From the NCBI GenBank assembly GCA_011033025.1, contig WFMF01000251.1:1-64000 (forward strand): a stretch of DNA of 64,000 nt, read 5' to 3'. This stretch comes from Beroe forskalii (taxonomy: Eukaryota; Ctenophora; Nuda; Beroida; Beroidae). How positions within the stretch are numbered: the first letter of the stretch is position 1; each line of letters begins with the position of its first letter. This document shows positions 1 to 64,000 of the stretch, in pieces. The position numbers and the translations under genes are program-made. The notes below the pieces were generated by a model, which saw only the letters and a program-made list of their open reading frames with translations, was not told where the DNA came from and made no database searches.

Positions 1-835
1 AAATCTCATCGACACTAGACTCATGACTCATTCCGGGTGACATCTTATCACACGACATTTCATCTCAGGACACTCATCTCCCTGTCCTGATCCATATAAC
101 CTGACCCTGACCCTAACTCAAGCCTAACCTGACCCTAACCCAGACCCTTACCTTTGCGCAGAGCTGACATATTGCGAGATGTAGTGTCGTGAGATGAAGT
201 GTCGTGAGATGAAATGTCCGTTCCCCCTCATTCCAAATTGATGAGAAGATTAAGTTAAAGAAGAGTAATCATTGAATAGAACTCTCATTCAGGTTGTGCT
301 ATAACTGATGTACATTATATGCGACTATGTACACTCAATTTGAGAGTTCATAGTACTTATCTTTCAGCAAGGGAACTGTCATCAGCAAAGTGAATAGCAC
401 TAATGGATGAGAAAGGAACCCAAGATAAGCTCATCTACAATTACGCAACCATCAACTAAAAACCTTCTGGTATCCGAAGTATTGATTGACAAGGCTGTTG
501 CGGTTTAATTAACGGAACCCCGGTCACATGAAAGCTCGCTGTGCGTGTTCCGTCCAATGAACTAAGTCACGTGCTTTTAAAACCGCTGCAACGTACGTTT
601 CTCTACGCGCGCATGGAATTCAAAAAAGCAGATACGTTAAATGTCTTCGCGCCATCCGTTATTTCCAAATAGTAGTTGCGACAGTGGCAATGACTCAATG
701 AGCAAATGAATTAATTAGCTGTAAGTTGCAGACTATTTCTTACGAGACCCGGAAATTTGAGACCCGTTAACGCTCCAAAATAAACTAAGAGAGTACCATA
801 AGGCCACGCCCATTTTTAACACCGAAATGAGACCT
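1..835. other. Unassigned AT-rich sequence
   Basis: No exon or ORF can be supported. Positions 100-150 hold degenerate telomere-like CCCTAA/CCTGA words, and 170-220 hold three near-copies of a short word around GTCGTGAGATGAA. The block ends where the left arm of the foldback element begins. Confidence 0.5.
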
Positions 836-1879
836 TTAGTAAGGGCTATACCAAACATGGGTGTGAAATAAATCTTAATCTAGGTTTGAGGGTTGGATCC
901 GATAGCATATAGGTCAAATATATACCAAAAAAAAAGTTTCAAAAATTTTCGATGCGGAAACCCATTTTTGGGCCACGCCCATTTTGGGCAGTGGCCAAAA
1001 AATGAATCAACGATATCTCCGCTTCTATTTGAGGAAAAGTTATAAATGACCACTCTAACTGACGTAGAATTGGCGGTTTTACTAGGGTAGAACATGGTTT
1101 TAAGGTTCTATCTCATCCTGTTTCCGAGATAATCCCAAATTTGGCCATTTTGGCTGTCCGTCAGGCCCAATTTGGGCATATGGGTAGCTTATGGGATGGA
1201 GAACATCAGAACCATATAACTCGACTGGAAATGATCGGTTTATGAGGGTAGAGCATGGTTTCGAGGCTCTATCTCAACCCGCTCCCGAGATAATCCCCAA
1301 CTTGGCCATTTTGGCTGTCCATGAAGCCCAATTTGGGCGTTTCGACAGCTAATGATATGGTGACCGTCAGAACCATGTAACTCGACTGGAAATGGCCGGT
1401 TTGTGAGGGTAGAGCATATTCTTAAGGATCTATCTCAACCCGTTCCCGAGATAATCCCCAATATGGCCATTTTGGCTGTCCATGAGGTCCATTTTGGGCA
1501 TTTGGACAGTTTATGGGATGGAGAACATCAGAACCATGTAACTCGACCGGAAATGATCGGTTCATGAGGGTAGAGCATGTTTTTAAGGCTCTATCTCAAC
1601 CCGTGCCCGAGATAATTCCTAAATTTTAGATTTTGGCAGACCTATGGCTCAATTGGTGCACTCAGCTGAGGTACCCGATGTAATGACTAGCTTAGTCATC
1701 AAGAGATAATCGGTATGTGGCGTAGAAGATTCTAGATCCCAAGTTCTCCGAGGGATAATTCTCTCCTGCACTGTGGTTAATGCTTTAATGTTGGCTCCAA
1801 GACTCGTGATCCGATGAACTCTGAAGATTTGACAGGTGTTATTGAGGTGAGTATATAATGAGTTTCTCAATTTCAGATA

Positions 1880-2369
1880 CCTTACGAGACATATTTAAAA
1901 GGTACGAAATTTGGGGATTTTAAGAAAAAATCCCCATATTTTCGTTCCCCCAAATCTTCGATCCCCAAAATTATTTCCCCCAAATTAGTTAATTACGGGT
2001 TTGTGATTTGACTAACAGTGCATAAAATATGGAATTCCCAGACAAATTTCAATAAGTATATCAGTGCAGAAGAGTTAAAAATATCTTAAATGCAGTAATT
2101 CCCAATAAAACTTCCTACACTCGACTCGATAAAAGGGATCTTGTACTGGAAATTCTACTACTTCGATCACCTCAGTAATATTGGCCTTTCTGAAGTTCTG
2201 ATTTATTCCCAAAAGTTACCTTATTTTTTCGAATTTGAAAAAGGCGAAAATCACCTGATTTAATTTGGGTACGAAATTTGGGGATTTTGAAAAAATCCCC
2301 ATATTTTCGAACCCCCAAAATTTCGATCCCCGGAATTATTGTCCAATGTTATTTTGTCTTGTAAGGTAA
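1880..2369. mobile_element. MITE with TACCTTAC-type terminal repeats, copy 1
   Basis: The element starts with TACCTTACGAGACA and ends with TGTCTTGTAAGGTA, an inverted repeat of about 14 bp. The flanking dinucleotide is TA on both sides, consistent with Tc1/mariner-type target choice. Inside, a motif with ATTTGGGGATTTT and AAATCCCCATATTTTCG is present twice (about 1903-1975 and 2270-2340). A second copy of the family is at 7021-7219. No coding capacity. Confidence 0.65.
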
Positions 2370-2431
2370 TCTCAACATTTTCGGCGCATTGTTATCTCAA
2401 TATAGCCGAATCAGCTTTTGTAACAAATTAT

Positions 2432-2775
2432 AGAACCCTCTGACGTTTTCATGCGGGTCTATAATATATAGACACTTGCCTGATCGGGTTCATATTGGTT
2501 TAGACCCTCGCCCTACGGGCTCGGGCCAAAACCGGATACATCCCTCGGGTAGTATCCCAAAATGGACCCGATAGGCACGGGTCTATGTATTTTATAGAAC
2601 CTTCTGACGTTTTCATGCGGGTCTATAATATATAGACACTTGCCTGATCGGGTCCATATTGGTTTAGACCCCTCGCCATACGGACTCGGGCCAAAACCAG
2701 ATACATCCCTCGGGCTTGCGCCCTCGAGCATTATCCCGAAATAGACCCGATAGGCGTGTGTCTATGTATTTTATA
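2432..2775. repeat. Two-copy direct repeat of about 165 bp with nested hairpins
   Basis: Two near-identical units begin at about 2432 and 2595, each holding TTCATGCGGGTCTATAATAT and a GATCGGGT...ACCCGAT pair. They also carry short hairpins of one design: a stem word, a core such as CCCTCGGGCTTGCGCCCTCG, then the stem word inverted (for example GGATA...TATCC). The function is unknown and it is probably mobile-element derived. Confidence 0.55.
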
Positions 2776-4167
2776 GACACGTGTCATACTAGCATAGAAA
2801 GACATCAGTAAAGATTCAGTACTATGCAATAGATATATATCCCTGTAAATATACATTATGATAAAGTATTAAATGATGGACTTGATATATATCGTGTGAA
2901 TCACACAATAGAGAAGGATATCCTCCGCCATACTGGAAACGAAATTGAACTCATTAAAAAGGGTGCCATACCCAAAGGGACTCTTTGCAGGTGTTTCCTT
3001 AGTTTGAAGAACCCTAATGTTTTGTGTCTTCTTCAACTGTATACTTCGATAACAGTAACATGCGTATTTTGATATCATGCTGATCTGTATCTTATTTTAT
3101 GTTTCATGCCAATTGTATCAAATTGATAAATAAACATTTCTCAGCAGTAAATGTTTGTTGTTTTGGTAAGATTTATAAACTGAATGCCTCTAGAGCAAGT
3201 AATAGAACGACCATCTCGGTAACGGGTTGAGATAGAGCCTTAAAACCATGCTCCACCCTCAAAACGACCATTTCTAGTGGAGTTATATGGTTCCGATGGT
3301 TTCCATCTAATAAGCTGTCCAAATGCCAAAAATGGGCCTCATGAACAGCCAAAATGGCCATGTTGGGGATTATCTCGGTCACGGGTTGAGATAGAGCCTT
3401 AAAAAACGATCTTCCCTCATAAACCGATCATTTCCCGTCGGGTTACATGAGTACATGGTTCTGATGTTCTTCATCTCATAAGCTGTGCAAATGCCCAGGA
3501 TGAGCCTCATGGACAGCCAAAATGGCCATATTAGGGATTATCTCGAGATCGGGTTGAGATAGATCTTTAAGAATATGCTCTACCCTCATAAACCGGCCAT
3601 TTCCAGTCGAGTTACATGGTTCAGACGGTCTCCATATCATAAGCTGTCAAAACGCCCAAATTGGGCTTCATGGACAGCCAAAATGGCCAAATTGGGGATT
3701 ATCTCGGGAGCGGGTTGAGATAGGAGCCTTGAAACCATGCTCTACCCTCATAAACCGATCATTTCCAGTCGAGTTACATGGTTCTGATGTTCTCCATCCC
3801 ATAAGCTGCCCATATGCCCAAATTGGGCTGACGGACAGCCAAAATGGCCAAATGTGGGATTATCTCGGGAACGGGATGAGATAGAACCTTAAAACCATGT
3901 TCTACCCTAGTAAAACCGCCAATTCTACGTCAGTTAGAGTGGTCATTTATAACTTTTCCTCAAATAGAAGCTGAGATATCTTTGATTCATTTTTTGGCAT
4001 CTGCCCAAAACGGGCGTGGCCCAAAAATGGGTTTCCGCATCGAAAATTTTTGAAACTTTTTTTTTGGTATATATTTGACCTATATGCTATCGGATCCAAC
4101 CCTCAAACCTAGATTAAGATTTATTTCACACCCATGTTCAGATATATCAAATACAGCCCTTACTACT

Positions 4168-4734
4168 TGGGGACCCTGGCACTTACGGTGATTCAGTTCA
4201 AATCAATGGGAATTGCTAACAGAAAATGTTCAAACAGAAGATTTGGTATTGTTGGCTCATTGACACAGGAGCCAACATTGGGTCTCTTAATTGAGCATTC
4301 ATTATGACTGACATCATATTCATTGTTGTGTTATGTGCACTTAATCTCAGTTAACCTCCCTGACTGCGGCTTTGTTAACAGGGAAGGGGCTGAGACGGGT
4401 CCGCAGTACACAATTTACTGTCGGAACTACCGGTATGACACCAAACCGGCCTAGGTGAAGCATTTATAGGATTGACTCGGTCAGACGGCTTTGAATTCAT
4501 TTCTTGGTAAAGCTACTGCCCCAAGTAATGTCTAAGACCCTCACTAACATTTGGGTGCGTCTATCAGCTCTGAGTAATCATTGATAACGCCTCTGCTGTA
4601 ACATTGTATTTACAATTCTTGGTATTGTTTGAGAATACAAGTACAATGTAAAAGTACAATGTGCATTGTACAATGGACTGCATTTAAGAGCTGCTCAGCA
4701 TCGGCCAAGTGCGTCAGGTGAGCATGAGTGCTGC
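4168..4734. other. Unassigned sequence
   Basis: No ORF, splice-flanked exon or clear repeat is visible between the foldback element and the decayed ORF1-type fragment. Confidence 0.4.
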
Positions 4735-5750
4735 ATTGCAGACTATCTAAATGAGAAATTGATCAGGGATTCTTGTTTGTGTACCAGAGCACAGGGGATA
4801 TGATAAAGAGTTGTTGATGAGGTTAAACTTTTTACAAGAGTGGAGGCTTCAGTCATATTGCAATGCCAAGGCGTGAATAAGGAGGTAAGAGATCAGGCAT
4901 CTATCATTGACGGAAGAAAGTGGCAAAGGACCAGCTAGTAAAGAAGCTTCAGGAGACTGTTAGTGAAGTGAGGTGAAGACATTTGCATCGGATATCCAGA
5001 AAGAAGTTCCAGATAACTGTGAAGAAAGTGGGGGGGTGTGGAGTGAAGAGTGGGGTGGTGCAGTGAAGCAAGCGGGGGGGGCAGGGTGTGAAGAAAGCGG
5101 GGGTGCATTGAAGAAAGTGGGGGTACAGTGAAGAAAGTGGGGGTGCAGTGAAGAAAATGGGGGTGCAGTGAAGAAAGTGGGGGTGCAGTGAAGAAAGTGG
5201 GAGCGCAGTGAAGTAAGTGGAGTGCAGTGAAGAAAGTGGGGGTGCAGTGAGTGAAGAAAGTGGGGGTGCAGTGAAGAAAGTGAGGGTGCAATGAAGAAAG
5301 CGGAGTGCAGTGAAGAAAGTGGGGTGCAGTGAAGTAAGTGGAGCGCAGTGAAGAGTGGGGGGTGCAGTGAAGAAAGTGGGGGGGGGGGTGCAGTGAAGAA
5401 AGCGGGGTGCGGTGAAGAAATTGGGGTGCAGTGTACGGAGTAGGATGGAGATCAGCCGCTGGAGTGTCGTATGGGTGATGGAGAAGGCTGGACAGCAGCA
5501 AAGCAGCGCAGCGGACTGGGTTAAAAAAGTAAAAAGAGATGGAGATTCCCAGAGCAGGTAACTCAGACAATTTTAACAATGGTTATGAGGGTGCTGCGAA
5601 ATGCTCGAATGCTGAGAGAAGCAGAGGGTTGTCGGCGGATATTCATCTGCCCAGACAGGACAGTGGAGCTAAGGAGGGCTCAGAAAGGGGTGATCAAGTT
5701 GTTTAGAGAGTTTAAAACGTTAAATGTTTGTGGAGACTCAGTGCCCTGAG
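4735..5750 (+). pseudogene. Decayed ORF1-type retroposon fragment
   Basis: At about 5580-5725 the plus strand encodes a degenerate version of the C-terminal block shared by the window's ORF1-type proteins: RVLRNARMLRE, then RRIFICPDRTVELRR. The intact copies have, for example, FIRPDRTLEER. Upstream, 4735-5000 resembles coiled-coil coding sequence in broken frames. The two parts are separated by a G-rich minisatellite. No full-length frame survives. Assignment to the family rests on the PDRT motif and its spacing. Confidence 0.5.
5020..5440. repeat. G-rich minisatellite, about 18-20 bp unit
   Basis: Around 20 imperfect copies of a unit close to GTGAAGAAAGTGGGGGTGCA. Runs of four or more G on one strand give G-quadruplex potential. 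The repeat lies inside the decayed ORF1-type fragment and creates a long spurious frame on the minus strand. Confidence 0.85.
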
Positions 5751-5759
5751 ACTTGCTAG

Positions 5760-7020
5760 CTTACTGTATTAATATTTACATAAATTGATTTTTGTTTGCA
5801 CAGGACCTCCCAGGTTGTGTAATGTGTACTAGACCCTAACCTGGTACCAGCCGATTGCAGTATTATCGTGGTTGAATGAATTGTAGATGAAATCTGATAT
5901 CAAATAAACCCTTCAAGAAACATATGATAGTTTATAATGCTCTATTGCTATTTTCATCGTTGATGTAACTTCACCCTGGCTTAGTCCGTGGCAGCACCGG
6001 AAGTGCCATATTGGGTCAAAAATCCTTCCTCAGGTCACAAATCCGCCCTAAAAACAACCAAGAATATTTGAAACATCTACCAGACGTTGTGGAATATTTA
6101 GCCGGAGACTGGACCTCTAACTCAGTATCAAATCATCATTGCATCATACATTACAATGGCCTTAAAGTCAGAAACTATGAATGCCGAAAGTATAAACAAG
6201 AACAGATGGGACCCGTCCATGATAATACTAAACCGTTCATGCCATCACTGACATAGCATCTGTTCAACTATCGAATTCACAAACGAAGAAACCATGACTG
6301 TAAGGCTAGGTTTAATTCCAAAATACTAGCTAGCTCTGAAAAGAATTGAGTACCGGTTCAGAGGGCTTGTCGGGGGCATGAACGTAGCCTGTTGGTAAAA
6401 GCTAAATTGGATCAACATATAGTGAATATTAATCTTACTCTAAAGCAATTGCTGTTTTACAGAACTTACTTGAATAGAAACTCCAAAGTTATTACCATCC
6501 TCTATCTTCGGTATTTGCAGTTGTATCCACATCTTAATCTGCAAAGTTATTCAGATAGCAACATTTAAACATGTAACATTGCATCATTAATTGACCAAAC
6601 GTCACTACTTTCACGGATCAGGTCGTTGAATAAGAGTCGCATTATTACAATCAGTGAGTAGTTGATTTATTCCCTTTGGACTCAATGTTTGTAACTTTAT
6701 AACACTACTTTATAACACTACTTATGAAATTTGAGACCTGAAGATTTCGTAGAACGACGAAATCCTTGTCATTGATTGTCATAAAGAACCACATTGTTTC
6801 CATTCGAACTTGTACCGTGGAGTCAAAAAAGAATAAAACTCACTGAAACGCCCCTAAAGTAGCTCTAGTAAATTATGATTAATGCATGAGATCAAAATAA
6901 TGAGATTAACATGAATATCAAACTAACCTTATTACAGTACTCCAATGAGTTCCGCGTATCTCAGGCTTCACTACTCGTATCAAGTCGGACACAATCTAAT
7001 GGGGATTGAGGGTAAGAGAA
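5760..7020. other. Unassigned AT-rich sequence
   Basis: No exon with credible splice sites or recognisable protein was found. Short open stretches (for example 6011-6256) show no family resemblance. Confidence 0.4.
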
Positions 7021-7219
7021 TACCATATGAAACAAATTTACAAGGAACAATAATTCCGGGGATCGAAGTTTTGGGGGTACGAAATTTGGGGATATTTTTT
7101 GGAATACGTTACACATATTAACGTATGATGACGTTATTTTGAAATTTTGTGGGGAACGGAAATATGCTTTTTTCCGAAAATCCCCAAATTTCGTACCTTA
7201 TAAATTTGTCTTGTAAGGT
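7021..7219. mobile_element. MITE with TACCTTAC-type terminal repeats, copy 2
   Basis: The left end TACCATATGAAACAAATTTA and right end TAAATTTGTCTTGTAAGGTA are inverted repeats of about 20-25 bp, flanked by TA. The interior carries the same GGGGATCGAAG and AATCCCCAAATTTCGTACC blocks as the copy at 1880-2369, but is shorter. No ORF. Confidence 0.65.
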
Positions 7220-8060
7220 ACATTGTATTTGATATTATTCACCATGTGGTGGGGTTATACCGGTTGAATAAAAACGTATTATTCAGAGTTTTTTGTCGTA
7301 TTACTTCACCCTTTTGGTGTTATTTCCACTTTACCATGTTACTCCACTCTTACGCCGTATTATTTGCCATTTTTACCATGTTATTCAACACTTGGGCCGT
7401 ATTACTTCACACTTTAGTTAATACTGACTGTGGTTAAGAACTGGGCTCTCGGCCAACTTTTCAGGAACCTGACTGCACGTGGTAGGTCACGTGCCACTTT
7501 TTTGAGCGGAAATCGTGTCACCTGACAATCCAATTGCAGAATGCAGATTCCATCACGCCGACATACCGCGCAACGGTAGTAGTACTACCATTGAGTAGAT
7601 CAGGTGATCGTGCTGCTCCTCCTCCAGCTCTCCAATGACAAATTAGTGATACGATAGAACGTCCTTTTCTGCTGGGAGTAGTAGTGGTGCCGCGATTGAA
7701 CTGACCAGGTGGTTGAGGGTCTTCTAAATTAGTGATACGATAGAACGTCCTTTTGCCTGTCACTGTGCTCTCGGTGCGTACTCTGCCAAAGTTTTGCTCC
7801 CATTTTTATCTTATCTTTTTCACTTGGTGAATATTATCGTTACACAACTCATAAGTATGAAGTAACACCATGTGTTTTCAACTCGGGCTGCGCCTCGATG
7901 AAAACAAATCATTATTCAACTCAGCCTTCGGCTTCGGTGAATAATGCGATTTACGCAACTCGCTTCGCTCGTGGCGTAAATCATGTTACTTCACACTTAT
8001 TCGTTGTGTAACTCTATATTATCCAATCAACACGAAATGTCATATGATCAGAAACCAATT
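7220..8060. repeat. Composite repeat region with direct repeats and a triple-hairpin cluster
   Basis: Words such as GTATTACTTCAC recur at 7290-7410 and appear inverted near 7855 and 7985. A direct repeat containing AAATTAGTGATACGATAGAA occurs at about 7640 and 7727. From 7875 to 8005 there are three consecutive short hairpins, each with a different stem and a similar core (GGGCTGCGCC, GCCTTCGGC, CGCTTCGCTCG). No gene is supported. Confidence 0.5.
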
Positions 8061-8094
8061 AGATGTGTTATGCCTAATAAGGGTGGATAATCAA

Positions 8095-8400
8095 AGATTG
8101 ATTGATTGCAAACCCCGAAGGGCACCACTAAGGGCTTCAAAATGTAAAATAAATATTCCAATAAATAATAAGGTAAAAACTCTTAACGCATAAGTCACGG
8201 AAAAAATTACTTGCTCAATCCATAATATTATACTGTTCAAAGTATAGATGAAGTCAAACAAAGACACATCAATCAACATGATACTTGAAGGCTATAAGCC
8301 CTGTGTAAGATATCAAGATGAAGAACCTTGACACACTCAGCAAGAAAAATCCCGTGATATCAATACTCTGAATGATTTCAGCCTCAACTTACACAGTCAT
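8095..8400 (-). mobile_element. 3' UTR and conserved tail of ORF1-only retroposon (copy B)
   Basis: Read on the minus strand, the sequence after the stop of the 8401-9264 gene runs about 260 bp and ends in GAAGCCCTTAGTGG, a short hairpin GCCCTTCGGGG, then tetranucleotide repeats of the CAAT type. The same tail follows the ORF1-type genes at 13156-13199 and 57026-57066. A shared 3' end with short tandem repeats is typical of LINEs that prime on their own 3' tail. Confidence 0.65.
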
Positions 8401-9264
8401 TCAAGTCGCGCCACTGCTACTCCTAGTAACACTTACGATCTGTCCATTCTTGATAAAGTGCTTACTGAGAGCATCCTCTTCGATCCTTTTCTTCAGCTTT
8501 TGGACAAGTTCCCTCTGACGCTCCCTCTCCTCCACAGTCCTGTCCGGTGACAGGAACACTTTCTTGTACTTGTGAACGTGGCGTAGGTTCCTGGATTTTC
8601 CAATAATGTTCTGAGCAGCCTGCGCACCAGACAACACCACTCTCACGGGTCGCACTGCAGAGTCTTTCTTCTTACCGAGACGAACTGCTTCGAAACGGGG
8701 CTTCTCTCCCAGATGCTGGAACACTTCACCAACTGATTCTTCAAGCTTCTCTTCGCTTTCCTCCTCGGGAAGACCAAACACCATGATGTTCCTACTGAGC
8801 TCCTCCTCCACTGCCGCCTGCTTCACGACCTTCTTCAGGGCTTCTGGTGAGAACACTGCACCTCCATTACCCGACTGAACTGCATCACTGTAGGACCTGG
8901 TCTTCTCCACACATTCCTCTACGCCTACTCTAACAGCATGATCCACAATATCTGCTACGTGATCGAATTCCACACGTTGCTCCTGCGCCGTAATGAGATC
9001 CCTCTGTAGCTTTATAATCTCCTCTTTAAACCCAGCCTCATGAACCCGCTGATTTATAATCATTTCGTGCTGCCTCTCAATCAGAACCAGAGCACGAACG
9101 AGCTGACTGGCCAATAAGTCCTTGGTTCCTGCTCGCATAACGGTTTCTGGTTTCACATGCTCCACACGGTGAACCTTACTCTGCTCCAGCATCGCGTTGA
9201 TGAAGGTCTTTCCTCCGTCATGTTCCACTTCAGCAAACTTGTACCTTTCAGCTTGTGTAGACAT
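8401..9264 (-). CDS. ORF1-type RNA-binding protein of a non-LTR retroposon (copy B, intact)
   Basis: Intact frame of 287 codons starting MSTQAERYKF. Residues about 60-115 look like a coiled coil (QHEMIINQRVHEAGFKEEI). The YSDAVQS region follows, then an RRM-like core from about residue 158 with RNIMVFGLPEEESEE as the RNP2-type strand. The C-terminal block KKVFLSPDRTVEERER sits at about 235-250. This order of coiled coil, RRM and basic C-terminal domain is that of ORF1 proteins of LINEs, which bind element RNA as nucleic-acid chaperones. No endonuclease or reverse transcriptase lies within 3 kb, and the 3' UTR ends in a tail shared with two other copies. It is an ORF1-only element, or possibly a domesticated gene. 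The start was chosen as the first ATG of the frame. Confidence 0.75.
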   Translation of the reverse strand: MSTQAERYKFAEVEHDGGKTFINAMLEQSKVHRVEHVKPETVMRAGTKDLLASQLVRALVLIERQHEMIINQRVHEAGFKEEIIKLQRDLITAQEQRVEFDHVADIVDHAVRVGVEECVEKTRSYSDAVQSGNGGAVFSPEALKKVVKQAAVEEELSRNIMVFGLPEEESEEKLEESVGEVFQHLGEKPRFEAVRLGKKKDSAVRPVRVVLSGAQAAQNIIGKSRNLRHVHKYKKVFLSPDRTVEERERQRELVQKLKKRIEEDALSKHFIKNGQIVSVTRSSSGAT

Positions 9265-9539
9265 CTTTCAGTGTATAATCCACGATAAACACACAGTAAA
9301 AGCACTCTTGCAATGTTATCTCGATCAGGTAATTACTGCTGATAACAGAGACACAACCAAATGAAAAGTGTGTATTAACGAATTATAGGACCAGGGATGT
9401 ATTGAGAATGGTTCATATTAGCGGTGGATTATGGTTAGTGTATTTGCAATGAAGGGAAAGACTGATGCTCAAATACCTGATTGCACTGAACATTCGCGCC
9501 AAACCGAGCTTCTGAAAGTAATGGAAGTTTTGAAACGTG

Positions 9540-9930
9540 TATTAAGCGGTTACATGTCGAAGTGGTGACCGTATACCGCAACTTACATGGTCGAGGCGAC
9601 AGCCGAGACTGTGTAAGTAGGATAATGGACGAGGCGTGCCGAGTTCATTATCGAAGGTATACGGTCACAGCTGAGATCATGGAACCGGATTATACCCCGA
9701 CCGGAAATAGCTGTGAACTTCTATTCTCTGACCAAACAACAGTATTTCTTCCCACTCGGGTCTGACGACCCTCGTCCGGATTCAACGCTTAAGTAGATAT
9801 TTGAGTGCTCCTTTATAAAATCAAATTTCATTTTAATCTTTTTTGCACTGTTATTCAATGGAGACCGTATAACCAAACTTACACGGTCGCTAAAACAAAA
9901 CTTGGGAGGGGTATAATGTAAAAACACAGA
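9540..9930. repeat. Hairpin-containing repeat
   Basis: GTGACCGTATACC near 9564 is mirrored by GGTATACGGTCAC near 9656, enclosing about 90 bp. A related word (GAGACCGTATAACC) recurs near 9860. Probably a small MITE or its remnant; no coding support. Confidence 0.4.
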
Positions 9931-10117
9931 TTCTATTAAGTGTTAATCACAGTCTATTGAATTTAGCTTCTTTGTCTCATCACACTTCACAGTAATAATA
10001 ACCAGAATTTATCTGTAAAACTATAGAGTTACACACTCATCCATTGTCTCCACCACCATCAACAAGAGGTCACAACACGAGAAAAGGAAAGGCTAATTGA
10101 AGTTCCTACTAAGTTAC

Positions 10118-10285
10118 TAAATACACACTGTCATCTGCCCCATTCTCGAGAGAGGACGCTTCATTTCTTTTCCTTTTGGCAGGAGGAGGGGTGGCAGGGA
10201 CCTCCTTCTGGGCTGTAACTTCCTTTAGGGAGAGCAGGGTGGCTTCCTTCACTTGTGTAGCTCGTGACAGGGACAGCTGCTCACT
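10118..10285 (-). CDS. PA28-like exon 4, basic linker
   Basis: 168 nt after CGCCAG, encoding SEQLSLSRATQVKEATL and onward to PPPAKRKRNE and DDSVYL, then a plausible donor TTA|GTAACT in phase 0. If the donor is not used, the protein ends three codons later at 10109-10111. Confidence 0.55.
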
Positions 10286-10962
10286 CTGGCGAATAAACCA
10301 GAGTTACTAAAATATAATCCTAATTGCGGAATGGTCTTCATTCCGCAATATGAAGAATTCACAGTAATACAATTCATCAGATTGGACACTAAAAATTTCA
10401 TGTAATATGTTGAACGAATAAGAGGTACTTTTACCTTATAAAGCTTATCCAATTCAACAATCTTCTTAGGAAATGTTTCACTTAGAATTAATTCAACCTG
10501 GGAAAAATTATTCAGTTTGGTCTTTCCATGAATACAAATAATTCAATATAATATGATATAAGATAATAACATACATTATGAAATGTCCTTGGCCTTGCCC
10601 CATAGTGGATAATCCTCACAATGAGGGAATGCTCCAGAAACAGCTGGTTTCATATAGAATTAAAATTTAGGATGTGACAAATAGAAATTTAACATATTAA
10701 AGAAAAACTTACATCTTTACAAAATTCTTGCTTATAGCTCTCGACCAGAAAATAATGTCTTATTGAGAATTATGGATAACATCTCAGGTCATTAGCCTGA
10801 TACTTTCTTGAGCACAGAAAATAAACAAGTTGGCCATAAGAATGGTGAAACTTGGCAGTAAGCCAATAGCCACTGTGCTGGTCTTAAGCATCTGTAAGTA
10901 AAGCCATGAATTCTTACCAGAGCAATGTTTTCTTCACTTGTTAGAGTTGATGAACTGGACAT
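10118..10962 (-). CDS. PA28-type proteasome activator, N-terminal exons (gene span in view)
   Basis: Four exons on the minus strand join in frame: 10962-10918, 10739-10713, 10497-10435 and 10285-10118. They encode about 101 residues. The middle reads SYKQEFCKD, VELILSETFPKKIVELD, KLYK. This matches the N-terminal helix of PA28 (REG, PSME) subunits, where the family has ...FPKKI/LxELDxFLK. A linker with PPPAKRKR follows, resembling the lysine-rich nuclear signal of the PA28-gamma linker. PA28 subunits form heptameric caps on the 20S proteasome. The C-terminal half, with the activation loop (family IEDGNNFG), is not visible downstream. Either the exons lie beyond the left edge past a repeat-filled intron, or the gene is truncated. 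The frame runs past the last donor into a stop at 10109. Confidence 0.6.
10435..10497 (-). CDS. PA28-like exon 3, FPKKI-ELD helix
   Basis: 63 nt between TTTCCCAG and AAG|GTAAAA, phase 0 at both ends. It encodes VELILSETFPKKIVELDKL followed by YK, the most diagnostic PA28 N-terminal segment in the window. Confidence 0.65.
10713..10739 (-). CDS. PA28-like exon 2
   Basis: A 27-nt micro-exon (SYKQEFCKD) ending GAT|GTAAGT. The left boundary AG is inferred; the frame could extend by VE to give VESYKQ, which would align with VDSF of PA28-gamma. Confidence 0.45.
10918..10962 (-). CDS. PA28-like exon 1 (putative start)
   Basis: ATG followed by 14 codons (MSSSSTLTSEENIAL), then a good donor CTG|GTAAGA in phase 0. 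The ATG choice is tentative because the frame is open further upstream to an acceptor-like CTTTACAG near 11007. Confidence 0.5.
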
Positions 10963-11208
10963 CTCACAACACCTCAATGTTTGATATAAAGCATCTGAAG
11001 AAATCTGTAAAGAGACAGCGTAAAGAAAACCTAAGTCACTTTTAATTTTCTTTCTATTTTATTTACCATAGCAAATCAACATTTTATCATTTATGTATCC
11101 AAGATAACTATTTAATTTCATTAAGATCAAAAAAAGAAATCTTTTTAAGATCAAAAAAAAGCCTTGCACATTTTTTTCAAAAATCTCCGAAGAGAGTCAT
11201 ATATTGTA

Positions 11209-11364
11209 ACCGTGGTGTTTCCACATGATAAAAACGGTGCGCACTGAGTGCGCGCCACTAAGTGCGCGCCATTCCCACCATTAAATCTCCAAGGTGGGAA
11301 TGGCGCACACTCAGTGGTGCGCACTGAGTGCGCGCCGTCTTTTATGTGGAAACATCACGGTAAG
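11209..11364. mobile_element. Palindromic MITE with TAA flanks
   Basis: Near-perfect inverted repeat with ends CCGTGGTGTTTCCACAT and ATGTGGAAACATCACGG, enclosing GC-rich words TGCGCACTGAGTGCGCGCC. Both ends are flanked by TAA, the target preference of PIF/Harbinger elements. The surrounding sequence (AAAAATCTCCGAAGAGA... GAGAAAGCA) occurs again at about 11554-11606 without the insert, which acts as a related empty site. Confidence 0.65.
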
Positions 11365-12048
11365 AATACATAGATTGAGAAAGCATCAGAAATTTATAAT
11401 GATTATTCAAATATCATTCAATATCCATTATAATAGCCAATAAACCCTTGCCCAATGCCCATGTCCATGTAAAAATGTATGGTGCAAACATCCAAACATA
11501 GATAATGGATAACTAAACAATCACAATGAAAATAACACAATTATAAAATTTTTTGAAAAATCTCCGAAGAGAATGAAATAATATAAATATATTCTGAGAA
11601 AGCACTAGAGGTGCATCACCAATAGTGTATCACAATTTCACAAAGCATCATCAATATAATTTAAGTTTAAAAAGTACTGTAAAATAAAAATATATTATAA
11701 GTCCTGAATATTACAAATCAACCAAGTGTTCAAAAAAACAATCCCAGTCATTAAAAATGCCCCAATAAGGAATGAAAAGGCCAAAAACGGTCAGATTCAC
11801 ATGAACATACGAACAAGAAAAATGTTACCATTGGTGAATCATGTAAAAAAATTATAAAATAACTCAACAACAAATTTTGAGAGTATCATCCCCCAATCAA
11901 TTAGTAATCAGGTTTAGGTATGAGATTAGGATTAATTGTGTCAGAATCATATACCATTTTAGTGTGCGTGTTGAAATAATCGCTCTCTTATCAGTTGCTT
12001 GATAATTGTACTGCATCTTGATTGTGGCCGTGTGTATTACCCTATACC
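11365..12048. other. Unassigned AT-rich sequence
   Basis: Contains the partial duplicate of the MITE flank at about 11550-11610; otherwise no exon or repeat is evident. The last part is presumably the 5' UTR of the ORF1-type gene. Confidence 0.4.
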
Positions 12049-12921
12049 ATGGCTGCAAGTCACACTGCACAACCCCACGATGAAAAGATGATCGATGAAC
12101 TGATGAATAAAGCGAGTGTATGGATGGGAAAGGCGATGAGGGAGATGAACTGCGACGCTCCAACCAACGTGACGTCAGAGAAATGCCGAAGTTTGAGCCA
12201 GGAGACCATAGCACCCATGTTTCTGTCGGCGTTCGCCTTTGTTCAGCTGCAACATAAAAGCCTGAGACTATTGAGGACGGAGCTGAGTACAGTGAAATCA
12301 GACCTAGTGAAGTCGCAAAAGGCGATCATTTCTCTGCAAAACGACCTGATCATGCACAAGGACAAACTTCTAGCTTCAGTGCAGAGCGCTGTGACAGAGT
12401 CCGTATCAGAGACAGTTAAAGCGGAAATCAAGACGTACAGTGATGCTGTGAGGTCGAGTGAATCAGTTGCTCAGTTCAGCACAGAGAAGTTGAAAAGCGC
12501 TGTCAAGTCAGCTGTCCAAGAAGAAGACCGGAACAAGAACTTGATGGTGTTCGGTATGTCGGAGGAGGGGAGTGAGGACTTATCAGACAAGGTACAGGAA
12601 GTTTTCGGCGAGCTCGGGATGAAACCTGCAACTGATGTGTGTCGCGTTGGGAAGACTGGGAGCAAGGAGAGACCTCGACTGGTTAAGGTGACGTTTTCGT
12701 GCGCCAGCACTGCGAGACACGTGCTTCTGCAAGCCAGGAAGTTACGGCATTCGGAGAAGTTCAGCTCAGTTTTCATCCGACCAGACAGGACATTGGAGGA
12801 GCGAGCAGCTCACAAACTCCTCATCGAAGAGAAAAAGAAGAAGGAGGAGGGGGAGCTAAGGAACAATCATATTGTCAAATTTGGGACCATAGTGACTGAG
12901 GTTCAAAAAGATGGGGCATGA
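12049..12921 (+). CDS. ORF1-type RNA-binding protein of a non-LTR retroposon (copy C, intact)
   Basis: 290 codons from an ATG in good context (ACCATGG): MAASHTAQPHDEKM. Residues about 70-120 form a probable coiled coil (LRLLRTELSTVKSDLVKSQ). TYSDAVRS follows, then the RRM-like core with NKNLMVFGMSEEGSED near residue 165, and the C-terminal block SSVFIRPDRTLEERAAHK near 240. The domain order equals copy B at 8401-9264, with much sequence divergence, so this is an older split within one family. No reverse transcriptase follows. About 235 bp downstream is the shared tail (13156-13199). Probably an ORF1-only retroposon; domestication is possible because the frame is intact. Confidence 0.75.
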   Translation: MAASHTAQPHDEKMIDELMNKASVWMGKAMREMNCDAPTNVTSEKCRSLSQETIAPMFLSAFAFVQLQHKSLRLLRTELSTVKSDLVKSQKAIISLQNDLIMHKDKLLASVQSAVTESVSETVKAEIKTYSDAVRSSESVAQFSTEKLKSAVKSAVQEEDRNKNLMVFGMSEEGSEDLSDKVQEVFGELGMKPATDVCRVGKTGSKERPRLVKVTFSCASTARHVLLQARKLRHSEKFSSVFIRPDRTLEERAAHKLLIEEKKKKEEGELRNNHIVKFGTIVTEVQKDGA

Positions 12922-13200
12922 TTTTTTCTCTGCGTGCATAATTTTGGTATGTGTACAGTGTGTTATTGAGCGGGGTTTGAACATTCATTTTTTCAAGTTT
13001 GAAGAGTCAAGTTTCAAAATCTGACAGAAACTTCACACAAAACTGAACAGTTTTCTTAAATTTCGTCATTTTTTGTTTATTATACGTGTCGGGTGTGAAT
13101 TATGCTGTTTGCCCAATGGTTAATGATTGAATATTATTTTATACTCATATTTTTAGAAGCCCTTAGCGGTACCCCTCTGGGGTTTACAAACAAACAAAAG
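12922..13200 (+). mobile_element. 3' UTR and conserved tail of ORF1-only retroposon (copy C)
   Basis: Contains CACACAAAACTGAACAGTTT, also found in the 3' UTRs of the copies near 45575 and 57225. It ends at 13156-13199 with GAAGCCCTTAGCGGTACC, CCTCTGGGG and CAAA-type tetranucleotide repeats. Confidence 0.65.
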
Positions 13201-13374
13201 TTTCTGATGTTTTTCCTCTGGGTTTGTTTTTATTGCCGTGTAGTAAATGACATGTCTTGAGAAGTCAGCAGTTTGATCATTTCCCATGCCGAAAGCAAAG
13301 GGTGTAAAAGTGGCCTTTTCTATCTGCCTGCGCCTGCAGTACTCTGCCATTGTTAAACAACCGTCGACAAGAGC

Positions 13375-14168
13375 TACTGCGCGCGCACAAACTGTGAGAA
13401 CAACCGTGCGCACAAACTGCGAGAGCAGCTGCGCAGTGCGCACGCACACACTGTGAGAACAGCCGCGCGCGCACAAACTGCGATAGCAGCTGCGCGCGCA
13501 CAAACTGCGACAGCAGCTGCGCGCGCACAAACTGCGAGAGCAGCTGTACGCGCACAAACTGCAGGAGCAGCTGCGCGCGCACAAACTGCGAGAGCAGCTG
13601 CGCGCGCACAAACTGCGAGAGCAGCTGCGCGCGCACAAACTGCGAGAGCAGCTGCGCGCGCACAAACTGCGAGCAGCTGCGCAAGCACAAACTGCAGAGC
13701 AGCTGCGCGCACAAACTGCGAGCAGCTGCGCGCACAAACTGCGAGAGCAGCTGCGCGCGCACAAACTGCAAGAACAGCTGCGCGCGCACAAACTACGAAA
13801 CAGCTGCGCGCAAACTGCGAGCAGCTGCGCGCGCACAAACTGAAGCAGCTGCGCGTGCACAAACTGCGAGCAGCTGCGCGCACAAACTACGAGCATGCGC
13901 GCGCACAAACTGCGAGAGCAGCTGCGCGCGCACAAACTGCGAGAGCAGCTGCGCGCGCACAAACTGCGAGAGCAGCTGCGCGCGCACAAACTGCGAGAGC
14001 AGCTGCGCGCGCACAAACTGCGAGAGCAGCTGCGCGCGCACAAACTGCGAGAGCAGCTGCGCGCGCACAAACTGCGAGAGCAGCTGCGCGCGCACAAACT
14101 GCGAGAGCAGCTGCGCGCGCACAAACTGCGAGAGCAGCTGCGCGCGCACAAACTGTGAGAGCATCTGG
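13375..14168. repeat. 27-bp minisatellite, open in all frames
   Basis: About 28 copies of a 27-bp unit (GAGCAGCTGCGCGCGCACAA plus ACTGCGA). It is most regular at 13910-14160 and more degenerate at 13380-13900. Because 27 is a multiple of three and the unit has no stop, several frames stay open for hundreds of bases on both strands (plus-strand LREQLRAHK, minus-strand SQFVRAQLL). No start context, splice sites or flanking exon supports translation. The alternating GCGCGCGCAC tracts could form Z-DNA. Confidence 0.9.
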
Positions 14169-14980
14169 CCATCTGCGCGTGCAAACGCAAACTTTTCAGT
14201 GTTCATATTCCTCAACTAATAAGTAGCCCTTTAAGTTTTATATAAAATTAAACAGAAGTAATTTTGATGGATTCTATCCTGAATTAGTTATAACTCATAT
14301 AGTGAATATGAAGTATTTCATATTTCATTTCTTAGATAAGATATTGATCAGACCATATTCGATTCTCATGCAGCTGCAGCACATTGTCATTGACAGCTAC
14401 AGGACAGTGACAGGACAGATACTATAGAGAATAAGACAAATCATTCATTGTGACAAAAGTAACATATTGATATTGTGATTGTATATGCGGACGCATTATA
14501 CATTGTTCTTTGCAACCAACTTCCAAGCACTTTGATCGTCGCATCTTGGCCGTGAAGTAGGTCGGTAGCCGGTGCAGTGAACATTAAAAGAGGTGTCGGA
14601 TAAACAATAACAGTAACCTGAGCATTGTGTGCCCTAACAAACCCTTTGTCTTGACACAATGCACTGTGTTGCACGGCAGCTGCTTGACACGTCCTATCAA
14701 GTAGAAGTATACCTTCCACTCACAGTCGCACATAATGCTCAGCGTGTCGGCACCTGCCAACCACATCGGATTGAGAAGTTGACACACCTGGACTTGCCAC
14801 TGAGGTGCTACTTCGCAGTCAAACTACCACTTCTAGTGCCAGTGTTTATCTAACAAGTCCTGCTTTTATTGACACTTTAGTTCACTTGCAACTGCAGACT
14901 TAAAATCGATATAATATCAAAATGCTTTTTTCGGACGTGTTTTGTAGTTGCTGCCCGTTTTATTTTTACAAAGCACACAG
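14169..14980. other. Unassigned sequence
   Basis: No recognisable exon. Short open stretches (14441-14853) overlap each other in opposite frames and lack support. Upstream exons of the acidic-protein gene may lie here but cannot be named. Confidence 0.35.
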
Positions 14981-15044
14981 CAGTCGCGTGGCTTCAGAAG
15001 CTTTGTCCAACGTATCAGAATTAGAGTCAGAACTGGAATCAGAG
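14981..15044 (+). CDS. Acidic protein, internal exon (putative)
   Basis: After GCACACAG, a frame reads SRVASEALSNVSELESEL and ESE, then a donor GAG|GTGGAG. It joins in phase 0 to the next exon (ESLEEEKGL). The product is unrecognised. The support is phase agreement and a similar acidic composition. Confidence 0.35.
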
Positions 15045-15252
15045 GTGGAGTAACGTCAGTATTTACATTTTCATGGCGCAACCGCCCTCTAAAATGGGTC
15101 GGTCTCCCATATAAACGGGAGCCTTCATTTCCTATGATAATGACGTCACCCAGAAATATATCATTAGCTCACCTAGCGCTTTAAGGACTAGGGTTAGGGT
15201 CAGGATTAGGGTCCACTATTTTTAATAACACATTAACACAGTGTTTGCACAG

Positions 15253-15401
15253 GAATCCTTGGAAGAAGAGAAGGGGTTGAGTGGGATCCTCTCTTCCGGT
15301 TTATCTGATAATTATGGCAGCTGTGAGGCAAGAACTCAATTAGAGGAGGAGGAAAGAAAAGCCGAAGAGCGCGCTGTGGGGCTCTTAAAGGGAGGATCTA
15401 G
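15253..15401 (+). CDS. Acidic protein, internal exon
   Basis: 149 nt between TTTGCACAG and TCTAG|GTGAGT. It encodes ESLEEEKGLSGILSSGL, SDNYGSCEARTQ, LEEEERKAEERAVGLL and KGGS(R). The charged stretch is likely helical or coiled coil. It ends in phase 2, matching the terminal exon at 16346. No family is recognised. The 17-bp minisatellite begins about 20 bp after its donor. Confidence 0.5.
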
Positions 15402-15419
15402 GTGAGTCCTGGAACCTAC

Positions 15420-16310
15420 TAGCAGAAGCCCTACTAGTACTATCTCTTGCCCCTACTAGCTCCGTGCCCCTACTAGCCCCGTGCCCCCTACTAGCTCCGT
15501 GCCCCCTTCTAGCCCCGTGCCCTTACTAGCCCCGTGCCTCCTACTAACCCCGTGCCCCTACTAGCTCCGTGCCCCCTACTAGCCCCGTGCCCCCTACTAG
15601 CTCCGTGCCCCTACTAGCCCCGTGCCCCCTACTAGCCCCGTGCCCCTACTAACCCCGTGCCCCTACTAGCTCCCGTGCCCCTACTAGCCCCGTGCCCCTA
15701 CTAGCTCCGTGCCCCCTACTAGCTCCGTGCCCCTACTAGCTCCGTGCCTCTACTAGCTCCGTGCCCTACTAGCTCCGTGCCCCTACTGGCCCTCCCCACT
15801 GGCCCCGTGCCCTACTAATAAGTGCCCCTACTAGCTCCGTGCCCCTACTGGCTCCGTGCCTCTACTATTTACGTGCCCCTACTGGCCCCGTGCCCCTACT
15901 AGCCCCGTGTCCCCTACTATTGTGCCCCCTACTATTTAGTGCCTCCTACTAGCCCCGTGCCCCTACTAGCCCCGTGCCTCCTACTAGCTCCGTGCCCCTA
16001 CTAGCCCCGTGCCCTGCCTCCGTGCCCCTACTAGCTCCGTGCCCCTACTGGCTCCGTGCCCTACTTCAGGCCCCCCTGCTAGCCTGGCTGCCCCTACTGG
16101 CTCCGTGCCCCCCTACTAGCCCGTGCCCCCTACTAGCCCCGTGCCCCTTATTTGTGCCCCTACTAGCCCCGTGCCCCCTACTAGCCCCGTGCCCCCTACT
16201 AGCTCCGTGCCCCTACTAGCTCCGTGCCCCTACTAGCCCCGTGCCTCCTACTAGCCCCCCTACTAGCCCCGTGCCTCCTACTAGCCCCGTGCCCCCAACC
16301 TACTTGTCCC
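15420..16310. repeat. 17-bp C-rich minisatellite inside an intron
   Basis: About 50 imperfect copies of CCCCTACTAGCYCCGTG, with variants of 16-19 bp. It fills nearly all of the intron between the exons at 15253-15401 and 16346-16385. The C-runs give the opposite strand G-quadruplex potential. Confidence 0.9.
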
Positions 16311-16345
16311 CTCTCCCCACTTTAGCCCACTGCCCCTTGTTACAG

Positions 16346-16385
16346 GGTCCATTGCAAAGCAAGGGTACAGAAGGGCGGGCTCTAG
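16346..16385 (+). CDS. Acidic protein, terminal exon
   Basis: Follows CTTGTTACAG and supplies one base to complete an Arg codon, then VHCKARVQKGGL and a TAG at 16383-16385. Phase agrees with the exon ending at 15401. Confidence 0.45.
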
Positions 16386-18270
16386 GATCCTGTGATTGAG
16401 CTTCTCCCTTCCCGTCGGAAGGGGGAACTGGCGGGATTCATGGCGATTTCAGCATTTCATTGTCCTAATTGAAGAATTGATGAGAAGTCGAGTAAAACTG
16501 CCATCCCCCTGTATCATATAAAGAGCTTGTTGTTGTTCATTGTACTTATGTACTGCTAAAAGTAAAAACCATACTGATCATATCCTCAGTATGTGGTATG
16601 GGTAAATGAGATATGCTGGAATTCCCATGCTAAATAAGGCTGCTCCCACCCAAGCAAGAGAAGCTTCGTCTATAATCAGCAGTTAGCATACCGCTATACT
16701 CCGCTATTTTATAGGAATGCCCTGTTTTTGACCACCTCATTTCACCTGCCACAGAGAGAGGCAGGGTCATTGGGCTGATGACAACACACGCTCATTGTAC
16801 ATCTCCCGTAGTCAGGGAAGAAGCTCGCTGGTTGTCTGTAACAAAGTATCTGTTTCTTGCTGAACACGTGCTATAAGCCCACAGGCTCTGAGGTCTGATT
16901 GCCTGCATTCCCTGTGTTCCCGTTATCACTGCGTCTTGAAGGGAGGGGGTGTGGGCTGTCAGAAACAGGCAGGAACTCAGCTGGCACTAAACATCAGATC
17001 GAAGTCTTTAGGACATGTCTAAACTTGTGCGCTTCTATTACCAGTCATGTGAAATCATTTGGTACCAGGCAAGACGTGGCACAGCTTCGAGTCCTCAACG
17101 AACATAAAGACAAATCACGTTGCAAAGACTTGTAGTACATCCCCATACAGTACCCTACACACAGTCATTGGGCCTGTCCTTCTCTAAACGTCTTTAATCC
17201 ATTTCTATCAGTTCAATTAGTCCTACTTCTCTAAACGTCTTGCAGTCTTTAATCCATTTCTATCAGTTCAATTAGTCCTACTTCATTAAGTTGGTGCCCC
17301 AGCCTTCCCAATCACAACTCACAATTTAACAATCCCGACTGCTGTATTTCACTTCTAGTACTTTCTGGTGACCTTATGATGTTTTACAGCTGCTTAATTT
17401 TCCGTTGTGTGTTATTGAAACTTTATTCAGTTGATGCCACATTTCTAGGCATTATCAATCCACAACAATCGAATTCGAAAGTTATCCACACTCCAAAGAC
17501 AATGTCTTTGGAGTCTTCCAAGACATTACCAGCACAATCTCATAACAATACCGCATCATGGATTCAAGGATTTCGCTTAAAGGAAGAATGAACCTGATCT
17601 TTTCTTCATAATATATCAAGCGAAATCCTTAAAATATATCTAAATCTTTGAAATAGAATTGTTTAGCTTGGAGGTAAGATTGATGGATTGGGCTAAAGTA
17701 AAAACCAAGGAGGCTCGTGTTCTTCTCATTAAAACATCGTGAAAAAGGTCATCCTTATCTCTTCATGTAAAAACAATGAAGCAGTTTACAGCCCATGCTA
17801 GACCGTTTGCTTATGAAACTCTTTTACGGCAGTAAGTTTAGGGATAATGGTCCAATTATGCGCTGGAAGAGTTCCCATTCATTCCTGCCACTGCTAGTAG
17901 CAACTAGCACTGAGTGCTACGCAGAAATAAATTAATGAGGCAGGAACTAGCTAATACCGGCAAACACTTCCACCACTCAGCGCGGCACTACAGGGTTGGT
18001 AATAAGTCTGCACCCCCCCCGCCCTCTGCAGCCAAAACCATAAAAGTTGGTAACAAATCATTTGGCACAGTTTTAGATTGATCCATTGCGATTAAATTTG
18101 AGTGATGAAAATCAATCTCTGAATGCGGAATATTTTATGAAGGAGCAATTTGGAACTCACCCAACAATTATTGCTTGAATATGCTGGGTTGGTATGGAGC
18201 CTGAGTCCCTGCTCATGCTTCCAGCCAAAACGGTTGAAGATACAGACTTTTCCTATTCAATTTATCCAAA
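16386..18270. other. Unassigned sequence with a two-copy repeat
   Basis: Mostly unremarkable. A direct duplication of about 50 bp (CTAAACGTCT... TCAATTAGTCCTACTTC) occupies 17175-17285. Open stretches at 16899-17135 and 17376-17591 have no supporting features. Confidence 0.4.
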
Positions 18271-18405
18271 GCCAAAGGTAATGACGTCAACACACCACTG
18301 TAACCCATGGTAATGACGTCATCAACACACCTCTCTAACCCATGGTAATGAATTCATCAACACTGCACGCCACTCTAACCCATGGTAATGACGTCATCAA
18401 CACAC
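18271..18405. repeat. About 40-bp tandem repeat with TGACGTCA in each intact unit
   Basis: Four units share AACCCATGGTAATGACGTCA; three keep the 8-bp palindrome TGACGTCA, the consensus CRE bound by CREB/ATF bZIP factors, and one has TGAATTCA. Whether the sites are used is unknown. Confidence 0.6.
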
Positions 18406-18830
18406 TTTCTCTTCTCTTTGAACTCCTCTCTTTCTCTTCTCTTTCTCTTCTCTTTCTCCTCACTTTCTCCTCACTTTCTCCTCACTTTCTCCTCACTTTC
18501 TCCTCACTTTCTCCTCACTTTCTCCTCACTTTCTCCTCACTTTCTCCTCACTTTCTCCTCACTTTCTCCTCTCTTTCTCCTCTCTTTCTCCTCACTTTCT
18601 CCTCACTTTCTCTTCTCTTTCTCCTCGCTTTAACCTCACTTTCTCCTCTCTTTCTCTTCTCTTTCTCCTCACTTTCTCTTCTCTTTCTCTTCTCTTTCTC
18701 CTCACTTTCTCCTCTCTTTCTCCTCTCTTTCTCCTCTTTTTCTCCTCACTTTATCCTCACTTTCTCCTCTCTTTCTCCTCTCTTTCTCCTCACTTTCTCC
18801 TCTCTTTCTCCTCACTTTCTCCTCTCTGCC
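18405..18830. repeat. Polypyrimidine minisatellite (CTTTCTCCTCA)n
   Basis: About 35 units of 11-12 bp made almost only of C and T on the plus strand (CTTTCTCCTCA, CTTTCTCCTCT and CTTTCTCTTCT variants). Long homopyrimidine tracts with mirror symmetry can form intramolecular triplexes. Confidence 0.9.
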
Positions 18831-19131
18831 CCTGTACTTACACACTTCTTCCAGTCTCACCGGAATGCAATCAAATGCCACAACTTATTGCGACGTCTAT
18901 AATGGATATGCGGGCCTCTAACCCGTGTTACAGATGCTACTTATGCTGCGTTTACCCCCATGACAATGCTCTCCCCTCCGTTTAATTAACCCATTAACCT
19001 AGCAAAGGAGGTGCCTAGTAAAGGAGGACAGAGGTTTGTCTGGAACAATGGGATTACTGCTTGGTAGTAACGAGCTTTGAAACAAAGCCGTTTTCCAGTG
19101 GAGCTCTCCTAGTTTGTCATTAGTCAGCAGC

Positions 19132-19193
19132 ATGGAGCGAAGGGGAGATTACAGACCCATCTTCGTCTGCGCTTCCATCCCTAAGTCCCTCGT
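19132..19193 (+). CDS. Possible first coding exon of the six-EF-hand gene
   Basis: ATG in good context (GCAGCATGG), 20 codons (MERRGDYRPIF, VCASIPKSL), then a strong donor GT|GTGAGT in phase 2. It would splice in phase to an acceptor CACAG at 20002-20006 to give ...SLVVLSYLK. The alternative is that translation starts at the ATG at 19993. Confidence 0.35.
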
Positions 19194-19992
19194 GTGAGTT
19201 CCTACATGTTTCATAGTGTTCAGTGTTGTGAAGTGTCTCAGAACAATCCTAGAAATGTGGTGATGTACGCAGCTTTTTGTCGATTTAATGTTTTTAACCT
19301 TCAATGCAGTGATTTGAAAGCTTCACAATCGACAGGTTAAAATTTCCATTTTATTTTGAAGTTATCCAAATCCCGTTTTCGTATTTTGGGATGTCTGGTC
19401 ACTGGTACAGAGGTATACGCACATACTAACGCTCGTTGGTGATATCATAATGATTATCTTTACAATGGCTGCTCTTTTGCACACTGTTCCTGCCGACCAT
19501 GCAGACGTTTGGCAGTGTGAGTCAAGGAATCAGCCTCAGCACTCCTCAGCATTCCTCAGCATTCCTCAGCCCTCATTCAGACTGCTGAGACTCTAGCTGC
19601 GCATGATCAGACTATTTAAAGCATTCTCCTGGGAGTTTACTGAGACTTCAGCTAAACTCTTTAGCATCGCTTTGTTTCCCCCCACGAGAGTTTAGCTATA
19701 AAAGTTTCAGAGAAATCTCAGCGTAATGAGCACTGAGTAATGGGCATTTAGGGAGGCCTCCAGCTCTGATCTATGTAGTTTTTCCCTGCGGTTTGTCATG
19801 GATTACCAGCCTTCCATCGGAACAAGGTCCACTCCATTACCCGCCCTTACATTGTCTGAAGCCGACTACCGACCAATTAGTAGCGGATATTTGCTGATAA
19901 TTACCTTCTGCAGCTGGACGAATAATAGTAAACAGTCAGGACCGGAGTCCAACTTCACAGGGGTTTTGTTTGTTTGTTTGTGCGATGGTCCA

Positions 19993-20163
19993 ATGCCTAA
20001 GCACAGAGTCCTGTCCTATCTGAAGTCCCTATTCACCTCTCACTGTTCCAGACTCACTGCAGTCCAGTTTAGAGAAGTGTGGTCTCACTACGACGCGAAC
20101 AATAACGGTTATATTGACGAGGCGGAGATAGACCGCTTTCTCGTGGACCTCTTCGAGGCACAG
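19993..20163 (+). CDS. EF-hand gene exon with EF1
   Basis: Encodes MPKHRVLSYLKSL..., QFREVWSHYDANNNGYIDEA and onward to DLFEAQ, with a donor CAG|GTGAGT in phase 0. The exon may instead begin at 20007 after CACAG. The donor and its exon edge are duplicated 36 bp downstream (20190-20210), so a second in-frame donor is available. Confidence 0.75.
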
Positions 20164-23100
20164 GTGAGTGTTATATCTTACTGGCGGTTAGAGGCGCAGG
20201 TGAGTGTTATATCTGTCTTATCTAATACCCTACCTATACTGGTGTCTTGTCTTTAGACACTGTATGTCGCTGTCTAATGAGGAAGTGTCTGACATTTCCG
20301 ATACTCTTTTTAAGGAAAAAGTAGCCCGAAAATTGCAGAGTTAGTGTAGGAGGGTTTGGTTTTTTGACTTCGTCCTCAGAGCGCTCTATGTAGGTATCGG
20401 CTAAGAGAGATTATGGATATTTCCCGCACAAAGTGGAATTTAGAATTCCACTTTACATAGTTTACTGGTATTTAAATAATTATTCGAGCTCGTATCCAGT
20501 AGAATCATCTACGATGATTGTCAGTTAAAGAGTGGAATTTTTCAGTAAATTCGGGTGAAGCACAAAGGAAAGCCTCCCTTTCCCATCCCGTTTGCTTTGT
20601 AATAATAGAATATAGTAATAGAATGCTGTAATATTCGAGCATTAGGAACATCCTTCAATGAGAAGCAGCAATATTCAGGATGTTCTGAGGCTCGGTATCA
20701 GGACATACTAACGCTTAGCTCGCGTATATTTTGTATTGATAATGGCCAGCTATTATAGATGTTTCTAAATTTCCTATCTCGCTGCAAATCATTGATATTC
20801 TGGGATACGGAAAGCTGTGAGAAGCCCCGCCCATAGGTTTCTAAACCTCGTTTTGGGAGACAACCCCACCCACTGTAGCAACCCCACCTACTGGAGCAAC
20901 CCTTGCACCCTCTGAAGCAACCCCACCTACTGAAGCAACCCTTGCACCCTCTGAAGCATCCGGTGTTTTGTGGGGGCATGGTGCCCTTGACAGAATGGTA
21001 GAAGCTGATGAAGTAGTCGCCAGTTGTGAAGCTTGGGTGAGGGAAGTGTTGGAGTTGACTCCTGAGCAACTTCGGGAGGGTGATGTCAGGGAGTTGTTTG
21101 AGAGCAGAAGGCATGTGTTTGAGAACCGTCGCTTTGGCAGGACGGGCTGGGAGTTCGTGGTGAAACTGCTGCGGATCATCAAGCTACAGAGGGAGGAGAT
21201 GAGGGAGCTCACTAAGAAACTAGCAAAGACACAGGAGGCCTTCTTGCAAACAGAGAGCAGATCAGACAGCGATGAGATCAGTGGAATGGGAGAAGCAGGA
21301 CTTCAGATACCAGAGATTGTGGTGAAGAGAGCCCCACAGCTCCATGACTCCAGAGTGACGAGTGTACAAGTCACTTCAACTGATACATCAGCTCAAGGGG
21401 AAACACCAAAGAAAGCAAATGGGTTTGGGAGTGATGTTCTAGACAAAATCATAAGGAAGAGTCTCCATGGTTCAGAAAAATTGAATGGAGATGGTGACCA
21501 AAGTCCAAAGATATCAAAAGTTGACAATGTTTTGAGTTCAATATTGCCTGATGAGGATGCAGGCCTCCTAAGTCTCAGAAAATCAATTAGGGACGGTGTT
21601 CATAGGCTAAGTGAAGCGAATAGAGTTGGCGACCAAAGCCCCAGGGAATTGATAGGTGATCAGAAGAGAAAGGAATCAAATGGAAAAGGTGTTGAGAGTT
21701 CAATGATTTTGAACGGAAATGGTCATCAAAGTCTAAGGAAATCAATAAGAAACGGGCCTAAGAAATTATTTGAGGATATTTTTCTGAGTGAAGACGAATC
21801 AAAAGGAAATGGTGACCAAGGTCAAAGAGAATCATTCGAAGATGAAACTCTGAATCCACCACACTTGAATGGACACAAACTTGCATTTGAAATTATTGAT
21901 AACAATGGTCTCCTTAGTTCAGAAAAATTGAATACAGATGGTGACCAAACTCCAAAAATATCAAAAGTTGACAATGTTTTGAGTTCAATATTGCCTGATG
22001 AGGACGGCCTCCTAAGTCTAAGAAAATCGATTAGGGAAGGTGTTCATAGGCTAAGTGAAGCGAATAGAGTTGGAGACCAGAATAGAAAGGAATCAAATGG
22101 AAAAGGTGTCCAGAGTTCAATGATATTGAATGGAAATGGTCATCAAAATCTAAGGAAATCAATAAGAAACGGACCTAAGAAATTGTTCGAGGATATTTTT
22201 CTGAGTGAAGAGGAATCAAAAGGAAATGGTCACCAAGGTCAAAGAGAATCTTTTGAAGATGAAACTCAGACTTCACAGAAATTGAATGGAAATGGTCTTG
22301 CATTTGAAACTATTGATAACAATGGTCTTCTTAGTTCAGAAGCATTGAATACAGATGGTGACCAAACTCCAAAAGATATCAAAAGTTGACAATGTTTTGA
22401 GTTCAATATTGCCTGATGAGGATGCAGGCCTCCCAAGTCTAAGAAAATCGATTAGGGAAGGTGTTCTTAAGCTAAGTGACGCAAATAGAATTGGAGACCA
22501 GAATAGAAAGGAATCAAATGGAAAAGGTGTCCAGAGTTCAATGATATTGAATGGAAATGGTCATCAAAATCTAAGGAAATCGATAAGAAATGGGAGTCAG
22601 AGTCCTAAGAAATTATTTGAGGATATTTTTCTGAGTGAAGAGGAATCAAAAGGAAATGGTTACCAAGGTCACAGAGAATCATTCGAAGATGAAACTCTGA
22701 ATCCACCACACTTGAATGGAAACAAACTTGCATTTGAAATTATTGATAACAATAGTCTCCTTAGTTCAGAAGCATTGAAGAAAGATGGTGACCAAACGCC
22801 AAAGATATCAAAAGTTGACAATGTTTTGAGTTCAATATTGCCTGATGAGGATGCAGGCCTCCTAAGTCTAAGAAAATCGATTAGGGAAGGTGTTCTTAGG
22901 CTAAGTGAAGCGAATAGAGTTGGCGACCAAATTTCAAGGGAATTGATTGGAGACGATGGTCAGAATAGAAAGGAATCAAATGGAAAAGGTGTCCAGAGTA
23001 CAATAATATTGAATGGAAATGGTCATCAAAGTCTCAGGAAATCTATCAAGAGGGGCCAGAGTCCTAAGAAATTGTTCGAGGATATTTTTCAGAGTGAAGA

Positions 23101-26010
23101 GGAATCAAATGGAAACGGCCTCAGTCGAGGAAAAGCACTTGAAGATGAGACTCAGCGTCCAAAACAATCGAATGAAAAGAAAAGTAAAAATGTCCATAAT
23201 CAAAACAAATCAAAGGGTGATGGTTTCCAAGGTCCAGATAAGTCCGGTGGAAGTGGCTCCAGAAGCTACGTGTTGTTTGAGGAGTTGCAAGAGGTTATAG
23301 AAGTTGTGGGGCAGAAGCTAACCAAGCTAAAACATGTATGTATACACCATAGACGACCTAACAGTCTTCAGTTTCATCTTGCAATGATAGATTGATAGAA
23401 GGATAAACGTGTTTATGTTCAAACACCGATAATAATACCATTTCATAGGCGCATAGGTATCATAGTTTCTGTTGAAATTGTACTTTCTATCAACTCCATA
23501 TCAAGAACTCCCCTACCCTGGAAATTTGTTATAGACTCGCACGGCTTTCCACCATGAAATGCCCTCTGTGGAAGGCACTGCTAAAGTTTCAGCGGTAGAG
23601 ATAATCCCCCAAAGGTTACCTTTGAGGCTGAATCAGTGCAGACTGGAGCCAACTCATGAGCAATCAGCGAGTTTATATGCTTAGTAAATAATACAAGTTC
23701 AGGGGATGCAATCATTGTATATGCTTAGGGAATATTATTCCGAGACAAAGTTAATATAATCTATGCCAAGAAACCCCCAGCATTTTTATTGGAATTAATT
23801 AATTGGAATAAAGAGACGCGTTTCTTCAGACTATCCTCTAACCCCACCTTCCCTGCAGGGTCACTCCATCTCGAAGTCTGACGTGGGAGGTCTGAAGCAG
23901 ACTCTGATGGAGTGCTACGACACCAATAAGGACGGTAAGATAGAAGTCAGTGAGATGTACCGCATTCTACCCGTGGAGGAGAACTTTCTGCTCAAGTTTA
24001 AGATTGCCAACGAGCCCCTCACCTTCCCCAACTTCCTCCGAATCTGGGAGTACTACGACTCTGACAGGAGTGGGAGACTAGAGCGCTGCGAGCTCGAGCT
24101 CTTCATCAACGACCTCATCAAGACTAATAAGGTACAGTTAGCTCATCAACCACTTCATCAAGACTAATAAGGTACAGTGAGCTCATCAACCACCTCATCA
24201 AGACCAATAAGGTACAGTGAGCTCATCAACCTCCTCATCAAGATTAATAAGGTACAGTGAGCTCATCAACCACTTCATCAAGACTAATAAGGTACAGTGA
24301 GCTCATCAACCACTTCATCAAGACTAATAAGGTACAGTGAGCTCATCAACCACCTCATCAAGACCAATAAGGTACAGTGAGCTCATCAACCACCTCATCA
24401 AGACCAATAAGGTACAGTGAGCTCATCAACCACTTCATCAAGACTAATAAGGTACAGTGAGCTCATCAACCACCTCATCAAGACCAATAAGGTACCAGTA
24501 TCAACCACCTCATCAAGACCAATAAGGTACAGTGAGCTCATCAACCACCTCATCAAGACTAATAAGGTACAGTGAGCTCATTAACCACCTCATCAAGACT
24601 AATAAGGTACAGTGAGCTCATCAACGACCTCATCAAGATCAATAAGGTAGCTTACAGGAATGGATCAGATTCAAATCTAATCAACCAACTACTATTCTAA
24701 CTTGTGAGCGAATTGAAAGTGAGGATTGAAACCATATCCTCTAACTTTACCCCTCCCCCCTCTCCCCCCCTCAGAATTGAAAGTACCCCCTCTAACTCAA
24801 CCTCTCCCCACAGAATAACCTCTCCCCCAGAATATCGACATCCAGCCTCACGAGATGGACCTGATTATGGACGAGATCTACCAGCATTTCGACGAGAACA
24901 ACAACCGAATGGTGGAGCAGAGTGAGCTGACGAAGCTGCTCCAGGTCCCGGAGAACTACCTGGAGCAGATAGAGCTGTATAAGAACCTGAACAAGGAGGA
25001 GTTCAGCCAACTGTTCGAGCACTACGACAGAAACGGTGGGGACACTTCACTAACTCACTAGTTTGCTAGTTCACTAGTTCACTTGTCACTTCATTAGTTC
25101 ACTGCTTTTCTGTGGAGCGATAGGTAGTGTCATGCGAGTTACATACTGTTTGTTTTAATCCAAGATGATATTTCTAGATGGCACCTATTCTCAGGGTGGT
25201 TGCCTTGAACACCACCAGCCACAAATAATAAGCAGGGGTCAATCACATATTACCTAGTCAGCCTGGAGGGAAGGGGTTTTAAATTACCGTAACCCACCTT
25301 CTCTTCTGCTCCGCCCCATTACCCCCCCTCCCCCATAACTCTATCACCCTGCCCCCCCCCCCCCCCCCCTTAACAAGGACCTCCCCCATAACTCCATTAC
25401 CCTGCCGCAGGGGACGGGCATCTGGAAGGGGAGGAGCTGCTGGAAATAGTGAGTGACATGATGCGCAAAGTGGAGATTGAACTCAACATGTCCCAGCTTG
25501 AGAAACTAGTAGAGGTGTGTTAGAATTCGTAACAAAAGCCTAGCCTTAAAACCCTGTAGATGAAATGTAATTTTTTCTCCATTTAGAAGTTTATTCCATG
25601 GATTTTTGTTGACCAATGACCTAAAAAGTTAAAATGAACTGTAGTTGCATGTGTAAGCGCGAAGGTTGGAATAATCCATTTCATCACCACACAATACTTC
25701 GGAGATACCCTGATAGATGGTAATAGTGAATACTAAGTCTACACTCTCTTTGCCCATATATGGTAATACTAAGTCTACACTCTCTTTGCCCATATATGGT
25801 AATACTAAGTCTTCACTCTCTATGCCCATATATGGTGATACTGCACTCTCTACTCCCCAGCGCATGGTGCGGGTTATAGACGTGGACTACGACGGTAAGA
25901 TCAGTAAGAGGGAGCTGGCTAACCTCTTCTTCGTCACCGGACAAATCTCCCCTTTTGAGGAGGCCGGGTCCGCCAAGCAGCGTGCCAAGACTCCCCGACC
26001 CAAGTCCTAG
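19993..26010 (+). CDS. Six-EF-hand calcium-binding protein (calbindin/calretinin/secretagogin family), gene span
   Basis: Six exons: 19993-20163, 20860-23335 (optional, see its entry), 23859-24131, 24831-25035, 25411-25514 and 25861-26010. All GT-AG introns and phases agree. Loops in order: EF1 DANNNGYIDEAE, EF2 DTNKDGKIEVSE, EF3 DSDRSGRLERCE, EF4 DENNNRMVEQSE, EF5 DRNGDGHLEGEE, EF6 DVDYDGKISKRE. EF2-EF3 match the family's VLPxEENFLLxF linker as ILPVEENFLLKF. Without the large exon the protein is about 300 residues, close to the family's 261-276. It is a cytosolic calcium buffer/sensor by family knowledge. EF4 has Arg for the usual Gly at loop position 6. A basic tail (QRAKTPRPKS) extends past EF6. 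AATAAA lies at 26426. The family is certain; which subfamily is not. Confidence 0.85.
20155..20215 (+). repeat. Two-copy duplication of a 5' splice site
   Basis: GAGGCACAGGTGAGTGTTAT and GAGGCGCAGGTGAGTGTTAT stand 36 bp apart. Using the second donor would add 12 residues in frame. Confidence 0.8.
20860..23335 (+). CDS. Large repetitive open exon between EF1 and EF2 (candidate cassette exon; one frameshift)
   Basis: Open from about 20845 to the donor CAT|GTATGT at 23336. An acceptor GGGAG at 20855-20859 would enter in phase 0 and the donor leaves in phase 0, so inclusion or skipping both keep the EF-hand frame. The N-terminal 150 residues are helical and charged (CEAWVREVLELTPEQL, KLLRIIKLQREEMREL). 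The rest is four tandem units of 139-149 codons starting ISKVDNVLSSILPDED at 21511, 21958, 22376 and 22805, each with KKLFEDIFLSEEES and NG-rich linkers. One extra A near 22371-22374 shifts the frame relative to the other units. No domain is recognised. Alternatives: an intron-nested gene, or an exapted retroposon ORF. Confidence 0.55.
21500..23200 (+). repeat. Coding tandem repeat, four units of about 430 bp
   Basis: Unit starts are spaced 447, 418 and 429 bp, that is 149, 139 (plus one inserted base) and 143 codons. Length differences between units are otherwise whole codons, suggesting selection on the reading frame. Confidence 0.85.
23859..24131 (+). CDS. EF-hand gene exon with EF2 and EF3
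   Basis: Starts after CCCTGCAG with GHSISKSDVGGLKQ and ends LINDLIKTNK with donor AAG|GTACAG, 91 codons, phase 0 at both ends. The donor and the last 24 nt of the exon are the founder of the 40-bp minisatellite that follows. Confidence 0.9.
24108..24650 (+). repeat. 40-bp minisatellite spanning the exon end and 5' splice site
   Basis: About 13 copies of a unit derived from the EF3 exon end plus intron start: CTCATCAAGACTAATAAG joined to GTACAGTGAGCTCATCAACC. Each copy keeps a full AAG|GTACAG donor. The unit is not a multiple of three, so a donor further in would shift frame after most copies. Confidence 0.9.
24831..25035 (+). CDS. EF-hand gene exon with EF4 and the start of EF5
   Basis: Follows TCTCCCCCAG. 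It encodes NIDIQPHEMDLIMDEIYQ, the EF4 loop DENNNRMVEQSE, LLQVPENYLEQIELYK and the first half of the EF5 loop (DRNG), leaving in phase 1 at G|GTGGGG. The intron splitting the EF5 loop is short and C-rich. Confidence 0.85.
25411..25514 (+). CDS. EF-hand gene exon completing EF5
   Basis: After CTGCCGCAG, completes Gly and reads DGHLEGEELLEIVSDMMRK to LEKLVE, donor GAG|GTGTGT, phase 0. Confidence 0.85.
25715..25850 (+). repeat. 36-bp repeat upstream of the last EF-hand 3' splice site
   Basis: Three to four copies of a unit with AATACTAAGTCTACACTCTC and TTTGCCCATATATGGT. The last unit merges into the pyrimidine tract TGCACTCTCTACTCCCCAG of the acceptor at 25860. Confidence 0.75.
25861..26010 (+). 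CDS. EF-hand gene terminal exon with EF6
   Basis: Starts RMVRVIDVDYDGKISKRE after CTCCCCAG; loop residues D1, D3, D5, G6 and E12 are all present, whereas EF6 is degenerate in vertebrate calbindin. It ends with a Lys/Arg/Pro-rich tail and TAG. Confidence 0.85.
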   Translation, partial: RMVRVIDVDYDGKISKRELANLFFVTGQISPFEEAGSAKQRAKTPRPKS

Positions 26011-26622
26011 CAACTTCTCTGAGGAGACTACCCTGAGTCGTGGTGAGCAGTGAACTCAAGCAGAGGATGGAATGTGGACTTGGCATAGTGCCATATAACG
26101 CGGTACTGTTTGTTATTCAGACACAGAGCCTTTGTTGGCAGAGAGAAATGAAAGAAGGGAATAGCAGGGAATATAAAATGGCACGAAACAATGCACTGTA
26201 TAAACACTGATCAACGTTTTATCATGTGTTTTAAACAAATCAGTTTATCTTAGATAACAGTATATACAAAAAGCGGGTTTGATATATTGTTACGTGGAAA
26301 ATAATGCGTCTGTTGTTTCAAGTTCACCCAAACAGTGAAGTGCATTATCAAGAATGATATAAAGATCGTCATCATTTCTTATTTTTTATATCCGTAAAAC
26401 TAAACTTAAATTAGTAAATTGATAAAATAAACATGAAACCGTTCAATGTTTATATTTCAAACTGTCATGAACTTCACTGCCTATCAACCAGCAAGTACTT
26501 AAGTAGGTATCTCGAGTAATACATACCTTCCATTAGTCCATCTCACATTGATTTCTTGGCGTGCACTCAACATTACAACTTCATACATCATCTTCTCCTT
26601 CTCTTTCCTCCTTTCTCCTTCC
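26011..26622. other. Convergent intergenic region / 3' UTRs
   Basis: Lies between the stop of the EF-hand gene (plus) and the stop of the WD40 gene (minus). AATAAA at 26426-26431 is a likely polyadenylation signal of the EF-hand gene. Confidence 0.55.
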
Positions 26623-26742
26623 TCATTTCAGAGTGGCACATGTAGTGTTCTCTCCCAGTCCCCCAGCAACTACCAGTTTCTTAGCCCTAGACACGCTCAG
26701 GCACTGCATAACTTTCAGATGTGTGGGCATCTCGTCGATAAC
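26623..26742 (-). CDS. WD40 gene terminal exon
   Basis: After ACACGTGCAG, encodes VIDEMPTHLKVMQCLSV, SRAKKLVVAGGLGEN, TTCATLK and a TGA at 26623-26625. Phase 0 with the previous exon (ITTNE). Confidence 0.8.
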   Translation of the reverse strand, partial: VIDEMPTHLKVMQCLSVSRAKKLVVAGGLGENTTCATLK

Positions 26743-29700
26743 CTGCACGTGTTCCAGTCAAAACTACACAGTTCAGATTCGAGTTTTACGGTTTTTAATA
26801 CCTCTTAAAGCCACAAAACGTGTTCTAACTTTCTAACTTTCTTTTGCATTTCCATAGACTTTGTTTGAATTGTATGACAATGTCTCATCACATGACAAGT
26901 AAATAAAATAAATTGAATATATCAATCAATAAATGACAAGGAGTTATTACTTTATTACTTTATTACTTTATTACACCTTTTCAAAACCATATCAGAGTGT
27001 TATAGAAGTCTCAAGTCCTCAAGTCAGGAAATAAAAATAAAATATTAGTTACAGTCCAATTACAGATCATACTAAATTGTATATCTTACGTAATGTAGAA
27101 ATGTTAAACAACGCAATACCTCGTTTGTAGTGATATCCACAAGTTTTGCGTTTTTGACCCCGCTTCCCCCACATAGGACCTTGTCGTTGCTGTAGAAGTG
27201 CCCGCAGTACAGGAATTCTGAGTCCTCGTGGGTGCGGCAGTTCAGAGTAGACACCAGTTTACGGGTACGAGTATCCCAGATCTGAGAAAAACAGCTGTAA
27301 ATTAGTAAATCGGTGAAGTTCGCGACTTTTCCTCATCAAAGCAGTTTAGTTCAAGAACGCGCGCGCGCCGCGCGCTGTTAGACTGATTGCTGAAAGATAG
27401 CTTTTGTACCATGTAAAATTTTTCGCGTTTTACGTTTTAGTAAAACCGCGGGTTTTTTTCCGTGTGGCATATTGATGCCCAATTGCTGAAACAGCGATTG
27501 ATTTGACATGAACGAACTTCTCGAATACTGAAAGTTTTGCAATTGGATAAGAACGCGGGTTTGGAGCCAGCAATTAGCAAATGCGTCTATTTCATGGAAG
27601 GGAGTAATGATCAAATGGCTCACATTTGAATTTTGAGTGATTTTCCTAATTCGGAAGGGAAAGGTTGAGAACTGTTGTCGAAAATCCGATGACGTTGAGG
27701 TACCCAGAAGGGTTTTAAGATTTTGTAATAAAGCTGATATGAAGTCTCAGACCTGCCAATTTGAGTGTAAAGTGCAAGTAGAATATGAGTGGTGAGGAAA
27801 TTGGTAATCATATCAGTTTGTTGATCAGCTTTACAACACAGTAAGCACGTGCATTACGTTTTTAGTATATGTTTATTACACAGTACAGAAGTTGCTGATA
27901 AAAAACAAAACAAGCAGCATACTGTTTAAAATCAAGCACAAATACGTAACCAAGTTATGTTCAATGCGTACAAACTCACAAAGTACTAAAGTAACGAACT
28001 ATTAACGGCTTTGGATTAAGAAAAATAAATAACTTCGTGTAATCGCGCTTTTGCCTTAACAGTTGGAAGAAAAATAAACAAATACTTAACTCTGTTTTCT
28101 TTAAAACTGGAGAAGCCTAAACATGTTGTATTTCCTTGAAAGTATAGTAGGTATTTTATACCTTAGTAACTTCATGAAATACCAAGTTAGTAAAGTAGCA
28201 AAGTAAACTTGAGAACCAAGCTAAAGTCATGGCACAAGTTGGACCAAAGCAGTTACCAACATGGTTCATAGCAACATATCACTGGACACAGCATTTTAAT
28301 CATTTAATAAGTTTATAGCATTCTAAAAACCAAGAGAAGATCAAATAGCAACCAAGCAAAGAAGATGCATTGTGATTCGCTACCATGGTGAACAGTGCGT
28401 CCAGTTAAGCAGTAGAGGGCTGCAGGGCTACTAGTGTACCTTGTTTAGACCCAATATACACACAAAATGACTTTCTATTTCTACTTAAAGTGTTTATAGT
28501 AATGCTAAGTAATAGAGGGTGACAAAGCATCTTACCAAGTGAAAAGAAAGCAAATGGGGGTGTGATGTACAACTTGTTAACTATGTACTAAAGTAAACAC
28601 TCCCAATAGATTATAGAACACTACCTGTAGGGCATCCTTAACTACCCAGGACGCTGTCAGAAGGTAGTGGCCGCAGATGTCTATTCCTTCACCGCACACC
28701 TTAGGGCCTGAAATCAGGTGGCGTTAAATAACATGCTGGGTTAAGTGTCGCAGGGTAAATTGTCACAGGGTAAAGTGCTAAAGTGTCGCGGGGTTAAGCG
28801 TTGCAGGGTAAAGTGTTGCAGGGTAAAGTGTTGCAGGGTAAAGTGTTGCAGGGTAAAGTGTCGCGGGGTAAAGTGTTGCAGGGTAAAGTGCTAAAGTTTC
28901 GCGGGGTAAAGTGTGGCAGGGTAAAGTGTTGCAGGGTAAAGTGTCGCAAGGTAAACTATCGCACTGGGGTAAAGTGCTTAAGTGTTGCAGGGTAAAGTGT
29001 CTCAGGGTAAAGTTCTTAAGTGTCGCGGGGTAAAGTGTTGCAGGGTAAAGTGTTGCAGGGTAAAGTGTTGCAGGGTAAAGTGTCGCGGGGTAAAGTGTTG
29101 CAGGGTAAAGTGCTAAAGTTTCGCGGGGTAAAGTGTGGCAGGGTAAAGTGTTGCAGGGTGAAGTATCGCAGAGTGAAGGTGTGGGGTAAATTGTCACAAG
29201 GTAATATAATAGTTGATGACGTCACCATCAGGTAATATAATAGTCAGCCACGTAGCTAGGATGTGTGGCCAGGGGATGCATGCCAAATTGCAAGGGATGC
29301 TGAGCAATCCATTTCGACCAATTATCACAGAGGATGCAAGTTTTCAGGGGATGCAAGCCAACTTTCCAGGGGATGCAGAGCATCCCCTGCATCCCCACTG
29401 GCTACGTGGCTGATAATAGTTGATGACTAAAGGACTATGTAATAGAATAGGGAGTTGATGACGTCACCATCAGGTAATAGAATATGACTAAAGGACTAAG
29501 TAATATAATGACCTACCGTTGACGCTCCACACGACACCTTCTGAGCGAGTGTCCCACAGTTTGACGCTGCAATCCCACCCTGCTGACAGAACCAGGAACT
29601 TGTCCAGCGGATCGAACTTAGTGACGAAGAGGCGCTGCGAGTGGCCCACGGGGGTGTCGTCTGACCTGAAACACTTCCAGGTTTACAAGGTTTACTTCCA

Positions 29701-32700
29701 GGGGTGACGAGGGGGTTGAAGAGAAGCAGTGAGTGGACCCCAGATCTTTAACACTGTGAAGAGAAGCAGTGAATTGAGTTCTAATCCTGGTCCCTAACAC
29801 TGTCAGTGACTCAATTGATGGTAGAGGGGGAATAAATCGCGAGGAAATATCAAAAACAACATGGCAACTAGCACACGAGCACTTATTACAGATTTAAGGC
29901 TGGGAGAAGTACAAGTGTCAGGACTAGGTGGAATCAGGATATTGGGCTGTATTGGGAGAAGTACAAGTGTCAGGACTAGGTGGAATCAGGATATTGGGCT
30001 GTATTGGGAGAAGTACAAGTGTCAGGACTAGGTGGAATCAGGATATTGGGCTGTATTGGGAGAAGTACAAGTGTCAGGACTAGGTGGAATCAGGATATTG
30101 GGCTGTATTGGGAGAGTACAAGTCGGACTAGGTGGAATCAGGATGGGAGAGTACAAGTGTCAGGGAGAAGGGCTGTATTGGGGATGTTGGGCTGTGGGAA
30201 AGTACAAGTGTCAGGACTAGGTGGAATCAGGATCTGTAGGATATTGGGCTATTGTATTGGGAGAAGTACAAGTGTCAGGACTAGGTGGAATCAGGATATT
30301 GGGCTGCTGTATTGGGAGAAGTACAAAGGACTAGGTGGAATCAGGACTAGGTGGGATCAAGTGATATTGGGCTGTATTGGGAGAAACATTACAAGTGTCA
30401 GGACTAGGGAATCAGGATATTGGCTGTATTGGGAGAAATTACAAGTGTATAGGTGGAATCAGGATATTGGGCTGTAGGGAATCAGGATAGTACAAGTGTC
30501 AGGACTAGGTGGAATCAGGATATTGGGCTGTATTGGGAGAAGTACAAGTGTCAGGACTAGGTGGGAATCAGGATATTGGGCTGTATTGGGAGAAGTACAA
30601 GTGTCAGGACTAGGTGGAATCGAGTATTGGGCTGTATTGGGGACTAGGTGGAATCAGGATATTGGGCTGTATTGGGAGAGTGTCAGGACTAGGTGGAATC
30701 AGGATATTGGGCTGTATTGGGAGAAGTGTCAGGATTAAGTCAGGATATTGGGCTGTATTGGGAGGGAAGTACAAGTGTCAGGACTAGGAATCAGGATATT
30801 GGGCTGTATTGGGAGAAGTACAAGTGTCAAATAACATGCTGGGTTAAGTGTCGCAGGGTAAATTGTCACAGGGTAAAGTGCTAAAGTTTCGCGGGGTAAA
30901 GTGTCGTAGGGTAAACTGTTGCAGGGTAAACTGTCTCAGGGTAAAGTGCTTAAGTGTTACAGGGTAAACTGTCTCAGGATAAAATGCTAAAGTGTCGCAG
31001 GGTAAATTGTCACAGGGTAAAGTGTCGTAGCGTAAAGTGTTGCAGGGTAAACTGTCTCAGGGTAAAGTGCTTAAGTGTTACAGGGTAAATTGTCACAGGG
31101 TAAAGTGCTAAAGTTTCGCGGGGTAAAGTGTGGCAGGGTAAAGTGTTGCAGGGTAAAGTGTGGCAGGGTAAAGTGTTGCAGGGTAAAGTATCGCAGAGTG
31201 TAGGTTTATGACTAAAGGACTAAGTAATATAATGGGGAGTTGATGACGTCACCATCAGGTAATACAATAGTTGATGACTAAAGGACTAAGTAATATAATG
31301 GGGAGTTGATGACGTCACCATCAGGTAATACAATAGTTGATGACTAAAGGACTAAGTAATAGAATAGGGAGTTGATGACGTCACCATCAGGTAATATAAT
31401 AGTTGATGACTAAAGGACTAAGTAATAGAATAGGGAGTTGATGACGTCACCATCAGGTAATACAATAGTTGATGACTAAAGGACTAAATAGAATAGGAGT
31501 TGATGACGTCACCATCAGGTAATAGAATAGTTGATGACTAAAGGACTAAGTAATAGAATAGGGAGTTGATGACGTCACCATCAGGTAATAGAATAGTTGA
31601 TGACTAAAGGACTAAGTAATATAATAGGGAGTTGATGACGTCACCATCAGGTAATACAATAGTTGATGACTAAAGGACTAAGTAATAGAATAGGGAGTTG
31701 ATGACGTCACCATCAGGTAATAGAATATGACTAAAGGACTATGTAATATAATGGGGAGTTGATGACGTCACCATCAGGTAATAGAATAGTTGATGACGTC
31801 ACCATCAGGTAATAGAATATGACTAAAGGACTATGTAATAGAATAGGGAGTTGATGACGTCACCATCAGGTAATAGAATAGTTGATGACGTCACCATCAG
31901 GTAATAGAATAGTTGATGACTAAAGGACTATGTAATATAATAACCTACCATTGACGCTCCACACGACACCTTCTGAGCGAGTATCCCACAGTTTGACGCT
32001 GCAGTCCCACCCTGCTGACAGAACCAGGAACTTGTCCAGCGGATCGAACTTAGTGACGAAGAGGCGCTGCGAGTGGCCCACGGGGGTGTCGTCTGACCTG
32101 AAACACTTCCAGGTTTACAAGGTTTACTTCCAGGGGTGACGAGGGGGTTGAAGAGAAGCAGTGAGTGGACCCCAGATCTTTAACACTGTGAAGAGAAGCA
32201 GTGAATTGAGTTCTAATCCTGGTCCCTAACACTGTCAGTGACTCAATTGATGGTAGAGGGGGAATAAATCGCGAGGAAATATCAAAAACAACATGGCAAC
32301 TAGCACACGAGCACTTATTACAGATTTAAGGCTGGGAGAAGTACAAGTGTCAGGACTAGGTGGAATCAGGATGTCAGTACAGCAGAGAGTTAGGAAAAGT
32401 CAGTGAAAGTTGGGGAAAGTTAGGAAAACTGAAAGTGAGTGAAAGGTAGTGAGAGGTAGGGAGAGGTAGTGAGAGGAAGTGAGATTTAGTGAGATTTCGT
32501 GAGACTGTGATAGTGTTTCTGTGAGAGTCGGTGCTATCACCAATATGAGCAGCTAAACAGTGTGAGGCTGGATTCCTATTACTCTATTACTCAGGTAACG
32601 TATGGCCTCTCTAACTCAGCAGCTTTAGAAACCCTCAGTCTAATCGCTGTAATAGGACACGTGGGACTGCTTTAAACAACCCGTGAAACTAAGTCACGTG

Positions 32701-35700
32701 AAGAGAACAACACTCACCACACTCCACAAACCCACAGAGAACAGCTTCCCTCAGTAGTAACACAGCAAGTTTAATAGAATTTGTTTACAGTAGAAAGTTA
32801 CGCAGCAAGTTTTAGAAGTTATATTTTAGAATTTGTTTACAGCTCTTCACGGAGGGAAACTTAAAGCCGCAGCCCACAGTCTTCAAAAACAAAGAATATG
32901 ATGAACAGCTAAACCACAAACTCGTGAAGAGAGAATAATGAATAGGTCATATGAATTTAGTTGGCACAGCATCAGGTTATTGCTATATTGATTTACATTG
33001 CAGTTACACAGTTACTACTGCGGCACTGTTGTTGAAATAAACTTCACAAATTGTCATATTTATTACTTGTGGTAAAGCTACGAAGAGCACTTTTACGCGC
33101 CCCATGCCTGGTAACAACAAAATGCTAGCAAATACTATCCTAGTTTCTTCTGGAGAAATATCATAGAGGAAATTCAAGGTTTCAAGAATAGTGAAGTGTG
33201 GACCAAGGTAAAATGTGGACTGTAAATAACATAAAATTACAATAATTGAGAAAGACTTGAAAATAAGTTTGCCTTTCAATAATGACGATAGGAAAGATCA
33301 TCATGGTTAGTTGTGCTAACATATCTTAGCCAAACCGCGTCCGTTGCCCCTCAGACAATTCTCATGGGGGCCTTGCCGTAGGGCACAGCGCATCAAAGGA
33401 AGCGCACTTTACCTACCTACCTACCCATGGGACTACACGCCCCCCCTTAGGGGGGGGGGCAAGCCCCCCTAGTTTTGAAAAGCCCCCCCCCCCCCTAGAA
33501 AAATCTTAGGGGGGAGGGGCTTCGCATCCTAGGAAGCGCACTTTACCTACCTACCTACCTCATGGTTATTGGCTACCAAAGAGGTGAAATTCATAGTTCA
33601 TGGGTATTCAGAACAATTGTAGAATAATTCATAAGTTGATAGACTGACGAATCTTCGATTCCTTTAGGACCTTCGAAGGTGCTTATCAGCTCGTATGTTT
33701 CCGTATCGTAGAGATAGAGATCTGGCTTCTGGAAATAGTGGAAGCTTTGGTCGGCTTGTGATTACTTCCAGTAATTATCTACCTCAATTACCAAAACCCA
33801 ACGTAGAGAACGTCTAATTCTTCGTATTTTAAAGATCGATAAACGAAGTTCCATATTGTACGGGTTGGAACAAAATAATAATTAGTTGGCTAAGTCTATC
33901 TCTTCTTATCGATACGAGGTATTTACTTTCATAACACTGAAATTGGGTAAGTACAGTTTTATCTGAAAAGATAGAGGAGACACACAGTTTGAAACCTTAA
34001 AAAGTTAAAATGCCAGAGAAAACAAGAATTGCGCCTGCAGGCGCATTTCTTATGCCAGAGAACAAAATTACTATTAAAGGGAGCAAGAAAACTGCAACGA
34101 CCTTAAGCACTAAGGTCTTTAGGTCTACAGTAAGCAGTCAAAGGTGACCCAATGATCCAATGTTACCTTGCCTAGGGGCAGCAGGGAGTTGTCTGATACG
34201 TACCTTGCCTACTAGGGGCAGCAAGGAGTTGTCTGATACGTACCTTGCCTACTAGGGGCAGCAGGAAGTTGATACGTACCTTGCCTACTAGGGGCAGCAG
34301 GAAGTTGATACGTACCTTGCCTACTAGGGACAGCAAGGAGTTGATACGTACCTTGCCTACTAGGGGCAGCAGGAAGTTAATACGTACCTTGCCTACTAGG
34401 GACAGCAGGGAGTTGATACGTACCTTGCCTACTAGGGACAGCAGGGAGTAGATACGTACCTTGCCTACTAGGGACAGCAGGGAGTTGATACGTACCTTGC
34501 CTACTAGGGACAGCAGGGAGTTGATACGTACCTTGCCTACTAGGGACAGCAGGGAGTTGATACGTACCTTGCCTACTAGGGACAGCAAGGAGTTGTTTGA
34601 TACGTACCTTGCCTACTAGGGACAGCAGGGAATTGATACGTACCTTGCCTACTAGAGACAGCAGGGAGTTGATACGTACCTTGCCTACTAGGGACAGCAA
34701 GGAGTTGATACGTACCTTGCCTACTAGGGACAGCAGGGAGTTGATACGTACCTTGCCTACTAGAGACAGCAGGGAGTTGATACGTACCTTGCCTACTAGG
34801 GACAGCAGGGAGTTGATACGTACCTTGCCTACTAGGGACAGCAAGGAGTTGATACGTACCTTGCCTACTAGGGACAGCAGGGAGTAGATACGTACCTTGC
34901 CTACTAGGGAAGCAGGGAGTTGATACGTACCTTGCCTACTAGGGGCAGCAGGGAGTTGATACGTACCTTGCCTACTAGGGACAGCAGGGAGTTGATACGT
35001 ACCTTGCCTACTAGGGACAGCAGGGAGTTGATACGTACCTTGCCTACTAGGGACAGCAGGGAGTTGTCTGATACCTTGCCTACTAGGGACAGCAGGAGTA
35101 GATACGTACCTTGCCTACTAGGGGCAGCAGGGAGTTGATACGTACCTTGCCTACTAGGGACAGCAGGGAGTTGATACGTACCTTGCCTACTAGGGGCAGC
35201 AGGGAGTTGATACGTACCTTGCCTACTAGAGACAGCAGGGAGTAGATACGTACCTTGCCTACTAGGGACAGCAGGGAGTTGATACGTACCTTGCCTACTA
35301 GGTACAGCAGGGAGTAGATACGTACCTTGCCTACTAGGGACAGCAGGGAGTTGTCTGATACGTACCTTGCCTACTAGGGACAGCAGGGAGTTGTCTGATA
35401 CGTACCTTGCCTACTAGGGACAGCAGGGAGTTGTCTGATACGTACCTTGCCTACTTGGGGCAGCAGGGAGTAGATACGTACCTTGCCTACTAGGGACAGC
35501 AGGGAGTTGATACGTACCTTGCCTACTAGGGACAGCAGGGAGTTGATACGTACCTTGCCTACTAGGGGCAGCAGGGAGTTGATACGTACCTTGCCTACTA
35601 GGGACAGCAGGGAGTTGTCTGATACGTACCTTGCCTACTAGGGACAGCAGGGAGTTGTCTGATACGTACCTTGCCTACTAGGGACAGCAGGAGTTGATAC

Positions 35701-38538
35701 GTACCTTGCCTACTAGGGACAGCAAGGAGTTGATACGTACCTTGCCTACTAGGGACAGCAGGGAGTTGATACGTACCTTGCCTACTAGGGACAGCAGGGA
35801 GTTGATACGTACCTTGCCTACTAGGGACAGCAGGGAGTAGATACGTACCTTGCCTACTAGGGACAGCAAGGAATTGATACGTACCTTGCCTACTAGAGAC
35901 AGCAGGGAGTTGATACGTACCTTGCCTACTAGGGACAGCAAGGAGTTGATACGTACCTTGCCTACTAGGGACAGCAGGGAGTTGATACGTACCTTGCCTA
36001 CTAGAGACAGCAGGGAGTTGATACGTACCTTGCCTACTAGGGACAGCAGGGAGTTGATACGTACCTTGCCTACTAGGGACAGCAAGGAGTTGATACGTAC
36101 CTTGCCTACTAGGGACAGCAGGGAGTAGATACGTACCTTGCCTACTAGGGACAGCAGGGAGTTGATACGTACCTTGCCTACTAGGGACAGTAGGGAGTTG
36201 ATACGTACCTTGCCTACTAGGGACAGCAAGGAATTGATACGTACCTTGCCTACTAGGGACAGCAGGGAGTTGATACGTACCTTGCCTACTAGGGACAGCA
36301 GGGAGTTGATACGTACCTTGCCAACTAGGGACAGCAGGGAGTTGTCTGATACGTACCTTGCCTACTAGGGACAGCAGGGAGTTGATACGTACCTTGCCTA
36401 CTAGGGACAGCAGGGAGTTGATACGTACCTTGCCTACTAGGGACAGCAGGGAGTTGATACGTACCTTGCCTACTAGGGACAGCAGGGAGTTGATACGTAC
36501 CTTGCCTACTAGGGGCAGCAGGGAGTTGATACGTACCTTGCCTACTAGAGACAGCAGGGAGTAGATACGTACCTTGCCTACTAGGGACAGCAGGGAGTTG
36601 ATACGTACCTTGCCTACTAGGTACAGCAGGGAGTAGATACGTACCTTGCCTACTAGGGACAGCAGGGAGTTGATACGTACCTTGCCTACTAGAGACAGCA
36701 GGGAGTTGATACGTACCTTGCCTACTAGGGACAGCAGGGAGTTGATACGTACCTTGCCTACTAGAGACAGCAGGGAGTTGTCTGATACGTACCTTGCCTA
36801 CTAGGGACAGCAGGGAGTTGTCTGATACGTACCTTGCCTACTAGGGACAGCAGGGAGTTGTCTGATACGTACCTTGCCTACTTGGGGCAGTACCTTGCCT
36901 ACTAGGGACAGCAGGGAGTTGTACCTTGCCTACTAGGGACAGCAGGGAGTTGATACGTACCTTGCCTACTAGGGGCAGCAGGAGTTGATACGTACCTTGC
37001 CTACTAGGGACAGCAGGGAGTTGTCTGATACGTACCTTGCCTACTAGGGACAGCAGGGAGTTGTCTGATACGTACCTTGCCTACTAGGGACAGCAGGGAG
37101 TTGATACGTACCTTGCCTACTAGGGACAGCAAGGAGTTGATACGTACCTTGCCTACTAGGGACAGCAGGGAGTTGATACGTACCTTGCCTACTAGGGACA
37201 GCAGGGAGTTGATACGTACCTTGCCTACTAGGGACAGCAGGGAGTAGATACGTACCTTGCCTACTAGGGGCAGCAGGGAGTTGATACGTACCTTGCCTAC
37301 TAGGGACAGCAGGGAGTTGTTACGTACCTTGCCTACTAGGGGCAGCAGGGAGTTGATACGTACCTTGCCTACTAGGGACAGCAGGGAGTTGTCTGATACG
37401 TACCTTGCCTACTAGGGACAGCAGGGAGTTGTCTGATACGTACCTTGCCTACTAGGGGCAGCAGGGAGTTGATACGTACCTTGCCTACTAGGGACAGCAG
37501 GGAGTTGATACGTACCTTGCCTACTAGGGACAGCAGGGAGTTGTCCACGTTCACGTCGAGGCAGCTGATCTCGTTGTCTTGTTGCAGAACCACCTGGTTT
37601 GTTTGGTCTCTGGCGTTTATTGCTCTGACACTGCCAGTTGGGCCTGGGAATGCAGTCTTATTAGCAAATACAAGGCTAATAAATTATTAACCTTGTATTT
37701 GCTCACACCTCAACTTGTGGGGTTGGGGAATGCAGTCTTATTAACTTTGTATTTGTGTTGGGTTGGGGAATGTTCTAACTGAATCTATAACTCTGAGAAT
37801 CGTCAACAAGTTCTGATCTCTAATTTTGAAATCAGCAGTAAAACTCAATCAAGTTTACCAGCGACTTTAATAAAGGATTAAAACGCGTGCATCAGAGAGC
37901 GTCACACGCCGACGCTTCAAAGACAGTCGGAAAACTCACCGTGTTTTCCATCATATCAAACGTTAAACACGTCATGTTAATATCACATCGACATTACAAT
38001 ATTTTCATATTAAACACATGTTAATATCACATCGACATTACAAGACTTTCATATTAAAAACACCATTGATATTACAATATTAAACACGCTGCGCTAGTCG
38101 TAACAGGCCGCCCCATCCGGTACCTGTTGCAAAGAAGGTGTCTGAGTCTCTGAGGAAGCGGAGTGATGTGACTGGGAGGTCCTTGGAGAGGCGCTGGATC
38201 AGCAGAACCTGCTCCCCTGTCTCACAGTGGAAGATCTGAAACGGTGAACGGAGTCTGAAGGGGGTGGGGGAGAAGCGTTATAGCTCCATCTGATGGCTCG
38301 AAGCTAATGTTTAGACCTTTACCCGAGTATCAAGTAAAACACTAAAACAACACAAAGTTCTTGAACTCAACTAGGTACATCACATTAATCATTGCTTTTA
38401 GGTAGCTGAATAATTCTACTGAACCTCGGCATCCCCATTCCCGTATCCCAGCACCAAAGTATCTGACACCGGAGAGAACTGACAGCTGAAAACTCCGTTC
38501 ACACTGCTCGTGGGGATCACGTGTTTCACGTTCAGCAT
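26623..38538 (-). CDS. WD40-repeat (beta-propeller) protein, gene span
   Basis: Eight coding exons on the minus strand in order: 38538-38425, 38235-38124, 37643-37516, 33728-33649, then one of two duplicate exons (32097-31949 or 29665-29517), 28707-28625, 27281-27120 and 26742-26623. All phases agree when one duplicate is used. Product about 330 residues, the size of a single seven-blade propeller. WD-type strands: VFSCQFSPVSDTLVLGYGNG, VTSLRFLRDSDTFFATG, ISCLDVNVDNSLLSLVG, LFVTKFDPLDKFLVLSAGWD followed by SVKLWDTRS, LLTASWVVKDALQIWDTRTR, and MQCLSVSRAKKLVVAGG. WD40 propellers are protein-interaction scaffolds; the ortholog is not recognised. The start ATG at 38538 is tentative. Introns are swollen by six minisatellite families. 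Confidence 0.8.
27120..27281 (-). CDS. WD40 gene exon (IWDTRTR)
   Basis: 162 nt from TTTCTCAG to GAG|GTATTG. Encodes IWDTRTRKLVSTLNC, THEDSEFLYCGHFYSND and KVLCGGSGVKNAKLVDITT(NE). Phase 0 at both ends. Confidence 0.85.
27282..28624 (-). other. WD40 gene intron, no feature seen
   Basis: AT-rich with a short CGCGCGCG tract near 27358-27375. No exon, ORF or repeat family is supported. Confidence 0.5.
28625..28707 (-). CDS. WD40 gene exon (VCGEGIDICGHYLL)
   Basis: 83 nt from GATTTCAG to CAG|GTAGTG. It completes Gly of VNG and reads PKVCGEGIDICGHYLLTASW to DALQ. Phase 1 to phase 0. Confidence 0.8.
28730..29200. repeat. 14-bp minisatellite, first block
   Basis: About 30 units near GGGTAAAGTGTTGCA, within the intron left of the duplicated exon. 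The same family forms a second block at 30835-31205. Confidence 0.85.
29517..29665 (-). CDS. WD40 gene duplicated exon, copy near the 3' end
   Basis: 149 nt after GTGTTTCAG. Encodes (S)SDDTPVGHSQRLFVTKF, DPLDKFLVLSAGWDC, SVKLWDTRSEGVVWSVN(G). Enters in phase 2 and leaves in phase 1 (G|GTAGGT). It differs from the copy at 31949-32097 by three synonymous substitutions that I can see. Because 149 is not a multiple of three, using both copies would break the frame. Confidence 0.75.
29666..29945 (-). repeat. Duplicated intron segment (partner at 32098-32377)
   Basis: About 275 bp following the exon on the plus-strand map appears identical in both copies. Together with the exon and part of the minisatellites it makes a duplication with a period of about 2.43 kb. 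Confidence 0.8.
29905..30830. repeat. 52-bp minisatellite
   Basis: About 18-20 units with GTACAAGTGTCAGGACTAGG, TGGAATCAGGATATTGGGC and TGTATTGGGAGAA. The first four are nearly perfect and later ones carry deletions. The frames open here on the plus strand are artefacts. Confidence 0.9.
30835..31205. repeat. 14-bp minisatellite, second block
   Basis: Same GGGTAAAGTG family as 28730-29200, starting with the identical lead-in AATAACATGCTGGGTTAAG, so it belongs to the large tandem duplication. Confidence 0.85.
31205..31945. repeat. About 65-bp minisatellite with a TGACGTCA site per unit
   Basis: Twelve units carry GTTGATGACGTCACCATCAG followed by TAATA and GACTAAAGGACTA words. Two more stand at 29212-29235 and 29453-29475. 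TGACGTCA is the CREB/ATF consensus. Confidence 0.9.
31949..32097 (-). CDS. WD40 gene duplicated exon, copy near the 5' end
   Basis: Same protein sequence, splice sites and phases as 29517-29665. Either mutually exclusive alternative exons, one unused copy, or a false duplication from two haplotypes in the assembly. Confidence 0.7.
32378..33648 (-). other. WD40 gene intron, mixed low-complexity
   Basis: Short GTGAGAGGTA-type repeats at about 32390-32515. At 33390-33570 a hairpin of long C and G runs is bracketed by two copies of AAGCGCACTTTACCTACCTA (about 33399 and 33534). No exon is seen. Confidence 0.5.
33649..33728 (-). CDS. WD40 gene exon (LYLYDTETYELI)
   Basis: 80 nt after CTATTTCCAG. 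Encodes KPDLYLYDTETYELIST, FEGPKGIEDS, donor TTC|GTCAGT in phase 2, which joins correctly to the duplicated exon. The donor is not a strong consensus. The exon supplies the blade strand missing between SLVGK and SDDTPVGHS. Confidence 0.6.
34160..37545 (-). repeat. 36-bp minisatellite carrying a 5' splice site in every unit
   Basis: About 90 tandem copies. Read on the minus strand the unit is CCCTAGTAGGCAAG joined to GTACGTATCAACTCCCTGCT plus GT: the last codons of the WD40 exon (LSLVGK) plus its donor AAG|GTACGT and the first intron bases. The unit is 12 codons with no stop (LLSLVGKVRINS), so translation would stay open across uninterrupted runs. Units with an extra TCTGA-type 5-bp insert break the frame. 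The exon at 37516-37643 is the founder end. Confidence 0.95.
37516..37643 (-). CDS. WD40 gene exon whose donor founds the 36-bp array
   Basis: After CATTCCCAG: (G)PTGSVRAINARDQTNQVV, LQQDNEISCLDVNVDNSLL, SLVGK, then AAG|GTACGT. Phase 1 to 0. The coordinate given is the first possible donor; any of the following donors is equally good in sequence, so the true exon end is unknown. Confidence 0.75.
37644..38123 (-). other. WD40 gene intron with short direct repeats
   Basis: Near-repeats of TGTTAATATCACATCGACAT occur at 37975-38080, and of GTTGGGGAATGCAGTCTTAT at 37640-37770. Confidence 0.5.
38124..38235 (-). CDS. WD40 gene exon (IFHCETGEQ)
   Basis: 112 nt from CCGTTTCAG to ACAG|GTACCG. Encodes IFHCETGEQVLLIQRLSKD, LPVTSLRFLRDSDTFFAT. 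Phase 0 to 1. Confidence 0.8.
38425..38538 (-). CDS. WD40 gene first visible coding exon
   Basis: From ATG: MLNVKHVIPTSSVNGVFS, CQFSPVSDTLVLGYGNG, DAE, donor GAG|GTTCAG. Upstream of the ATG the frame is open to an acceptor-like TGATTGCAG, so the exon could begin about 20 nt earlier and a 5' exon may exist. Confidence 0.65.
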
Positions 38539-38554
38539 CTTAGAGGAAATGTGC

Positions 38555-39335
38555 ACCCTGCAATCACAAAGAGAGGGGTTTCAGAGAGGAGATGTGAACC
38601 CTGCAATCACAGAGAGGGGTTTCAGAGAGGAAATGTGCACCCTGCAAACACAGAGAGGGGTTTCAGAGAGGAAATGTGCACCCTGAAATCACAGAGGGGG
38701 TTTCAGAGAGGAAATGTGAACCTGAGGGGTTTCAGAGAGGAAATGTGAACCTTGAAATCACAGAGGGGGTTTCAGAGAGGAAATGTGAACCCTGCGATCA
38801 CAGAGGGGGTTTCAGTGATGAGATGTGGACCCTGTTATCACAGAGGGTGTTTCAGAGAGGAGATGTGCACCCTGAAATCACACAGGGGGTTTCAGTGAGG
38901 AAATGTGAACCCTGCAATCACAGAGGGGGTTTCAGAGAGGAAATGTGAACCCTGCAATCACAGAGGGGGTTTCAGAGAGGAAATGTGAACCCTGCAATCA
39001 CAGAGGGGGTTTCAGAGAGGAAATGTGAACCCTGCAATCACAGAGGGGGTTTCAGTGAGGAGATGTGATCCCTGCAAACACAGAAGGGGTCGTTTCAGTG
39101 AGGAAATGTGATCCCTGCAATCACAGAGGGGGTTTCAGAGAGGAAATGTGACCCTGCAATCACAGAGGGGGTTTCAGAGAGGAGATGTGATCCCTGCAAA
39201 CACAGAGAGGGGTTTCAGAGAGGAAATGTGAACCCTACAATCACAGAGGGGGTTTCAGAGAGGGAATGTGAACCTTGCAAACACAGAGGGGTTTCAGAGA
39301 GTAAATGTGAACCATGTGAACATGAGATGACTACT
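38555..39335 (-). repeat. About 40-bp minisatellite upstream of the first WD40 exon
   Basis: About 19 units of TTTCAGAGAGGAAATGTGAA, CCCTGCAATCACAGAGGGGG. On the gene strand each unit holds TGATTGCAGGG, a 3' splice-site-like core. The unit bordering the exon continues straight into the ATG, so this array may have been founded on the acceptor of that exon. Confidence 0.85.
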
Positions 39336-39339
39336 TGAG

Positions 39340-42230
39340 GTGATAAGGTGCACAACTCCATGAAGTTGCTTAATGCTGACCTTCAACTGACCTGACTCTC
39401 TTCAAATCTGTTTGAAGACAGGTCAACTCCACCTTAGTCAGTCGTGGAAGAGTTAATTTGACAACCACTGTCGAATTTATTATTGACATAATATCATGAT
39501 ATTTATGAACTATTTTAATCATGATGCATGGCAAAGACAATAATAGATAATGATCTAATGAAGAGTGCATGAATTCATGTCGTAATTATGCCGCAATTCA
39601 TGTCGTAATTTCCACGTGGTCCTACCAGTAGACATTGCGTCAGGATTATTTAAAACTCTGTACAATCATCCTCATACTGGAGCTCCAATATGGTCATGGC
39701 AGAGCATGTCAAGGACAGATTGCCGCATATTATTTTATATCGAATAAAAATGTTGCAAGCAAGCCTCGGTGCTGTACAGCAAGCATCTAGGGAGCTCTCC
39801 AATGATCGACCGATTGCATTATTGACACTCATTTAAACGTAGATCATCTCTCAAAGTATGTGCACCAAGGTTTTTGTCAAATCCCTTATGAGCTGGCGGA
39901 TTGCCCACTTAGTCCTAGAGAGCTACTGGACAGTGATACTTGATTACTTTGATATTACATGAAAACTTGAAAAGTCTTAGGAGCCATTGCTGCAGTTAAA
40001 ATAAATAAACAACGGTTAATGCTTAAAAACATTCATGTTTCATCTGTCACGGCTTTTCATCGAAAAATAAATTACTATGAACATATTATATGAAATGAAT
40101 AATTCACTTATAAAATGCAAGGAACCCATAAACTCAAACCCATATTATACCTTTCAATAAACCGCACAACACTGCACCAGACCTAAGGGGAAATATACGA
40201 ACCAGTTGTAACGGAGACTTAAGAAGATGCCACCGACCGGAAAATCCATGACTAACCCACTAAAGCTGTCAAAACCACGAGAAATGTGCGCTGCAGAAGT
40301 GGAGTAAACAAGCACTCCACATACTTAACGGTCTTAAAGCCAATTAATTTGTTGAGCTGAACATATTATTATCGGTGGTCTTGTTATAGTGCAACACATT
40401 GCTAGATCTTTACAGCTTTTGTAGTATGCATGTATGTTCGGCTTTATGATCGGTCATTCGATCCTGTTTTTTCAGTCTTTACGTCTTCAGATTTATTGAG
40501 GCAGGCAGTACTGTGGCACACTTCCTGATGTCATTATCATTAAGAATGCTGATCTATTTATATCAAAATTAATTCAAAATTAACTAGCAGACAAACTTTA
40601 TCAATTAAGATTTAGTCGACTACTAATTTATCTAACATTGATTTTCGTGACATTTAGAATTTGATCCACACACTATTAAAGTATTAAGAGTGTTTTTACA
40701 GTCGTTACAGTAGTACCTAAAGGAGAAAATTTCAGCCTTCTTGAACCAAAAGACGAATGATCAAAATTGAGAACTGAATTCAGTCCTGGATAATCATATA
40801 AATGACGGCCAAAAATATTTTCATCCCTTTAACTTTTTAGAACCCCATGTCCTTATCTTTCCTTTGGTTCAAAGTATGATATCATCTTGGTAAAAACTCT
40901 CAAATCAAAAGCTTCATAATTATGAGGGTGTACTAAATAGCTAGGTACTAGGTACCTATCGTAATAACAACATCAGAATAAAAATGTCAAATTATTAATG
41001 AGAATAGAAATAAATTCAGAGCATTGTGGTTATTATATAATAATGAATGATAATTGATGGATTTCATGATATATGACTTGTAAATTACCTTATTTTAGTT
41101 GTTGTTGACTTGTCAAACTCCAAAGCGGTAGATAGTTTTGATTTAATAGAAGCCATTTTCCCTGCTGCAAGATAAGGAAAATGAGTTTTCGTGAGGTATT
41201 GAGTATTTTGCACTTCAGGAGGCAAACTAAAATTCCCAATGAACTCTGGTAAACACTGGAAAATTCCCCCAGCATTTGCCAGCAGTTTTTCAGCTTTTTC
41301 TCATGTAGATGATGCAAGAGTTCACCAGCTGCATTTACTGACTTTTTGGTGAATCCTGTTAAATAATGGCAAACATCGGTGGTCACAGCCCAGACATTTT
41401 TTCTGAAATGGGGGCAAACACAGATACAAACTTAGAAAGAGTGCAAATGTGACAACCAAATGTGGAACATTCAATATGGGTAGGGTAGCATGCTACAATG
41501 CAGTGAAGTGTATCACCCAAAAGTTGATATAATATAGAGAATTGGTATAATTGCCTGAATTATAGGATTAAAATAAGCCAACAAGGCATCTCAATATCTC
41601 ATACATTTTTTCTTGTTTTCCTCAATTATCATAGATACCTAGGCCTAAACTAGTTCAAATAGTAGCTGAATACCTTAACAGTACAAGCTCAGATCTCAGA
41701 TCTCAAATCCTACCCAGAAGTCAGGGAACACCTACAATTTAGTCTTGATAAGTTGAAATTGGTCCTCTCCCAAAACATCAAGATCATCCCCTGGGCCCTG
41801 ATTCATCTCAACCCTGCCTTTACTAATAAGCAAACCAACAATTTCGTTTTTCAGTTGATCTGCGACATTCAGTCCTTCCAGTAAAAAATCCTTCTATTAA
41901 TTGTACGACTGTTCTCCATAAATAAGGTAATACAAGATTTATCTTCAGTAATGATCTTAAGATGTTTTTGAAAGCTGTGCTGGCAGATAATGAGCAGTGA
42001 TGATTCAACATCATATGACTCAAGGACTCAGAATATTATGAAGTTGTATGAGGAAAGGTGAACAACATGCTCAGTGAAAGTGTGTAAGTTGTTCTATGGA
42101 ACAGCTCTTGATTAACGACTGCTACTTTGTTGGGACAAGATCTGTGCACCTGAAAGTTATTTTTCAAAGCAGTGAAGTACAGCATTGCTGCTGAGAAATA
42201 AAATGAACATACATATGGCCTGCTTAAGTT
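39340..42230. other. Unassigned AT-rich sequence
   Basis: No exon is supported. On the minus strand, 41090-41386 is open with a stretch LPEFIGNFSLPPEVQNTQ in one frame and HLHEKKLKNCWQMLGEF in another. It may be a decayed mobile-element ORF but is not recognised. Confidence 0.35.
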
Positions 42231-42400
42231 GAGAGTTGTCTTTATTTCACCTGACAGAACTCCTGAAGAAAGGGAGGAGAGGAAAGAACTCATTTCACAG
42301 TTGAGGGAGAAGATGAGGAGTGATTGCCAATGATACCACTACATCAGCAATGGTGCAGTGTGTGGCAGAAAAAGGGAGCCAACCCCATCACCTCAGACTG
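42225..42400 (+). pseudogene. ORF1-type retroposon fragment (C-terminal end)
   Basis: Encodes RVVFISPDRTPEEREERKE, LISQLREKMRSD before a stop, the conserved PDRT block of the window's ORF1 family. The N-terminal part is missing or unrecognisable. Confidence 0.55.
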
Positions 42401-43780
42401 CACCTTCGTCTTTGTCCTTAGCCTCCATTGTCATCCTCCATCCCTTGGACAACTCCTCAGGCAGCTAAGAACCTTGTCAATGTTGTGAACCCTCACCCTG
42501 CCCCACACCTAATGTGACTTGCTTAATATCCTCCACCCTTTTGAGCATGTGCATATATTCTCTGATTTTGAGTGCTGTTTATGTGCCTATGTGTGTACTG
42601 ATTTGAAGCAGTGGCAATCAGGCCATGATGTGCAGCAGACTCATGCCTCTATGGCATCTCAATGTACTAGTGAGCTTGAAGTCTTATTGTTGATCTTTCT
42701 TCAAGACATCAATCAATCTGCAAGACTTTTCTCCAACTTCATACTTGAACACCAACATCCTTTAGGTAATGCAATGTGGAGAGCAGTAGGATTTAAGTGA
42801 GTGACACCAAGATGAGTGGTGTGCAGGCACCATCAGTCCAATATCTACCTCAGCTTTTGGGGTTTTAAAATTGCGAGAGCTTTTTATGAGGTAGGCCCCC
42901 AGCAGTCACCCCCTGGTACCAGGGTATAGCACCATCAAGTGCAGTGACCACCTGCCTGAATGAAACTGAAACTTGCTCTTTGGTCTTTGTTTGTACTCCA
43001 AGCATCAAGAAATTAAGCAACACACTTAGTGAAGAGAAGTAGAGGACCAGTGGATGGATCCAGGTTATTTGTGACCTTTTACATTGCACATTAATAAAAT
43101 CAATGCAAGTGGCATGCATCCTGATCCAAAACTCCATCTTGAGAGATGCTTCTCTTGAAAATCAGGGTTAAAACATATTTGAATTAAAAAGAAAATTTAA
43201 AAGAAATAAAATTGCTGTGAGCAATAGATATTATCATTTGTTTGACTAGTCATTTGCTTCACTAATAACTGACAGAGTTTGCCACAAACTGGTGAACAAG
43301 TTCACTACAATATTGGTTGTGTTGTAGAGATTATAATTGACATGAGCTTCACAGCAAACTTGTAAACCAAATACTATTGGCAAATGATTTTTCACAGTTC
43401 ACTGGTGAACAATTGTTTGCCTAGAGTTCTGGGCAAACCTTTGACAAATGATTGTTTGCTGCATATGAACTTTTATTCACTGCAAAGAACAATTTGCTAC
43501 AACTGTGACCCAACCCTTATGTAAACCTAACTCTAACCCTTACACTGTGAGGGTTAGGGGTCAAGGGCTTAGGTCAGTCAGGCTTTTTGTGACTAACAAT
43601 CAATCCTGGTGAACTTTTCTGACTTCCTAAGCCCACATAGGTGTAAATACACATGAACAGCAATCATTTGCTTCAGATAATTGTTTGCCACAGAGTCTGC
43701 ATGAAATAAGTTTCTACAAACAGTTTGCCAGCCAGCAAACCTTGAGGTCCAACAGTATCGTCATTGCTTGCCAAGCATTT
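42400..43780. other. Unassigned sequence rich in TTTGCC/GGCAAA words
   Basis: From about 43200 to 43780, variants of TTTGCCA and CAAATGATTGTTTGC recur without clear periodicity, probably decayed foldback sequence. Telomere-like AACCCT/AGGGTT words lie at 43510-43570. Confidence 0.4.
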
Positions 43781-43784
43781 GCCT

Positions 43785-43960
43785 TCCCCTAACCAGGGGC
43801 GTCACGCACTCCGTCCATGTAACCAGGGTCCTGGTTAACCAGGACCCTGGTTTCATGCACATAGTGCGCAACACCCCTGGTTAGGGGAAGGCAAATTGTT
43901 ATATCATTTTTGGCAAATGCTTGCCCTGATTAGGGCATGCATTTGCCAAAAATGATATAA
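43785..43960. repeat. Two adjacent hairpins
   Basis: GCCTTCCCCTAACCAGGGG near 43790 is mirrored by CCCCTGGTTAGGGGAAGGC near 43890, with a second inner palindrome CCAGGGTCCTGG / CCAGGACCCTGG. Immediately after, TATATCATTTTTGGCAAATG (about 43899) is mirrored at 43958. Likely MITE termini or a compound foldback. Confidence 0.65.
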
Positions 43961-44189
43961 AAACTGTGGATGAATGCTGGTAGAGTTCACTGGCTTTGGC
44001 AGCATGAGCAATTCATCAGCATTAACACCATTAAACTCTGGTTAATAATCACTTACAGGCTGCAGCCAGAAGTGGTAAGCAGGTAGCATTTGATTAAGTT
44101 TTGTTATGTTTAATTTTGTCAGACATTGTCTGACCCCTTCGCCTTCGGCGGGCACGTCCGCCAAAGGCAACGTCTGACAACCCTTGATC

Positions 44190-45610
44190 AGAAGAGATCA
44201 AGAAACAAGAGCAGGTTTTTAAGCTACAAGAGGAGCTGATCAATGCGAAGGACTCTCAGTTGCAGGAGCTGAAGGACTTGGTTGTGACGTCTGTTGGAAA
44301 CAGGTAAACAAACACCATTGAGACACAGCTGAAGTCATACAGTGAGGCAGTGCAGGACTCAAAGAATAATGGAAGTGTTTTGGATCAGAAAGTACTGAAA
44401 TCAGTCGTGAAGAACATAATAATAATAATAATTTAAACTTATAGATTATAGTGGCACATCAACTTAATTAATTGCACAGGTGTGCCACGAAAACAATGGA
44501 ATCAATAAATGCTTTGACAGTGCACTAATACAACATAAAAACTGATAAATAATTCCACATAATTTAAAATACTGCAAGATAAGTTTTAACTTAAGCACTG
44601 TCAGAATATCAAAACCTTTATATACAGAAATAATTCAAACAATTGTTAGATAATATTAAAAGCTTGATTAAATAAATAAGTTTTGAGTGCACATTTGAAA
44701 ATCTCAATTGATGAGCAAGATTTCAGTTCTAGAGGGAGGCTATTCCATAGTTTAGGCCCACATTTTTCAAAGGAACGTTCACCAAAATGGGAAAGAACTC
44801 TAGGTTCATGCAAGTAAATAGAATGATTATATAACATGGTTGCAGAAGAAGACAGGAGCCGTAACTTGGTGATATTTGGTCTGACAGAGGAACCAGAAGA
44901 GAATGTCAATAAGAGAGTCAGCGAAGTTCTAGAGGCAGCTGCAGTCGGAGAGAAGCCAAAGTTTGAAGCATGCAGGATCAGAGTGAAGGGTAAACAGAAA
45001 ACTCCGAGGCCAGTAAAAGTTGCAGTCTCTTGTTCAGACATTGTTACTCAGATCTTCAGGAAAGCAAAGCTGTTAAGAGATTCAGAGAAGTACAAGTAAG
45101 TCTTCATCTGCCCGGATAGGACACTAGAGGAACGTGAGGTGCATCACCATTTGGTCATACAACTTAAAGCAAAAAGAACTGCTGAACCCAATAAACTTCA
45201 TTTCATAAAAGGCGGTCATGTAATGAGTACTGATTAGATCATTATATCAATTAAAGTAAAAGTAAAGTAAAGTAAAGTAAGCATAATGGTATTGAACCAT
45301 CTCTAATCTCACACTCAATTGATCAATATCAAATGTTAACAATTATTTAGCACCATTTCACTCTAGTGCCCATTCCATAGTAACATTTATAAAAAGCAAT
45401 TTTACAATTTCCCCTTACTAGATCTTGTCATTTTATTTTGAATATTCATTATGCAATTATGTATCCATTAAATGCAATTTTGCAAAGGGTTTCAATAGCC
45501 CCAGTTTGTTAATTTCATGTTATTCAGTTGCGTGTAATCTACAGTCAGAATAGTTCTTATGACTGTCATTGCTCACACAAAACTGAACAGTTTTCGCGGT
45601 ATTGCTTTCA
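44190..45610 (+). pseudogene. ORF1-only retroposon copy D, 5'-truncated and interrupted
   Basis: Closest relative is the copy at 57008-58404. It begins inside the coiled coil (IKKQEQV equivalent) and runs to KSVVKN at 44418. A LINE fragment interrupts it, and it resumes at 44837 with VAEEDRSRNLVIFGLTEEPE. A nonsense codon TAA at about 45097 stands where the relative has CGA, followed by VFICPDRTLEEREVH. Its 3' UTR (CACACAAAACTGAACAGTTT near 45575) is cut by the large LINE at about 45615. Confidence 0.65.
44419..44836 (-). mobile_element. 5'-truncated LINE 3' end inserted in copy D
   Basis: On the minus strand it encodes the end of a LINE reverse-transcriptase ORF: FGERSFEKCGPKLWNSLPLE, LKSCSSIEIFKCALKTYLFN. 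It ends in ATT/ATA-type trinucleotide repeats at 44419-44437. AACAT borders both sides as a candidate target duplication. It is a different family from the 45.6-50.4 kb LINE. Confidence 0.65.
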
Positions 45611-46287
45611 TTTAGTTTATTTTAAAATAAAATAAAATAAAATAATTGTTTTGATGAAATACATCAACACTCTTGTCCACAAAATATCTATGTTTCATTG
45701 AACAGTACGCTGGATCTTCCAGCCCAAGTCATCTTAACATTAACACTGAAAAATAAATACAGTAACAATAAAGCAATAACTGATTTAGTACGGTTAATAA
45801 ATTAATAAATAATACTTTTGATAGCAATTAACAGCAGCAATCAATTCCACGCCTAGTTTAAAAATACACATAATAATATAATATAATATAATGATTTTAC
45901 TATAAAGTAACTCGATTAACTCTATTAAAATAAGCTAATAAACTTCATCATTCGTTTCCACACCTTATATCCAAGGTGTCCAAAATAGAATAAAAATTCC
46001 ACAATCTAATACTTCACTATTATTTCATACCTTCACAAGGTACCCCCAGTCTAAAGTCAGAATTGTGAAAATAGAAATAAAGATGAACATAATAAGTTAA
46101 TTGACCCTGCTTGAATTAAAAAATGGTATAATAATAAATAATTGACTGAATTCTGAAATAAATAATTGAGCCATAGTTAGAATCCAAAATGCTAATAAGC
46201 AAAACCAGTGAAAATAACAAAACTGATTTTATCATGAATACCTACAAAAAACTACTGTCAATAAACAAATATAAAGACACCTGCTAA

Positions 46288-47046
46288 CTATGCAATAGTA
46301 CTTGGTCTGACATAGGTGTTAATACCTTTTCTCTTTGCAATATATTTGTTTTCCATCAAAAAGTTATTAAACTTCGATTTATTTTCTAGATAACCAACTC
46401 CTTCAATCTTGTCTAATATAAGATTTGAAACTTGCCAATAGTTGTCAGCATTTTCATGTAAACATTCATTCTTGAAAACTTCCAAATTACTCTTAAATGC
46501 ATTCACATCATTTGAAGACTTAACATAGTTTGGTAGCTTATTCCAGTAATTACGAACCCTTTCAGGCAGAAAATGAGCTCTTAATTTGCAAATATCAGAA
46601 ACACTAGATTTAACACTTTTATGTAAAATGTTCTTTCCTGACCTACCAAGTCTAAATATATTTTCACCATATTGAACTTTATCATTTAATATTTTATATG
46701 TTTCAATAAGGTCACCTCTTAATCTCCTTTCACCTAATGTTGTAGATTAAGCTTCTTCAAACGCTCACTATATGGTAAAAAGTCCAATATCATCAACTAA
46801 TCTTGTAAATCTACGCTGTACAGATTCAAGCTCTAAAATAGTTGACCAGTTTCCATGGCAAATACTTGTGTTCCAAATTTGAACACAATACTCTAACTTT
46901 GGTCTTATCATTGTTTTATAGATACGAATTAAAATAGCTGGATCACGAGTAAGCATGTTTCTAGTTACCCAAGCAATCATTTTATTAGCATCTTTAATAC
47001 AAGCAGCTTCTACTAGGGCTTCAGCATAAGGACCTTCCAACTTCAT
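46288..47046 (-). pseudogene. LINE RT C-terminal region
   Basis: Two open pieces (47046-46768 and 46506-46288) plus a frameshifted middle encode the LINE thumb/C-terminal region, including DPAILIRIYKTMIRPKLEY and a final INTYVRPSTIA before a stop. Confidence 0.65.
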
Positions 47047-47628
47047 GGAGCACTGAGGATTATAATGTTAGCAAGTTGGCATGCCTCTCATAATTTTTCT
47101 TTTTTTTTTCTTTTTTGTTGGACTGTAGCTCTCTTATGTGAATGATGAATCTACACTCAATGAAACTCAATAGTATTAGGTAGGTATCGAGGTTGACTGG
47201 CCCTCATCTCATTTTTGATCTTTAATAGTTGCCCACTTTATTATTTATTGTTTGTTGATTGATTAATAAATTGATTTGCTATATTTTATTTGATAGAATA
47301 GTAAAGACAAAATAGTAAAAATGATCCTCTTTACAAACAATTCCAAAGGCTTCTCAAAATAGAACCATAAAATCAATGCTGGAGTAGTCTGCATCATCAT
47401 CAAAGATAAGTACCTGCCTAAGCAACAGCAATCAAACCTAGTAATAAAAGTTGCTATACAAAATTAAAACGTGGAACAGCTTGAGTTGTGGTGTACACAA
47501 TAGCGAACAGCACGAGTACCCTTGTGCCCCTTAAGCTGTTCACAGCTCTTTGAGATGGTGCAGGCATACTAGCCTATATTTCGTGCTATGTTATATATTT
47601 AATTGTCCTGTAAAGATTGGCGCAAATA

Positions 47629-48786
47629 TTAATTTTCTTGTTTTACTGAATTTTCTTGTTTTACTGAAGAGTTAATGTTGTCTTTCCATTTTAATTGATT
47701 ATTCACAACAATTCCAAGATCTTTCTCAGATTGCACACTATCTAAAACAATTTCATCTATTCTATATTCATTCAAGGGATTATTATTATAATCAAAATGC
47801 ATGACTTTGCATTTCTTAGTATTGAACTTAAGAAGCCACAAAGATTCCCAGTTTTCAAGTGATTTAAGATCAATGTCAACAGTTTCTTGGTTATCAATGC
47901 TTGCATTTACAATTAACTTCAAGTCATCAGCAAATAACTTTGTTAGATTATTGATAATGCCAGGAAGATCATTAATATATAGAATAAATAACAAGGGACC
48001 CAAGACTGAGCCCTGAGGCACTCCAGATAGTACTTTTCTAAAAGATGAATAGTTTCCCCTAACACAAGTACGTAAAGTATGTTCACTTAGGAAGTCCTTT
48101 AAAATAGATAGTGTTGAGCCTTTGATGCCATAATTTTCCAACTTAGTGAGAAGCCTGTGATGAGGGACTGTGTCAAAAGCTTTGCAAAAATCAAAGTAAA
48201 ACAAATCAACAGGATATCCTGAGTCTAGAAGATCAATTATATGGCATCAACAGTCTCTAACCAATTTGATAAACAGGATTTGTTTTCAACAAAACCATGT
48301 TGGTGTTCACTAATATCATCCTTGACAAATTCTAAGACATGGTTTCTAATAAATTTCTCATAAACTTTACATAGGATGCGTCAAGGATACAGGTCTGTAG
48401 TTGAGAGGATCTGTCTTGGCATCTTTCTTGTGTAGACTGATGATGTTTGCAACTTTCCATAACTGAGGAACCTTCTGTTCATTAATACAATTGTTATATA
48501 GCAATGTAAGGCTCTTGAAAAAACCAGGGTTTCCAGCAAGGGCTTTCAGCAACTTAGGATGTATGTTGTCAGGACCAGAGCTCTTGAATATGTTTAAAGA
48601 CTTTAATTCATTTAAAACCTCCTCTTCAGAAATGTTAACATCAGAAATGGTCCTATCAACTGTCTTATAACAACTTTGAGGCAATGGACCATATGGTTCT
48701 TTTGTGAAAACAGAACTAAAACCATCTGCAAAACATTCAGCAGTTTCTTTGTCATTTGATGTCATGGATCCATCAGCTTTCTTCAA
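47629..48786 (-). pseudogene. LINE reverse transcriptase core
   Basis: 48786-48367 carries the finger region (GPDNIHPKLLKALAG, WKVANIISLHKKDAKTDPL, NYRPVSLT). 48204-47629 carries palm motifs A, B and C (FADD box). The 48205-48366 gap has frameshifts and stops where NWLETVDAI and LIDLLDSGYPV would lie. Confidence 0.8.
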
Positions 48787-49268
48787 TGCTGTTACAATTG
48801 ACTTGACATTTCTTCTTGAACGTAGATAAGAATAAAATGCCTTAGAATTGTGCTTCAGATCATTTGTTATAAGTTTCTCATATTTAACTTGCTTTCAATT
48901 CAACTGCATCGACTTCACCCTATCTCATGAGTGCTGTATTGAGATTTTCAATAGTTGGGCTTTCATTGAAAATCCCCCAACATTTATTCTTTGATCTGAT
49001 AGCACGCTTCAGGGAGGAATTTAACCAAGGAGTACTTCTTTGATTGTTGTCTTCAGAGTGATGATCGTACATTTAGGAAGTGAATCATTAACTTTTAACA
49101 ATTTACTGTGGATTTCTGACCACATTTCTTCAACATTCATGAACTCTTGCTCTTTTGAAAAAGCCCAATCAATGCTCTTTTGAGAGCTCTAATATGTCAT
49201 TATACTCCATTTTGACCAATTCCTTCTGACATCATCAGTTTCAGTTGAATGGACCTGATCAATTTTTA

Positions 49269-49648
49269 GGCGACTACTGGAGACTTGGTCGAAAATCGGG
49301 TTTAATGTAAAAACACACAAAATGTTGCTTTGAATATTTTTGTCTTACGTAATTCTTTATGCATCAGTTAGAAAACTAAATTCCTCAAGAAACAAATGGA
49401 GCTGGATTTGTGATTTTGACCTCGAAAAATTTAAGCCCATTTTACATATTTTGCCAAATTTTTGGCCCAAATGGGCTAAAAAGTTTTTCGGGGCCTAAAC
49501 CAAACATCTGGCTCCATTTGTTTCTGAAGAATTTCGTTTTCTAACTGATGCAAAACAATTGATGTCAAAATATTATTTGTATCGACATTTGTGTGCGTTT
49601 TTACATTAAACCTGATTTTCGATCAACCTAAGTCTATGCAGTCGCCTT
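49269..49648. mobile_element. Fully palindromic MITE inside the LINE
   Basis: The left part (AGGCGACTACTGGAGACTT, TCGAAAATCGGGTTTAATGT) is mirrored at the right end (ACATTAAACCTGATTTTCGA, AAGTCTATGCAGTCGCCT). The pairing continues inward through AAACAAATGGAGC / GCTCCATTTGTTT to a centre near 49450. A TTA borders both ends. LINE coding resumes on both sides (SMIVDLNV and QVHSTETDDVRRNWSKW), so it inserted into a pre-existing LINE. Confidence 0.75.
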
Positions 49649-50382
49649 ATGACATTCAGATCCACTATCATTGAAACATGGTCACTCTTACCAAGAGGAG
49701 GGAACATCTTAAAGTCATTGGAGAGAGATTCTTCAGATAAGAAGATCTGGTCAATTGTGCTTTCCTGGATTGAATCACCCCTTTTTCGGCACCTTGTCTT
49801 TTCATTCATAATCAACCATGATAACCCAGTGTCATGAGCTCCTTCAACGGAATTTCTGTTGTACTTTGATGCTATTGTCAGTAGAGTTCTTTGGTCCAAT
49901 GATATTGCCAGACAGCCAAGAGATATCAGGACAGTTGAAATCCCCAACAAGATCTTTTCAGTTTGATCATTACATGAAGCATTCTGAAGGAAGTGATCTA
50001 AAAATTCAGAGTTTTTGATCTTCATTTAGAGAAGATGAACGATAAAACACCCAATCAAAATATTTCCTATTTCAGTTTGTATGGTAACAGAAGTTGAGTC
50101 ATGGGATGAATGATGTGATTCCTCTACTGTTGCAATATGATTTTTTACATATATCACTGAGCCACCACCTTCACTTATCATTTGAGGCTTTTCTTCAGCG
50201 TCCAGGGAAATTTCTGTCACCTCTAACATTAAAAATCCAGGAAGATTAATCTCTGCATCCAGGGGATTTCTTTGTGGAAATGTGTTCTGCAATGCTGACA
50301 ATGTCAATGTTCTCAGAGAGTCAATGATAATTTTTAGCTCTAGCTTATTCATCAGTCCATTTGCATTTATTAGTAAACCCAT
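49649..50382 (-). pseudogene. LINE endonuclease domain
   Basis: Open pieces 50382-50026 and 50025-49606, separated by a stop/frameshift, carry the EEP-fold end: ESTIDQIFLSE and the catalytic-type KSDHVSM. The N-terminal part lies in poor sequence. Confidence 0.65.
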
Positions 50383-50799
50383 AATTGCTTCTTTCCTGTT
50401 TCTTTCCTCTTTTTCTCTTCCAACAATTTAGCCGCCTCTTCCTTAGCTTGCCTCAGAAAAAACTGAGCATCTCTATCCCAGCTCTGCAGAGTCTGGGTTC
50501 ACCCAGTGGGCATTAGACTTAAATCCTCTCTTGTCATTGTGCAAAAAATTTGCTATCTCTTCATTCTTAAAAACAACAACAAGGTCTGGGTTTTACTGCA
50601 TCATTGGTGTCTTTTGCAATTTTCAGTCCGGAAACATGTTACTGGTGCTTTCTGTCCATATCTAACTCATGACTGGGTATTCCATGTCTTTAGCCTTTCC
50701 TTGCTTCTACCACTCAGGTTTGACGTTTTGGCCTGGGACATTGCCGAACTTAACATTTTCTTTTTTTCCTTTCAATGCCACATTTATATTCACAAACCC

Positions 50800-52345
50800 T
50801 TTTAAAAAAACTGGTCCATTTGTTGTTTTATGACTTTTTTTTTGTCCCATCCCACAATCTTTTTAACAGTCTTTTCTGAGATTCCACCCCTCTAAAAGTC
50901 TTTTTTTACGGGCCCGTAACCTCAGCAAAAGCTAGCAAAATTTTTGTAACATCTTCCCCGTCATCCACTTACACTAGGTTCCTTGGGGGAGGGTTTTAAC
51001 CCTCCCCAAATTTCTTCTGAACATCATGGAGTTTTCCTTTTAATTTTTGGTAGGGGATCACAGATTTAGAAAAAAAAAGAAGGCAAACAAAAACAAAAAT
51101 TTCCAGGTTAAAACAGTTGCCCCCCCATTTGTTTTTAAAAGAACCCAAAACAATCAGTATGAAAGTTTTTTTTCACACAAGGAAAATGTTTTCCAATTTT
51201 TCTTTAAAAAAGAACCCTTTTTCACCATGCCTTTTTTTTGCAAGGTTTTGGTTTGATCTATAACCATAAGAAATTAAAGGGTTCCCAAAGAAAAAAATTT
51301 CCCCCTCCCAAAAGGATCCAAATCATTTGTCTTTTTTCTGCTGTATCCCAATCAAACCATTTCACTGTCCCAAAGCATTTGGGGTCAAGCTGTGGGGGAT
51401 TGGGCCAGATTTATTTGGAGTTATATCCATAGCAGGGAGTATAGAACAAAAATAATTAATAAAAACCTTCCAAAATTCCTTTGAAAATTTTGTTTTAAGT
51501 TAACAAAATTAATTTCCTTCCGTTTTACCGGCCCCAATGCAAAAGGACATCAAATTTTTAAATTAGGGTCAGGGAGTGGGAAGCATTTAAAAATGCCCGG
51601 GGCCTTTAAAAAAAAAACTGGGTGCGTTTTTTATTTTCCCCCCAAAAACCTTGGCTTACAAAAAACCGTGGGGCCCCATTTTAAAAACTGCGTGCCCCCC
51701 GCACTTAAAAAAAGTGGGGGACTTAAAAAAAAGTCGCCCCACTTAAAACTTGGTTTGAAAAAAATTTTAAAAAAGGCTTCCCCGCATTTAGAAACAGTGG
51801 GGCGTACTTAAAAAAAAAGTGGGGCGTTTAAAAAAAAAAATGCGCCGAAAAACAGTGGGGCCCCGCCCCAAAAAAAGTGGGGTCCCAAAAAAAGTGCGCG
51901 CGCCCAAAATTATGCCCGCCTTTGGGAAAAATCCGCGCGCCAAAAAAAGTGCGCGGAGGAACAGGAAAACGCATTTCCAAAAATGCGCGCACCTTTAAAA
52001 ATCAGGCCGACCCCGTTTTTTTCAACGTGTGGGACTTTAAAATATTTCGCGCTAAACAGCGTGGCGACAGAAAAAGCGGTGGCGCAAAGTCGCGCGCGCC
52101 CCAAATAACAGCGTACGCACTTTCCGGGAAATGGGGTGCGGGGAACCCGCCTTGGGCGGCCACCGGGGCGTTTCCGGCGCGCTGTTCAAAAAGGGGCGCG
52201 CCGCCTGGGTGGCGCGCGCTGTTTCCCAAAAATCAAAACGTTTTTCGGTGCGGGGCGCACTTTTTGAAACGTACACCCCAAAAGAGGCCCCGCACTAGAA
52301 AAAAAGTCGCGCCAAAAAAAATTACACCGCAGATCAAATTTAAAT
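50800..52345. other. Block of anomalous sequence, probable low-quality assembly
   Basis: From about 50800 the text becomes dominated by runs of A, T, G and C (AAAAAAAGTGGGG, CCCCCCAAAA). GC content then rises sharply toward 52000-52250 with CGCGCGCC words before normal AT-rich sequence returns at about 52350. No homology, periodicity or codon structure is seen. It begins inside what should be LINE ORF1, which degrades gradually. Open frames here should not be annotated. Confidence 0.6.
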
Positions 52346-53042
52346 TTGGTCTTTGATAAGGTCTGACAGTAAGGTAGCTTATTTGGAGGTTAGCCTTGAT
52401 TATTGGTATAGTTGAGTGAAACCTGCAATCATGTCAACTCCATGATATAATAGCACCGGAACCTTTTATTTTGAAAATTTTGCTGAGTTGTTTTACAAAG
52501 ATGTGAAAGGGCCTTAGAGCCAACCATAATTTTTGAGCAACATGGTCATCCTGGTTGTTTCAACATGTTTTCTAAAAGTCTAAACAATGGTCGAATTTTG
52601 AGAAAGTATAAATTATGATCTGTAGAAATTATGATGTGTAGAATTTATGATGCGTACTAATTATGATCATTTTGCAAAAATAATCATAATTAGTACGCAT
52701 CATAATTTCTACCACTAAGGCCACAATTCGTGCATTTTGGCTTAAGTGGAGTGGGGAGCCATTGCTACCATTGTATATCAAAGCTTAAATTTGTTACTTT
52801 ACACCTTTTTTCGCATTTTTTTTCGCACTGTACGGTATTATGTACATAAAAAATTTGCTAATTAATAAAAATTAATTCAATTAGGACATCCTTTGAAATT
52901 TTTGGGGACGACCAATTAATAATCATATCGATCTGGGATACTCATATTAAAATATCATCAATGGACTAAATCATCCGAAATACAGATAAATACGATTCAA
53001 AAGAGGTACAATAATTTTGAATTCTCGAAGCCCCCCCCCCTA
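52346..53042. other. Unassigned, with a hairpin at about 52640-52715
   Basis: ATTATGATGCGTACTAATTA-like sequence near 52645 is mirrored by TAATTAGTACGCATCATAAT near 52690. The rest is AT-rich without recognisable content. Confidence 0.45.
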
Positions 53043-53191
53043 TCATCTAGCAATGAACTCTTGAGATTCTGATGACACTTCACTTTTATCGAGGTACTGC
53101 AGAGTACACTGATAATTGTTCGTTCGTAGCACGGTGAACGCTATGTAAGTTACCATGGCAGCCGTAGTGAAGAAAAGGATTGGGATGATAA
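53043..53191 (-). CDS. Membrane protein, terminal exon
   Basis: 149 nt. One hydrophobic span followed by a polar, Ser/Glu-rich tail (LDKSEVSSESQEF) and stop. Confidence 0.55.
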
Positions 53192-53609
53192 CTGAAAATA
53201 AGAGTTAATTCGAACAAGGAAAATCCCAATGTAAGCTCGCGCGTTAATCCCGTCAGCCCCAATGAATCAACTTAAATGGGTGGATTGAAAAGGTTAGCCA
53301 CTTATCACGCATACCAAATGAAATGCATACAGTAAACCATCTAACAAGAAGATAACCTGCTAGTTCTTTGGGAGGGAATATGAGCGAGATAAAGAAGGAA
53401 TCTTCGAAGAGAGGGAGTCCAAAGCACCACAAATTGAAGTAGAGAAACACTAAGAGTATCGTATACGTTGCAATCGTGGCTTTAGTCTTAGTCTCCATGT
53501 ACATCCAGATCACTGCTTTTTCAAAGCTACATTCTGTCACGAATAATGGTTTTATTGTAAAGGGATGATGGAGATACTTCATAATTGGAACTTCAAATAT
53601 GATGCTTTT
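53043..53609 (-). CDS. Unrecognised multi-pass membrane protein, last two exons
   Basis: Exon 53609-53315 (after TATCTTCAG, donor G|GTATGC, phase 0 to 1) encodes KSIIFEVPIMKYLHHPFTI and onward, with hydrophobic segments TIATYTILLVFLYFNLWCFG and FFISLIFPPKELAGYLL. Exon 53191-53043 (after TTATTTTCAG) completes Val and encodes IIPILFFTTAAMVTYIAFTV then L, a further membrane segment, and a hydrophilic tail ending SQEFIAR and TGA. In total about 147 residues with at least three predicted membrane spans. No family is recognised. A possible upstream exon, MLILAGDW-like before a donor G|GTAAGT near 54346, is only weakly phased. Confidence 0.55.
53315..53609 (-). CDS. Membrane protein, penultimate exon
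   Basis: 295 nt. Contains CSFEKAVIWMYMETKTKA between hydrophobic stretches and ends RWFTVCISF(V). Confidence 0.55.
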
Positions 53610-54384
53610 CTGAAGATAAGATATTTCGGAACATTTCAAATCAATCAAATTTAACTTGAAAACAATATTAACATGACAAATGAAGTGGTCAGCTCATTTA
53701 ATCATATTTTCACATTAATCAAAAGTCAAAACAATACATCACAACAAAATAAGGTATTTTCACTCCGATCTAACAACCAAATACCATTGCACATTGATAA
53801 CTGAAAAAATAAATATTGTGCTTTACGTTATTTTATGTCAAACATCTGAATGAAAAGGGAAAAATTGCATTTAAACAGAGCCCTACCTTGACAAACACTC
53901 ACATGCGAACACTTTACGAATTCTTATTGAATTATAGCTGATTTGTTCACGACATCAATCATCTCTATCCGATACTCGTATTACTCACACAATTTTTACA
54001 TTCTTTCTACATACTGAGCAGTTTATATACAAAATACATCATGCCATTCGAATTCATTAATGCTCATGCATATAAAAACAGCCAAAAATCCAAATGTTCA
54101 GTCAAAACGATCTTCAAGACCATCTTTGTTTAATTCCATATGATAATTATTTTCATTAATTAAATAGCAATTAACAGCAGACAACGTCCAAGTGCCTAAG
54201 TGGGCATGACAAGAAACAAACAATTCCAAAAAGCCATGATTTTTATCCACAATGAAATGTATGCCCACAACAAAATTTATGCCCTGATCAGTGTCAAACG
54301 ACTAAAATGTTATATGCTAAAACAGAAATGTGCGAAGTTTACTTACCAATCACCAGCTAGGATCAGCATTTAAAATCAAAGTAA
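53610..54384. other. Unassigned AT-rich sequence
   Basis: Probable intron or upstream region of the membrane-protein gene; no further exon can be proved. Confidence 0.4.
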
Positions 54385-54840
54385 AGTCTTATGTCACTTC
54401 AACGCCGGAGAGAAAGATACTGCATCATTCAAGTTTGGAAGATAATCCACAGCCACGCTCCAAACGATGTCGAAATGCAGTTTAAGCACCATCCTCGGCT
54501 TGGGATCAAGGCACTCATCCCTCATATAAACACCAAAGCCCAACTATCTGTGCGTAGTGACTACGACAGTTCATTTGGTGTTAGAGCAGCTCAGCTTTGG
54601 AATATCTTGCCATCTGATGTCTCTCAACTGATCTCACTTGAAAGCTTCAAGATCGGTTTGGGCAAGTTCCTTGAGCAGTTCCCGGATACACCTCCTGTTC
54701 CGGGGTACACAGCTGTGAACAACAACTCATTGCTGAGCTGGAAGGAGACGCGCACGACGCAGATGTCCTGAGCACGCCCAGTCAAACTAACCAAAACGTA
54801 CCAAAACGTACGTACCTTATTAGATAAGCGAATAACCCAT
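54385..54840 (+). pseudogene. 5'-truncated LINE, RT C-terminus
   Basis: 54391-54771 encodes SLQRRRERYCIIQVWKI, RLGIKALIPHINTKAQLSVR, FGVRAAQLWNILPSDVSQL and FKIGLGKFLEQFPDTPPVPG, the classical C-terminal end of a LINE reverse-transcriptase ORF. It is a third LINE family in the window. Confidence 0.65.
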
Positions 54841-55009
54841 TTCATCCGAAGATGCTGTCCAAACTCTGCTCACAACACCCAGGCTGGAACAACTCGACAT
54901 CGTAACCGAGTGTGTCGACGAGGGTTTGTAAGAAGGGCAAGTCACTCGAGTGAAACCTGTGAGAGTTTGCGTTACACTATAGTTCGCCGGCCTATTGCAA
55001 AAAAAGCTT

Positions 55010-55350
55010 AAATCCCACTATCCTATCTCCATGGGTCATTAGTTTTCGAGATATTCAACAAAAACTGTTTCTTTGATTTCCCTTGGTTTCAAACGGTCAG
55101 TGAATTGTTGATCCTGTAAAATTATGTGCACACTGTTGAGAACAAATTGGTTTTACTCTGCTAACGCCACCAACACGAGAGAAATCGAGATTTTTTTTTT
55201 CCAAAAAGGAGATAGGATAGATAGTTTTTGTTTACCTGGAGTTAGGATACCAGAAATGATAATTAAATATCCTATCTCCATTGACATCAATGAAATAATT
55301 GAGAAACGCTATTAAAATACAGTATTACATGTATCCTATCTCCAATACAG
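55010..55350. repeat. Repeat with GGAGATAGGATA boxes, copy 1
   Basis: TATCCTATCTCC or its complement occurs at about 55020, 55210, 55270 and 55330. An inverted copy of the 55240-55345 part lies at 59249-59375 (shared words: GTATCCTAACTCC region, TGACATCAATGAAATAATT). Confidence 0.55.
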
Positions 55351-57020
55351 TAGTTCTTCCATAACAGTTCCTATCATGGTTCTAACTTCTATTCATGATG
55401 GCACTTTGATAAATTCATATGATATTATTGACAAAAAACTGCTCAGCTCGAGGGCTTAGGCTTTGTATTAATTCAATTTTTTTTAAATTTAAGGTGAAAT
55501 ATTGAAAGGTCTAGGTAGGCACTAGGCTTATATCCTTTATTTTTCCAATCCTAATTCTCTTACCTCGGCCCTTATTAATTCTTTAAAATCTTTTTGGATG
55601 TCCCTCTATGTGTTATAACTTTTCCTACACTTAAGACGAATTTTCATCACCAATACCACCCTTTCATATAACTTTATAAGCTTATAGCCCTTTCTTTGGA
55701 CAGTGGGCACTTCTAATTACAAAAACTGGCCTTGGTCAACTGGTAATTTGATAGCACTGATGGTGGCTGTTTGATATTGGTCAGCATCAGCAAATCCCTA
55801 CAGGAATACAGGATGCCACTTTATTACTTTTCAAGGTGACATGTAATAAAATAAGATGGTAAATAGTTAAAAGCAATTAATTCTGTGGATCATGGATGAC
55901 TGCATACATAAACGGCTGACAGTAAGTTAGGCATAGATTGCAAAGTTTGAGTGCCCAACTGCCCAACAACATCAGTAAATGACAAAGGCATTGCTAAAAA
56001 TTTCACAGAAGTTGGTAGTTGACTCAACCTGTATTGTGCACCAGTGAAGGACCTATCTGTCTATCAAGCCTAACACATGGATTACCATTGCTCATTGAGT
56101 TAACCAAGCCAGTGCACTTCAATCCTGCTCTCATCAAGCTCCAGGCACGAGAGGGTACTAGAGGCATCCTTGCCTTCGCTTTTGTTCCTTCAATGGTGTC
56201 CTATGGCTCCTGTGTCAACGTTTTCCCATCAGGAAACCGTTCCTCGGGGAAAGGACCAATACAATGCAATACAATACAATGGTAGTGCAGGTCACTTTTA
56301 AGTCCTGTATCTAATCTGTCAATTAAGTTCCAGATTTGTGACGGGAAGCACGTTCTCCTGTGGGTCTATTGACAACAATCAAAAATCGATAGACTGATCT
56401 AAGTGGCCTCTCCAAGTACTTTATTATAGCCTTAGAAGGATCCAAGTCGAGAGAATGGAAGGCTCCTGGGAAGATAAGTTCAGCATCCTTATGTTGAGAA
56501 GGATGTACAAAGTACATATGCACCAAGATCGAATCTGTCTTCTGACTATGATAGTCTTGAAATCACTCATTACAAAGAATCAGATTCATACTAAACTTTA
56601 CTCAAATAAGATATTATGAGATGAGCATGAAGGATGAGTATTATCTGATTGAAGAGTGGGGGCACTTGAAGTTATCAGCTAATTCTTCTTTCTGCAATCA
56701 TTTTATGTTGTATTTCTCTTAGGACTCATGTGACAAGAATGATCACTTTGACTTTCCTCTTGTCGAAGAGAAGCCCACTTTTTGAGGGTAGGGCAGTCTT
56801 ATTAAATACGGTTCACGGTGGATTTGAGCAAGGGGTAGGATCTCTGTGCTATGGGTTCACTTTCCATTCAGCCTATTCATGATGTTTTGGTGACTTTCTG
56901 TATCACATATCTGAGTATCTGCTTGAATTTGTGCTGTGTGGTAAAAGCCTATCATTGCATAGCAATCAAAGAGTGGTCATGTGGCACAGAACATTTGTGT
57001 ATGCGGTGCCACAGTGAACA
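55351..57020. other. Unassigned sequence
   Basis: No exon, repeat array or retroelement ORF is recognised. A short AATACAATGC repeat sits at 56257-56281. Open stretches at 56019-56285 and 56323-56526 are unsupported. Confidence 0.4.
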
Positions 57021-57025
57021 TTTTA

Positions 57026-57412
57026 CGATTGATTGAAAACCCCGAAGGGCACCGCAATGGGCTTCTAAATATATTTGAAATATGATTAACTTCAATCTTG
57101 ATATTGAACACATCAATTTAATATCTTCAGCTTGTCAACTTCTTGTATCATTCATGCAGTCAAAACGTGTACGAAACTTAAACAAAATTAACTAAATGAA
57201 ATCAATACCGCGAAAACTGTTCAGTTTTGTGTGGGCAATGACAATCATAAGAACTGTTCTAACTGTAGATTACACGCATCTGAATAACACGAAATTATCA
57301 AACTTGGGCATATCAAATCCTTTACAAAATTGCATTTAATGGATACAAATTGTGTAATGAATATTCAAAATAGAATGATAAGATCATAGTAAGGGGAAAT
57401 TGGTATAATGAT
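57026..57412 (-). mobile_element. 3' UTR and conserved tail of ORF1-only retroposon (copy E)
   Basis: Contains the UTR word AAACTGTTCAGTTTTGTGTG (near 57210, as its complement on the gene strand) and ends with GAAGCCCATTGCGG, GCCCTTCGGGG and CAATCAATC, equivalent to the tails at 8095-8141 and 13156-13199. Confidence 0.65.
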
Positions 57413-58404
57413 CTACTTCTTATCAGTACTCATTACATGACCGCCTTTTATGAAATGAAGTTTATTGGGTTCAGCAGTTCTTTTCGCTTTGAGTTGTGTG
57501 ACCAAATCGCGATGCACCTCACGTTCCTCCAGTGTCCTATCCGGGCAGATGAAGACTCGCTTGTACTCCTCCGAATCTCTTAACAGCTTTGCTTTCCTGA
57601 AGATCTGAGTAACAATGTCTGAGCAAGAGACTGCAACTTTGACTGGCCGCGGAGTTTTCTGTTTACCCTTCACTCCGATCCTGCATGCTTCAAACTTCGG
57701 CTTCTCTCCGACTGCCTCTAGAACTTCGCTAACTCTCTGATCGACTTTCTCTTCTGGTTCCTCTGCCAGACCAAATATTACCAGGTTACGGCTCCTGTCT
57801 TCTTCTGCAACCACGTTCTTCACGACTGATTTCACTATTTCAGTACTTTCTGATCCAAAACACCTCCATTATTCTTTGAGTCCTGCACTGCCTCACTGTA
57901 TGACTTCAGCTGTGTCTCAACGGTGTTTCCAACAGACGTCACAACCGATTCCTTGAACTCCTGCAGCTGAGAATCCTTAGAAGTAATCAGCTCCGCTTGT
58001 AGCTTAATAACCTGCTCCTCACTGTAAGACTTCAACTGTGTCTCAACTGTGTCTCCAACTGAGGTTACCACCGAGTCCTTCAGCTCCTGCAACTGAGAGT
58101 CCTTAGCAGTGATCAACTCCTCTTGTAGCTTGATAACCTGCTCTTGTTTCTTAATCACTTCTGATTTCTGTAGCTGTAACTCGCTCTCCAGATGCTCAAC
58201 TAGATCAGTTTGTGCGGTGACTATTCTCAAGGCAGCTACCAACTTAGCAGACATTTGCTCCCGGCTGATCTCTCTTCGTCTGGAGTAAGATTCAGCGTCC
58301 ATTCCATTAGGGTGGTTTTCGTGCGGAAGAAGATACCTCATGCCCCTTAGCCATTCTCTACAGTCGATTTTCACTTTCTTGAATCTATCGGTATATCCTG
58401 CCAT
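57413..58404 (-). pseudogene. ORF1-type retroposon protein (copy E), split by an 8-bp insertion
   Basis: First part, from ATG 58404: MAGYTDRFKKVKIDCREWL, a long coiled coil (about residues 55-150) and EAVQDSKNNGGVLDQKVLK, then a TAG at about 57835. Second part to 57413: KSVVKNVVAEEDRSRNLVI, FGLAEEPEEKVDQ, RVFICPDRTLEEREVHRD, ending HVMSTDKK. Compared with copy D, eight extra bases (TAGTGAAA) create the stop. The coiled coil holds a direct duplication: EEQVIKLQEELITAKDSQ and EEQVIKLQAELITSKDSQ, about 48 residues apart. Otherwise intact and therefore young. Confidence 0.7.
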
Positions 58405-58494
58405 GATACACAGTGAGTATACCACAGCACAGCACGTTGCGATTAACAAGCAGCGATAACGAGCTGATAAGAGAGGTGAGAAATGCAACGTATG

Positions 58495-58572
58495 TAAAAG
58501 TATAAAACTAGCACTGAGTATAAAACTAGCACTGAGTATAAAACTAGCACTGAGTATAAAACTAGCACTGAA
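58495..58572. repeat. 19-bp tandem repeat
   Basis: Four copies of GTATAAAACTAGCACTGA(G), just upstream of copy E. Possibly a 5' end repeat of the element. Confidence 0.75.
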
Positions 58573-58904
58573 ATAACATCAAATAACTGTACCAACGTAT
58601 AATCTGCCGGCCATGTGACGTCACCAAACATTGCTATGCACTATAAAAGACTAAAAGATGACGTAAATGGTGGATTGCTATAATGCGCCGATGTTATTAC
58701 TTTATTAATGATTTGAAAATGGTTTTGAGTATGATAAGAGAGCTTATAACTTTATGAGGATGAGCTTCAGACCATCTTGTGAGGATTTACCCACCCAAAG
58801 CTTGAACTCTTGAAGTATTACTGTATCAGAGATACGATATTTGTAATTCATCCTGCCTAGTGCCTATAGTCACACAAACAAACTCGGTGATCTGAAAATG
58901 TGCA

Positions 58905-58990
58905 AGGCGAGCGGCCAGCGTGGCTTGAACCCACAACCTCCTGATTGCCGATTAGGTGCTCTATCAATTGAGCTATCTCCCCTACTTTCA
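58905..58990 (-). ncRNA. tRNA-derived SINE head or tRNA pseudogene
   Basis: On the minus strand GATAGCTCAATTGATAGAGC matches a D-arm/A-box and GGTTGTGGGTTCAAGCC a T-arm/B-box, at tRNA spacing. The acceptor stem does not pair (GGGGAGA against TGGCCGC), the T-stem has lost a base, and position 33 is C rather than U. It is therefore not a working tRNA. A pol III promoter of a SINE is the better reading. Confidence 0.5.
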
Positions 58991-59248
58991 GTCATATCTC
59001 GATCGCTTATATGTGGCTAACAGAGCTATGCATCATGCTATTATATATCGGTTAATTCATTTTTAGGTCACGGACTTTGTATGTATGACTACAGCCAAGG
59101 TGAATTACAAATACAAACCAAGCATTGGCTTGTAATTTGCCAAGGTATCATGTAGATAATAGTGTTGTCACACACTACATGCAGCCTGCAGGTATATCTC
59201 ATTGAACGAGAAAGGTATATGTACCAAGAGTGCCATATACTCATATAA

Positions 59249-59580
59249 AGAATTATCGGAGATAGGATACTTGTAACACTGTATTACAATAGCGTTATCA
59301 ATTATTTCATTCATGTCAATGGAGATAGGATACTAATTCATCATTTCTGGTATCCTAACTCCAGAATAAACAAAGTTATTTTTGCAGATTATGGTGAACA
59401 GGGATCCTAAGGTACCATAGGATTGTCTTTCACTCACCAAAATTTGGCAATGGATTTACGATATTTTTTAACTTCAATTTTTTAGGCCTAAAATGACATA
59501 TTTGAGTATGGAATCGATTCCAAAGGGTGGAGGGGCCTCCAGAGAGGCCGTAGACAAAAGTTGGAGATAGGATTGTTTTG
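59249..59580. repeat. Repeat with GGAGATAGGATA boxes, copy 2 (inverted)
   Basis: GGAGATAGGATA at about 59250 and 59320, and GGAGATAGGATTG at 59563. 59249-59375 is the reverse complement of part of 55240-55345. Confidence 0.5.
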
Positions 59581-59755
59581 CACTCAGCTTTTTTTGCACT
59601 CAGTCGACGAGTTGATTGCAATAAGCTTGGGAGACAGTTGTGATGTTTTATAAATAACTTACGCTGTTATACCCCATACACACATCCACACACGTCATAG
59701 TTATGTGTAACAACAGTTCCACACTACAATATATCCATGTATAACATTCCTATTA

Positions 59756-62026
59756 AGGGGGGGCACACTTAAATTCAAGTTGACCGGCCCGCTCAGATGA
59801 ATTCATATGCTCATTCTGCAGCATATAAGGGGTACTTTACCGGAAAATTATGATTTTTCTCGGAGACATTTTTTGGGAATGAGCGGGCAAAGTTGGTATA
59901 CTGTTTCACTGTCAAAGTTTGTTATTCCATAGCTTAATAACCAAACCAGTTTAATGTATGAAAATTTGCATGCATGTAGATCAATATGTCCACTATATAA
60001 ATCCAAAGGTTCGTTTGTCAAATCGCAAAATTGACTGAGTTATGGCAATTCTTGTAAGGGTACCAAATTCTAAGAAAAAGTTTGCTAGCTCCGTCATTTT
60101 TTGAGCTACAGTGGGATTCCACATATGGAAATGTGTGCCTTTAGAAGCTCTACCTGCGTGCCAAAGGGCTAAGCCGGGCATCAGTTATATCTCACAAAAT
60201 TTTCAAATAAGTGGCAAAATTTAACATTTTGCTGTGATTGTACACAATATTTCATCATCCCACAATGAATGATTTCCCACCGAGAACTAAATATACTTCA
60301 TTTGATGTAAAATTTCATGCTGTTCAACTTCCCGGAGCCAATTTTGGATTTTCTGCTTTTTACTTCTTGATATAACCATTTTTGAGGCCCAAAAATGCGT
60401 GTTTTGGCTGTTTTTCAGCCTACGAATATCGTAGAGACTTCGTTTTGGGCGCAAACGAATCGCAATCATCGAGTTTATATGTGACTTGTGAACAAACATA
60501 TACTCTAAATCGCTCAGGAAAAAAGTTACGGGCCAAAAACTGATTTTTGTCGTTTCTGGCTTATAAAAGGTGAAAAAATCGTATCTCAGCCCAGGAAGGT
60601 CGTAGAGACTTCGTTTTGGGCGCAAACGAATCGGAAACATCAAGTTTATTTGTAACTTGTGAATCAACATGTGCTCTAAAATGCTCAGAAAAAAAGTTAT
60701 GGGCCAAAAACCATTTTATTGACCCAAAATATGGCCCTATCTCGGCCCAGGAGTATCATAGAGACTCGATATTGGGCTCGAAATATTTCGAGGGGTCATA
60801 TTTATATATGACTTGTGAACAAACATATAGCTCAAAACGCTCAGGAAACGAGGCATGAGCCAAAAACTGTTCTAAGATCATTTTTGCCACCTCATAAAAT
60901 TATGGTTTGAAGGTTTTGGCCCATAACTCGTTTCCTGAGCGTTTTAAGCTATATGTTTGTTCACAAGTCATATATAAATATGACCTCTCGAAATATTTTG
61001 AGCCCAATATCGAGTCACTATGATACTCCTGGGCCGAGATAGGGCCATATTTTGGGTCAATAAAATGGTTTTTGGCCCATAACTTTTTTCCTGACCATTT
61101 TAGAGCACATGTTGATTCACAAGTTACAAATAAACTTGATGTTTCCGATTCGTTTGCGCCCAAAACGAAGTCTCTACGACCTTTCTGGGCTGAGATACGA
61201 TTTTTTTACCTTTTATAAGCCAGAAACGACAAAAATCAGTTTTTGGCCCGTAACTTTTTTCCTGAGCGTTTAAGAGTATATGTTTGTTCACAAGTCACAT
61301 ATAAACTCGATGATTGCGATTCGTTTGCGCCCAAAACGAAGTCTCTACGATATTCGTAGGCTGAAAAATAGCCAAAACACGCATTTTGGGCCTTAAAAAT
61401 GGTTATATCAAGAAATCAAAAGCAGAAAATCCAAAATTGGCTCCGGGAAGTTGAACAGCATGAAATTTTACATCAAATGAAGTATATTAAGTTCTCGGTG
61501 GGAAATTATTCATTGTGGGATGATGAAATATTGTGTACAATTACAGCAAAATGTTAAATTTTGCCACTTATTTGATAATTATGTGAGATATAACTAATGC
61601 CTGGCTTAGCCCTTTGGCACGCATGTAGAACTCCTAAAGGCACACATTTCCATATGTAGAATCCCACTGTAGCTCAAAAAATGACGGAGCTAGCAAACTT
61701 TTTCTTAGAATTTGGTACCCTTACAAGAATGGCCATAACTCAGTCAATTTTGCGATTTGACAAACGAACCTTTGGGTTTATATAGTGGACATGTTGATTT
61801 ACATGCATGCAAATTTTCATGCATTAAACTGGTTTGGTTATTAAGCTATGGACTAACAAACTTTGACAGTGAAATAGTATACCAACTTTGCCCGCTCATT
61901 CCCAAAAAATGTGTCCGAGAAAAATCATAATTTTCCGGTAAAGTACCCCTTATATGCTGCAGAATGAGCATATGAACTCATCTGAGCGGGCCGGTCAACT
62001 TGAATTTAAGTGTGCCCCCCCCTTAA
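59756..62026. mobile_element. 2.27-kb palindromic element flanked by TTAA
   Basis: The arms 59756-60875 and 60905-62026 are reverse complements almost throughout, with a spacer of about 30 bp. Ends are GGGGGGGCACACTTAAATTC and its complement, each bordered by TTAA, the target duplication of piggyBac and Kolobok elements. Each arm holds three direct subrepeats of about 155-170 bp, marked by TAGAGACTTCGTTTTGGGCG (near 60431 and 60603; a diverged form near 60758) and an ACAAACATAT...GCTCAGGAAA block. The ORFs at 60287-61163 are by-products of the symmetry. No transposase, so non-autonomous. Confidence 0.8.
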
Positions 62027-62390
62027 GTAAACATTGTACTCGGCACAACGCAATTAATTCCATGCGGTGTACACTGTACAGAGCAACTAACTTACAGTGA
62101 TATTAGAAATGTCGAGGTTTCAACTTTCCGAGTCATTTCCGTGAGAAATGCCGAATTAGCGACGAAGAAATAAAGTCAATGATACACTGATACAGATATA
62201 TCATCATCGGAAGCTGATTATCTTACCCGCAAGATCCTAAATCGTCTTGACAGCGACCGATCAATGCAATTTTGTGCTGAATGGCGAATTTCAACACGAT
62301 TCCGGGATGCCATGGTTGAGCTTAGAAGCTAATACGAGGCTGGTAATACCTGATGTTTGAGCTAAGAAGCTAATACGAGGCTGGTGAAAC
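62027..62390. other. Intron sequence with a duplicated donor
   Basis: ACATCAGG-containing sequence with CAGCCTCGTATTAGCTTCT occurs twice, 45 bp apart, on the minus strand (62391-62345 region), so the exon's 5' splice site is duplicated. Otherwise no feature. Confidence 0.5.
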
Positions 62391-62541
62391 CTGATGTCTT
62401 TGAGATGAGTGGACTCCATCCGCCTGCTGCCGGCCATCAGGTTACTAAACGTCGTGAACATGTCACTCGTCAAGGTGACGAAGTAGTTCTGTATCATGCG
62501 ATCCACTTCACTCGTATTCTTTGTACCGTAGTCCCTGTCTA
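62391..62541 (-). CDS. Internal exon of an unrecognised gene
   Basis: After a long pyrimidine tract and GGATGCAG, the exon encodes DRDYGTKNTSEVDRMIQNYF, VTLTSDMFTTFSNLMAGS, RRMESTHLKDI(R). It enters in phase 1 and leaves in phase 2 at ATCAG|GTTTCA, or at the duplicate ATCAG|GTATTA 45 bp on. It is amphipathic and helical, but no family is assigned. Without the donor the frame continues to a stop at about 62291. Confidence 0.5.
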
Positions 62542-62549
62542 CTGCATCC

Positions 62550-62815
62550 GAAAGGGAGGGATGAGGGAGGGGAAGAGGTGGAGTGGGAGAAGAGGGGAGG
62601 GGTGAGTGGGAGTGGGGTGAGGTGGACTGGGGTAAGGGGAGGGGTGGGGGGGGTGGGGGAAGAGGGGGAGTGGGGTGAGGGGAGTGGGTCGAGGGGGTGA
62701 GGGGGAGTGGGTTGAGAGGGATTGGGGTGGGGGGAAAGGGGTGCGAGAGGGGAGTGGCGTAAGAGCAATTTGGGCTTAGGGTCGGGGTGTGATGGGGTGA
62801 GGGGAGGGGAGTGAT
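62550..62815. repeat. G-rich low-complexity tract
   Basis: GGGGTGAGGGG- and GGAGTGGG-type words on the plus strand give strong G-quadruplex potential. On the gene strand the first part is the pyrimidine tract of the acceptor at 62541. Confidence 0.8.
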
Positions 62816-62819
62816 GTAG

Positions 62820-64000
62820 GATTTAACTAACTACACAGATGGTTGTATCGTATACAGTAACTCACTACACAGATGATTGTATCGTATGAAGTAACTCACT
62901 ACACAGATGGTTGTATCGAATGCAGTAACTCACTACACAGATGGTTGTATCGTATGCAGTAACTCACTACACAGATGGTTGTATCGTATGAAGTAACTCA
63001 CTACACAGATGGTTGTATCGTATTAAGTAACTCACTACACAGATGGTTGTATCGTATAAAGTAACTCACTACACAGATGGTTGTATCGTATGCAGTAACT
63101 CACTACACAGATTAAGTAACTCACTACACAGATGGTTGTATCGTATACAGTAACTCACTACACAGATGGTTGTATCGTATGCAGTAACTCACTACACAGA
63201 TTAAGTAACTCACTACACAGATGGTTGTATCGTATGAAGTAACTCACTACACAGATGGTTGTATCGTATGCAGTAACTCACTACACAGATGGTTGTATCG
63301 TATTAAGTAACTCACTACACAGATGGTTGTATCGTATTAAGTAACTCACTACACAGATGGTTGTATCGTATACAGTAACTCACTACACAGATGGTTGTAT
63401 CGTATACAGTAACTCACTACACAGATGGTTGTATCGTATACAGTAACTCACTACACAGATGGTTGTATCGTATACAGTAACTCACTACACAGATGGTTGT
63501 ATCGTATACAGTAACTCACTACACAGATGGTTGTATCGTATACAGTAACTCACTACACAGATGGTTGTATCGTATGCAGTAACTCACTACACAGATGGTT
63601 GTATCGAATGCAGTAACTCACTACACAGATGGTTGTATCGTATGCAGTAACTCACTACACAGATGGTTGTATCGAATGCAGTAACTCACTACACAGATGG
63701 TTGTATCGTATGATGTAACTCACTACACAGATAGTTGTATCGTATGCAGTAACTCACTACACAGATGGTTGTATCGTATGATTTAACTCACTACACAGAT
63801 GGTTGTATCGTATAAAGTAACTCACTACACAGATGGTTGTATTGTATGAAGTAACTCACTACACAGATGGTTGTATCGTATAAAGTAACTCACTACACAG
63901 ATGGTTGTATCGTAAGATTTAACTCACTACACAGATGGTTGTATCGTATGCAGTAACTCACTACACAGATGGTTGTATCGTATGCAGTAACTCATTACAC
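62820..64000. repeat. 34-bp minisatellite running off the right edge
   Basis: About 34 units of GTAACTCACTACACAGATGG, TTGTATCGTATGCA. Variation is concentrated in the last six positions (ATACA, ATGCA, ATGAA, ATTAA), plus two truncated units at about 63110 and 63200. Confidence 0.95.

Follow-up and report, generated by a model that had tools for sequence, protein, structure and literature searches.

The human interferon-induced 6-16 gene (IFI6) is said to carry a minisatellite of 12-bp units at a splice donor, in an array much shorter than the one analyzed here, and the original report of the amphioxus 'mirages' is reportedly that of Canestro et al. 2002. The term denotes tandem copies of exon-intron boundaries, found in Adh3 and in the globin genes BflGb6 and BflGb9 (PMC3087553). 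According to the excerpts of PMC3087553, duplication can affect 5′ as well as 3′ boundaries, AG/GT signals are present in many units, not in all, and the Adh3 data together with RT-PCR of the globins suggest that regular splicing is undisturbed by the mirages. The same excerpts cite Rogers-type intron gain, in which segments with AG/GT are tandemly duplicated. In human segmental-duplication genes, tandem repeats located internally at exon-intron boundaries can alter splicing or give rise to new or alternative introns, as stated in the excerpts of PMC2812944. A literature search, which covered few subscription journals and for several queries the best-ranked matches (the best 15 of 12,448, 20 of 1,670 and 15 of 73), listed neither a description of boundary minisatellites from a ctenophore nor, within the same scope, a whole-genome survey except the human segmental-duplication screen (PMC2812944). 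Here, we analyzed a window of 64,000 bases (bases 1-64000 of contig C305, 253,107 bp; the assembly has 216 Mb in 1134 contigs), in which a preliminary description had noticed about 90 tandem copies of a splice donor after a WD40 exon.

Host gene and anatomy of the donor array

From their translations, exons a to d on the minus strand are assigned to part of a WD40 propeller. Gene models were drawn by eye. Exon a (38425..38557, end placed by hand) follows the acceptor TGATTGCAG/GGTGCACATTTCC; exon b (38124..38235, IFHCETGEQVLLIQ...) was positioned by hand; exon c (37516..37643, 128 nt, ending ...GACAACTCCCTGCTGTCCCTAGTAGGCAAG) was modelled from WD40 similarity and phase and is the source of the exon part of the repeat unit. 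Exon d (33671..33728, AAGCCAGATCTC..., KPDLYLYDTETYELISTFE; positions by hand) is joined by exon c in phase 0 (...NVDNSLLSLVGK/KPDLYLYDTETYELISTFE), and its 3′ end (GAAG/GTCCTA) is uncertain. Five exon translations joined by hand, with a doubtful last junction, matched PF00400 at 36.1 bits (cut-off 27; E 8e-9). The joined translation matched many propeller families in Pfam, nearly all below their own cut-offs, and many propeller proteins in the PDB (best E 5e-7), and neither source gave an identity finer than 'WD40 repeat protein'. By our reading of the WD40 pattern, the c/d junction would lie in a loop between two strands of one blade, not in the propeller core where the array had earlier been placed.

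A WD40-like exon with its flanks also occurs twice on the minus strand, at 29439-29940 and 31870-32372, with 97.2% identity over a 507-column alignment; the pair is a recent duplication and perhaps represents alternative exons. A 66-bp tandem array (31204-31942) starts a few bases into the intron after a later WD40-like exon, next to its donor, which it does not cover.

TRF called a single array at 34172-37543 with a period of 36, 91.6 copies and a score of 5241. Cutting the minus strand at every CAAG/GTA (37515 to 34166) gave 92 units and 93 donors including that of exon c, in good agreement with the earlier estimate. The donor array (34167..37515, minus strand) consists of head-to-tail units, each formed by GTACGTATCA and the final 26 or 30 bases of exon c. 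Donor 0 has its GT at 37515, directly after the exon end at 37516, as previously proposed, and the final donor is GTAACA at 34166. Seventy units measure 36 bp, 15 measure 40 bp and four measure 35 bp, with one unit each of 37, 31 and 21 bp; AAG/GTACGT is present at 89 of the 93 donors.

Directly after the end of exon c (...GTGGACAACTCCCTGCTGTCCCTAGTAGGCAAG) comes GTACGTATCA, and after this the exon end is repeated. The 40-bp unit reproduces the final 30 bases of the exon without change (GACAACTCCC...GGCAAG), together with 10 intron bases, so the unit came from the boundary between exon c and its intron. The 36-bp unit is the 40-bp unit minus GACA, with 26 exon bases. The exon share is thus larger than the 17 or so bases first assigned to it, and what had been taken for a 5-bp insert is a 4-bp segment that matches ...GTGGACAACTCCC of exon c itself. 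Since exon c has GACA, the 40-bp unit is probably ancestral, the likely founder form, and the 36-bp unit would be a deletion form that later spread.

The units comprise 27 distinct sequences in an ordered pattern. One run of seven unit types occurs twice (units 39-45 and 73-79; the longest run in 500 shuffles was six), as expected under block duplication; such blocks indicate that exchange or conversion involved several units at once. When the genome was searched with two joined units, all 46 of the 46 matches fell inside the array, only the best candidates being scored. The stretch 37545-38240 had a single full-length match in the assembly, namely itself, and a second haplotype was not found. 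Ninety-two near-identical consecutive units are not a product of chance, and the array is real. Assembly is difficult for long arrays with 36-bp units, and the copy number might be an artefact of it; against this stand the ordered pattern of distinct unit types, the two-copy cases elsewhere (C664, C785) and the arrays at many loci, none of which fixes the exact number. We regard an artefact as highly improbable.

Reading frame, neighbouring arrays and selection

We extended exon c to each of the 93 donors in turn and joined it to exon d. Donors 0, 1 and 2 gave open, in-frame joins with 0, 12 and 24 additional residues, and all 90 donors from donor 3 onward, after the first 40-mer, failed on frame or stop. 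The open run from exon c ends at the first 40-mer, which leaves these three donors as the usable ones. The proposal of the preliminary description that later donors add steps of 12 residues holds for donors 1 and 2 and fails for the 90 beyond them, so that such steps are possible twice at most. Repeat coding throughout the array was rejected, the frame being lost at unit 3.

Two further arrays in the window straddle exon ends; the WD40 donor array is therefore not isolated. An acceptor array overlaps the start of exon a (38542..39313, minus strand; 19.4 copies of a 40-bp unit, CTGAAACCCCCTCTGTGATTGCAG/GGTTCACATTTCCTCT). Fifteen acceptor copies were found there by pattern (38542-39313), and just one, exon a's own, was usable without a stop. 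The second lies in an EF-hand gene (24103..24649, plus strand) and has 13.8 copies of a 40-bp unit (...ATCAAGACTAATAAG/GTACAGTGAGC) built from 29 exon and 11 intron bases. The EF-hand exon region, as far as the stretch was checked, spans 23904..24131 on the plus strand with its donor GT at 24132. One of the 14 donors, again the exon's own, was usable with either of two acceptors, and a third acceptor gave none. In the joins tested, neither array serves protein variation. A fixed unit length of 40 bp was considered and dropped: the three window arrays share it, but units in the genome sample described below range from 22 to 82 bp.

A 417-bp (139-codon) unit occurs three times at 21661-22929 (plus strand) within long open frames (20845-22386 and 22349-23392), with EF-hand-like exons on either side, one at 20.0 kb and one at 23.9 kb. 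At the far end of the window, a 34-bp minisatellite with at least 34 copies (62824-64000; unit ending ...GTATGCAG) runs to the last base.

The preliminary description had also raised a length-variable splice-choice system, in which regulated donor choice would insert 12-residue steps into a propeller loop. Units of 36 bp are indeed 12 codons without a stop, three donors are usable, and GGCAAG and GTACGTA are invariant across the 69 36-mers beginning with GTACGT. However, alternative sites that are in frame and free of stops amount to three of 93 donors, that is, two alternatives, and the 15 units of 40 bp break the frame. Of the 14 and 15 sites tested at the two arrays nearby, none but that of the exon itself was usable; this reading fits neither the EF-hand nor the acceptor array and finds no support beyond two extra steps. 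Additionally, splice motifs are not spared: over 10 boundary arrays pooled, variation affected 24 of 72 positions in the motifs and 117 of 386 elsewhere in the units (Fisher p=0.68). Overall, regulated splice choice appears very unlikely.

The negative motif test over the 10 arrays likewise led us to reject selection on every copy. In the WD40 donor array alone, one of nine motif positions was variable against 17 of 31 others; this unusually invariant donor core is a hint of constraint that the 10 arrays together do not share. Some copies had lost the A or G of AG in five of the six acceptor arrays tested. Four of the 15 unit lengths entered were multiples of three, about the chance expectation; they came from 14 arrays, as the WD40 donor array contributed both 36 and 40. 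The motif variability and the unit lengths blind to frame both fit neutrality. We also considered that the donors act jointly, for example as a U1 snRNP trap that slows splicing or protects the transcript, with a tuned copy number. The presence of 93 near-identical donors within one intron would suit this idea; nevertheless, arrays of acceptors exist too, copies without A or G of AG are found in most of those tested, and nothing in the data is specific to U1, which makes such a function extremely unlikely.

Exon-end arrays in a sample of the genome

The genome was searched for three domains of many-exon genes, which gave 101 matches to kinesin, 69 to the myosin head and 10 to the E1-E2 ATPase. 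Ninety exon-centred stretches (70 from the domain searches and 20 from another) merged into 57 intervals with 194 kb. Of the 180 matches, 134 entered, 130 lay wholly within the fetched letters and 27 were dropped for internal stops. The final set held 103 exons in 53 intervals, with 200 ends that had a predicted splice site by a home-made score.

A tandem array straddled nine of these 200 ends, in eight exons, and reached 4-90 bases into the exon. The kinesin exon at C897:28164-28382 carries arrays at both ends, with 14.9 copies of a 30-bp acceptor unit and 22.1 copies of a 45-bp donor unit. Two more boundary arrays were found by hand after being missed by the rule. At C164:6142, the rule's chosen site is one unit off in an acceptor array with about 27 copies of a 58-bp unit; at C664:53296 (positions 1612-1699 of the fetched stretch, about 53.4 kb), a 43-bp unit containing the donor occurs twice with 97% matches, outside the count as the domain match contains stops. 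This two-copy duplication may show how such an array begins. Arrays near exon ends that stay within the intron, such as those at C173:212046 and C225:1030778, were left uncounted, and so was the window array at 31204-31942.

As a control, the same rule was slid along the same introns at 150-1400 bases from the original positions, and a second control was matched for GC. All arrays together (TRF score of at least 50) showed no significant excess at the sampled exon ends, with nine against 6.3 expected (p=0.18; GC-matched p=0.15). At scores of at least 100 and 150, eight straddled ends stood against 4.5 (p=0.085; GC-matched p=0.036) and 3.8 (p=0.037; GC-matched p=0.015). Eight ends likewise compared with 2.9 at 200 (p=0.009; GC-matched 2.3 expected, p=0.0024) and with 2.2 at 300 (p=0.002; GC-matched 1.8 expected, p=0.0004). 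At 400 the figures were six against 1.7 (p=0.008; GC-matched p=0.0029) and at 600 four against 0.9 (p=0.011; GC-matched p=0.0038). The seven thresholds were not set beforehand, and the ends are not independent, three of the nine lying on C897. The ends of the larger arrays cluster 0-100 bases from exon ends (196 ends of 101 exons, two kinesin matches being left out). The density of larger arrays is thus roughly threefold higher at exon ends than within introns, an excess above plain neutral scatter.

This excess counts against a purely neutral reading and raises the possibility that transcription, RNA-DNA hybrids or repair at splice junctions favors the start of duplication there. The larger arrays speak for such a bias in both controls at scores of at least 200 and 300, as does the position of their ends within about 100 bp of exon ends. 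On the other hand, the excess vanishes when every array scoring at least 50 is counted; seven thresholds were used, a third of the straddled ends lie on one contig, and the sample covers one genome and three protein families. Exons also exclude arrays, so the array ends near exons may reflect selection. We therefore treat junction-directed birth as conceivable but somewhat doubtful. It is compatible with neutral expansion and would be an addition to it, excluding nothing. Equally tentatively, duplication might start preferentially at exon-intron junctions, with several per cent of exon ends bearing splice-site arrays of two to 92 copies; if this is true, an ongoing genome-wide process lengthens introns and continually provides raw material for novel splice variants, in an animal only distantly related to amphioxus.

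TRF arrays cover 9.6% of the sample; TRF marked 13% of the Hormiphora genome, according to the excerpts of PMC8527503. Within the window, several other repeats were observed. Inverted repeats lie at 59757-60868 and 60911-62021 (arms of about 1.1 kb, 96% complementary, 42 bp apart) and at 854-1540 and 3452-4138 (including 161-bp tandem units, 96% complementary over the longest 322 bp). Open frames resembling those of a LINE-type element occupy 46291-50427 on the minus strand, with a reverse transcriptase match (PF00078, E 9e-21) at 47632-48246. Three coiled-coil frames that resemble ORF1 and, by eye, each other lie at 8404-9267 (minus), 12022-12918 (plus) and 57416-58578 (minus), and the parts of them that were scanned matched no Pfam family above cut-off. 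A tRNA-like stretch at 58910-58982 (minus; Rfam RF00005, 30.5 bits, gathering threshold 29; no ARAGORN call) is perhaps a SINE.

Elsewhere in the assembly, 8,000 of the 13,339 bases of a mitochondrial contig were read. They contain a divergent COX1 (PF00115, E 2e-99), which needs TGA as Trp and has AGA/AGG at positions that we take to be conserved arginines, and COX3 (E 6e-21). The A+T content is 83%, and TTT accounts for 21% of 1602 codons in four frames. ARAGORN called no mitochondrial tRNA in these 8,000 of 13,339 bases, and a frame beside cox3, which we read as Nad3, matched no Pfam family. Features expected of a ctenophore are very AT-rich, fast-evolving mitochondrial DNA in which TGA is Trp and AGR is Arg and tRNA genes are absent, and the traits observed resemble those of ctenophore mitochondria as described in the excerpts of PMC5924465. 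The host is thus probably a ctenophore; an amphioxus host was set aside, as AGR read as Arg does not suit the mitochondria of that group. As further taxon markers, the Hormiphora spliced-leader pattern did not discriminate, with 204 matches against 155 in the control, and the ionotropic glutamate receptor had 11 matches.

A putative origin and its place among known systems

After weighing these data, we consider the array to be, quite probably, a neutral minisatellite of the mirage kind that straddles an exon-intron junction and is kept since the exon-adjacent copy still splices. In the order of events that we infer, a tandem duplication would first have doubled the final 30 bases of exon c and the 10 intron bases that follow them. 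The extra copy would have landed on the intron side, where it was harmless, and a loss of 4 bp would have given the 36-bp form. Slippage, unequal exchange or gene conversion, which copied units singly and in blocks, would then have raised the number to 92. The exon-adjacent donor, normally transcribed first, would join exon d, so that the gene keeps working; a switch to donor 1 or 2 would lengthen the protein by 12 or 24 residues, and use of any later donor would lead to a frameshift or stop, with the RNA presumably destroyed as faulty. The same process has probably acted at other exon ends of the genome.

Most likely, then, the exon-adjacent donor is the one used, perhaps with some leakage to donors 1 and 2. 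The second proposal of the preliminary description, neutral expansion with exon-proximal donor choice, fits the unit lengths, frames and motif variation best; its statement on the donor actually used is an expectation. The excerpts of PMC5585400 state that, where two 5′ splice sites compete, SRSF1 promotes the later, intron-proximal one and hnRNP A1 the intron-distal one. The SRSF1 preference would predict trouble in an intron with 93 donors and counts against neutral expansion. Given the opposite preferences of the two proteins, 93 nearly equal donors provide a real test of donor choice: the intron is a natural experiment on whether splicing takes the first donor or the donor closest to the 3′ end of the intron. 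Furthermore, the frequency of arrays at the sampled exon ends, nine in 200, suggests that an animal genome can be rich in boundary minisatellites and that these are not an amphioxus oddity, which bears on intron growth and on the origin of new splice forms.

The human 6-16 gene had been named as the nearest known case. The IFI6 minisatellite resembles the WD40 array in that its unit contains a splice donor, and it is far smaller; the mirages and the other arrays of the genome analyzed here show that the kind is known and the locus not isolated. The human segmental-duplication repeats have minisatellite units close to 30 bp in length, and some of these repeats also lie at exon-intron boundaries; however, by the excerpts of PMC2812944, they average about four copies, belong to recent primate paralogues and have transcript evidence, whereas the WD40 array has far more copies and is known from genomic sequence. 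Rogers-type gain shares the duplication of an exon segment together with its splice signal. We rejected the idea that the array created its intron, whose 3′ end (TTTCCAG/AAGCCAG) lies outside the array; there is thus no indication of such an origin.

The closest likeness is to the amphioxus mirages. As in these, the copies are tandem and minisatellite-like (92 units, TRF score 5241), the unit spans a boundary (30 exon and 10 intron bases, the exon being modelled from WD40 similarity and phase), and many copies retain splice signals (89 of 93 donors with GTACGT). For the mirages, the excerpts of PMC3087553 report concerted evolution within a cluster, somatic instability in Adh3 and length instability in BflGb6, whose haplotypes have six and three units, compared with 92 in the WD40 array. 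The host here is a different, probably non-bilaterian animal. Overall, the WD40 donor array has the structural features of a mirage and is an array of a known kind.
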